From Norana najaformis (taxonomy: Eukaryota > Annelida > Clitellata > Crassiclitellata > Hormogastridae): 64,000 bases of DNA. The DNA lies in NCBI GenBank assembly GCA_964023275.1, contig OZ029921.1, positions 7,167,306-7,231,305 on the forward strand, read 5' to 3'. Positions 1-64,000 of the stretch are shown here, in pieces. The position numbers and the translations under genes are program-made. Each line of letters opens with the position of its first letter. Positions within the stretch are counted from its first letter, which is position 1. The notes under the pieces are model-generated. The model saw only the letters and a program-made list of their open reading frames with translations, did no database searches and was not told the origin of the DNA.

Positions 1-200
1 TCCGTAGAGCAAAGTAAAAAAGCGTGTTACATTTGTGTTACTTTTTTAACATAAATCCAACAACAGGACAACATTTCCTCAGATGTTGCATGGCTCATCA
101 CTGAACCGCCTGTATTGAAAGAGGTACCAGGATTCAAACCCAGAAGCAGAGTTAACAGTCTGACACAGTCAGTCACTGTGCAACAAAGAATTACACGTAC

Positions 201-372
201 AGTGTGGTCAGAGACCCTTTGGCCGTCGATGAGGTACTGTAGGTCAACGTTTGATGAAGAAAGGGTGCGAAGGCCGACCAGGCTAATGCCACCCCCGCTT
301 GTGGGGACCCAGCCTCCGGAACTGTCATCACGGGTCATGACCTGCGCTTTCACCTTCACTAAGTACTCCTCC
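201..372 (-). CDS. SPRED: SPRED-type EVH1 domain exon (gene continues off the left edge)
   Basis: One internal exon of a Sprouty-related EVH1 protein. The translation contains VKAQVMTRDDSSGGWVP, then GGGISLVGL, a linker, and YLIDGQRVSDHT. The MTRDDSSGGW block and the later 'GERLRD'-like block are hallmarks of the SPRED EVH1 (WH1) domain. Known family role: membrane-associated inhibitors of Ras-Raf-ERK signalling that recruit neurofibromin through the EVH1 domain. The exon is bounded by a polypyrimidine/CAG acceptor just above position 372 and a GTACGT donor just below 201. It enters in phase 2 and leaves in phase 0. The rest of EVH1, any KBD and the Sprouty domain must lie beyond position 1. 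The short first coding exon should be upstream on this strand, but I could not identify it. Confidence 0.88.
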
Positions 373-956
373 CTGAAAACAATCAAGCATAATCACCTTC
401 ATAAGTGACTTCATTAACTCAGTATCATCACTGACATCAAGCTATGTGGCGTGCGCTTATCTCATGTAACAATGAAGAAATGAAGACATGTTGTCAGGTG
501 CAGAGTATAGACAAGAAGTTTTCTTTAAAAAGCACTGCATAAAAGTGCACTTGCGATTACGATTACAAGTGGCACAACCGAGACAACAGTTGTGTTGTGG
601 ATCTAGACTCTGTGCCCCATACAGACCTGTGCCAATACCCATAATGACAATAATAAAATTTTACTTTTCATCGGCATATGTACTTACATCTGAGATTTTT
701 AGTGTTGAATGCCAACACAGTGCGGGTTGACGTCACCTCTGAGATGTGCCTAAAAGGTGCTATATGAATCTTCAGATACATACATATATACATACATAAA
801 TATATAAATGCTCGCATGCATACATACGTACATGAGTGGGTCTAAGCTAAGTACAGCTCAAAACTGTGTAACAGAAACAATACCAGAATTAATCACCTTA
901 AATCGTCACTTATATAGTCTAATATATTCTAATAACTTCTATAGAGCCATCATACA

Positions 957-1035
957 AGGCATCAGTCAATCGTAATCTCAAGATTTCTACAGCGCCCAAC
1001 GAAAGCTAAGTCACGGGAACCAGTCAACGGTCGCT
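957..1035 (-). repeat. SINE family B, minus-strand fragment
   Basis: Reverse complement of the family B end (GCGCCCAACGAAAGCTAAGT). Similar fragments: 14883-14945 and 24565-24645 (minus), and a diverged plus copy at 17590-17705. Confidence 0.55.
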
Positions 1036-1468
1036 TCAAGTGATATCGTAGTCAAAAATCATGATCCGCGCAAAATATACAGCACAGTTTTACTGGCATT
1101 GTATTGAATACCTGGACTCCGAGTTTGTTTCATCTTCTATTCCAGATCCGCAGCTCAGCTCCTTTGCCACAGCTTCAGTCGCCCCAGCCATACGTGACCC
1201 CAGATCTTAATGCCAAACTTCTGGCTGGTGCCTAGCTGGACCAACCAGCAAACAGGTTTGGATTCCTTTCACACCCAGAGAATTTCAGCACTCTGGTTTC
1301 CAGCCAAAACTGGCTTGCCGTTATAACAAATAACTCCAAAGAGGCGAATCCATAACTTTTATGAAAAAATCGGCATCAGAGTGATGTCCATAATACTGAT
1401 CATCCAGCAGTATCACGCCACCTCAGATTAATCCCACCCAAACTAGGTATCCGGTTAAACTCAATTTA

Positions 1469-1558
1469 TCGTGGTGACGGATCTCACCCAATCAGTTCAG
1501 TGAAAACGCGCAGAGTCGAGGCCATACGGTCGCTCTAGAAAAACGTGTACATTTTACA
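1469..1558 (+). repeat. SINE family A, tail fragment
   Basis: Contains GATCTCACCCAATCAGTTCA then GAGGCCATACGGTCGCTCTA, the conserved tail of a SINE seen several times in this window. Confidence 0.6.
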
Positions 1559-2051
1559 CTATCGTCTCGTAACGCGGACTTGCGGTCAGGGAGGCGTATC
1601 CATGAGATTTGTATAGAGTATGCCCTATGCGGGAGGCCTATAATAGAGGGGTGTCTATCCGATGGTTGGCTGTACAGCGTCAACATACAGACGGTCACAA
1701 AATCTGTGGTAAATTCTCCAATCTGCGACCCAGTTCGACGAATCCGCAGTCGACCGTTCGAATTTTTGGTGAAAACCAAGAAAAACGCGTAGTTTTTTCC
1801 TCATATCTTCCTTTTTACTAATGAATGAATGAACAAACGAACGAATGAATGACAGGGCATAGCGCGCATGCGCCATGACCCCGCCCACACACGACGATGA
1901 CCCTCGTCGGTCTATGAATGAATGAAGACCGATGATGACATAATGGCCGCGTTTTCAACTCCATGTATAGGCAATTGGATGGAGGGTCTCACAAATTTTA
2001 ATGCAAGCATCAGTATAATAAATAGACTGGAAATCCAAAATCTATGAATGG

Positions 2052-2202
2052 GCGCCACACCATGTAAGGTCTCCGTGTACGGACCGTGCTAGCCCGAGTT
2101 TCAAATCTCTGAAATAGGCTAAGCCACGACCTTGACGCGAACCGGCTTCCTCACACACAGAGGCGCCTTAACTCACGCGTTTAACCAGCGTAGCTAAACA
2201 GG
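2052..2202 (-). repeat. SINE family A, head half
   Basis: Reverse strand shows a tRNA-like head (GTTAGCTACGCTGGTTAAAC, GGTTCGCGTC B-box-like), then TTTGAAACTCGGGCTAGCAC. The tail half follows at once in the opposite orientation. Confidence 0.65.
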
Positions 2203-2207
2203 TCATT

Positions 2208-2340
2208 GAAATGGCACCCAGTCAAACGGGCCGCGGTGGCGAAGGATCTCACCCGATTAATTTCTTGAAAAATGGGCAGGATCGAGCCCATACGGTCGTT
2301 GTCGAAAAATGTGTAGGCCTACATTTATATTTCTTTGAAT
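2208..2340 (+). repeat. SINE family A, tail half, inverted next to a head half
   Basis: CAAACGGGCCGCGGTGGCGA to the GTACATTT-like end, with TAGGCCTA in the terminus. Junction with the minus-strand head at about 2203-2208. Confidence 0.65.
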
Positions 2341-3522
2341 TAAACGTAACAAAGACTCGAGATTATGACAGCATGAAAACTTTGGTTTCAAGTCGGAAGG
2401 GAAAAGGAATAACCAAAAAGACCGAGTAAAAGCCAAGGTGCAGCCCAGATGGGTGGGGGTGGGTGAGTCATAGACAGGCAAATGGTGAATGAAAAGTAAG
2501 AGCGTGGAGTTCGTCCAACTCGACACCGGTTTCGTAGAATTGGTAAAATCTGCACTCCGTTGGAATTCTGACTTGAATGGCACTTAAACTCGCTCTGTCA
2601 TATTAAGTGTAGGCCTATCTGTCTCGATCTCACTCGTTGTTTTGTCGTCTGCTTTGCATATCTCTTGTCCTCCTCTCTCTTACTCTTCTGTACCTATCTG
2701 TTTATTTGTTTTTCCGTACTGCCTGGCATTTCTCGCTCTTGACCTGGTGTGAAGTCGTGGTATGAGCTGTGGCACTTATCTGTGCAAGCGATAAATAGGC
2801 CTGTTGGTGGCTTGTTGATTATAATGCGAGTAGGCCTACGATGCTCCGGGTCTCGCTTCTAAGTCTTTGTATTTGGGCTTTGATCAAAATGACGCTCAAA
2901 TGACGCAGAGACACCTACGCATGGCTTCGTCCTTATATACAGGCCTACATGCATATATAGTAGCGCTCTGTAAACATAAGAAACTGATCAAGGATGTCTT
3001 GTTGTCTGCCCTTTGCAGCCTATGGTGGTTGCCTACATTGCATGGCGCTGTAGGCTACATCAGCGTCAACTGGCGAACTGAGTCGAATTTAGTCATACTT
3101 TATTCGCCAGGACATCGGCCACTGGGCGTTGGACAAAAACGCGTCCTGCTCTGAGTCAAAGACTGAGGCCATTATAACCACTTCTGACTAATCGATGGTT
3201 TCATTGCGACATACTAAAAAGAAATTGATTGGAAGAAGATGCGAGCCGGCGAATGACTCATAGAACCAACGAAAGAATGAAGGACCGGAGCAAATAAATG
3301 ACGAGCGAACGAACGACTTCGATATAGTGAATGAACAAATTGACGAATAGCGGTGGACGAATAAAAGAATTTAAAAATTAATGAATGAATGAATATATCA
3401 AAGAATGAATATGCGAGTTGTCTTCCAAAAACCTATTATATACATTCTATGCAATTGTAACGTAAGCCGAGCGACGCTTTTACCTTAAATGGCTTGGCGC
3501 CCATTGAAACGGGCAGCGGCGG

Positions 3523-3755
3523 TGAGATGTAAATGTACACGGTTTTATACAGCGACCGTATGGCCTCGACCCTGCTCATTTTATTAGGGTGAGATCCTTC
3601 CCCAATGCTGCCCGTTTGAATGAGAGCCACGCCTTTTAAGGTTCTCATGTACGGACCGCGATAGGAGAAGTATCTCAACCGTTTAATTCATTGAAAAAAC
3701 GAGCAGGGTCGAGGCCACTCGGTCGCTATAGAAAATCGAGTAAATTTGCATCTCG
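3523..3755. repeat. SINE family A, two inverted pieces
   Basis: 3523-3662 is a minus-strand tail half; 3678-3755 repeats the last part on the plus strand (TTTAATTCATTGAAAAAACG). Together they form an imperfect inverted repeat. Confidence 0.6.
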
Positions 3756-4704
3756 TTTTATCTCTGCTTTGTCCAGGCAGCCACGCGGACTCGGCCAACA
3801 GCGCTGAGAACTGATGGCAGGGTAAGGACTCGATATGACCCGACGAACGTGACTGTCATGGCAGCAATCCCTCAGGCTAAGATATCATCGATCTCCGCTC
3901 AAAGCATAACCGAGTGATGTTACAGTTTTCTTTTGCCGGGTATGGAATGGGAGCGCTTCTAACGCGACCCTGTGAATGTCTTAAAGAACTGACTCACTCA
4001 CTCACTCACTCGCTGAAAGGAAGAATGAACAAAGAAAATTATTACCGAATGTGCTTCTAAGAGAACACTTCAGTGCCCGCGGGGACCAGAAATGACTTTG
4101 ATCAGCACACAGGCCTACATAGGCCTATTCACAACTTCGGCGACATTCATGGACTCGAATTGGGCAATGTTAGCTTCGCATCAATGCGCGGCAATTAATA
4201 TTCAACAATGAAACAAGTGATGCATAGTACCGGTTGTCCGTGTTAGGCCCTTGAGCCCACGCGGTACTGGACCGGATAAGAGGTGGGTGGGTGGTGGGGG
4301 CGCTTAGCATTGTACCCTCTTCCTCTCTCAGGCTCCATCCCGTTGAGCCGCCAGCATCGTACAGGCAACGCCCCCATTTTAATATTGCTGAAATACGAAG
4401 CGCTTATACATCTTTCTACACGCCATAGAAATGAAAGCCTGATAAAACATTCATACATTGACGGGCTATGATGTTCAGCAATACGAGCCTTGAATTATAC
4501 TGTAACGTTGTATAGTCCGTCTAGTGTCTAGCTATGCAGACCAATTTAACAGACAGCAAGCACTTATTTCTCTGAGCCTTCCATCTGTGTAGTACGGAAG
4601 CCCATAGGGGATATGCGATTATCATTTTTTTTATTAATCTAGTGCGTACTAGATAGTATCTAATGGAGTGATCGTCTGCTCTTTTAATTCATGGTAGCCC
4701 TTTG

Positions 4705-4958
4705 CTTTTATCGTAGAGCTATTATAAGATAGCCTAATTGCGTTGTTAAGAGAGCCTCGTGTTCTTATCAGTCAGCCTCGCATTATTTAGACCGTCTTAC
4801 ATTATTAAGAGATTGTTTTAGCACCGTTAAGATAGCCTTAAATTCTTATAAGTCACCTTAACACTATTAAGATGGTCCTACGCTCTTATCAGAGATAGCT
4901 GAGCTATTAAGACAACCTCTCGCTCTTATAAAGACAGCCTTACAAATATTATATAGCG
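4705..4958 (+). repeat. Degenerate 20-22 bp tandem repeat
   Basis: About eleven decayed units around TATTAAGA-AGCCT-...CTCTTA, e.g. CTATTAAGACAACCTCTCGC. Intergenic; no ORF. Confidence 0.65.
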
Positions 4959-6030
4959 AATCCAGGGCTCCTGCCTGACAGCCATACGCTCTTCTTAGTC
5001 GACGAATACAGATTCTTAATGACAGCCTGTAGAATTTTGAGAGTACGCACGGTCCCTACACTCAGATATGTAGACGAAGTTTCAAAGGTACCTCCGCTTT
5101 CCTCAGGGGCCTGTCCTATAGGCCTCTGTACGATAATTAATTAGACATTGAATTATAATAAATTATGCATGAATAGCCTACTCTGTGGTTGGCTTGTGCC
5201 TCCCTCCCAAGCCGCTCCTTTACTTTTGTCTGTCGACCAAAACCTCCCACGCCTTCGCCTTAAACCAAAACCCAGTCATTGCGCAAAGTATTTGGGGCAT
5301 ACAACCGAACATAGCCAAGCACAGTGCTAGAAACAATCGCCATGAGCGAATGGCTGCAAGGGCGTCATCGCGGGGGAACCAAAGGGTCACGGCCACTCGA
5401 GAAAGGGGGGGGGCAGAGGTGCTTTCTGGCCGAATTTTAACCCTAAAAGCAACAAATTTGTGTGCCCAATTATTTCGCACGGGCTAAACCTTGGGTGGTC
5501 TGATTGGGGAGGAAAGAAGGCGGTGTGGAAGCAGAAATTTTGGTGATTTGCAAACGGTTGGCTAAGTCTTTACGACAACTAAAGGTCGTCGGACTTTTCT
5601 GGAGACTAAAAGAACAGTCTTCCTTATACTTGTCTCTCCTCGTCTTGATCCGCCCGTGAATGCCCCTCCCACCCTCAAAAAACCGTACCGATACCCTTGG
5701 CTAAAATTCTACACTGCCAGAGACAATGTCTGGTCAAATCAGAAACCATCCTGGGCTAAATGCTCACAGATGTTTGCTTCAGCATCTAAGCTCATCATTT
5801 GTGGCATTTTCAAGACAGCGTGGCTTTTATTGGCTGCCGCGAAAGTGTCTGATGACCAAAATGCACTCGTAAACGCCAAAACACTAGTGAACGTAACTGT
5901 AAGCTGTCTAGAGGGTATAGACACATTTATTGTGGCCTATATGCACAATGACCTGCTTCTGATCGCGATAAGTGCCTGGCTTCATGAAAGTCTATACGGC
6001 TGCGATCCATCTGCCACAATGACGAATCTG

Positions 6031-6036
6031 TTTATT
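6031..6036 (-). promoter_or_regulatory. Candidate polyadenylation signal, membrane glycoprotein gene
   Basis: AATAAA on the minus strand about 280 bases past the stop codon of the 229-residue protein. It is the nearest good hexamer I saw downstream. Confidence 0.4.
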
Positions 6037-6317
6037 AGGCTACCAGACAGCTTGTGTTTTCGGGTCACACTAATTTCTGCTGTTACCAGATATTGCTACT
6101 AACAGCATGATTTGTTCTTCATTACCAGACAACCTGCGTGTGTGTTTGTTTTTGCATATCTTCTGGCCCCTAGTTTCTGATGTTGTCAGACACTGCTTTT
6201 AGGAGCACGATTGTTCTTCATAACCAGACAATCTGTGTGTGGTCGAGCGCTCTGGCTACACTGTCGTTACTTCTAAGAGTTCGACTCAGGTTTTCCATCG
6301 GGCGCCACATAAATAAA

Positions 6318-12667
<6,350 letters not shown>

Positions 12668-15361
12668 CTTTCCGTATTTCTCCCTTTTCGTCTTCCTCTG
12701 TCGAATGCCAAAGGCGACTGTTTTCACTGCGCACTCCCTCGACTCCTCCTCCTCCTCGTCCTCCGATCAGTTCCTTCTCCAGATATCGATCTCTCCCATC
12801 ACTTGGCGTGCGGCGCTCGGTGCGTGGGGGCCGTCCATAAACGACAAGACGCAATCAAGTTTGTAAGCAAGCAAAGTTTACACAAATTTGCAAGAAATAG
12901 GCCCATGTCAGTCACATAGGCCTATCTGTCCGTCCGTCGGTCGGTCAGAATGACAGAAAGTGAATCAGTCATCCACCAACCAAGTTGCTAACCAGTCAAC
13001 CGGTCAGACTGCCATTTAATCAGTCAGTGAATTCCGGAATCAATTCACCAACCTTTGGATCGGCGCATGAATGAATCCACGCAGCCCTATCTCGTTCTTT
13101 CCTACGTCTGTATCCTTCTCGAAGCAGTCGTCGTCTGTCGTTAATGCAGAATCGATTATTCGCCGAGACGACGCCATCTGGCGTCTTTCCCGGTGCCCAC
13201 TTCCATCGCCCTCCAACCCCACTCCTCGTCTCTCTTCCTTCCATCCTCCTCTCAATATTCCACCTTCGAAAAGAAATAGAAAGCAGAACGAACCAGAGAC
13301 GAACGATTACAGACTGCACTGGCGGCCTTTCATATGAAATCCCAGCAGACACAAGCCTATACTCTTAACACACACATACACACGCACACTCACACGCGCA
13401 CACACACAGGCATTGCAAAGCAAGGCAACGCACACGCGCACACAAACGCGCACACTTTATAGGCAGACAATGTCCAGTATCAGCCGTTGTGACTCAAAGC
13501 AAGGCGCTTCTGATTGCCAAAGATGTCTGGCTGTTGACCACACTTCATGCCATTCGGTCTCTCTTTCAATCTCTGTCATTCTGTGTGTCTCTTTCTACAT
13601 TTCACCCGATGTCTTTGTCTTCATCTCTGTCAGTCTGTGTGTCTCTTTCTATATTTCACCCGATGTCTTTGCCTTCATCTCTGTCATTCTGTGTGTCTCT
13701 TTCTACATTTCACCCGATGTCTTTGTCTTCATCTCTGTCAGTCTGTGTGTCTCTTTCTACATTTCACCCGATGTCTTTGTCTTCATCTCTGTCAGTCTGT
13801 GTGTCTCTTTCTACATTTCACCCGATGTCTTTGTCTTCATCTCTGTCAATGTCAGTCTCTCTGTCTTACTTTCTTTTCCTGTTTCTGTCTTCCTATGTAT
13901 CTTTGTCTCTGTCTCCTCTCTCAGTTCTCTCTCAAAGCCCATCTCTACAGCAGTATCCATCTTTCTCTTTCTCGCTCCGTGTCCGCCTCTTTCACAAACC
14001 AACGATGTCCAAACAACCATCCATGGGTAAGAAGTCCGTTGAAGGATTTCCTCCCCTTTCTCTCTAGCACAGAAGTCTGACCCGACGCTTCGTACTTTCA
14101 CGATTTGATTGAGGCCACACTGTGGAGTCTGTAGGTCGCAGACACTGCTTAGGACTCCATGCAGTCAGTTAGTTGTCCATTGAAGCGTTAAACATCTCGA
14201 ATGTTCCAGGAAAATTGCAGTACACAGGAGAAGCTTCCATACAAGTCCAACAACTGATGGACCACGTGCACCTGAGTACGCCCATTGCCCCTCCTCACAT
14301 TCCCCACCCTCAAGCTCGCTCACTCACTCACTTACACTCACAGTCACTCAGTCACTCACTCACTCACCCACATAATTCCAGATGCATCTCTACTCTTAGT
14401 ACTCTACGAAAATCACTGGTCAACTTTTGAGAATAGTGAGAAGCATTCAAACCCTAGCCATAGCCCCTTGTCACTGCATCTGATATAGTCCAGCTAAATC
14501 AGGTTACCAGTCCGACATGGTAGAAACAAGTATCAGTTTCAATCAGTTAACAATGCATCAAGTGTACATCGATTTTCAACACTTCAACATAATCCGAATA
14601 ACATGTTATATCATTTGCTCACAAAATCTACGACAGTCATACATCATCTTTGTCTGATTTAGACATTTAAAACCAGAGATATTTCAGCAACTTATAGCAA
14701 AAACCTCTTAGTAATTATATTAACATCACTAACAAACGTTTGGACCTTCACAGAACCAGCACGAACCATGAAATAAGTTAAGGGCAAAACGTTGCTTATC
14801 AGAGTCTTTAAAGAGGGGCTATATAAATGTCCAGATATAAGGACAAATAACCTTTAGCAGTCAGAGAAGAAGCAAAATCAATAGCAATCATAATCGTAAT
14901 CTCTCAACTTCTACAGCGGCCAAAAAATATCTAAGTTGCAGAACTAGCAATTCAGACATAAACGTTTAGCAATCAATGAAAAATTCACTCACAAAATATG
15001 GTAGAAATGTTACAAAATTTCTTGGAAATGAAACAGGGACTTAAACAAAGCAATAATTAAATAATCAATTTACAATCTTAAAAGCAATATCACGAAATCT
15101 GATTTCCTCATTAAGGTAAAAGTGAGAAGTCAAACTTAAACATATCTCCAAAATAATGACTTCAAATGGAAAGAAGGAAAAGATGTCCTAAAAATCCAAC
15201 CAAAATAAGACGAAATGTATCAGAAATGAAATGCCATATTTAGAAATTATTTGAAAACATTTTAAAATCTTCAAATACTATTTTCATGAGACTTTAAAAG
15301 TAGAAATTGTAAAAATGCACTCACATCCATAATTTCATAAAACATCGAGAGGCTAAAAATG
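12668..15361. other. Intergenic: between the glycoprotein and QRICH2-like genes
   Basis: Head of one gene and tail of the next. Contains CA-rich sequence (13367-13460), the 54-bp minisatellite, CACT-rich sequence (14320-14370), a family B fragment at 14883 and AT-rich unique sequence. No exon was recognised. Confidence 0.55.
13571..13850 (+). repeat. 54-bp minisatellite, five copies
   Basis: Unit starts near ATTTCACCCGATGTCTTTGT; copies begin at 13599, 13653, 13707, 13761 and 13815. As 54 is a multiple of three, all three plus frames stay open, producing false ORFs of up to 205 codons. Confidence 0.9.
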
Positions 15362-15367
15362 TTTATT
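15362..15367 (-). promoter_or_regulatory. Candidate polyadenylation signal, QRICH2-like gene
   Basis: AATAAA on the minus strand about 160 bases beyond the stop codon. Confidence 0.45.
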
Positions 15368-15524
15368 ATGTAGATACACGAAACCAAGTGAAACTTATGA
15401 ACAAAAATTACACCACAGATATCAAATTTTAAAGAAAATTGACAGACACTCTGGACTTTCATCAAAAATCGTCTAGCTGCTATCCAGAAATCTTCCTACA
15501 CAATTCCATATCCTGTCAAGCGAA

Positions 15525-16085
15525 TTACTGACACTCTTCCTCCTCCTCCTCTTCTGTACCATCAAATCTTGCACAAGGACTTTGACTTGATGCTGCAGGC
15601 TTTCGACCATATGATGCACAAGGCCTTGCCAACGCATTTGTTGGATTATCCCTTCCTCCAGATTTTCCCCCATGAAATCCTCCTGTTTGGACAGGGGGCC
15701 TTCCGCTCGCATAGCGCGGTTGAGGTGGCAGGCCAGACCTTTGTGCAGCCGAGATCGGTTTGCTTCCGTTGTTGGTTCGACCTTTGCTTTTACACTGTTC
15801 TGGGTTGTTTCGCGCAAGGGTGCGTTCAAGCACGTTCTTGGCCTCAAACACAAATGCATTAAGGTCGGTTTGTGAAGATGGGGGTGCAGCAGAACAAGAA
15901 GGGGGAGCAGATCTGCGGGGCTTGCAGTTCTGTTGCGAGGTCGAAGGATGACAGGCAGAAGCGGGGCGAGTTGTTCGTGCAGTTTCGGTTGGCCGGGCGA
16001 TCATCGCCGACTGAGGTCGCACAGAGGGGTTTGGAGGGTATGGAGTGTAGCCACCCGTGATCTTCATTTTTGAAACTGGATTTCC
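15525..16085 (-). CDS. QRICH2: QRICH2-like exon 17 (terminal)
   Basis: Acceptor TTCTTTCAG. Starts GNPVSKMKITGGYTPYPPNP, then a low-complexity Ser/Pro/Arg/Gln tail ending in a run of six Glu, C-Q and TAA. Residues 719-904. Confidence 0.85.
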   Translation of the reverse strand, partial: GNPVSKMKITGGYTPYPPNPSVRPQSAMIARPTETARTTRPASACHPSTSQQNCKPRRSAPPSCSAAPPSSQTDLNAFVFEAKNVLERTLARNNPEQCKSKGRTNNGSKPISAAQRSGLPPQPRYASGRPPVQTGGFHGGKSGGRDNPTNALARPCASYGRKPAASSQSPCARFDGTEEEEEEECQ

Positions 16086-18702
16086 CTGAAAGAATTTCAG
16101 TGCAATCAACTTCAGACTTCAACAGCTGACAAAATTAAGATCAGCTTCCTCTGGCAAGCTGTTTGTCTCTTTCTGTTTCACAAGAACAGTGTTGAGTGTT
16201 CCCAGTGGCTAGACCAAGGCTTCACTGCCCAGTTCTGAGCATTCTCTCACTTCTCTTGTGTAAATCAGACCTAAACTTAAAACTCATCTGTTTCAGCTTG
16301 CTTATCAACATTAGCTTAACTTCTGGTTTCTCTGACTTAGTGAATTTTGACTGGGCCTCTCTAATGGATTATGATTTGACTGCAAGTTCACTTCAAGCAA
16401 CTATTAATTGATGTTTTAAGTATTACGATAACATCACTATCAAAGTCATTAGATTAGATCAGATTCTACCAACTAAAGATTAGTGGTTTCTGTGAAATCT
16501 CTGAACACTAATAAGTAATATGATAAAGTAATGTAATACAATTTGCTGTTCAGGTAATTTAATTTAATGTAATATGATGTAATGTAGTGTAATCTGAAGC
16601 TGATATGTCCTTGTAAGTTGACGTTTGGAGTTAGATTCACCCCCAGCCAATTGCAACTGAATTTGCAACCAAAAGCTCCAGACAGGAATATCTGCATCTT
16701 GGTCTAGCTTCACGTGCTACACAAATTGTCTCTTATATAAATTTATATACCCATTATTATTTTATATGCATTTAAGCTTCATTTTGAAAGAGATCTGTAT
16801 AGAAACCTGTTCTTGAACCTCTTGTCCTCCTTCTGTGCCCTCTCTAAAAGAACATGTAGAGAACATGTCAGTTAGCAAAATCACCAAACGGTAATACCAA
16901 TAAGTGAGTAATATCAAATCGTTACTTTAATAATAATAGAAAAAATATTAAACAGTACTCTTAACAGAATTTCAACTGGATTTGGAAAAATCTCAAATAT
17001 TGTCTATCTTCAAAATATTTTGGCGTAGCACCACTGTATGATATATCACCAAACAGTGGGTCTGAGGAAGAGAAATAACTGATATGAAGATTTTCCACAT
17101 CGGTTGGGAACATCTCAGTACTTACAAGCCTTTAACACATCTCAGTACTTACAAGCCTTTAACACAAGCCTGTAAGATCACCTGATCTTAATGCTACAGT
17201 TAGAAACACATGTTAACAGTCGCTTACCTGCATTTCAACTGATTTAACCTAGATGAACATCACTGGACTCACCTGCATTTCAACTGATTTAACTACATGC
17301 ACGTCACTGGAACTTACCTGCATGCCAAAAGGGAATCAGCAGTCTCCTCACAGTCACTGAAACAGCCAAAAATCCAATGCAATATGAAGTAATTTGACGC
17401 TTTCATAGAGCACCAATTCTACGACACTCCTCTTCACCAGCAATAACTGCTAATACTCAAGAAATCCCACCCTGCTCCAGCGAATCCGCTGCCTTCCCAT
17501 TTCTCTCAGCTTAAACACAAACCACCCTAACAGGTCATTTCCTCCTTCTCTCTCTGGTCTTCTGACAACTGGGCTCAAGTGGTTCTTGACATGGTACCTT
17601 TGGATAACCCCACCGACTTGATGCAGCACTCGTGAATAAGCTGGTGCCCTGAGTTTAGCCTTTACGTAGTGCTTTTGAAATTTGGAGTTTACGATTACGA
17701 TTACTCTTAAAACAGATGCAGGAAACTAGGACCTAATTTTTGAGGACTCATAGATATATACCAGATAAGCAGGTACCTTCCTTATTTTCTTTCCTTTATC
17801 TTACCATAATTCCTTATCTTTTTTATCTTATATTACTGCATAGATTACCTTTATTATCTTACCCCACCAAAATTACGATGCTTACCTTACCTTAGATTTC
17901 CGACAACACTGACTTGGTACTAACATGGAAGGAGTGTGGCCCTGTCTTGGTGGACTTCGACCTCTGCCTCCACAGTTGCGGAATATAGAGAATGGATCGC
18001 TATCGATTGGCTTTGAAGGTATCTGCCCCTGGCTTTGATCCCATGAAAAAGTACAGCAAAAAGAGAAAGATAAATCAGATGACCTTGTTGAATAACTCTA
18101 AGTCTGGGAAATAAGGACTGATTGTAAGTACTGTGGCTGGCCAGAGTTCAATGTTTTATAAACTATAAGCACCAATTTGAAACAAATCCTTTGCTGAACA
18201 GAAAGCAGTGCAGAGATTTAAGTACATGGTTTATGCACTCATCTTTGACATGATAGTTATAGCTCTAGCCAAAGAGTCCTGAACTCTGGAGTTTCTGCAT
18301 ATTTGATTTTGTGATACCAGTAATCAAGGCAACTAGAATCCAATGGGTTTGCTAGAGATATTCTTGAAGACATGGGACAAAATACCTAATTCTAACTACT
18401 GGTATGACACAAATATACATGTATAATGACTCACAGCCTACAGCTACCATTTACGTAGTCGGTGTGATACAGTAGAATAAAAAACAATACCCAAGCAGGA
18501 TCAGTCAGCTAAACAAGCAATTCATTCAGTTGTAAAAATATAAGCCATTCAAAATTCTGAAGTTGATGTGGAGTGCCCAACAGGCCTAATAATAATAATA
18601 ATAATAATGATGATAATAATATGATAATAATAATAATATTATTATTAATGATAATAATAATAATATGATAATAATAATAATAATATTATCATATTATTAT
18701 TA

Positions 18703-18733
<31 letters not shown>

Positions 18734-21700
18734 CATTATTATTATTATTATTATTATTAGCATCATCATCTGTGTGTTAGGCTGCAGAAATGAGTACCTC
18801 CCTTTCTAGACCATGGTTACACCTCTGAATGCATGTATGCCCACAGAGATATTACCATTACTGAAGGCATGGATCAGTCAGCTGCCAAAGTGACTGACTA
18901 GCCATTCTGTTGATTTCATAGTTCATCTAGCTAGATTTCAAGATGTTTGAAAGTTGTTAGAGGTAGTGGGCTTTTAGGAGTTTCCAGAAGGAATAAAGAG
19001 AACTCAGGGTTTGGAATGAGTTTCATAGTTAATTTGATTTCTTAATTGGAAGCAGAGAAGTGTCTGCACGAGAGCCCATGCTTGTTCTATGGGACCACAA
19101 TGGTCAGAGAGACAAAGTCTGAACTGATCCTTTAGTCTAAATTTCTAAGAGAACAGAGTGCATGCTGACCAGAAGGCAAGATTTTTCAACTGGTCCAGTT
19201 CATATTTTGCGTAGTTCTTCATGACCTTTCCCATTGGAAGACCCGGAGCGGCAGGAATTGACGGAACGGCCCTAAAACACGAAGAGCCATAATGTAGCTT
19301 GACCACAAATCCCTACACAAAACTTCTTTGGGTGTGTTATTGCTCTGATAGGTGTAACTCAAATGTTACATTACATTTATGATTAACATATTCTTATTAC
19401 ACTACTATCTATATAATAATAGCCTTAGATGAATGGTCCGTGGTCCATTGAGTACATGTACAAAAAGCAACATGTAATGCTGATGCTATCTTGTGAATAT
19501 GAGAAAAAAGGTTGTAGCTAATGGAGAGCAACAAGTGATTTTCCCCAGAAGGACATTTAGCCAAACTAGCATGCAGATGCTTTGTGCAAGATAGGCTATT
19601 AGATTAACATTAATTTTGTTATTAAAGAAATCAGGAAAAGATGAATCATGGATTAGATTTTGTTCTCTCTAGAGGTATGATTCCCTGCATCAAATCAGAT
19701 CTGTGGAAGTCTCACTCTTTCGGCACAATTTTGATGACTCTGTCACATGACAGGCAGTGCTGTTTTGTCAGTAGAGGGCGCCTTGTTCCAGCTGCATCAT
19801 CCATATCGTCACATCCTTCACACTTGCGCTGAAGCGTGACAAGGCGCTTGGCCAGGCAGCGTAGCTTAGCCTCCAGCTGGTCCTTGAAACCATCGAGCTC
19901 TTCACGGTCCAACTTGTTCTCAAGGCCACAAGTTAGGTTGCGGACAACATCACCCTAAAAGATGTCAAGATGTCAAGGCTATCAAAGTGAAAGCATAAGA
20001 AGTCAGTGGCAATGAAGTCAAGGATTCTAAGGTCAAGAGTCAAGACACCAAGGCAAACAAAGGTAGGGGTCAACATCAGAATAAAGACATCAAAAAGAGA
20101 ATCATTTTCAGAGCTGCATTAAACTGTTGTCATACAGTCTGGTCCGCCCCTCCATACATTGGTTCACTGCTAAGTGCTGACTTACACTGTCCAGAAGTTT
20201 CTGGAGAATGTCGTTGATGACCGTATGGAGTCCTTCACAGGCCATGTCAAAGCAGATCTGGCTCACCTTGTCATCCAGCTCACACCGATCAGCTTTCTAA
20301 AAATAGCAACCAAGCGAAGGTAATAGGCCTACTGCTAACACTGCTCAACCAAAATTTTATCAGATATAATGCCAACCATCTGGACCCAATTAAATTTTAA
20401 AATCCTATCCCAATTTCATTCTAAACCAATCGAATTAAAATCCTCCTAACTTAGCCTTACCAAATCTAAATAAATTCAATATAAACAAATCCAATCAAAT
20501 TTTTTCTAATGGAAGCAAAATTTTAGAAAGTCTTCAGTGGAGGATTACGCCCCAAGACAATGACCAATTGAATGACTTACTCACTCACCATAAATGGAAA
20601 CCAGAAATTCAGAGTTCCAGTAGAAAGCAGGAAACCAGAATAAAAAATTGAATGGAAAGCAGGGATCCAGAAGAATCTATATAATACTAATAGCTTTAAA
20701 TATGTGCATGCATGGTCCAGCTGCATGCATGTGACGACAAATGCTGGCATAATAACGAATAAGTGTTTAGAAAAGGCAGTATTCTTGGATAAAAAGTTCT
20801 GAAAGTCAGGACAGTTCTTGGCAATTGCTTTCATGGGCTGTAGCTAACAGAGAGCAACAGAGGATTTTCCCCAGAAGGGACATTTTGCCAAACTAGCTCC
20901 CAGATATTCTGCATGGGAGAGACTAGTTATTTAATTGACAGCAGGAAATTGGATGAAATTCTGTCCTGACCTGATTGAGCTCTTCCATCATCTGACATTT
21001 GTCCATTTTGTTTTCGTCCAGCTCATTAACGATACAGAACAAGTTCTGCCAATGAAACAACAAAAAACAGAAAACAAAAAGAAATACATTCAACCCAAAG
21101 TTCAGAATATTTCTAGTAATGAGAAAACCCGTGCGTAAAATGTGTGGAACAGCGTTCTGTTTGGTAGTGCAGTATTCTGATAGGTCTGTAACTTAAAGAT
21201 TGTAAGTCTGAGCCTGCCTGCTGGACACTGTGTTACAAAGTTGTCATCTGACATTTGTCTAAGGCTATTATTATGTTGTCTCTGTTGCCAAGATCTATAA
21301 ATTGGTACCAGCATCAGCTCTGAATTAAACAGAAAAATCAGAAAATTATGTTAAGCCTTAGCTGTGTGTCCAGGACATTGGATTTCTCCCTTGCCAGTTA
21401 ACACGGCAAATGAAAAGGAAATGAGTGCTTCTTACGGATTGTAATATGACTTGTAGTAATTGTAATCACGAATGTACATAGTGCCTCTTCAAAAAATTTT
21501 CTAAGAGGTGCCCCAACCTGATAACACAAGACCATGATCAAACAAAACAGTTTTCAGATGCTTAAGAAAAAGAGGCAGAGAGGCCAAGGAGCTCATGTCA
21601 CAGGTTGCTGGGCACCAATATTTAAATGCTTACTTAACATCGCTATTTAAATGCTTAACACCTCTATTTAAATGCTTAACACCTCTATTTAAATGCTTAC

Positions 21701-24700
21701 TTAAAACCAATATTTAAATGCTTAACACCACTATTTAAATGCTTATTTTAAACCAATATTTAAATCCTTAACACCACTATTTAAATGCTTACTTTAAACC
21801 AATATTTAAATGCTTCACACCACTATTTAAATGCTTACTTAACAATGCCAATTAAAATGCTCCCAAAATTGTAATCTATGTCATTACCTGTATATCTGAT
21901 TCGAGATTCTGTGGTGGACAATTGAAGGCATTATAGCTGCTCTTGTTACCATTTGGACCATTTGCAAGAGCAGTCCCACAGCCCGCGGCTCCATTAGGGC
22001 CACCTGGAAGCGAACGGCCATTCGCAGTTGGGCCGCTGGAGCCCGGAACAGAAGCTCCCGGGCCATAACATCTCAGCATTTCAACTTCACACTGAAGCTG
22101 CACAACAGAAAAATTCAAAAGAATCCATTATGACCAAAGTATAAACTTAATCATAACTGTGGTAGTCTAGTGCTTCATATGCTGGACTGTCAACTGCTAG
22201 GCTGGGGGTTCAAATACCTGTGAGAGCAGAAATTTGTTTTGAGATTTTAGCTCCACCTGTTCCCCCTAGCAAACCCAGCTATAATGAGCACACTGCCCAA
22301 AAGTTTTCAGCAGGAAGACCAGGCAGTGAGAGAGAGGACACAAGGCACATAAGAGTAAAATATAGATTCGTGTATTCATTATTATCATCCAAACTCCTCT
22401 GGATTTGCAGAATCTTTTGGCTGAAGAGCAGCCATCACAACAGCATCACTACAACTGAACAACTTTTCTCCACTAGTCACACATCTCCACAATAAAGAAT
22501 GGCTATCACACAATGCACTTTAATCCTGGACACTAGGATGAAAATGTCTGAGGCCTTACCACTTAGTCGTGAACAGCATACCTTGTTGACAAGATTTCGT
22601 AGGCATATAATTTCATCATCTGTTGTCATGATTCCACAAATGTCTCCGTCTGATCCACGCAACCGGTTGATCACCTGGCGTAAACAACAGATTTGGTCTT
22701 CAATCCCCTGAATCCGGCAAATCAGTCGATCAGTTGCTCCGGCTGGCAAAACAAAACAACTTCTCTTATTTATCTCAGTTTCTAAATATTTAAGAAAAGC
22801 CATCAGTCATAACATACTGTATATACTTGTGTACAAGTCGACCCCAAGTATAAGCTGGAGTAGAGGAATTTTATAGCTAAGACTTCAGTGACATCCAAGC
22901 ACTGGCAGGAAGCTCAGAACAGGGCAGTGAATTCTGAAACTGTAGACAAGGCACTAAGAAACCCTCTACAACCAGCACTGAGCCCAGTAAGCAGCCTTCT
23001 TGGTGAGCAACACTCTTGATGAGCAATTAATTACCTTCACCTGCCTTACCTTACCCTGCCTTATTGCGCTGAGAAATTTGTCTTGAAACCAAGTCTTACC
23101 CATTAGTGAGGGTAGAAAATTATGCTAAATTATAGTCCTGTTTCGTACCCAATTTCTGTAATTCCTTTCTGTCTGCAGCAATAGTTTCTTCAAGTGAACT
23201 CATCTTGGTCTCAAAATTCTTTCCAAGGGAAGACTATGCAGCAACAAAAGGAGAAAATGTTTGTCATATCCAATGATGAGACTCACGTCCTTAAAGTTAC
23301 AAAATTGTTAAACTGTGATGAAAAAGACATATTTTCCCCAAAATTGCTACATTTCAAGATACATTTAAAACATAATAAGTTGCAACATATTTGTTTGGCT
23401 AAATAACCATATGCACGTTGCTTTTGCAGGTTATAAAACCACCATATCAACGTCCAGGAATATGCACGCATATATACGTTTGGGTGGCATGTTGGCAAAT
23501 GGCTCATGCAATTTCCTTTCATGTCTGTAACCAGATTTTGAATCACAATGTATCTTACAAAATGGACAATGTGCTATCAAGCAATGCAACTAAATATGGG
23601 ATTACTGATAGTGCTTTTGTGCAATATTTTTAGAAGATAGATCTTTCAATCCCAGGCCAAGGCCTCTATTATTGTAACAAATAAGTCTATGAACATACAC
23701 AGATACATTCATACATGCAAACACATGTCGACATCTGCTAAATTCATACACGCAAACATAAATTGCTATGTGTTAAATTCCTGGTGTGAAAACAGTTATT
23801 CCTCTGGGTTCACCATTTGACACCTAACTCAACAATCTAACAATTACTCTACTTTTGTAATGTAATACACAATGTAACCCTGTAATAAACAAGTGGTTCT
23901 AAGTTTCTAACAAGTGAGGCACTATGCAAAGTATGATGTTTCTACTTCTCAGACATAACAACCAAGATACGACCAATCTACTGATTAAAGCATGACAAAT
24001 TTAAGAGCTGAACAGTTTACTTGTCTCCATCTGGAGCTGATTAATAATGGATTGCTAGTTTAAAATCATGCCACGACTGAAACTCTAAGCACAGAAAAAG
24101 GAAAGAGCTGATACATTTCTAAGCTTCTTACCTCTAGTTTGTCGACTCGTGCCACAAGGTCGTTGTGCCGTCCATTGATGATGCCAAGTTGCTCGAGGAT
24201 TGACTGAAGCATGGGGGTCGGTCCAGGAATTGGAGGACGACTAGACGAGCGTCTCCGCGGCACGTTCTTTTCCGTTTCCTTTTCCTTTTCTTTTTCCCTT
24301 TCCTTTTCTTTTTCCCTTTCCTTTTCTTTTTCCTTTCCCTTTTCTTTTTCCTTTTCCTTTTCCTTTTCCTTTTCCCTTTCCTATGGAATAACGAAGGTTC
24401 TGATATAAACTGTATGAAACATACAGGGTGTCCTGGTGAAGAATCAATCCATATATATAAATGTTACATAAATGACATACATCAAGTCAAATAGTTTTAA
24501 TCAGATATGCACAGCAATCAAAATGTTGACTAATTTTGTGGTTTGAAATATAAGACATATAATCGCAATCATAATATTGAGATTTTTACAGCACCCAACG
24601 AAAGCTACATCACAGGGACCAGCTTATTCACAGGCATAATGTAATATGCAATCTACAGGCTGGTGCTCTAGATATTAATACTGGGTACCAACCTGAAACA

Positions 24701-27700
24701 ATTAGCATAAGGTCTCCTTGCAATATTCTGTTTAGCAATAACAATTTAGACTAATTCCTTTGGCTCTGAAAAAATTTCCTTCCACCCTTACTTCCACAGT
24801 CCAAAGGCAGGGGATAAAACTCTATATTAAAAGTTGTCCAGTCTACAACATGATTCCTGACTGGTTTGTGACACAGTGTGCAGGTTCAATCTGCCCCTCA
24901 GACAGTATGGAAGTGTTTCTGGTTATGTATACAGTGCCTCTTAAGAAACATTAAAAGACTACCACTATGTAAGGACATTATAAACCAAGCCTGCACCACT
25001 GATTTATTTTAATATTTTCATAAGATTCTCGTATATATATATATGTGTGTGTATATATATATATATATATAGGCCAAATCTGGACTCAAAATTGTCCAAA
25101 ATTTCTTGACTTATATGTGAATATAAATGGTAATGTAATACATCTCTCAAAATAACAATGACATTTTGGAGGACACAAAAACTCTGAAGGAGACGAACAG
25201 TGACCTAGTCAAGAAACTGGAGAGCGAGGAGGCTTTGGTTAACTCACCTGAACTAATTCAATTAAGTTCTTACTTTACTGTAAATTTAAATTTTAATGCA
25301 ATTTCGATGTAAAACAATGTAAGGTCATCCTATGTACCTCGATGGCCTGATCTAGCTGCTGTTTGAGTCCTTTGAAGTAGGCTTCAAGTGCAGCCCATGT
25401 TGGAAGGCTGTCGAAGAAATCGTCCCCTGGAAATTCGTCCAATCGATCCCCCATATGACTCTGACATAAAAATAACAGAACTTAAAAACTTGCACTGAAA
25501 TAAAAGAGCAAAATTTCAACTGAATAAAGGTAGAAAAGCCAAAAAAATATATGGTAAAGACCACATATGAATGGGAAATAAAAACTATATCTGAAAAAGA
25601 AGCAAGCAAACTAGAAATACAGAAAAACAGGAAACCCACAATATTCTCTTGCAACCTGCTCACTAAACTGTCATTATGTGCATGAAGGCATTAATGTATA
25701 TAGGTACATACAAGTACATCAAACTCAAAACACATACATATGTACATACTTATGAATATACTCAAGTATGACTGTACATAAGTATGAATGTATGCATGTG
25801 AGCATCTATGTATGTATGCATGCAAAAATGTCTGCAAAAAGGCTATATATGTGTACCAGAATGTAGAGGATATACAAAGAAATGGAGTCGAAGTTCCAGG
25901 ACGGTACCAGTCTCTGCTGTCATCTGGGAACATCGAATGCTTTCTTCAGACACGCTGCATGGGCCCCACCAGAAGAGGACGATGCAACAGCTCTATGAGC
26001 AGCGATGAATAAAGTCCCCAGGGATTTGAAGAGGCCACGTGGTAGACCCAGAGAGACGTGGATCAGAACAGTTGAAAAGGATCTGGAATGACATGGTTTT
26101 GGCACGGAGAAAGGCCCAAGAGAGAAGGGTGTGCTTAAGGCAAGGCTATGCTCAACTGACTGTGCCCCTGGAGACAGAGAATGTGCATATGTAAGAATGT
26201 GAGTGTATGTGCACATAAGAAATGCAAGTACATACGTCAAGCCCTTAATACAGTGCTTTTCAAGGACCTCTTTAAAGTGCTGCACTTTATCACTCAGTTC
26301 AATTAAAAATGAACAGAATGCACAGTGCGCAATAGGTTCAACACTTCATGCAAGGTAATGTTGTGCAAAGACCCACCATGTGGTTCTTAAGATGTTCAAT
26401 TTGCTCCTTCAAGTTCTCTACATCCTTTGACTGAAAGAAAAACAGAAACAGAAATTGCATTGGACTCCTATCTCAAGACAACACATCAAATGATGGTAAC
26501 TGCAACTGAAATTAGACATTTATATAGCACCTCTTCAAAGAACTTACTCAGTGGTGCTCTCTGTGCTAGCCTAAATGACATTAAATGTCATTAAGAAGAG
26601 AAAGCTAATCATTCAGCAAGCAATGCTTGGACAACAAGAAAAGTCACCAGCGGCAGGCTCCTGCACACGCATACACCCAACCAATGGATTCCCATCCACA
26701 GTGGAAAGTTGATATCATGTTCAGAGTTCCTGGATGAGGAACGACAGGTGATGTAGCCTGCTGCCAGTGGCATGTTTGCCTCATTGTCCAGCAGTCCCTA
26801 CAGCTGGCAGATGATGCAGCATCTTCAGCCAGCACTTCATTGCAGGACAGGCATTCTGTTGGTTGCAGGACCTCTCCATGATTAACAGTCGTTGCCAATC
26901 AAAAAACTTTATCACCCCTCTTTTATCACAACTGTTGTTAGTCTTCTCAAAAGCTTCTGTAAAGTGATTAACCATTATCCACCGCTTTGAACATTAGTAT
27001 GTATGTAATATGTATGCATGGATGTAGGTAAGTTTATATGTATATATATATGTACATAAGTACCTAGCTATCTATAAAGAGCTTTTTAATAACCTCACAA
27101 AGGCAATAAACATGGCTGTCTAACAGGTCTTAACAGAACTTGAACCTTAAGATAGGTTGAAAAATAATCTTCAGACATGAAATCTTTGTGACGGAGGGGG
27201 GGTTTCAGCTGTCCAACAATGGCCGTTTCTTAACAGTCATATACTTGACAATGAATAGTCATTTGCACAAGTCACACTGGGATTCGAATCCCAGAGACAG
27301 AGGTGAAAGGTAAATGCAACAGCAATCAATTATATTATCAAGCCATCCAAAATAGCATATCTATGAACACTGACTTTAAAAACAAATACCATAAGCTGTC
27401 TATACACTTGGCAATTGCCTCCGTACAAGGATCAAGGTGGCACACTTCACATTAGAAAGCCAGTGCTCAATCAATCAGCCGATTTATATTGTAAGAGTGA
27501 GTTTATTGCAAGTGTATTGCAACACATGTATAAGGACTTCTCTGTGTGTTGTACACAGCATTTGTACACAGCTTCAGCGCTTTGTACACGCCACTACCTA
27601 AACCCCAAACGTAGCAGTCAAATGCCAACGCACATTCACATTAACACAAATCAATTCCATAAATATCTCAAAAGTCAATCATTAAAATATGAATGACCTA

Positions 27701-30700
27701 AGTGTTCAACGTCCAGTTAGATGCAGGTCAATCAGTAAATTTTACATCTAGTAAAATTATATCAAAATTAAAATTACATCAAAATTACATTAAAATTTAC
27801 ATTAAAGTAAGTATTTAGCTGAATTAGGTCAAGTGAGTTTACCGAAGCCTCCTCGCTCTTGAGTTTCTTGACCAGGTCATTGTTAGTTTCCTTCAGAGTT
27901 TTTGTGTCTTCCAAAATATCTTCGAACATTGACATCAACTGCAAAAATGAAAGACAGAACACAGCATAAAAAGGTAAATAAAGAAGAAAGTGTAAACAAT
28001 ACACATATAACTACACAGCTGTAAAATATACACAATTTGGTGAAAATTCCAGAAAATTAACTTCAGCTGAAAAAGCCAGAAATTTAAAAACCATCAGCTG
28101 AACTTATCAAGAAAAACGATAGAAACTTCATTATCATCCATCGAAAATAAAAAAATAGAATATCAGAAAATGTATAATCAAATTAACTTCTGCTAAATGA
28201 AGCAAACCATTCACATCACAGCAAGGATGACAAAAAGGAGGAGCAAAAGGAATAGGAGTAGCATTAGGATGCAAAGAATAAAAAGGATATAATTGAAAAT
28301 ATTTGAAATATATTTGGAATATATTTGAAATTAATTGTAATATCTAAAAATCAGTACCAGATAAATAAAATTAAACTGATTACTTTACAGTTTAATATTC
28401 GATTTTGTTTAACTTGGTTACAAAACAAATTATGTTAAATTCTGCTAACTTTGCTGATGCCTTGTGTATTTGCATCGACGGTGGTGGAAAGTTTCATTGT
28501 CTGCCACATCTCAGCCACCGGGCGTGGCTTTGAATCTTTTTCTCTAACACGCTCAAAGAGCTCGTAGTTTGCTGGAAGAGAATTGAGGTCCTTCCAGTGC
28601 TGTTCCAGCTGGATGACACGGTCTTCCAGCTGGTGGTAAGGAACATGGGTTCCAGAGCCAGGTCTGCCCACTGACCTAATTTGCAAAGTGCAGCAACAAC
28701 AAGCAACCATGGTGGGACATCGGCAAGTCAGGTGTCGCCCGACTCAGAAAGTGGAGTGAGGGAAGTGAACAAGCAAGCAAGTTGGTCAATCAGTAAGTCG
28801 GCCAGCCACCCAACCAACCACCAACTCAGGTCATGAATGAATGATGACAACTCTCATGTTCTTGACCTGCCTAATACTGGCTTTTTATTATTTTTCTGAC
28901 TGGCTGGCTGACTGACTGGCTATCTGGCTAATCAGTATAACTATTAGCAAAAAACACAAGGCATAATTGCAAACACATTCACTCATTCAACTGGCTATTC
29001 AATTAAAATTAGCCAACCACGCTGTCAGGCAGAAATTCAACTTGGATTCTAAACTGTCAGAACAAATGCCTTGGTGAAATTAAAATTTGAAAATGAATTT
29101 ATTACCAAAAATTTATATATACATGTATATATGTATATATAAATATGATAAGTAAAAATCTGAGACCCCAAAGTGGTCTGAAGCTAGGGCAATGGCCGCT
29201 CTTTTGCAAATAGGCCCAAGAAATAAAATACAACTTCATACTTTGTTGTCTTTCCATCCTTCGCTCTGGTTTTCAAATCGTTGTCTGATTTTGACAGCCC
29301 CAAATCGGTAATGCTGAAAACAAAAAATCTTCTTCACTACTTAAATTAGCATACTACAATTTGTTTCATCTTCATCAACTTCACTGATGGCATGGTAGTC
29401 TAATGATGAACCCAAAACTTAGGAGTTCAAAACTCCACTACAATACCATTCAGCAAGGAGTGCCTTTAAGAGGTTCTTAGATGACATAAACAATTCCAGA
29501 TACAAAAATAAATAAAAAATAAGGAAACAAATACACACATACATGCATACATACATATACACACACATATACACAAACATACATTTGGCAAACATATTCA
29601 GATTTCTGCTTATTTGGCACCTTCTAGCAAACTGGGTTATAACTGCAGATAAGTGGACCCAAGCTTCATATGGAGAAGACAAACAGAATCCTCACATTAT
29701 GTGCAATTGTCTCCCTCAAGAATTGCGACTTGAGCTCCTTTCTCTCCCCTCTCAGTGTTCTGCAGGCGCCTGAAGACTGTACTGTTTAACAGCGATTTTA
29801 CTTTTTCGGCTCGGAAGCACCTCTGTTGAGTTTATCCTCTAAGAGGTGCTCTATAAATCTCAAATTACAATTACAATGTAACAAAGGAGGATGGGCACAG
29901 TGGCTAATGACTGATCTGTCAGCCTCATAACTTCCAATGTGTCAAGTGAAAATGTCATCAAGCCATGCATTTGCAAGGAACGCTGGTCTGTTGTTGAATT
30001 GATCTAATCCTATTCAAGTACTGACAATGGATCCAATGGAGTTTGCCAGTGGTGACATTTCTAGTTATCTGCACATTGTCTGCTTATTGACTAACATTTT
30101 ATTCTTAAAGAACTTAATCACTACTTATGCTACTTAGGTTAAGATTGGCAGCGCTTTTGTGAGATACATAAAAGACACAATATAAAGTTTCTAGATAGAT
30201 AGATACATACATACATCTTTCCAATCCTAGGACCACATATCTGAGGACTCTGAGGTATGTACCAATTAGACATTTATGTAACACCACTATATGGAAACTG
30301 CTTACTTGTCCTGGAGTGCCTTTTCATTGTCAACCAAATGGCGACGCAGAAACTCGTGATCCTCTTCTCGGATCTCTGCATTCGCATGTCCAATTTCCAA
30401 CCTAACAAAAGAAAAATAATACTTGAGACAAAAAGTCATTTTGGGGTCCCTTAGTGAAAGCGGGACAGGCACAACACTCAGAGACACAAACTGTCTGCTA
30501 TTTGACACACATAAACTGTGGCCTATATAGGAAATGACACTATTTAGCTTATGCAGTCATTCTTGCCATATTCTTATTATGAAGATAATTACACAACTAC
30601 CATGACTAGAACATTTTAAAACTAACAGCAACAAATTATTTATACATTCCATATTTTAAAGTTTTATCTCCTTTATATGTAATTGCACTTGTAAACTTGT

Positions 30701-31655
30701 AAATGTAATCACTCATTTATATAGCGCCTCTTCAAGAGACTCATCAGAGGAGCTCCCAACCTGACAACATAACCCACAATCAAAGGCTTTCAAGTGCTTA
30801 CAGAAAAGAGGTAAAGAAAGACCAAGAAGCTCAAGTCATAGGTTGCTAGGCAACCTACTCCAGAAAGTTGGACCAACCACAGCAAAGTTTCTAAGGTGAA
30901 TTTCAGGCCAGTGGGACAACCAGGTCACCTTGAGCAGCGGAACAAAAGGATCTACGGGCAGGAATGGATGAAACTGAGACACATCAGAAGACACAGAGAA
31001 ATAAGATGAAGCGCAGCCTGCATTAGACAATTATGCAGAGGTCTGCCTTGCAGGCTGTGCTCTTTTGGTAGACAGATCAATGATATACGAATAGTGAGTA
31101 GTATTTTAACTTAGTTTTGAACAGTTTGATTTTCAAGTTTTTATTTTACCCAGGATGTTGTTCCATAGTTTAGGCCCTTGAGTTTTCACTGTACATAATC
31201 TCAATTTTGTTTACTATGCTCAACATGGTACTTATCTACTTATGCTCAACATGGTAATTATCGTTGATAGGTGTTGTAATTAAGAATATAAAAATTTTGC
31301 CTATTGCATAAACAAATGAGAAGATCAATAATAACATTACCCACTGATAACTAGTGACTTAATAATAAACTTAACAATCAATAACTGTAAATAAACATAA
31401 TCCCCAGAAAAATGTCTTACTGATACAATGAGCAAGTTAGAGAAAGAATGAAGAAGTACTAATTAATCAAGCAACAGCGTGAGTGAAACAACCAACCCAC
31501 CACTTAATCGAAGAACCTCGAGGTACTTAATCATCTACCTACCTGTCTAAGATAGCATGTATAAGGGTGTGCAGAACAGTGAAGTTCACTGAACCAACAT
31601 TAGGCGTTCCAAGTGCAAGATCAGTCAAACGCGACAGAGTGGCAATTGTTGGCAT
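15525..31655 (-). CDS. QRICH2: QRICH2/C16orf96-like DUF4795 protein, 17 coding exons
   Basis: The spliced model is 2715 nt, 904 residues, and all 16 junctions agree in phase. The N-terminus (LTDLALGTPNVGSVNF then LHTLIHAIL) is the opening signature of the QRICH2/C16orf96 family. Around residues 94-169 comes a conserved block ending MWQTMKLSTTV. Coiled-coil segments, an E-K/R repeat and a Gly-rich exon fill the middle. The DUF4795 core follows at about 500-672, ending in DDAAGTRRPLLTKQHCLSCD with paired cysteines, then a C-terminal FRNCGGRGRSP block and a low-complexity Pro/Ser/Arg tail. Family knowledge: vertebrate QRICH2 is needed for sperm flagella; function here is inferred. The long Gln-rich repeat of mammalian QRICH2 is absent. 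Introns are rich in old repeats. The five-prime UTR exon was not found. Confidence 0.9.
17096..17330 (+). repeat. Short direct repeats in an intron
   Basis: Two copies of ATCTCAGTACTTACAAGCCT at 17102-17165, then three copies of ACCTGCATTTCAACTGATTT or its start at 17227-17325 spaced about 50 bp. Confidence 0.8.
17891..18032 (-). CDS. QRICH2: QRICH2-like exon 16
   Basis: Acceptor ATCAAAG, donor GTAAGG. The peptide includes DPFSIFRNCGGRGRSPPRQG; the R-x-C-G-G pattern recalls the C-terminal 'CGG' block of vertebrate members. An alternative acceptor 10 bases downstream would break the frame. Confidence 0.75.
18125..18240 (-). repeat. Dispersed repeat, copy 2 of 2
   Basis: Reverse-complement match to 8985-9115, including TTTGAAACAAATCCTTTGCT and ATGTTTTATAAACTATAAGC. 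Confidence 0.5.
18587..18762. repeat. (AAT)n/(ATT)n inverted repeat
   Basis: An AATAAT/GATAAT arm is followed by a matching ATTATT/ATTATC arm, able to fold into a long AT-rich hairpin. Confidence 0.9.
19170..19271 (-). CDS. QRICH2: QRICH2-like exon 15
   Basis: Starts AVPSIPAAPGLPMGKVMKNY and continues AKYELDQLK, the proline-rich linker and YELDQ motif that follow DUF4795 in this family. The donor GTCAGC is only moderate; the exact end is the least certain of the gene. Confidence 0.78.
19515..19612 (+). repeat. Intronic direct repeat, copy 1
   Basis: Shares GAGAGCAACA, GATTTTCCCCAGAAGG, GCCAAACTAGC with 20833-20935, about 1.3 kb away in the next intron but one of the QRICH2-like gene. Confidence 0.55.
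19716..19954 (-). CDS. QRICH2: QRICH2-like exon 14, DUF4795 signature
   Basis: Contains KLDREELDGFKDQLEAKL and, near the end, DDAAGTRRPLLTKQHCLSCD, the family hallmark with a C-x2-C pair; an earlier C-E-G-C pair precedes it. Donor GTGAGA overlaps an in-frame TGA, so unspliced RNA would end here. Confidence 0.92.
20186..20296 (-). CDS. QRICH2: QRICH2-like exon 13
   Basis: 37 codons, phase 0, donor GTAAGT. KADRCELDDKVSQICFDMAC and then GLHTVINDILQKLLDS, matching the pattern of the DUF4795 core. Confidence 0.87.
20833..20935 (+). repeat. Intronic direct repeat, copy 2
   Basis: Partner of 19515-19612, same orientation. Confidence 0.55.
20971..21045 (-). CDS. QRICH2: QRICH2-like exon 12
   Basis: 25 codons, NLFCIVNELDENKMDKCQMM onwards, phase 0. 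Acceptor ATTGGCAG, donor GTCAGG. Start of the conserved C-terminal DUF4795 region. Confidence 0.82.
21478..21617 (-). repeat. Copy of the same LINE three-prime UTR family
   Basis: Shares with 30717-30850 the order 'gcctcttcaa..., gaggtgcccc/gagctccc aacctgataac..., caggttgctgggcac'. Intronic. Confidence 0.55.
21618..21850 (+). repeat. ATTTAAATGCTTA-based tandem repeat
   Basis: Units of 21 and about 25-28 bp alternate (CTATTTAAATGCTTAACACC and CAATATTTAAATGCTTACTT), about ten ATTTAAATGC cores. It lies in the intron after QRICH2-like exon 11. Confidence 0.9.
21888..22097 (-). CDS. QRICH2: QRICH2-like exon 11, Gly/Pro/Asn-rich
   Basis: 70 codons, phase 0. After LQCEVEMLRCYGPGA it becomes a flexible Gly-Pro-Asn-Ala segment (GGPNGAAGCGT, NGPNGN) and ends PPQNLESDIQ. 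Probably a disordered linker before the DUF4795 core. Confidence 0.82.
22157..22345 (+). repeat. tRNA-derived SINE family C
   Basis: tRNA-like head with GTAGTCTAGTGCTTCATATG and GGGGGTTCAAATACC (B box), followed by CCCCTAGCAAACCCAGCTAT. It shares head and body with 45712-45895. Confidence 0.62.
22582..22742 (-). CDS. QRICH2: QRICH2-like exon 10
   Basis: Acceptor TTTTGCCAG, donor GTATGC. Starts GATDRLICRIQGIEDQICCL. The CC and several further Cys are unusual for a coiled coil. Confidence 0.82.
23149..23233 (-). CDS. QRICH2: QRICH2-like exon 9
   Basis: 28 codons plus one base. The peptide starts SSLGKNFETKMSSLEETIAA. Acceptor preceded by a good pyrimidine tract ending GCATAG; donor GTACGA. 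Confidence 0.75.
24132..24380 (-). CDS. QRICH2: QRICH2-like exon 8 with E-K/R repeat
   Basis: 83 codons, phase 0. The first half is an alternating Glu-Lys/Arg tract encoded by a TTTTCC-type hexanucleotide repeat. The second half reads NVPRRRSSSRPPIPGPTPM and then the helix SILEQLGIINGRHNDLVARV, conserved-looking. Acceptor TTCCATAG, donor GTAAGA. Confidence 0.8.
25155..25306 (+). repeat. Inverted partial copy of QRICH2-like exon 5 plus intron
   Basis: Plus strand reads LEDTKTLKETNSDLVKKLES then EEALVNSPELIQL, matching exon 5 (minus strand, 27843-27938) and the first about 70 bases of its downstream intron. The donor region (GGTAAACTCAC in the original) is GGTTAACTCAC here. Because intron is included it is a DNA-level duplication, not a retrocopy. 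It lies just past exon 7's donor, antisense to transcription. Confidence 0.85.
25338..25460 (-). CDS. QRICH2: QRICH2-like exon 7
   Basis: 41 codons, phase 0, acceptor TATGTCAG, donor GTACAT. Starts SHMGDRLDEFPGDDFFDSLP and ends in a Gln-rich helix (LKQQLDQAIE). Confidence 0.84.
25856..26190 (+). pseudogene. LINE ORF2 three-prime scrap in an intron
   Basis: RPRGRPRETWIRTVEKDLE and the following degenerate 'E-K-G-P' region match the common GRPRxTW ending of LINE ORF2. It is antisense to the QRICH2-like gene. Confidence 0.6.
26377..26430 (-). CDS. QRICH2: QRICH2-like exon 6
   Basis: Microexon-sized, 18 codons (SKDVENLKEQIEHLKNHM), a clean heptad-like helix. Acceptor TTCTTTCAG, donor GTGGGT, phase 0. 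Confidence 0.8.
27843..27938 (-). CDS. QRICH2: QRICH2-like exon 5 (source of the inverted copy at 25155-25306)
   Basis: Acceptor TTTTGCAG, donor GTAAAC, 32 codons in phase 0. Encodes LMSMFEDILEDTKTLKETNN and a Lys/Glu-rich end, a coiled-coil segment. A diverged copy of this exon plus following intron lies reversed further down the gene. Confidence 0.85.
28450..28675 (-). CDS. QRICH2: QRICH2-like exon 4
   Basis: Acceptor CAAATTAG, donor GTTAGC. Encodes a conserved 75-residue block with YHQLEDRVIQLEQHWKDLNS and, near the end, RPVAEMWQTMKLSTTVDAN followed by GISK, typical of this family. Confidence 0.88.
29242..29313 (-). CDS. QRICH2: QRICH2-like exon 3
   Basis: Acceptor TTGTTTTCAG, donor GTATGA. 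Encodes ITDLGLSKSDNDLKTRAKDG plus four residues; phase 2 in and out. Too short to be recognised alone, but it closes the frame between exons 2 and 4. Confidence 0.75.
29680..29880 (+). repeat. LINE three-prime tail (GTGCTCTATAAATC type)
   Basis: Ends with CTAAGAGGTGCTCTATAAAT and an AATTAC repeat, the same tail class as at 735-780 and 40780-40820, here in an intron of the QRICH2-like gene. Confidence 0.5.
30306..30401 (-). CDS. QRICH2: QRICH2-like exon 2
   Basis: Acceptor TTTTGTTAG, donor GTAAGC. Charged helical segment starting LEIGHANAEIREEDHEFLRR; likely coiled coil. Confidence 0.85.
30717..31060 (-). repeat. LINE three-prime end with tail, antisense orientation
   Basis: Reverse strand: LRNFAVVGPTFWSRLPSN, then a UTR ending GCGCTATATAAATG. 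The UTR half also matches 21478-21617, so both are copies of one family. Confidence 0.6.
31543..31655 (-). CDS. QRICH2: QRICH2-like exon 1 (start codon)
   Basis: Start ATG at 31655. Encodes residues 1-38, MPTIATLSRLTDLALGTPNV onwards, the family's conserved N-terminus. Donor AG/GTAGGT, phase 2. Confidence 0.9.
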
Positions 31656-32724
31656 TCTTCTATGTCTTCTATAATCACAGTGAATAACTGTGGCAAGATT
31701 TCTGACTCATCAGATGGCCTGAAAATTAAAAAAAACTGGTACTGCTAAAACTAATTATTAATAGAAAATACAGTTTTTGCACCAACACTGCAACTCTTCA
31801 GTTTTATCCTAAAGGCAGTGTTGTATACATAAAATACTGTAGTTTGATCCCAAAAAAGGGCCAATCTGTAAAACTTGGGAACTTCCTTAGCAGCTGATTT
31901 TGCCCACAGTTTTGGTGATGTTTACAACTCATGCTTTCACTGATCAGACCAACCAAGATGAACTCCTCTAATCATTGCCGGATTGGACTTCTCCATGCCT
32001 CATCAGTGACCTCTGAGTGACTTCTGAGTGACCAGCGATGAAGAACTGGCCATGGCTGACCAAGTGAACTCATTGTGCAGGTCACGCCTCTGCCAGCTGC
32101 ATCAAATTCAGAAAAAAAACTGGCATTTTGTGCCACAACAACCTCTTACTATTAAGATCCCTTATACAGCCAATTTCACAGCACTTTGAGAAGTCCTTAA
32201 AATGTGCTTCATAAAAGGCTACGCATACATAATAACATACTGTACATACAAACAATGGCACTTAAAACCATCACATAGTGATTATTATATAATTTCTATT
32301 AATATGCTTAGCATGCCAGCCCTTTCTTTCCCAAAGTGGCATGTATTGGAAGTTTAAATGCCTCAAAGCAATCTAAACTTAAAAACATACTGAGCAATAT
32401 TTGATAACCCTGTATGATTCTGCCAATTGCAACACTTAAATGTAAAAACAAATGTAAATCTCTTAAACTTCTCAGTGCCACATAAGCTGTATCAGGGAGT
32501 CCAGTTTATTCACAAGTGCCATATGAAATTAAATCCGACAGAACTAGGTTGTTTGGTCAGTTTTGGTGCCAGGTAAGGATCTACAGAGTCAAGCCAGGGA
32601 AAACAGTATGATCCCATAGAATATGACTTCTTCCATTGCCAATGGTCTACTAATAACTGTTTCCACAAGTTCCAGGCTTCAAGCAAGGTGAAGAGTCTTA
32701 AGAAAATGACTAAGTAAACTGTAA

Positions 32725-33045
32725 AAATGTACACGGTTTTATATAGCGACCATGTAGCCTCAACCTGCTCATATTTTACCACGAATTTATCGGCCGAGAT
32801 CCTTCACCACCGCTGCCCATTTGAATGGACGCCATGCCATTTAAAAATGCATTATTTACTTACTTATGTTACTCAATTGCTCTAAGCATGAACCAATGAC
32901 TGCAGTTATTCTGTTCTTATTCTAAGAATAATTTAAGGTCCCCGTGCACGCCCAAGATTTCAATCTCTGAAATATAGCCACTGTCGGTATGCGAACCAGC
33001 AAACTCACACGTACAACTTAACCAATAAGCTAACCAGGCCAGCTT
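32725..33045 (-). repeat. SINE family A, interrupted copy
   Basis: Minus-strand tail at 32725-32845 and head at 32935-33045, separated by about 90 bases of foreign sequence at the same 'ATTTAA' point where others read straight through. Confidence 0.6.
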
Positions 33046-34897
33046 TGGACACAACTGAGCAGCAAATTTAAACGCAGTGGACGGTCAACTGTAAAAGTCC
33101 AGGAACCCAGCCAGTACTGATTTAGTTCAGTGATCATGTAGAATGTCCATAAGCCCAAGCGATTAGCAGTGAACAAACATGTGCAAAGACAAACAATACC
33201 TTGTAGTATGTTACACATATTTTAAACTGTTCAAACCTCTGCACGGCTGGCCACTAAACTACAGTAATCCACCACCCAGTCTGATTCACAAACTAAAATT
33301 CTTGCTTGAAACCTATACATCATGAAAAACCAATACCAAGAAAAACATGATTTTACGGGCCAGAAAATATATTCTTTAGCATTTATAGGAAGCCATGACA
33401 TACAGTATTATGGGTATACATCCTAAGCTACAGAACACAGGGCTAATGGTACTGAAATATGAACATATCACTCGATTGTTTAATTCACTGCAGGTGCTTC
33501 CACTAAACAGAAAAATGTTTTCAATCACAGTGATATAACACATTTGCACTATGGCCATTCTCATGATTTAAAAGCCTTGCTCTCCAGACTCACCCCTATT
33601 CAACTTAGTCCTGCGAGTCAAACTGTTTTACCTTTACTTCGATTGCCACGCGCCACGCCTTGTATTGCAGAATCTGGCATTTACACGCAAAACATATAAG
33701 TGATAGTCAAATTTGTTTTAAAATTATTTAACGATTTAATTTTTAAGTTCCTTCAAACCTTTTCACAGTTTTATACTTCATGTTGCTGACATACAGAAGC
33801 GCATTCCGTGACCTCACAAACGTCATTGTGCGGCAAAGTTTATAGCGCAACCATATCGTAACGCTTAAATTGCCAAGCCTCAACAGCTAGGCGGCTCTCA
33901 TAAGGGCGGGCCCAGAGACCATACCCCTCTGAGTTTTAGAGTCCAATTATAGTCTTGCAAACCCCAACCCCTCAAACCCGAACTCAGTCTACTGGCCGTG
34001 GCCCCCGACGCTTATATAAATTATACATAAATATGTATAATCGCGAGCGACAGCTAGTGGCGTACCTGGCTGGAGTTCTGGGGGTCCAGATCCCTCTGAA
34101 GCCAAGACCATAACTCTTGGCATTCGTGTAGATCCGATGAGAAGTTTTAGGTGTACACTCCCTTAACCACCACCCTCGATCGGTGATTCCTGATTTGCTC
34201 TGTCGAAGGATACATCCCATACGGGCATCATACAATTTCACGCTAAATGTTTAAAATCCTTTGGCTTCCGGGGCTCTTTCTCGGACCTCGCTGCGGGAGC
34301 TAATTACGACACGATATTCTCCAGGTCCCTACTCGTTAGGGGCTTCATGCCTTCGGCCTTTGCACACCTTCATTTTTATCCAGGTACAGAGGGTCCAGGT
34401 ACTGAACCCTGTGGCTAAAAAAGTCGCGTGAGCCGCTTGCAACAGCATAATCCGTTACTGCCTAATCTTATTTTTTTTGGACGGAGGGGCCTAAGTAAAC
34501 CTGTGGCTAAACCGCTTCAGCATTTAATTGTAGTTGATAACTGAATTGGCCTGTGTTTCACAATGATTTACAACCAACTGAGTCAAAAGAAAATAAAAAA
34601 CCATAAAACCGAAGTCGGTTTACGCAGAATGCTCTAACAAAATATTAGTTTCCGCCACAAATATTACAAGTTTTTGTTTCGCCACAACTATATAACTTTC
34701 GTACCTTAATTAACATTGTTGAAAGTAGGCCTATATTGACGTTGACTTATAGGCCTACTTTATATCCTGTTTCATTACATCTATAGGCCTACAAGACTCG
34801 CTCCTAAGATTATTGGCCTAGTAGGCATATTCAGTTTCCTCTTCTTCCCCTTATCTATCCTACAGATCCAATTCAAAACATCACCCACCATAGCCGT

Positions 34898-35037
34898 CTG
34901 ACTGCTTGCCTGATTCTTGGATTTTGACCCGGAACCGAACCCTTTACATATCGATTTTGTTTTGACTGAGCGCCTGTAAATAAGCTTTTTCTCGCGACCT
35001 AGCTTTCGTTGGGCGCTGTAGAAATCGAGTTTACGAT
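34898..35037 (+). repeat. SINE family B copy
   Basis: Intergenic copy with the same core, ending GGGCGCTGTAGAAATCGAGT. Confidence 0.68.
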
Positions 35038-35538
35038 ACAGGCCTACGTGACGCATTGTTGTGCTAGAGTAACCTATAGGTCTCGAAGATGTAGGCACAC
35101 GACGTAGGCCTATCACTTAGTGGAAGATGTAGCGTCGTGCACCCGCGGACTATTTGGCGCAATTATTTCACAACAATGTTTCCATCGCAAAATGTGTCGG
35201 ACGATGAATACAGCAAGAACCTGTTCGGGAAATGTTGAGCATCCGTATTGAGCATCTGTAGCATAAATAAGTTGCTTCATTCCTTATGAGGTGTCGTGTA
35301 GGTCTACCGAACTAAAGACATTTTAAGCACTGACAACACATATAGGCCTAGTTGATCACATAAAACAGAACTTTAATTTGTAACATATTATAGGTTTGTT
35401 ACATGTATTGGCCTACAGTTGCAAAGTGCACACTTAACAACAGCAAAATTGGATTATAACCTTAAGGTATAGGTCTAAAGAACACAAAGTCATAGAAAAA
35501 CCGATACCGACTTTAAAAAGAACCGACCAAGATACACA

Positions 35539-35600
35539 CATACATACACACATTCATACATACATACATACATACATACATACATACATACATACATACA
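35539..35600 (+). repeat. (CATA)n microsatellite
   Basis: About 14 CATA units; intergenic. Confidence 0.92.
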
Positions 35601-35747
35601 CACTATGTTTTACATTGTACCTCTAGCAATCTATTCGCCGGTCTTTCACTCAAAACTTAGAACACTCCTTATCCACAAATCCTATCCTGATTTCTTCTTT
35701 TCCTGTTACCTCTCTCGCCGTTCCAATTCTAAAAGATATAACATTAG

Positions 35748-35900
35748 CTGCCTGCCTGCCCCTTGGATCTTGACTCGGAACTGAACGTTACCAGCTTACC
35801 GATTATGTGTTGACTGAGCGCCTGTGAATAAGTTTGTTCCTGCGTCTTAGCTTTCTTTTGGCGCTGTCGTCGTCGTCGAGTTTAAGATTACGAGTACAAT
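35748..35900 (+). repeat. SINE family B copy
   Basis: More diverged copy; the 'GGCGCTG' end is followed by a short TCG expansion (CTGTCGTCGTCGTCGAG) not seen in the others. Confidence 0.62.
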
Positions 35901-36079
35901 TTCAATAGGTTAATTTAAGGTGCATTAGATAACTCAGTTTCTAGGTAATTTGTAAAAGGAACTGCAGTATCGTGTGTAGTCTTAATAATTTTCCATTTTA
36001 AGCCAGATTCGCTAGGCGAAGACACAGCGCTTGAGGCTACTTGGGGCTTGGAAGGCTACTATCATTATACATCCACATT

Positions 36080-36160
36080 GTCAGTCAGTTCGTCGTCTTC
36101 AGCATAAGTAATATTGGTATAGAAGGATACAACAAACTGACTTGTTAATATAAGTCACTT
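36080..36160 (+). repeat. Direct repeat pair with 37195-37270
   Basis: Both contain GTCTTCAGCATAAGTAA, GGTATAGAAGG and CTGACTTGTTAA, 1.1 kb apart. Possibly termini of one element; nothing coding was seen between them except scraps. Confidence 0.45.
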
Positions 36161-37544
36161 AGAATTAATTAATTAGGAAATTAGCAATTAACTATTAAAT
36201 GACCTAATTTAGGGATACCTGCTGAAAATTTGTCATATCTGTGAAAAAAGACAACCGCATCAGATGTGCTAAAGTGCATTAGGTGTATGAAGCGATTGAA
36301 TAGTAGTTATAGTTGCTACTGTTTTCAGAATGATTGGTTTAGTAACACAGAGCGAACCAACATCATAGTTATCGATCAGAAACAGTAACTAACAATAACA
36401 GTAAATTTCGACTATGGTGGTTATTGTCACGCGTTAAATCTTACTACATCTGTGCAATTTTATGTCTTAATCAGGCTATATTTTTGTAATATTGCGCTTC
36501 TTCTTCGATTGTAGTCTAGCAACGAACACAAACGAAAACAAATGAGGGTTATTAATTAAGTTTCATTTCCTTATAACGGCTAAGAATAGTCACTGCGAAA
36601 GACAATACCAGATAATCGAATATCTGTAACGAAACTTAGATGCTCAGTAATAAGTCATTTTAGGCAGTAATGTTATCTGCTTTAAACGATTGGTGGCTTA
36701 AACCACTACGCCGGATTTCAAGTATGTGCTGGATTGAATCAGGAAGTGATGTCTGATCGTAGAATCGGAGGTATAAAGTTTGTTTAATTTTACTTGTTTG
36801 TATGCGAGTATGAATTAATTAAATGCACTAACATCACTTTGAGTAAATGTCATTGCGGCAGAGCAGAAAATTAATTGAAACTGTGTTTCACGCGAATTCA
36901 ACTCGATTAACATGGTTAAGAATACGAATCATCAAGCACACGAAGATAGAGCAAGAAAAGCGGCTTATTCAGGCAACCAGACAGATTAACCACAGATTAC
37001 GATGGGTCACATTTGTTGCTGGCTTGAGAAGCTAGTTTAAAAAAGGAGACAGAACTTTAGCATAAATGACACTACAAATTACAAACTTAAATCGGCTGAA
37101 ATGTTAATTATCCACGCTCTTACTAATAGTCAGCTGACTACTTGCAAAACTTTCATAGTACAAGTTTTAAAGTTTAAGACTTTACTTAAAGTTTTGTTAG
37201 TCAATTCACCGTCTTCAGCATAAGTAAACTCGGTATAGAAGGTTACTATAATCTGACTTGTTAAAATTGTTTAAATTTTAAAGTTTAATGCATACATTAT
37301 TCTTCAGGGTATCTAGCCCCAAAGCCAACAATGCATTTGCTTATATAATGATGCATTTGCTTATATAAGCCCCTTCTTTTACCTTTTCGTTCTTAGAAAG
37401 TTGAGAAATTTTTTAAGGACTCTTATTTAGTTATCAAGACATTGAACAAGGCCAGTCATTATCATTGTTGGTTACTGATGCTGGCCATTAGGGTGTGTGC
37501 AAATGACTGATCTGCTTTCTTTTTGGTCATTTGCCTGAGAAGGA

Positions 37545-39970
37545 ATGGTCTTTGTCAAACAAACTGCATCTCCTGATGAGAAACTAGATACAGTAAAATG
37601 CCTAGATGACCTCAAGAAATACTACCTTATTACAGTGGAGAAAACTTTTGAATATTGTCTCAATTGTGTAGTTTATTTTTGCTATATTGACGAGTCTGTT
37701 AATAGTTTAGCCATTCTTCCCAAATGTCATATGTCTCACAACTCTTGTTCTTACTGTACAAAATTGTTAAAAATGCACATGAGAGAATTATTTGCACTTC
37801 TTGTGGATCGTGGTTTCATCTGTTTTGCCTAGGTCCTTTTATCTCTGCACTTGAATCTCATTCGTATTGTAGTTTGTGCTCACTAACTGTCTTTCCTTTC
37901 AGTCTTATTGAAAATGAGCAGGAATATATTCTCGTTAGTATGCACTCTGTTTATAGAATGTCACGTTCCTGCAAATGATCAGTTACTGTTGAAACCCAAG
38001 GACAAGCGCCGCACTTTACTGATAGATCCTAACACTGATGCTGATCTTAATTTTATGGCAGCACCAGATTAAATTCTCGTGTGTAAATATAACTGAACAA
38101 GGGTGATTGGTCAGACTTTGAAATAGCCTGTGTGAATGGTGATCCTTCACAAGCCTACACTCGGTTCTTGGAAACATATACCATTTGTATAATGAGGTTT
38201 TCCCATTAGCGGTCTCTTCCCAGTTTCAAATGACAGCAAATGACCAGTGGCCTTCTTAAATCTGGTAATAAACAATCTCACCTAAATAGCTCAACAACCC
38301 AACTGAGGATGACAGATTGGATTTTGTAAAACACCAGAATAAATTATATAAACAGTTTAGCATAGTTACTAAAAGAATGCAGAAAACTTTCAAAATTATC
38401 ATGACAACCATCTGATATCAATTAATTGTTTCTTTTTTTCAGAGTCACCACTTGACTGTCCTTTCATAGACTAGGAATATTGCCTTGATTGTATTAACAA
38501 GTTGCAAATAGGTTTATTTATGTTTAAATAAAAAATAATCTGTTGCCTGTGGACTTCTACCAGTACTTTTGTATGAACTCAGATGTGCATGGTCATTACA
38601 TGTGCTGATCTCATATGTATCATAAACATCCTGTTCGCACTACTAATAGACAGTTTAATATTATAATTTGTGGACCGTCATTCTGGAATTCTCTGCCAGC
38701 TGTTCTTACAAGCTTGCCAACTGTACACCAGTTCAAAACAAGTCTAAAATCTCATCTACACGATGCACTTAGTTAAGTTTTTGTTTGGTGATTAGTTAAG
38801 TTCCCTCTCTCTCTCTGTCATTAGTACCAGAGTAGTTCCACTGGGTGTAAAAATAGCTAAAATCATACCTCTGTTTAAATCGGGGAATAAAAATAAAATA
38901 AATAAATTTAGATCTATTTCTGTCCTTCCATATTTTTCTAAATACTTCAAAAAATAATGCATAATAGAGTAATGGACTATCTTATGAAAATGGATCTGTT
39001 GCCACCTTGTCAGTATGGCTTCTGTACAGAATACTCCACTTACTTGGCTCTATTAGACTTGCAGGTTGCAGGTACAAAGCTCGGAATCCACAGATTGCCA
39101 TGTGTTTTGAGTTGGAATTTTTTGATCTTTTGAAAGCATTTGATGCTGTAAAATCATCATATTTCGCATATGAAACTTCAACTTTATGGTATTAGAGGTG
39201 CAGTACAACAGTGGTTTTCAGACTATTCAGTAAACAGGTGTCGGTATCTTTACTTTGATGGGCATTGTTCTGGCCAAAAAGCCATTTATTGTCGTGTCCC
39301 TCAAGGCCTATTGACCTCAATGACCTCCTGTTTGTTTCTTTTTGTTCTGTTGTCTGATAACACTGTTGTGTTAGAGCTGATAAAATTGCTGATTCTGTTA
39401 TCAAGAGAGCGACTCGAGAAATGGTTTTAATAGCCTCATAGTTTAGAGCAAACGAGTTGTCATTGAATCTAGACAGAACAAATTTTATATTATTTTCAAT
39501 CACATTGCAAAATTGTTCTGAAGTGTAATGTGAAGCTTATATTGGATGTCAAGGAGATTATACAGACAGCATTGTCTAAATTTCTCAGTGTGTACATAGA
39601 TCAACACCTCACTTGGAAAGGGAACATTGCACATATAGGCTTATTGAAGAAATTAGCAAAATAGGCATGGGTATAATGTCTTTTATTTGCTACAGTTTAC
39701 CTAAGTATACTTTGCGGGGCTTATACTATTTATTAATAATTTCATATTTGTCTTCCTATAACATTTCATGGTACGCCAATTACGTATCCAGCATAAACCA
39801 GTTGCAGATCCTCTAGAACATGCTCTTTGAACTGTTGGCATGCAGCCGTGATCTGCCCGCACTAAGCCTTCTTCAGTGAACATAGTATATTGCGACTGGA
39901 AAGTATTGCCAAACTGCAAATTGCTTTATTCATGTATCTCTGTCACAATAGACTGTTAGCACTGACTTTT
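37545..39970 (+). pseudogene. Decayed non-LTR retrotransposon with PHD-like finger and reverse transcriptase
   Basis: At 37724-37978 a Cys/His segment reads ERIICTSCGSWFHLFCLG and SHSYCSLC, a PHD-like zinc finger of the sort found in some LINE ORFs. Near 38025, DPNTDADLNF and a CKY piece resemble the linker before the endonuclease. From about 38850 reverse-transcriptase pieces appear in shifted frames: KFRSISVLPYFSKY, LLPPCQYGF, LLKAFDAV, KLQLYGIRGAVQQWFSDY, and RVPQG. Stops and frameshifts throughout; most of the endonuclease is missing. Another LINE tail (38640-38790) sits inside it. Confidence 0.75.
38640..38790 (+). pseudogene. LINE three-prime end scrap nested in an older LINE
   Basis: IICGPSFWNSLPAVLTSLPT and then FKTSLKSHLHDAL, the WNSLP/FKxxLKxHL ending of a CR1-like ORF2. 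Confidence 0.6.
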
Positions 39971-40121
39971 GAATAGACTGTTAGCACTGACTTTTGAATA
40001 GACTGTTAGCACTGACTTTTGAATAGACTGTTAGCACTGACTTTTGAATAGACTGTTAGCACTGACTTTTGAATAGACTGTTAGCACTGACTTTTGAATA
40101 GACTGTTAGCACTGACTTTTG
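39947..40121 (+). repeat. 25-bp minisatellite, seven copies
   Basis: Perfect or near-perfect units of AATAGACTGTTAGCACTGAC plus TTTTG, directly after the dead LINE. Confidence 0.95.
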
Positions 40122-40779
40122 ATGGCTACTTTTGTTAGGGTTTTGACTTGCACAACCACAATACAAGATATCCCTGGCAGTACCATCGTAATAAAGCTTG
40201 TACTAATATAAAGCAATTTTTCAATAAAGTGCTGTGGCCCGATGTTATGGAATTCTTCTTCCCAGGCTCTTGTTAAAAGTTACTTACTCTCTTTGCAGGA
40301 TTGAATAATTGTTTCTTTGATTCTTGTGTGATTTGCAATTATTTATATTGTAAAGTAATTGTTAAATTTTTTATTGTTAACTTTAAAACCACCTGTAAAA
40401 ATTGTCATTGGAAATGGGGCAATCCAGCATTCAGTGGGTCTGAGACCTTTTTGGATTGCCGTATTGATACCAGCAAACCTAAGTTTGCATTTTGTGATAT
40501 TGTCTGTGTCGAAAATTGTTGGTGTGTCAATAAATGGTTATTCACTTCACGAAGTTTTTGAGTGATTGGAATTCACTTTTGAATTTGTAACCCATTTCTG
40601 TACGTTCTGTGAGTTCTTTGATATCATTTGGGTTTATACTTCAGACCCATCTGTTTCAGCTTGCTTATCTATCACAGCCAGACTTCTGACCACTGCAGAA
40701 GTCATTAGATTAGATTAAGTGAATGGTTGATACACTGACCATTTAGTTAGCTAACTGCCTTAGAACTGTTAGTTCCAGT

Positions 40780-41270
40780 GGCTTTGAGATGTGCCTTAAA
40801 TGCGCTATATAAATGCTCAAATACATACATACACTCATCTGATGGTCAAATGTCACTCGAGAGTAACTAGCAGGGTTATGATGAGATGCAGTTACCATAC
40901 CTTAGTTGATCTATGGTAATTCAACATTTGCTACCCTTCAGACCTATCATCACTCCACAAGGTCTTCTGCTTGTCTTTCTTTTGCCATACCTTGAGCGAA
41001 TACAGCATTTGGCAGCTGGGATTTTGCTGGCCCAAGGTTCTGGAATGCACTTCCACTATCTGTTCTCTCTGCTTTGTCCTTGGTATCTTTTCATTCTTGA
41101 CTTAAAATGTTTTAGTTTCAGCGTACTTATCCTCCTCACCCACGGTAGCTGCCACGCTGCCTTTCTGTCTCATAGGACTGACCCTCAAACTGATTGTTTT
41201 GTGATTCTGTTTTGGAGTGCCATCAGTTGATGCCTACTGCATTATTATAATGGTGCCATACAATTTTAAA
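40780..41270 (+). repeat. LINE/SINE tails upstream of the RhoGAP gene
   Basis: A GCGCTATATAAATG tail at about 40800-40820 is followed by a second element whose peptide AGPRFWNALPLSVLSALS is a LINE ORF2 end, terminating near 41265. Confidence 0.5.
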
Positions 41271-41363
41271 GATTAGATTTGATTATCTCTTATCTAATAT
41301 GGTATTATCTAATGATGTGGCTTGTAGCCTAACACGGAACAAAAGCGTGCTGCTAAGGCTGTC

Positions 41364-41670
41364 ATGGCCAAGGAATTGTACCGTTTCCTGCAGACCGCTG
41401 TTGGCCAACAGTACACAGGATCCAATTTCTATCCCACTACCCTTGACATTCAGCAGAGCGTCCGGAGTGGCTGGCTTCGGAAACAAGGAGGCGTTGTTAG
41501 GTCATGGCAACGACGCTGGTTTACCATCAAAGGCGACCACAGTTACTACTATGCAAATGCAGATGAGACAAAGTCACCTCTTGGGGTCATCTTCCTACCA
41601 GGGAGTCGTGTGGTCGAGCACCAGTTCAATGCCACTGATCCAGACAAGTTCCTCTTTGAAATTGTTCCAG
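41364..41670 (+). CDS. ARHGAP22/24/25: RhoGAP gene exon 1 (as modelled)
   Basis: Begins MAKELYRFLQ and carries most of the PH domain (RSGWLRKQGG, KGDHSYYYANADETKSPLG). Donor CCAG/GTGGTT. The exon probably extends to the acceptor near 41331, adding 12 in-frame codons. Confidence 0.88.
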
Positions 41671-44600
41671 GTGGTTTGAAAATGATGTTTGATGTTTGGC
41701 ATCTCATATCTTGGTATCTAGTATCTTGGCATATCTTATTTTGGCATCTCTTATCTTGGCATTTCTTATCTTCCATTTTTTTCACTGTTTTCTTCTCCAT
41801 ACACTTTTGTCATCATCACTGTTCAGAATGATGAGAACACCAGTAAATGGTTACACTGACAACAAAGATGATTGTCTTGAACATCATGATTATTATCATG
41901 ATTATGATTAAGATTATTATGATTATGATTATTATGATTATTATGATTATTATTATGATTATTATGATTATTATTATGATAGTTATTATTATTATTATTA
42001 TAGTATTGATATAGTATTGTAATTTTGAAATGAAGAAATTTTAATATAAGTGGTGGTTTGTCTTAGATAGCGCCGACAGACAGCGAATGGGACCCACTCA
42101 TGAGACGTACCTTCTTGCTGCGGATTCAGATGAAGAAAGAAAAGAATGGATCAAGGCAATCAAACAAGTCCTCTATGCATCTGTTGGAGGAGGTCTGACC
42201 TGACCTAGTTATTAATGAAGCCTAAACCTGACCTTTTTAGAATTGGCCAGTCATACAGCTATAATATTAACATAATCTTACCTGACCTTTAAAAATTGTC
42301 TCCTCAAATGACTTTTCCAATAATTCTAATCAATGACCTTGCACTGATATTGGTTAATAAATGAACTTAGATTGGATTTAATTTTAATTGACTACATTTG
42401 TTTTTTGGTAATTTTTGTAATCATGTTTATAAATATTTGAAACAATATTTTTGCTGTTTAATATTACATTTTGTTACTCGTTATTCTATGTGTTGTCTGA
42501 CCTTATAGCAGAGCTATTGAATACCTAAGTAAAGCATCTTTTAGCATTATTACTATGATATTTATTAATTAACCCTTAACCCAACCTTTTAATGACCCTG
42601 ACTTATTTATCAACCAAACCTCACTGGACGAACCTATGGGAATATTTTTAGCAACAGTTTGAAAGGTCAAGGCCTTGCTGCTATGTAATATGTAATGAGG
42701 TGTTCTATGGTACTATTGAGGGCTCATGCAAGGAATTACACCAATGTCTCTTTTCTTTAAGTTAAATTGTTTTCTGAAAATTTAGCAATTTTTGGTCGAT
42801 CACTGGAAGAGACACTTCAGTTTGAAATGGTCAAGGATCCTCGAAGAAAAGTTCCTGAGATTGTACAGCTTTGCGTGGAATACATCCTGAAGGAAGGACT
42901 TGATGAGGAAGGAATTTTTAGGTGGGTGTTTTGCTACACCAACTTGTATGTGTATATATGTAAATAATTTATATATGGATTGACTGACTGACTGATTGAT
43001 TGATTGATTGATTGATTGATTAGTCATATTATGGTTGACAAGGCTTCAGATAGATTGCCTGACTTGCCTTTCAGTCGATCTGCCAACTAATTGATTCAGT
43101 GGTTTAAGATCAGTTGACTGAGCAGTCTGATTGACTGGCTGGATAATAGGATTACTTAACTGAAATGGTCAATTTTTCAGTAGATAGAACTTTTAGTTCA
43201 TTGTAGATGTCGTGGTTGATCTGTTCATCATTCCATTTGTTCATCCATCCATCCATCTGCTGATTCATCCATCCACTAGTCCGTTCATCTGTAAGTCCAT
43301 CCATCCATTCATATATCCTGTTATCTGTCTCTTCTTCCATCCATCCATTCATTCATTAGGTCAAGATTGCTTGATCACAGGTTGCCTGGTCGCACCACCC
43401 TCATCAAAAAAATCTGTGACGACTTCGATCGAGGTGAACGACCCGAAATCGACGTCCCTGAGATGGACGTTCACACGGCTGCCTCGCTGCTCAAGTGCTA
43501 CCTTCGTGACCTTCCCGGTCCACTGATCCCATCAGAGTTCTACGAATCAGTCATGCGTATCATCATGCGAGAGATGCCAGTTGCCGAGGAGCCTGCAATT
43601 GATCGCCTGAAAGAACTCATTCGCAGCATCCCGGTTGCAAACTACAATGTGCTGCAGTACGTCTGCCAGTTCCTTCAAAAGATAGCAAGCCATGCGGAAA
43701 AGAACAAGATGACTTCCGTCAACCTAGCCACTGTCTTTGTTCAATGCTTCATCCTACCAGAGGATGATGATCCAGCTTTGCTTATGGCAACAGCAAGCTG
43801 CCGAACCATGGCCACCTTGTTTCTGATCGAACGAACTGACCGAGTGTTCAATGTCGAGTACACGAGCGAAGGAGGGGCAGTTGTTGTGGATGATCTGCTG
43901 GGACTGGAATCTAGTGGAGAGAAAGTACTGAATGAATTAGAAACAGCCCAGACTGTGTCAATCAACCCGGATCTTCTGGGTTTGGAGATTAACGGCACTG
44001 AGGTTCCCGCTCCAGCACTTCGGCGTCATAACACAGGACGGTTCTCGCAGCGAACAGCCTCCATTGAGGTCATGATGGGTCACAGTTTGTGTATGATGAA
44101 TGAAAACAAAAAACGTGGGGCGATGATCATGCCACAGTTGCGCAGCAGTAATGACAGCAGCGACAGTGGAAGTGAAACCCAGTCCACCTGCAACGAACCA
44201 GGTCCTTCTGAGGTTCAGAAGCCTGTGCCTGTGAAACGAGGCAATAGCATGGACAGAACAAAGCACCCAGTTGCACCACCACGACCGAGTCAAAAATCAA
44301 AGCCTGTGACAGAAATGCCGACAACGACCCCAACATCAGTGAACCCAAAAACATCAGACTTAACGATAACTACCCCAACATCGATGACAGCAACAATAAT
44401 GACCCCAAAAGCATCAAACTTAACAATAACTACCCCAAAATCAATGACCCCAAAAACGACCCAAACAGCCGCTCCATCTGTTGGCAATGACAGTGATGCT
44501 GTGGAGACTCTGATAAAACTCGACACCCAGAACTTTTCTGAGGTGGAGCTGCGAGTGCACATTGACCGGCTGTGTCGTGAGCTTTTCGTGAGGCAAAAGA

Positions 44601-44758
44601 TCATCGAGGAACTTGGCGCGCAGGCTCGACTCACCGAGCAGAAACATGAGAAACAGGTGGATGCACTTTTGCAGAAGATGGCAAAGGATAGAGCAGAGGC
44701 TGACAAATGCTCAAAGAAACTGCATCTGTATATGGAAAAATATGGCACCACTGAGTAA
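41364..44758 (+). CDS. ARHGAP22/24/25: PH-RhoGAP-coiled-coil protein, ARHGAP22/24/25 type
   Basis: Coding exons 41364-41670, 42067-42192, 42786-42921 and 43381-44758; 1947 nt, 648 residues. The PH domain (about 34-143) starts SVRSGWLRKQGGVVRSWQRR and ends in the helix EERKEWIKAIKQVLYAS. The RhoGAP domain (about 148-335) follows directly, with the arginine finger in GIFR (Arg190) followed by LPGR, the conserved Lys228 in LLKCYLRDLP, and ANYNVLQYVCQFL. A Ser/Thr/Pro linker and a C-terminal coiled coil (about 560-640) complete the FilGAP/ARHGAP25 layout. Family role: GTPase activation of Rac/Cdc42, with actin and lamellipodia control. Oddity: the usual FGPN motif is FVQC (Cys312 where Asn is expected). 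An acceptor at 41331 keeps the frame open upstream of the first ATG, so another five-prime exon is likely. Confidence 0.93.
41880..42003 (+). repeat. (ATT/ATG)n trinucleotide repeat in RhoGAP intron 1
   Basis: GATTATTAT-type repeat between exons 1 and 2. Confidence 0.9.
42067..42192 (+). CDS. ARHGAP22/24/25: RhoGAP gene exon 2
   Basis: Acceptor TTGTCTTAG, donor GTCTGA, phase 1 both sides. Encodes the end of the PH domain: GPTHETYLLAADSDEERKEW and the following helix. Below the length of an obvious ORF but unmistakable in frame. Confidence 0.9.
42786..42921 (+). CDS. ARHGAP22/24/25: RhoGAP gene exon 3
   Basis: Acceptor AAATTTAG, donor AG/GTGGGT. FGRSLEETLQFEMVKDPRRK, then IVQLCVEYILKEGLDEEGIF and the split codon for Arg190, the arginine finger. 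Confidence 0.9.
42976..43350 (+). repeat. (GATT)n and (CATC)n repeats in RhoGAP intron 3
   Basis: GATTGATT at 42976-43020 and CATCCATC-rich sequence at 43240-43350, the latter running into the acceptor of the last exon. Confidence 0.88.
43381..44758 (+). CDS. ARHGAP22/24/25: RhoGAP gene exon 4 (terminal)
   Basis: Acceptor TTGATCACAG chosen over one 15 bases upstream because it restores GIFR-LPGR without an insert. It encodes the rest of RhoGAP, a Thr/Pro/Ser linker with short internal repeats around 44330-44460 (TITTPTSM / TITTPKSM), and the coiled coil ending MEKYGTTE before TAA. Confidence 0.92.
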
Positions 44759-44942
44759 GATCTCTACAAAGAGGCTTCTATTTGTTTTTGGCCAATGCTC
44801 CTAGGTATGCTCCTAAATATGTCTGCTAATGGTCTTGGAGGTATGCCCCATTGGCTCCTAGGTTTGCTCTTTTAATGTAATGTTTGCTAACTGCAGACAA
44901 TAATAGCATGGTTAAAACATTTACAGACATAAATTGTTAGGT

Positions 44943-44948
44943 AATAAA
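44943..44948 (+). promoter_or_regulatory. Candidate polyadenylation signal, RhoGAP gene
   Basis: AATAAA about 185 bases past the stop codon. Confidence 0.45.
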
Positions 44949-45711
44949 GGACATTTTTGTGACCTACATGTCGGTTTTAAGCAAACAGATCATTGTTTCA
45001 GTATAAAAAACAATAATTGTCCGCTCTTCTTTAATTATATTAGGACATTCTAGCAGTATTAGTGTCTAGTGTATCTAGACGTTACTTTTAGGAATGTCTG
45101 TGGAAGCTGCAGCCACACTTAGGATTGATTGTTGTTGGGAGGCTTTATTGACTGTGGTAGTATATTTGTCATATTAAGATACTGAGGTTCATAGTTGAGC
45201 ACCATTTTGCTCGTATTACTTCCTGCTGACGATGGTATTCAAACTGAACAGACTTCAAACCAAAGCAAAAAAGATCATAATTTCTATCGTAGTTGTAGAT
45301 ATTTTAAAGTGTTAAACCGTGTTGTTGCCTGTTTTTTATTAAAGATATTCCTGTTTTTGCTGTTTTTTTCGTACTCTTGTCTGTGTGCCATGCAATACAA
45401 TGTTTTCTATTTGTCTCATTTTACTGTATAGTGGAAGTGTACGAGTTGTAGAATTGTCATAATATATACCTTAATTGTCGTATGTTATTTTTGTAGCCAT
45501 CACATTTAACAGCATATACGCCATAATAACTTCACGATTACGTCAAAATTGCATCACAATATACGTTATGTTTTATGTGTTATTTTTTGATGACTGTTCT
45601 TTAAGAATAGTTTTAAAAACCTGTTGAAAACTTTTCTTATTGAAGTTTTGTTTTAAGATGTGTTTTTAGTATTTAATGTTTTTAGTATTTAAATTGGATG
45701 TGTTTTGTCTA

Positions 45712-45895
45712 GTGGTTAGCATGCTCGACTGTCAGACCAGCGGTCACGGTTCAAATCCCCACCCAGGTTGAAAGATTCTTTGAGATTTGTGTTCCACTAG
45801 TGCCCCCTAGCAAACTTGGCTACAAAATGAGTACACTGACCGTACACTGTTGGAGGGAAGATCAGACAGCAAGCAAGAGGACTGGCCACCCACCT
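45712..45895 (+). repeat. tRNA-derived SINE family C
   Basis: GTCTAGTGGTTAGCATGCTC (A-box-like), GGTTCAAATCC (B box), then CCCCCTAGCAAACTTGGCTA. Not a functional tRNA: no closing acceptor stem. A head-only fragment is at 11360-11425. Confidence 0.65.
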
Positions 45896-46627
45896 TCATG
45901 GTGAGGGTGAGAAAAATGAAGTTGGTAACATTTTATACCCATGACTGCTTCTTGAGGTTCGCTCAGGAAACTGCTATTCTCTGTTTAGTACTCAAACATA
46001 AGTAGTTGGCAGCTTCCACTTTTAAAACTAATGTCTACTGACAGTGACACTAGTCAAATACAACACTGCATTTCTGAGTAGAATGTTCATAGACCTAAAT
46101 TATCTGGTGCAAGTTTGCATTCATTGTGGTCTACCTCCAGACAATTTTTTAAAATTTCTACAAATGCCCAGTTACTGGCTGTAGGCCACAGCGATTGCTT
46201 TTTATACCAGACACAACTCATGTCTGTGGGCATTCGGCTTGCATAAGGATCTGCTGTTTCGAGACATTAAAGTCTCTAATGAATGCAATGTAGAAAAAAG
46301 CTAAAGAATGTTCAGATCTTTGCAAAGTCAACTTTACCTTAACTGTGCCTCATCTAGCCCAATCTAGACATTATTTTTCTGGTTTTTTGGTTTTCTAGGT
46401 TTTTGACAAAACCTTACCACTGCTGATCACATCACCTAGTAATCACACACATTTCATGCACACATATGAGCTCGCCATGCTTAATTATGAACCCAATGTA
46501 TGCATATTATGTGTATTATCGTCTAAGTAAGAACCTGCTTGCTGGCACAAATGATGTTAAAGTTGTAAAAGAATGAGATTTGTATCTTGCTGAATGACGT
46601 ATGCATGCTAGAGAAGGTCTCAACCGG

Positions 46628-46880
46628 CCTGGTTAGCTGTGCTGGGTAAAGTGTATATCAAGGCACCTCTGTGCATATGGATGCTGCTTTGCATACTGAT
46701 CTTGGCTTATTTAAGTGATTTGAATCTTGGGCTAGTGTGGTCCATACACAGGGACCTTAAAGTGGTGTGGCGACCATTCAAACGGACAGGGGTGATGAAG
46801 GATCTCACCCGATCAATTCATTGAAAAATGAGCAGGGTCAAGACCATACGGTCGCTATAGGAAAACGTGTACATTTACAC
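46628..46880 (+). repeat. SINE family A, full-length plus-strand copy
   Basis: Runs from the tRNA-like head (GGCCTGGTTAGCTGTGCTGG) through GGGCTAGTGTGGTCC to CATACGGTCGCTATAGGAAA and GTACATTTAC. Best copy for defining the family; note that much of it is an open frame by chance. Confidence 0.7.
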
Positions 46881-47302
46881 TTTACATGTACAACGGGCGT
46901 TCTCTCAAAGACTGAAAGACTGACCAACATGGTTGATTCCTGGCACTTACCAAGAATCTCTGGGAGATACTAAGCTGAAAATGGAGACTGACAGGGAACA
47001 CAGCTTACATTACACACTACTGTAATTATCTGCTGTGATTGTGCCTATATAAAACGTATCCAAACAAGTCAAAGTGCTCTTGCCCAAGGCTCTGTGCTGT
47101 CGCTTAAACCTCTAACAGCATCACGTAACCCTATTTCTAAAATGCCTGCACTGGCTAAAGCCCTTCCATTACAATGTTGTTATTTCCCAACAGTCTGTGA
47201 GTTAATGGTTTGCTCATGCTAGGGTTGGTTATAGATGGTTATTACCAGATCTTACTTTTGAAGGTGTACAAAGATAATTAGTTAGTTATGCCTTCGTAAA
47301 TG

Positions 47303-47435
47303 TAAAATGTAAATGTACACGTTTTCCTGTAGCAGCTATATGGCCTTGACCCTGAATTAATTGGGTGATATCCTGCACCACTGTTGACCATTTGAATGGG
47401 CCCCACACCATTTAAGGTCCCTGTTTACTGACCCT
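47303..47435 (-). repeat. SINE family A, tail fragment
   Basis: Minus-strand tail half from the GTACACG terminus to CACACCATTTAAGGTCCCTG. Confidence 0.6.
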
Positions 47436-47844
47436 ATAAGTACCTTTTAAGTACCTCAAACAGTGCTACCTTTGCTACCACAGTGATCAAAGAGCTCATT
47501 AGGAGCAATCAGTGCTCAGGTAATTAGACAAGTCACAATTTTAAAAAGAATTTGATGAATTGCAGTTTACTAATTGTATATTTGAGTAATCAGCTAGAGC
47601 ATAACTTCTAACTGTGAATTAAATTTGTAACAATTATATTAACTACCAGTATTGCAGTTACTCGTAAATCTGTAGCAGGAAGATGGTTTGTGTGCATAGC
47701 AACACCATCCAAAATACATTAGTTTGTGAAGCCAAATGACTATTCAGGACTAAGAAAACAGCTTGGCTTGTAATTAATAAATATTGCTAGACATAATCAG
47801 TGTTTTGGGCTTCCTTTGTATCATTCTGGCCTGACCTTTGAACT

Positions 47845-48047
47845 CTAGAGGTCAGTGTAGCCACCAGCTTGGCCAATTATGGCTCTATTTCCAAACTGTT
47901 TCGGAGTAAGACGTGGAGCTTGCATGAAGTTCTGATGCTGGACGGCAGGTGGCGCCACCGGCGATGACGAAATGATAGAAGTGCCTTGGAATCTGATCGT
48001 CCGGTTGCCTGGATTTGGGTTCGATCCGATGCTGAACGATGAAGGTC
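47845..48047 (-). CDS. SYNPO2: SYNPO2-like exon 5 (terminal)
   Basis: Acceptor AACTATTCTAG, phase 1. Encodes PSSFSIGSNPNPGNRTIRFQ and a short C-terminus ending AGGYTDL before TAG at 47845-47847. It is hidden under a different-frame ORF, but only this frame matches exon 4. Confidence 0.82.
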
Positions 48048-51000
48048 CTAGAATAGTTACAGCTCAGCATAAACGATATGAACAGACGAGGGCCTAAGCA
48101 TCTTCAGTGCATCAGTACAGACTAGAGTGCCATTTAAAAGGGAAATAGAAGTAAATCATGTAACTACAGGCCAGTCAGTTTAACTAGTGTTGTGTGCAAA
48201 GGTCATGGAAAGAATTATTAAGGATAATATAGTGGAGCATTTGCATGAGTATAATATAATAAAGGGCAATTAACATCGATTTACTAGAGTTTGTTCATGT
48301 TTGACAAATCTGTTAGAGTTCTCTGAAGAAGTTTATGAAAGGACAAAAGAAGGGAAACTGGTGGATCAAGTTTACCGAGATTTTGCCAAAGCATTTGACA
48401 AAGTACCTCATGTAAAGCTGGCCAAAAAGTTGCAAGCATGCAGGACTAGAGGGCAGGTACTAATGTGGATTCAGAGCTGGCTATCAGGCAGGAGGCAATG
48501 AGTGAAACAAATATTATAGCTGGACAAGTTAGGGTTAGCGTTAAGGTTTAGGGTTGGGGTGCCATAAGGATAAGTGCTTGGACCACTGCTGTTTGTACTT
48601 TTTATCAACGACATAGATGATGGGAACCTATCTAAAATTTCTAAGTTTGCAGATGATACGAAACTGCAGAGCAGTGGCTGATGAAGCAGTGGAGTTGCTG
48701 CAAAAGGATCTAAGCAGAATATTTCAATGGTCTCAGGATTTGCAGATGCTTTTTGTTTTAGAAAAGTGCTTGTTGATGTACATGGGAAAGGGAAACAAAG
48801 ATTTTGCATACGAAATGGGGTAAGGTATTGAAAGTGAGTGAGGAAGAAAGGGACTAGAGAGTGATTATACTTTCAAGGCAATATACTGAAGCAGCAAAAA
48901 AGACTAGCTCGACCTTGGGTATGATCAAGAGGACAACAGTTAGCAGAGAGGTTGTACAAATCACGGGTGAGGCCAGAGTTGGAATATTGCATCCAAGTAT
49001 GGAATCTGAAACATGACATGGAACAAGTGGAGAAAGTGCAAAGAAGAGCTACCAAAATGATTTGGGGTTACAAGGATCTGAGGTATGAAGAAGGTTGAAA
49101 AGGTGTGGGATAACAACATTGGAGAGAAGGAGGAGCAGAGGAGACCTAATTGAAGCTTATAAGATCATCAAATATGTCAGCGGACACTGTCTCAGCCTTT
49201 AAGATGAAGCTAGGTATGATTGGCTATTAAACATTCCTGGCTAATTTGCAGTGGTTCTAACACAGGTTGTATGTGTTCTGAACCACTTAAAACCCTAGTT
49301 GTGTCATGTCATGAGAGATATTAATGATCTGACAAGATCACATCTTGGCTTGGCATGGCATGGCATGGCATGGCATGGCATGGCATGGCATGGCATAGTA
49401 ACTAGTTGGCTTTAAAGCCTGTGTTCCTGATGCATCTCAAGAAAATGGTCAGGTTGAACTGTGGTTGGACTGGATGATGAATGGATGGACTGAAGGATGG
49501 ATCCAGGGTGGGTGGGCTGATGGATAGACGGAGGGATGGACTGACTGACCCACCGACTAGCTAGCTGGTTGATGCGTTGATTTACTGATTGCTTGATTCA
49601 TTGATTTACGGTGATTGATGATGATGGTGAATCACGGTGACTGCCTGAGTGACTGTCGTAATTAAGTGATTGAAGTTATAGTTAATTTAATTAGACCTAC
49701 CTCTAGACTGTCCATCTTGGGCGAATGGTGATTGTGGCGCCACCTGCTGATTCCAGAGTGCCGTAGTATTCTTTGGTTTGATCATGTCTTTGAGTCGATT
49801 TGTAACCGGATAACTTTCTCCTCCAACTCCTCCTCCCTCCACTCTTCCTGCGCTCTGCGCACTGTTGTACCCCAGACTGGACGGCACCACCGGGGCTCCG
49901 TACCCCACCTGGTACTGTGGAGCTCCTTGGCGAATATTCTGTGGCGCCGCCTGTCGACCAGAGGACTCTGCCGATGCCCATTGGTCGGCTTTAGCGCGCC
50001 GCTTGGCGAATAGGAGTTCCCCTCTGCCATTGTTGAGCGCCATGTCTTCTGCGAGGCTGTAGGATGGCGCGGACCCACCGCTAGGTGGCTCCTCTGGTCC
50101 ACCAATGATGCCTGGATGGACATCCGATGTAGGTCTGACCAGTGGCTGGGGAGCCAGCGCAGGCGCCAGCAGAGGACGAGGCTGAGGTGCGCCAAGGGTC
50201 TTCGGTGCCCAGGCGTTGGGGTTTGATCTGTTTGACTCTTGAAGGGCAGGTTTCTCCGGAACAGGGTCGGGTCCATGCATCGTCCACTTATGGGCGTTTT
50301 CCCGACGCCGGAGGTACATCTTCTGACCGCGGGAATTCTTGTTTTCCGGGGCAAGGACGGAGTGGGCGACATTCTTGGCCATCTTGACCCTCTCCTCGAG
50401 GGTCGAGAACCCGTAGCCACCGTCTGAGGACGAACCGCCTCGGAATACTTTCACTGCATTAAAGAAAACACAAAATCCTTTAATTCAGTTGTTTATTTTC
50501 TTAAACTTATACAGCGCTTATTGGTGATAAGGCATCAATCTATGGCGCTGATGGTAAAGCGGCCGTAACAGAGGAACCTTGGACCTGGAATCCGCACATT
50601 AGGCCCTACGAGTTGAGCGCAAGTCCCAAATGGAAGAGTGCTAGCCAAGTGAGATTGTGTGATTCCAGTCCCTGACAACTCAATTGGCCCCTGTTGGACC
50701 TACACTCTACTTTAACTGACCACCCGTTGCCACCGCTGTCACAATGCGAGCCAGCTTAGGGCCAGTGCACGTGGTTGTCTGGACAACGACACAATCTCAC
50801 GATTCCGTCACTGACAAAGCCGTTTTACAGTGAACTCGCAAACCAGTTTTACTGTGAATTGCGGGGACAAATACGAACGGAATGATGGAAGTGGCGGAAA
50901 AGGTAGAACAAAGGAAGACTGAATGAAAATTTCAGTCTCCAGCGAGGAAAGTCATCGCAAACTGCCCCGCCACTGTATCCATCCAGAGTCATTATCCGAA

Positions 51001-54000
51001 TCAAGTTTAATCCATCTCCAATACCATCTGCAGGTCAGTCGGGAAGTTTCAGTCAACTCATATTGGATTGCCATTGTGCCGGATATTTATCTGCATAAAA
51101 ATCGAGCGATCACGACTGCAGAGGGTGAAATGAATCAGGCATGACGAAGATGTTGAACATAACAATGGTGACTAGATGGTGATAAAGACGATGATTGTGA
51201 TATCAGATGATTGCGATCATGATCATGGTGAAAACCGAGTACCATTACAGTGTGACACGCTGTAACGATTGGCTGATTGATTGAACGAACAAACGGATCA
51301 AACAGTATATAAATAAATAGAGTGAATCGTTGGGATTCGACCCTCCCTTGAGACTGTCGATAGAACATTCAGTTAATTGTAGATGTCTTGGTTGATCAAT
51401 TCATCCATCCATCTCCATCAACCAGTCCGTTCACCCTTTATGTCCATCCATGGTTTAGCGCCATCGATTCGTGTCTTGTAATTAGATAGCGGCACTCGAC
51501 AAATGACATAAATAAATGGGGAAAAACATATAGACTGTTCAATGACGATCTATGGGGCTCTTCTGCAGATACTCACAGTGATCGATTGGAGGGGCTACAG
51601 GAGGCGGTGGGGCGAGTTCCGTCGGTACCACAGGGTAACCAGACTGCGGTGGAGGGACAGACCCAACCATCATCGGCCCAAGAGGAGGTCCAGGAGGCGG
51701 TGGTGGAAGAGCTGGAGAAGCGCCGTAGCCACGTGACCTATCCATCTCTTCCACGCCTGCATGGCCTGCAGGACCAAATCCCGGAGGTCTCCAGACGTTA
51801 GCTTGAACTGGAAGAGGCCCTGTTGCCGAAGGGTTTGACTGACCACCAAACACAGACCACTGTCCACTCGGGACCCCCTCTCCCTCCTGACCATACGGCG
51901 GATGATAGTCAGCTGCTCCATATTCAGGGATGGGACGTGGAGCGCTCCCGTACTCGAAGGACTGATCAGTTTCGGCTGACTGCTTCGTCGGGTCATAGAC
52001 ACGTGAAAAGGACACGTTCGAATGGCTCCTGACCCCGGCCACAGCAGCCTCGTGCCATCCACCTTCGGGAGGCTGGTTGTAGTAGCCATCCGTCGCTGCA
52101 GGGTTTTCCATCTGTGGCCCTCGAGAGTCGCCGGTCAGTGGAGGATTGCTGCTGTAGGTCGTCAGAGGTTTCGACGGTTGCTTCGTGGGTAGCTTTGATC
52201 CCGGAATCCATTTCGGCGCTGCAGCGATCTCGACCCTTTCGATGCGGTCCATCTGGCGTGGCTTGATTGGCCCTCTGTCATTCGCAAAGGGGCTGGCACC
52301 GTACACGGCTTCCGGTGGGTTGTAGTTGTCTGGGGCCACTTGTCCCGCTGGTCCATGAGGGAACTTCTGTCCCCATGGGGCAGGTGCTGCCTGTGGGGCA
52401 GGTGCGGCGTCGTAGAACTGTGGCTCCACCTGGCGATTGAACGATGCTGGCGCTGCTCTTGTGGGGTAATTGTTGTACGCGGCTGGTGGTGGTTCTGGTT
52501 CGTAAGTGTTTTGGGGATGGGCACCGGGTTTGTACAGGGGCTCCGGGTTGTACGCAGGCTGAGACGGTTGAAACTGAGGCTCCGACTGGGAGTTATAACC
52601 AAGCTGAGGATTCGTGACGTGCTCTAGTTCAGGTCTGTAGCCTCTGTTCAGATGGCCATCAGGTTTGTTATATTCTGGCTGTGGTGGTTCGGGGTTGTTA
52701 TCATACTGCAGATGACCGCTGGGTTTATATGGATATGCCGGCTCTCGATTGTATCCGATCTGGGGCTGAGTGTTAGGCTGAGGTTCTGGGTTGTATCCAT
52801 ACTGGGGTTGGGTTCTAGGTTGAGGTTCTGGGTTGTATCCATACTGGGGTTGGGTTCTAGGTTGAGGTTCAGGGTTATATCCATACTGGGATTGGGTTCT
52901 GGGTTGAGGTTCTGGGTTGTATCCATACTGGGAATTAGTTTCTGGCTGTGGTTCTTGATTGTACCCATACTGAGGATGAGTTCCAGATTGATGTTCTGGG
53001 TTGTATCCGAACTTGGGATGAGTGCTTGGCTGTGGTTCAGGATTGTATCCAATCTGGGTTCTAGGTTGCGGATCGGAATCGTATCTATTATGGGGATTAG
53101 TTTCTGGCTTATTTCGGGACTCTGGCTGATCACTGCCGGGATGGACGTGGACAGCCGGCTGTGGTTTGGCAGCGTGTTCGATACTTAGATTAGCACTCGG
53201 CTTGTATGGGTAATCTGGCTCTCCACTAATCCCGAACTGTTGATGAGAACCGGGATGTGATTCACTAGTATGTGCGAACTGCGGATGACTGTCAGCTTTA
53301 TACTGAGACTCGTTGCTGTTCTCATATTTGGGTTGTGGCCCGGGTCTCTGCTTCGCAAGATAACCATATTTCGGTTCATTACCGTAACTGAACTGGGGCT
53401 GACTCTCATAGTTTGACTGGTTTGATTCGTGGCTGAACTTTGAGTAGGTTCCGCTTGGGCTCTGAACACTTGGCTCATGAACTTTTGGAGCCGAATGACT
53501 TTCACCTTTATACTGAGACTCATTGCTGTTTCCATAACTGGGTTGTGGCCCGGGATATTGCTTCTCTAAATAGCCAGATTTCGGGTCTTTTCCGTAACTG
53601 AACTGGGGCTGACTCTCATAGTTTGACTGGCTTGATTCATGGCTGAAATTTGAGTAGGTTCCACTTTGGCTTTGAATAGTTGGCCCATGAACTTTTGGAG
53701 CCTGATGAAACTTGGACTGGCTCTGAGCCGTTTCGTTGCTTGTCTGTGTTTTCGGTTGAAACGTGACTTCTTTTCCGACCCGGATTTCAAAGTTTGGACT
53801 GGCTCCCACACGAGGTGGCTTTGCTTCAGTTCCGAAGCCAGTCTCGTTCGGATGGAACTGGATCTCGATGCTTGGTATCGGCTGCTGACCTCGACTCACC
53901 CCGGGTTTTTCGATGCTCTCCTTCGATCCATCCTGGTAGATGACATAGGTCCTCGCTGGTTCCTGGGTCGTGTCAATTCGGACCTCGTACGGCTCGCTGG

Positions 54001-56544
54001 TGACACTGCTCTTGTGGACACTCGTCTTCGTCGTCCATCCTCGTTCGTCTCGACGCTGAATTTCGCCTTCAGAGGGAGCTCCCAGAGGGACCGGATATCC
54101 ATGCTCCTCGCTCCTTATGACGGAGAACTCTGGCGGGAACTGACCAACGCGTGGATCGGCTGAGGAACTCGTGTAGCTACTGAACTCCTGTTTCGTGACC
54201 TTCGTCAACGTCGTTCCGCCGAACTTTTCAGTCTTGACCTCTTCGACGATGCGTGATGTCTTTCCGCCGTCCGTTGACGTTCGCTCTTCCCTGGCGTAGT
54301 AGCTGGGAGTGTTCTGCGACGACTGGCCCACGGCATCATCATCTGGGGTCTGGATGTCGCTCGAGCGGCTCTCACGCCTTGCAATCCGCATCTGCTTCAG
54401 ACTTCCGCCGGAAGGAGGCGCTTGCAGACGAAACTGCACTTCCGGTTGTGTTCCGTTCAGCACGTGATCGTTACTGGAAGTGGCTGAAGAGTTCTGGACA
54501 AGTGCGCTGGCTTCCGATGCAGTCAGTCGCTGGATTTCAGGACCCAGAGATCGCGCTACCGAATCGAACTCGCTCAGGGCGTTCTTCCCTCTGGTACCAA
54601 CACAAATAACATGAGATTCAAGCTACGGCTAGAGACTATAGGTAAAGTAATCCAACGAAAGGCAGATTACGGTAAGATAAAATAAAACCAGGTACAGTAT
54701 TAATGATATCTTTTCAGACATCGAAGTCTCTTAAAACTATAAAATATAGGCCTACATTATGTAAAGTAACGTATACATTAAAAGCAGACACTAATATAAA
54801 TAACAGATAGCAGTTCTTGCGGTCTATACTCAGAAGTTACTGCTGTTTTCTGTAGCAATCAGACGCAACAGGCTGTAAGGTATTCGGTTTCAGCTGCAAA
54901 ATCAATTGTGGCCGATTGACAAACTTTTAAAGCCTAAGGTCATACAGTAATTTTGGAATAGATCCTATCATTTATCTAGTGAGTACTAGCGAAATATAAA
55001 CGATGATCGACGCCACTATAAAAATCTCCGCCTCTCCGTTGCATCATCGAATCCGAGATGCCCTGATCGCAAACGGCATACGTAAGTCTGCGGCTCGAAA
55101 CCGTTGAAACGGAAACCAATCCACCGGGTATAGGTGGACGGATTCAAAATGGCCGTCGGGCTTTGGCGCTATTCTATCTAATATCGCCTGAAATCGCACG
55201 AAATCCAAAGCAGACACAAGAAACGACTCCGAAACGCAGACTCGGACACAGGAGAAGCCCGAAAAAACGAGAATTATCGCTCAAATGCTGCATATAAGGA
55301 ACTAATCTTTTAAAAATGAACTAGACGCACAAATAACGACCATATTAACGACCACCGAACAATTAGCAAGTCATTTTGGTTCCAAGGTTGCAGACTCTTA
55401 CAGCCTGCAGTTAGTTATTAATTTAAAACTATTAACAATCTAGCGTGTACTAGGCCAGTATGCGTCGATACATAAAGTAGCGAGTACTAGGCAAATATGC
55501 GTCGATACATAAAGTAATCGAGTATATACGAGAACGTACCTCAAGGCGTGGACTGTCAAGGCGGGGATGTTACCTTCCATAAGGGCAGTGGCTGCTGCAT
55601 GGCTCAGTCCCTGGCTGCAAATATTATTTATAGCCAGAATGACGTCACCCTCAAGGAGTCCGGCCACTTGCGCTTTGCTCGATGGACGAATCTAAAAAGA
55701 ACGGCTTAAATCATCACCATCAAAGTCGTTATCATCAACATGACTATCATCATCAGCAGCAGCAGCATCACGCACATTAACTGTTGAATGCTTTATCTGA
55801 TCTCATCTTCCCTTGCATGCCATACCTTACATTACGTTCCACTGCCTTACTTTACCTTATCTCACCTAACTACCTTATCTGACAATACCTCAGCTTGTCT
55901 TGTCTTATCTCACCATACCCTATATTGCCTTACCCTATTTTTTATTTCACGTAGAAGCCTTTTTTGAACCTTGTTGAAATATATTACTAGTTGGGTGAAT
56001 ACAGGACTTCCACCCTTAAACACCATGGCTTTAGGCTGAGATGTGGACGCGGTGGCTGACCGTATGCGTAGCATGGAGAGAGCCAGCTGGCTTGGTCATA
56101 GTATATTTCAACGCATCACACTTTGAAGGTTGTAACGCCGAGCATTTGCCAAGAGCGGTAACTGATGAAAGAGTAAGTGGAAGGTGGCTTATTATGGAAA
56201 TAAACCTGAGCAGTAAGGACAATGGCCCATGGATAATAATAATAATAATAAAATAATAATAATAATTTTTCAGCTCCCTGAGGGATCATAAATACCTCGG
56301 GGCAAAAAGAAAAAAAATTATTATTATTATTATTTTAAAAAATAATGAAAATAATAATAATAATAAGAAGAAGAATAAACACAACCGTAAAGTAATAAGC
56401 CATCGTATTTTGCCGAGTAACTGCCTAAGTAGACTAATAATATTTTACCTTTGCAACAGTCAGTGGGCTCTTGTCACCCCCCAGTAGTCTGAATCCGTAG
56501 GGTCCTCCGCCCGCCATTTGTATCCGAAGCAGTTGACTTGCCAT
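47845..56544 (-). CDS. SYNPO2: Synaptopodin-2/myopodin-like PDZ protein, five exons
   Basis: Exons 56449-56544, 55540-55691, 51577-54590, 49701-50453, 47845-48047; 4218 nt, 1405 residues, phases consistent. The PDZ domain (about 1-83) has the carboxylate loop GFRL in GPYGFRLLGGDKSPLTVAK, then SSKAQVAGLLEGDVILAINN. This arrangement resembles SYNPO2 and the PDLIM/ZASP group. No LIM domain follows; instead exon 4 carries synaptopodin-type basic motifs, KMYLRRRENAHKW (1132-) and NGRGELLFAKRRAKADQW (1228-), which decide for SYNPO2. The middle is a long disordered, repeat-rich Pro/Gln/Tyr region. Family role: actin bundling at Z-discs and stress fibres with alpha-actinin. It is convergent with the RhoGAP gene, 3.1 kb tail to tail. 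Confidence 0.9.
48151..49200 (+). pseudogene. Decayed LINE reverse-transcriptase fragment
   Basis: Frame-broken RT: KLVDQVYRDFAKAFDKVPH, then WIQSWLSGRRQ, GPLLFVLFINDIDDG, and KISKFADDTKL (F-A-D-D catalytic motif), then RPELEYCIQVW and VQRRATKMI. Many stops and indels; it lies between the last two SYNPO2-like exons, antisense to that gene. Confidence 0.85.
49345..49396 (+). repeat. (GGCAT)n pentanucleotide array
   Basis: About ten consecutive GGCAT units in the last intron of the SYNPO2-like gene. Confidence 0.9.
49701..50453 (-). CDS. SYNPO2: SYNPO2-like exon 4, synaptopodin motifs
   Basis: Acceptor TTTAATGCAG, donor GTAGGT. Carries KVFRGGSSSDGGYGFSTLEE, two basic R/K-rich actin-binding-like motifs, a proline-rich linker, and TNRLKDMIKPKNTTALWNQQ near the end. 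Confidence 0.9.
51577..54590 (-). CDS. SYNPO2: SYNPO2-like exon 3, 3-kb disordered repeat-rich exon
   Basis: Acceptor GGTACCAG after exon 2 gives RGKNALSEFDSVARSLGPEI. Two long repeats of about 75 residues (APKVHGPTIQ... and APKVHEPSVQ...) lie around 53200-53720. A run of NPEPQPRTQPQYGY-type units covers about 52740-53090, and a Pro-rich end contains LPPPPPGPPLGP. The donor CACT/GTGAGT is strong; without splicing the ORF stops 13 codons later at 51539, a possible shorter isoform. Confidence 0.9.
55540..55691 (-). CDS. SYNPO2: SYNPO2-like exon 2 (PDZ part 2)
   Basis: IRPSSKAQVAGLLEGDVILA, INN, then HAAATALMEGNIPALTVHAL. Acceptor TTTTTAG, donor GTACGT, phase 2. Confidence 0.9.
56449..56544 (-). 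CDS. SYNPO2: SYNPO2-like exon 1 (start, PDZ part 1)
   Basis: MASQLLRIQMAGGGPYGFRL then LGGDKSPLTVAK; donor GTAAAA, phase 0. Confidence 0.9.
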
Positions 56545-57598
56545 TCTTCTTACACGCAGTTTTTCTTACCGAGAGTTCTCTAATTTTTATTTCAAAGCAC
56601 CAAATTCTCGGAATTTAATTACTTTTCGAAATCTTTGTCAGTATTTCTGCCGCGGTTTAGCTGAATTTCGCTGCTAAACTCATGACAATCTTTGACACTT
56701 CGAGAGCGAAAATAACTGTAGACATTTGGCTTTAGAGAAGCTCTCCCTTAAAAGGCTTTCCGCAAAAGCAGGTTTTACGGTCGACTTTTTCAGTCTTAGA
56801 AGAAGCCGGAACGAAAGAGAGGCTGGTCGTCTTCAGAACGAGGCTCGAATCTCAAAATGGCCGACATTGGTCTTCAACTCTAGATGTTTTTCTTCGCTGA
56901 TTTCCTTCCTGGCAAATTCAAGGAGCAAGGAATCCCTCGTCGGAGCAGCTTTCCATCCCAGTCTGCATGGAAAGGCGGTATGTGTGTATGTTCAACCGTT
57001 TCCAGGCTGCTTCTCGTCTCCGCGTTTATCAGCTGCAGACGTAGATAGGGGGCCTAACCTTTACAGCCCTGGCACACGCTCCAGAGCCAGTGCTTCGAGT
57101 ACACGGCGTAGCCTTCTCTCCATGTTTTCCACTTTGGAATGACCTGTACGTACACCTATCAGCCGGCGTGTCTGTCTTTTTATCTGTCTCATTGTCTGTC
57201 TCGATGTCTTTATCTGTCTCTCGCTCTGCCCGAACATATACCAATAGGTTTGGGCTGCATAATTCTGTCTTTGCCAGTCTTCCTATATCTGTCCGTGTTT
57301 CTGTCTGTCTGCTTGCTTGTATGCGTTTGTTTCGTTGGTTTATTGTCGGAGATGTCAAACAGCATGCGTTTCTGTCAGTGCTAATAGCTCTGTACTCTGC
57401 AAGATGTGTTCCTCCGTCTGCCTGTCTGCCTGGTTGTCTGTCTGAGTGTCTTTGGAAACTGATAGTCAAAGTTGGCTGCAACAAAAACGCTCAGACTTAC
57501 TCTGTGCTGTCTGCCGGCAACTGCGTCGGTAATTTTGAAAGTCGTTTGCTAAGTATCTGCGCAGCTGTCTCTCCATCTGTTCGTCAGTCCGTCCGTCC

Positions 57599-57632
<34 letters not shown>

Positions 57633-57716
57633 GTTTGCACAAAAGTCAGTTTGTCTTACTCTTTCACTTGCGTCTGTCTGTTTGCCTATCTGTATGACTG
57701 TGCCTAACCGTTTCTC

Positions 57717-57861
<145 letters not shown>

Positions 57862-58129
57862 GGCGTCCTTCGTCCATTACTAAAGCACTAAACATCTCGG
57901 ACGAGGCATTATATGTTTAAACATCGCCTACACACACCTATAGCTCTTCACGGATTCAGCTGCATCTCTCGTCCCGTTCGCCTTCCACTTCGTCCTTCCA
58001 TTCCATCGCTTTTCCATTCCTCCCCTTCCTCTCTCCCCCTTGATGCCTTGGAATGAAGGAATGCAGTCTAAACCACCAAAGCATCAGCCTCACCGATTCC
58101 AGTAACAGTCTTGGTAAATGGGTAAGAAA

Positions 58130-58450
58130 GCTTAGAAAGGTAAGTTGAGTATGGTAATGTACGGCACGGCAGCATACGGTAGGGCATAGTAGGGTATGGT
58201 ATGATATATGGTATGCTAGAATAGAGAAGAGTAGGGTAGAATGGAGTATGGCATAGTAGGGAAGAGTAGGGATCGAAGAGTAGGGTATGGTAGGGTATGG
58301 TTGGGCAGTTTAGGATAGCGTAGGGAAGGGTAAGGTATGATATGGTAGGGTAGGGTAGAGTAGAGTAGTAGTAAATAAAGGTGAAGGTAATGTGGACAAA
58401 ACAAAGTTAGGTAGGGGAGGATAGGCTAGGTAGGCTAGGCTAGGGTGGCG
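58130..58450 (+). repeat. Degenerate GGTAG/GGTAT pentamer array
   Basis: Units such as TAGGGTATGG and AGAGTAGGGT over 300 bases. Related pentamers occur at 10205-10240 (GGTAA), 55800-55935 and 17780-17900 (complementary TTACC/TTATC). Confidence 0.75.
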
Positions 58451-60807
58451 TACCTGTCCACAGGCCTCTCTGCATGATTGTATATCAACCCAATGGCATG
58501 AAGTACCTGCGTTGCAGGCAGGTAGGTTACAAACGTAAATATAACCAACTTAGGCGTGCCGATTAACCATACTGTTACTGGACTGGGCTATGCCGATGTT
58601 TTGTTGGCTACCACGACGACGACGATGATGATTGTGATTGTGTTTGTGATGACGATGACTTCTTGGTTTTACTTAAATCTGTTAGGCACACAAAGCCACA
58701 CAGCTGTATGAAACTGACGCGCGGCAGGCATGAGAAATGGCACTTATCACTGATATCAGAGACAGGTCTTTCCGGGAAGCCAGCTGCAACTCCAACGCCG
58801 CTTATCGCCTCTGTAGATACTCCACAAGAGCCTGGTTCCAGTCCTTCAGGATCTGCCGACGACAGCAGCAGGACACCTTTTGTCGCCTACCAATGAACTT
58901 GATACAATACAATACAACTTATATTTATAACGCGCCTTAATACAACAATGTCTTACTCAAAGGACGCGTTACAACGCACTAATTAGTTATAGTACTGAGA
59001 GAATAAATGAGTCTTAAGTTTTAATTTAAAAGTATCTATTGAAGAGCATCTTCGGATAAATTGATGACATGATGGAATGAGGGTGTGTCACGTTCGCCGC
59101 CTTTTTGTTATCGTCTCAGTTTAATTAATAGAGAATTTTAGTCCGGCATTCCCTCGAGTCAGGTAAGTGTCCTTTTTGGCGCTCCGATGGTGCATATCGA
59201 ACTACCCTCCGTGAGCACCAGAGGTTACCAACGGACGCATGTCCTGAAAACGAGGAAGCGTGAGGCGGCGAACGTGACAGGCTGTCAAAAGTAATATCGA
59301 CAAGGTTAAACAATTCCGAGCGCAGTTAGTACTTGGATGGGTGGTTGAGCCAACTCAGCCATCCATCATTTCAGAGTGGCTAAATGTTTATCAATTTAAG
59401 TTGGGAGGCGCAAAGGATGTCCGGCTGTTCGACTGATGTGGTCCTGTTTGCGCTTCAGCCGAAATATCTTTCAACTCCGGGATGACGCTTCTGAAGATTT
59501 TCCACAGAGGTCTATAGACACGTGGGTGACCTTTTTTACTTTGTTAAAGTGTAGGCCTAGTCTATGGATTACATAATTAAGAGAGAAGAGCAGCGCAGTA
59601 TAAAAGCGTAGGCCTGTCCAAACAACCGCGTTCATTGGGCTTATTGTTGGCCCGCATTGGACCAAATTGGGCCAGACAAGCGTGTCTGTTACGGAGATTA
59701 AGTGTGTTAATAGTGCTCTAGAATTCTGAACTTGTTAGTTGTGTTAAGTCCGAGCAAAATCCGAGCTGGGGTCTAGGCAAATGTTGAGCTAACGAAAACC
59801 TCTCGTTTACAAGGGGCTTATAGAATTAAAAAAGAGATTGAAGTGTTTGTATACATCTGGATATTTATTTAGCCCCTTTTGTAGCCTGTTGGGCCTTTAG
59901 TTATAGACTTGTGGAGTCGCTATAACCCGACTTTAAACCTGACGATAACAAAACTTATCACTGCCCAGATGTTTAAGATAAACTGACCCTAACCCCAAAT
60001 TCGGCTAGATGATAACCACGACCTTAAATTCATGGAGCACAGCATGCAGCTGGCTTCCATTAAGAAGCTCGGTAAAAGGCCTCACTACATTGGAACCCTC
60101 GGGAAACCGGTCCATGCCCTTACTCCAGATTAAACCTTACCCTACCCAGTGCGGTTTCACCTCTTGGTAGACGCGCAGGACGAAGAAATTGCATTGCCCG
60201 GATGTTTTCGTATTATTTACGGCGAATAGCTAAAAATAGAAAATTCAGCGGGTTGTAAGAAGGCGGTGCGTTCGGAGGCAGCGCAGAGACGTGAAGAGTG
60301 AGGAAGACTTCGTTAAAGTTACCGGCTTCCCTCGAACGCCCTCCGTTCCGTTTGGAGGATTTCAAGCAATTTCTTAACTCTTAGTTATGTTCAGATGTTT
60401 CCTTTGCTCTCGCCTGGCTTTTCCCCTACTTCTCTATCTTTTGTTTGTTTTTGTGACCTCCCTTCCCCGGCATTTTTCTCGTCCCTTCCATCTTCATTCT
60501 CCTCTGCCTTCTCCTTCCTTTTCATCCTCCCCTTAATTGCGTCTCCTTTTCAGCCCTTATGGACTGTCTGATCTTCCGCCTTCTGCCCTTCTCGATCATC
60601 TCTCGTCTCTTTCTCTTCTTTCTTCCGGCTCTTCCGCCATCTTTCGCACACTCCATCAAATTCTTCCTCAACAATTTCTCGACATTCCTACAAACCACAC
60701 ATATTTCACCCCATTACACAAACCTTCCCCAAACCCTTCCATCATTTTCAACGCCTAGTCCTACCACTTCTCCAAACTTTCGTCCCACATCAGCATAAGC
60801 TTTTTGT

Positions 60808-60935
60808 TTACTTGGAATCGAACCCGTCCTGCCTATCGATTTTGTTTTCACTGAGCGTCTGTGAATAAGCTGGTCCCGCGACTTCGCTTTCGTTGGGCGC
60901 CATAGAAATCTCGAGTTTACGATTACGATTACAAT
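60808..60935 (+). repeat. SINE family B copy
   Basis: Starts within the GGAATCGAACC box and ends CGAGTTTACGATTACGATTA. Confidence 0.66.
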
Positions 60936-61050
60936 TTTCCACTTGCACAGTGTTACAAAGTATCTTCCCAGCGTATCGATCATTCCGCATGGTAACGTTG
61001 CCCATGGAACGCCAGGCACTCGCAGCGAAACCGGGTATGCCAAGGTTGTG

Positions 61051-61114
<64 letters not shown>

Positions 61115-61122
61115 TCCCTCCT
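61051..61122 (+). repeat. (TC)n microsatellite
   Basis: Near-perfect dinucleotide run. Confidence 0.95.
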
Positions 61123-61467
61123 TCTGTCTGGAATTAAGCCCTCCTACCAACGTCGTGAATCAGAAGCATCAAAACAGTCTCATCGCCTTTAGCAGTCGCT
61201 GCCTATCCTTGCTCTCTCCGAATCTCAATCAACACGTCGGCCCATTCTCCCAAGACGATGGATCATGGATACCAGTCAAGAGTTTTGCTCTCAGACGCAA
61301 ATAACCAGAAAATTGCGTCATAGTTTCTGTTTTTTGCTACTTTGCCGTCGTTTATACAAGACTTGCTTATGCCTCGACTTTTGCTGCTAGAACGGTGCAT
61401 TCCATGTACAGTAGATAGATGTGGATATATGTGCGCGTGCACAAAAGAGACCGACCGATGATGTCTG

Positions 61468-61469
61468 AT

Positions 61470-61517
<48 letters not shown>

Positions 61518-61870
61518 CACACACGCACACACATACAGACACACATACAGAAACACAGACACATATTCATTCATTCATTCGTTGAAACAGATAGACACAG
61601 TACAGACAGACACACAGACAGACACACAGACAGACACACATACAGACAGGCGCACACACAGAGGTATTCATTCAATCATTCATTCATACAGATAAACAGT
61701 AGAGACAGACTGACAGTCAAGCAGACAGACAGACAGGCGGTCAGACAGACATTCATTCATTCATTCATCCATACCGACAATACAGACCGACAGTCAGACA
61801 GACAAACAGACATACATTCATACAGACAGACCGACTACAGACAGAGAGACAGGCAGGCAGACAGACAAAC
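61468..61870 (+). repeat. Broken (ACAG)n/(ATTC)n microsatellite field
   Basis: Runs of ACAG and ACAC alternate with ATTCATTC blocks; open frames here are not genes. Confidence 0.9.
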
Positions 61871-62079
61871 TGTACACAAGCTAAACATAAAACAAACGAG
61901 ATAAGAGATTCGAGACAATTCTACGAAGTTCTTTTGAACAAAATATATGAGGCTGTAACAAAAAAATTCTTAAGAAGTAAATTCACAACAAAATTTAACA
62001 GGACAGTTAGGCTAACTCAGCGATCAAAGCAGAGTCCGCGCTATAAACTGCATGGCTATCTCACCCTGTAAATGAAGAA

Positions 62080-62330
62080 ATGTAGTGGACTGGATAGAGT
62101 AGAATGGACTAAACTGGAAGATGGAGTCGAATGAAATAGAATAAAAGAAACAAGTGGAACAGAATAGAATAAAGTTGTAAAGAATGAAATAGAGATGTGT
62201 GGAATATAGTGGAATAAATTGTGGAATAGAATTTCCAACTTTTACAGGTGATGGAATGGAGTGAAAGAAAGCATAATGAGCAGACAGCGAGGGAACACGA
62301 TAACTATCGAAGAGAATAGAATGTGATGGA
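62080..62330 (+). repeat. Degenerate GGAAT/GAATA pentamer array
   Basis: Repeated GAATAGAATGGAAT-like pentamers immediately beyond the stop codon of the KIPRV-amide precursor. Confidence 0.7.
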
Positions 62331-62337
62331 ATTCGGT

Positions 62338-62906
62338 TTAGAACAGAATTTCGTCCTCCATCTTCGGGTGTTGTCGTCCCACCCGAGGAATCTTTGCCTG
62401 AATGTGTCTTTGACTCCTCGTTTCAGTGCCAAAAATCAGCTGCTTGATTTGATCTTCATTCAGAGGAGGCGCGTAGGGTAAGCTTGATGAGGAGTGTGAT
62501 GGAGAAAGGGAGTAAGAGGAAGATGCGTATTGGGAAGCTTGGGACGTGTACGGCGATAAATCGGATGAAGAGAAGCAGGAGTGAGAGAGAGGAGAGGAGT
62601 CAGAGGCTGAAGGAGAAGAAGTTGATGATGAATGGGTGAGAGTGAACGAGGGGGAGGAGTAGGAAAAGGGAAAGGTGGGAAACGAGAGGCCGTTATCTTC
62701 GCCTGTAGTTCTTCCCACGCGTGGAATCTTGAATAGCTGTCTCCTGCTCTCGTTTTGGACTTGGCTCAGCATTTCCTCTCGTGGCTTCGTCAGCTGGAAA
62801 CACTGATGCGGGGATGATTTCCAGGGTTTCTGCGGCAGAGACGATGCCCGGCATCCTAACTTCGCTTCGTTGGACAGGTACCTGAAGATTGCAGTTGATT
62901 GACCGG
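62338..62906 (-). CDS. KIPRV-amide precursor exon 2: peptide cassettes
   Basis: Acceptor GATCTGCAG gives phase 1 entry. Begins TGQSTAIFRYLSNEAKLGCR, contains both KIPRVGR cassettes, and ends QHPKMEDEILF and TAA. The Ser-rich spacer (about 62430-62660) is a pyrimidine-rich tract, so an unrecognised intron there cannot be excluded. Confidence 0.68.
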
Positions 62907-63414
62907 CTGCAGATCAATCGAAATAAACATGTGAGGCCTAGGCAATAGACCTCCAGTTAACCAATCAATCAATCATTGAATCAGCTGAGAGTCACTTTAC
63001 TAAGGGTCAGTCAATCGAATGGTCGATATTTTGTCAATCAATGTAATTCTTTTTCCTTCTTTCCTTGCTTCCTTCCTTGCTTGCTTGCTTGCTTACTTCC
63101 TTCCTTCCTTCCTTGCTTCCTTACTTACTTACTTCCTTCCTTCCTCCATCCCTTCCTTCCTTCTGTCCTTCCTTACTCTCTGCCTTCATTCCTTCTTTCC
63201 TTCCTTCTTTCCTTCCTTCCTTTCTTAGCACATTATAATGGTTAAGTGCGATTAGATTAGACGAGTGAAATCAGTAGGAAACGGAGGATTAGATCAGATT
63301 AGCGATGTATACTTTATGCGGTTGAAAATAGAGCGGTGACCTAGATGGAAGGAAGAAGCGCTTACTAGAACACCAACTGAGCAGAATCATCGTTGAAAGC
63401 AGTAACGGCCACAT
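62338..63414 (-). CDS. Candidate KIPRV-amide neuropeptide precursor, two exons
   Basis: Exons 63366-63414 and 62338-62906; 618 nt, 205 residues. Exon 1 is a textbook signal peptide, MWPLLLSTMILLSWCS. The body contains two peptide cassettes. The first is R-R / QLFKIPRV / G-R (73-82), predicting pyroGlu-LFKIPRV-amide. The second is Q-R / HIQAKIPRV / G-R (184-194). The shared KIPRVGR is encoded with three synonymous differences and no replacement, suggesting selection on the peptide. A Ser-rich spacer separates them; a Cys35-Cys52 loop precedes the first. C-terminal PRV-amide recalls the PRX-amide (CAPA/PBAN/neuromedin-U-like) peptides, but I recognise no exact family. A competing open frame (62693-62917) overlaps exon 2 but lacks a phase-compatible signal exon. 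Confidence 0.68.
63050..63230 (+). repeat. (TTCC)n-type pyrimidine repeat in the KIPRV gene intron
   Basis: TTCC/TTGC/TTAC tetramers fill most of the single intron between the signal-peptide exon and the peptide exon. Confidence 0.9.
63366..63414 (-). CDS. KIPRV-amide precursor exon 1: signal peptide
   Basis: ATG at 63414, 16 codons plus one base; hydrophobic core LLLSTMILL, then SWCS. Donor GTAAGC, phase 1. An overlapping frame is also open here, but it has no ATG and no hydrophobic core. Confidence 0.65.
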
Positions 63415-64000
63415 ATTCCACGCTGCGTCCAGATAGGTTACCGATGAACAGATTACCAGTTAATTATCGATGAATTATCGAACAGCAACGGATCGATTAT
63501 CGCTCTTCTACTCCCTGTCTTGATTCGATGGTGCTGGTTCCACCCTCAGAATCTCAGACCTCATCCTCGGAACTACGAGGTTGCTACGCAGAGGCTGTAT
63601 CCGAGCCCTCGACTGTTGACGCTTTATATAGCGCCCGATAAGATACCTTCACTTTCTCGGCCACTTAGAAGGACATGACCGGCGTCTTGTCCTTACTTAG
63701 ATTCGCAGCCATCAATCATCGCTCTGAACAGAGCAGGTGGACACTCGAAATCAATGTCTCCTCAGACCAGACACTCTAGACACTGATCTATTTGTTGATC
63801 CGACACCAAAACAAGACCAGTTTATTATTATTTTTTGCCAGTGCTAGAAATGACACTGTGGGGCTTTAAAAGTTCTGCAGAGAATAGAAAAGTTTAGGAA
63901 CGGCTAGAAGATCCAGCGGAGAAAAGTGCAACAGTGTAATTTATTGTAGCTATTGTCTGTCGTTGCTATCATTATTAGTTTTATTACTGATTACATCGAA
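63415..64000. other. Upstream of the KIPRV-amide precursor
   Basis: Should contain the promoter and five-prime UTR; no element recognised with confidence. Confidence 0.45.

Follow-up and report, generated by a model that had tools for sequence, protein, structure and literature searches.

A candidate two-exon gene for a secreted precursor of two amidated KIPRV peptides and its relation to the PRX-amide neuropeptides

Insect peptides of the PRX-amide type are divided in PMC5394484 into pyrokinins with the ending -FXPRX-amide, CAP2b-like peptides with -FPRX-amide and ecdysis-triggering hormones (ETHs) with -PRX-amide. ETH precursors, which are known from arthropods and include crustacean carcikinin, encode two PRX-amides each in insects, and the ending -PRV-amide occurs in two moth pre-ETHs (PMC5394484). 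In these precursors the PRX peptide adjoins the signal peptide, and the layout of pleurin precursors has been likened to that of ETH (PMC8398477). The pleurins likewise belong to the PRX-amides; for lophotrochozoans a link between them and ETH has been drawn, and the same oyster paper regards pleurin as an ETH relative (PMC8398477). Three pleurin copies were found in a slug (PMC7749107) and one to four in other molluscs (PMC8398477). The slug pleurins have 14-15 residues and end in -YPRI/V-amide, and the small cardioactive peptides (sCAP) of the slug end in -AFPRM-amide, with two nine-residue PRX-amides per precursor (PMC7749107).

The receptors of such peptides have been described in several lineages. 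Activation of the slug NMU/PRX-amide receptor needs the PRX-amide core and at least five residues; only three of ten slug peptides were active, whereas the receptor responded neither to the remaining PRX-amides of the slug nor to those of insects or to mammalian NMU (PMC7749107). One survey lists ETH-type receptors for arthropods, molluscs, nemerteans, brachiopods, echinoderms, cephalochordates, vertebrates and acoels, but records the eth gene itself from panarthropods only (PMC6660194). In ticks, the receptor is known and the ETH gene was given as unreported in a 2023 paper (PMC10490126).

Here, the window, i.e., the whole stretch of 64,000 nucleotides that was analysed, is described with regard to a small two-exon animal gene that very probably encodes a secreted neuropeptide precursor yielding two amidated KIPRV peptides. 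This degree of confidence covers the precursor of two amidated peptides and not their receptor.

Gene model and reading frame

The window has a GC content of 42.1% and a CpG observed/expected ratio of 0.68, and its genes have the exon-intron structure of an animal nuclear genome. The precursor gene lies on the minus strand, where exon 1 (63414-63366, 49 nt) and exon 2 (62906-62338, 569 nt) would be spliced in phase between a phase-1 donor, GTAAGC, and an acceptor, CTGCAG, of matching phase. The joined frame comprises 205 residues with a single terminal stop, TAA at 62340-62338 (-). An earlier note on this DNA had joined a signal-peptide exon to a 569-nt exon in matching phase, and its coordinates, donor, acceptor, phase and 205-residue product were all reproduced. 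The features of the locus are as follows.

63623..63630, minus strand: TATA-like box TATATAAA, 216 bases upstream of the start codon, weak on its own
63508..63564, minus strand: upstream ORF (18 codons and a stop) in what would be the 5' leader, following the TATA-like box and preceding the ATG, identified by eye
63366..63414, minus strand: exon 1, MWPLLLSTMILLSWCS, presumed signal peptide, with ATG at 63414 and donor GTAAGC in phase 1
62907..63365, minus strand: intron of 459 bases with predicted splice sites, containing a degenerate GGAA-type repeat
62338..62906, minus strand: exon 2, remainder of the precursor and stop TAA, homologous to P0001, P0002 and P0003
62740..62745, minus strand: dibasic cleavage site RR, invariant in four of four aligned rows
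62716..62739, minus strand: peptide 1, QLFKIPRV (predicted pyroGlu-LFKIPRV-amide), invariant in four of four rows
62710..62715, minus strand: Gly-Arg after peptide 1, amidation donor and cleavage site, invariant in four of four rows
62407..62418, minus strand: RSQR, monobasic/furin-type R-x-x-R cleavage site, invariant in four of four rows
62380..62406, minus strand: peptide 2, HIQAKIPRV (predicted amide); NIQTKIPRV and NIQVKIPRV in relatives
62374..62379, minus strand: Gly-Arg after peptide 2, amidation donor and cleavage site, invariant in four of four rows

As 8-mers of the form TATAWAWR occur at 0.73 per strand-kb in the window, a TATA-like box alone is weak evidence. The upstream ORF at 63508-63564 would be transcribed and is possibly an element of translational control. 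An additional 5' exon is possible, because the window stops 586 bases upstream of the ATG. On the other side of the gene, AATAAA and ATTAAA are absent from the stop to position 60000, and the only variants of the polyadenylation signal in this interval are TATAAA at 61356 and AGTAAA at 60812.

Exon 1 was compared with similar arrangements in the rest of the window. The combination of an ATG, a hydrophobic start (a stretch of mean hydropathy of at least 2.3 after the ATG), a phase-1 GTRAG donor and a purine at -3 was found five times on both strands, exon 1 included, i.e., at 0.04 per strand-kb, so that the 1.09 kb ahead of exon 2 should contain about 0.04 of them by chance. Under relaxed criteria (hydropathy plus any phase-1 GT) the rate was already 0.5 per strand-kb, so the donor contributes most of the weight. 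The signal-peptide exon was seen in none of the three homologues described below, and the case for exon 1, which is plausible, therefore comes from the window itself. P0001 begins with MLFRHLPKEAK, P0002 with MLSSFYWSVADQSASYLPNEAK, and P0003 inside the protein; all three resemble gene calls that start at an ATG lying internally or in an intron.

Could the frame carrying the peptides be fortuitous? The two strands of the window hold 603 frames that run from stop to stop over 45 codons or more, and the amidation pattern PR[AVILMFYWNT]G[KR] matched a single one of them, twice. In 40 first-order Markov re-samplings of the window, the mean was 0.25 frames with one match and 0.0 with two, and a chance ORF is ruled out, as the double match never arose. 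A competing frame is present from stop to stop at 62693-62956 (87 codons; 62693-62917 in the earlier note), and its best segment by codon usage (62705-62878) scored 16.8 versus 10.9 for the KIPRV frame, under codon frequencies derived from the PH-RhoGAP and PDZ exons of the window itself. The competing frame was set aside despite this higher score, because the homology of the KIPRV frame to three database proteins outweighs codon usage.

Several other features were observed in the window. A PH plus RhoGAP gene occupies 41340-44758 (+), with at least four exons by eye (Pfam PH 1.5e-11, RhoGAP 2.1e-32), and eight unnamed database proteins are related to its RhoGAP exon, with identities of 49-72%. 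A PDZ-domain gene is located at 49690-56544 (-), with a PDZ score of 1.1e-8 for the joined first exons and a single exon of about 1000 codons that contains tandem 42- and 210-base repeats; we take it to be reminiscent of synaptopodin-2-like muscle proteins. Codon usage also pointed to possible exons of at least one other minus-strand gene in 6321-28662, e.g., 15534-16088 and 28453-28662, for which Pfam returned no family above the cut-off; the latter is presumably reminiscent of QRICH2-like proteins. Two dispersed repeat families, one (D13-D15, D19) at 2045-2116, 3568-3688, 11614-11761, 32773-33001 and 47344-47464 and the other (D11, D16) at 8619-8726, 10721-10828, 34944-35044, 35792-35892 and 60875-60935, are probably mobile elements. 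Long GACA/GTCT and TTCC (GGAA) tetranucleotide arrays are located at 6670-6937, 57583-57862, 61470-61867 and 63053-63226, the last of which sits within the predicted intron of the precursor gene. For the palindrome TAGGCCTA, 13 copies were counted in the window, compared with 0.88 occurrences expected from base composition and 11.0 from a higher-order Markov estimate.

Predicted peptides and their conservation

In prohormones, convertases cut at basic sites, Gly serves amidation and N-terminal Gln cyclises. The two segments that the earlier note had read in the product, RR-QLFKIPRV-GR and QR-HIQAKIPRV-GR, are both present in the 205 residues: RR-QLFKIPRV-GR spans 62745-62710 and RSQR-HIQAKIPRV-GR spans 62418-62374 (both -), with peptide 1 starting at residue 73 if exon 1 is as modelled. 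The basic sites and the Gly for amidation that are expected of a neuropeptide precursor are thus supplied by RR, RSQR and the two GR, and PRV-G-R, the predicted source of a PRX-amide end, is present twice. The codons of the two KIPRVGR copies (AAG ATT CCA CGC GTG GGA AGA and AAG ATT CCT CGG GTG GGA CGA) differ at three synonymous and zero replacement sites, as had been noticed before.

From these established processing rules, the mature peptides can be predicted. The signal peptide would route the precursor into the secretory pathway, where convertases would cleave after RR, after RSQR (R-x-x-R) and at the Gly-Arg behind each KIPRV; carboxypeptidase and amidating enzymes would then convert Gly to a C-terminal amide, and peptide 1 would acquire pyroGlu from the Gln at its N terminus. 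The expected products are pyroGlu-LFKIPRV-amide (computed [M+H]+ 982.62) and HIQAKIPRV-amide (1060.67), and those of the relatives would include NIQTKIPRV-amide and NIQVKIPRV-amide.

When about 5.8 billion protein sequences were searched, three of 180 candidates proved to be homologues, all unnamed, at E up to 10: P0001, with E 5.2e-36 and 48% identity over 89% of the query, P0002, with E 5.3e-24 and 45% over 92%, and P0003, with E 6.2e-16 and 43% over 69%. P0003 is 98.6% identical to P0002 in the aligned part, so the three count as two independent relatives. Searching with a profile built from all four sequences, again at E up to 10, recovered the same three proteins only, among the 7981 candidates scored, which were those sharing most words. 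Pfam assigned no family to exon 2 of the window at E 0.001, nor to P0001 or P0002 at E 0.1. Bacterial and archaeal genome contigs gave 76 pattern matches and viral contigs 36, with zero confirmed relatives in either. An alignment of the window's RhoGAP exon and seven relatives, run against these two collections, matched 246 times in the viral and 42 times in the genome contigs, again with zero confirmed. A near-match search of a plasmid collection gave no match, and a tRNA scan and an Rfam scan (gathering score) gave 0 and 0 hits.

Across the four aligned rows, RRQLFKIPRVGR is invariant, peptide 1 is identical and RSQR[H/N]IQ[A/T/V]KIPRVGR is retained, whereas the Ser-rich spacer has diverged. 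When columns were counted for the window, P0001 and P0002 (P0003 being omitted as a near-duplicate of P0002), the peptides and cleavage sites had 25 invariant columns out of 27, versus 44 of the 137 other aligned columns (hypergeometric 3e-9), i.e., the peptides are more conserved than the spacer, as expected of a neuropeptide precursor. To judge from the alignment, fixed peptides and sites within a drifting Ser-rich spacer are the pattern of a prohormone, and this pattern also favours the KIPRV reading frame. The earlier note had held that loss of KIPRVGR in close relatives would speak against its proposal; such loss is absent, both copies being kept in all four rows, and the proposed precursor of two KIPRV-amides is now well supported, also by conservation.

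Relation to PRX-amide families and candidate receptors

Judged by its letters, KIPRV fits only the loosest of the described motifs, the -PRX-amide of ETH. CAPA peptides (periviscerokinins) could share a PRV-amide end, but the CAPA motif is -FPRX-amide and both peptides here have -IPRV; likewise, -KIPRV stands in both where the pyrokinin/PBAN motif requires -FXPRX-amide (PMC5394484). Slug sCAP resembles the present precursor in its two PRX-amides of nine residues, but it ends in -AFPRM-amide rather than -KIPRV-amide, and -FPRM-amide occurs in neither peptide (PMC7749107). The precursor would be of PRX-amide type, its membership in any named branch being unproven. The suggestion in the earlier note of a divergent PRX-amide (CAPA/neuromedin-U-like) family therefore holds for the PRX-amide end and not for the CAPA ending -FPRX-amide or the pyrokinin ending -FXPRX-amide, and ETH is at least as close (PMC5394484).

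The peptides would act as neuromodulators or hormones, likely through a rhodopsin-type GPCR; that the target belongs to the PRX-amide receptor class (ETH/CAPA/NMU-type) seems, by analogy, about as probable as the opposite. A PRX-amide end alone assigns no receptor, because only three of the ten slug peptides activated the slug receptor (PMC7749107). Kinship and receptor are open to several readings because PRX comprises only three residues.

It is quite conceivable, though somewhat short of an even chance, that the gene encodes an amidated neuropeptide confined to its lineage, with a PRX ending acquired convergently and a receptor unrelated to those above. The recovery of three database proteins only, even by profile, and the lack of a Pfam family among those searched are in line with this, as is a likeness to PRX-amides confined to three residues. 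However, the narrow distribution may be an artefact, as the search with the RhoGAP exon also returned only eight proteins (7993 candidates sharing most words), which suggests that the database holds few animal proteins.

Alternatively, the gene may tentatively be viewed as an ETH/pleurin-type precursor, i.e., the ligand gene of an ETH-type receptor. Like insect ETH precursors it contains two PRX-amides, and the V of its endings has a counterpart in the -PRV-amide of two moth pre-ETHs (PMC5394484); ETH-type receptors are reported beyond panarthropods, where PMC6660194 records no eth ligand gene; and the pleurins, with PRI/PRV-amide ends of their own, are tied to ETH in lophotrochozoans (PMC8398477). 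Against this, under the present model of exon 1 the first PRX peptide starts at residue 73 and not directly behind the presumed signal peptide as in ETH and pleurin precursors (PMC8398477), and no named eth protein was matched by the protein or the profile search. The slug pleurins also differ in having 14-15 residues and Y before PRI/V, compared with eight and nine residues and I before PRV here, in two copies (PMC7749107, PMC8398477). Moreover, if pleurin is the lophotrochozoan ETH, no vacancy remains in lophotrochozoans.

A divergent precursor of the CAPA/neuromedin-U/pyrokinin type is unlikely: the PRV-amide end agrees with the X of -FPRX-amide (PMC5394484), but I rather than F precedes PRV in both peptides and K occupies the place of F in F-X-PRX. 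Finally, a conserved protein rich in Ser, whether or not it is secreted, whose KIPRVGR serves as a binding motif and stays unprocessed would accommodate the long Ser-rich spacer and a signal exon that is predicted only, but it is very improbable given the conserved basic sites flanking both peptides, the Gly-Arg behind each, the N-terminal Gln of peptide 1 and the concentration of invariance in peptides and cleavage sites.

Novelty and significance of the KIPRV-amides

The precursor of two KIPRV-amides is likely undescribed in print. Among open-licence main texts, none of those containing KIPRV was on neuropeptides by title, and IPRVamide and IPRV-NH2 had no occurrence in the same kind of text. 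Among the matches listed for neuropeptide papers with KIPRV/I/M/L/F in open-licence main texts, none contained KIPRV, and among those listed for variants such as KIPRIa and KVPRVa, none was on neuropeptides by title. KIPR, IPRV, LFKI and PRV each had zero occurrences in the main text of a snail neuropeptide paper (PMC10036341). The description of the precursor as undescribed-looking in the earlier note agrees with the finding of KIPRV in no neuropeptide paper, but is short of proven, because neuropeptide lists are often printed in figures or supplements, outside the open-licence main texts searched.

What emerges is a real, conserved and apparently undescribed precursor of a familiar general type. 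If the animal is an arthropod, this would be one further PRX-amide gene; if it lies outside the arthropods, the peptides would be candidate ligands for the ETH-type receptors reported from several such phyla by the survey that records no eth gene beyond panarthropods (PMC6660194). That the KIPRV-amides are both a neuropeptide family new to the literature and the missing natural ligand of ETH-type receptors in a non-arthropod animal is the boldest proposition, and an unlikely one. Unless receptor or phylum makes the case special, they would add one more short amidated peptide family; as candidate signalling peptides, the conserved pair have predicted structures exact enough to be synthesised and assayed on receptors.
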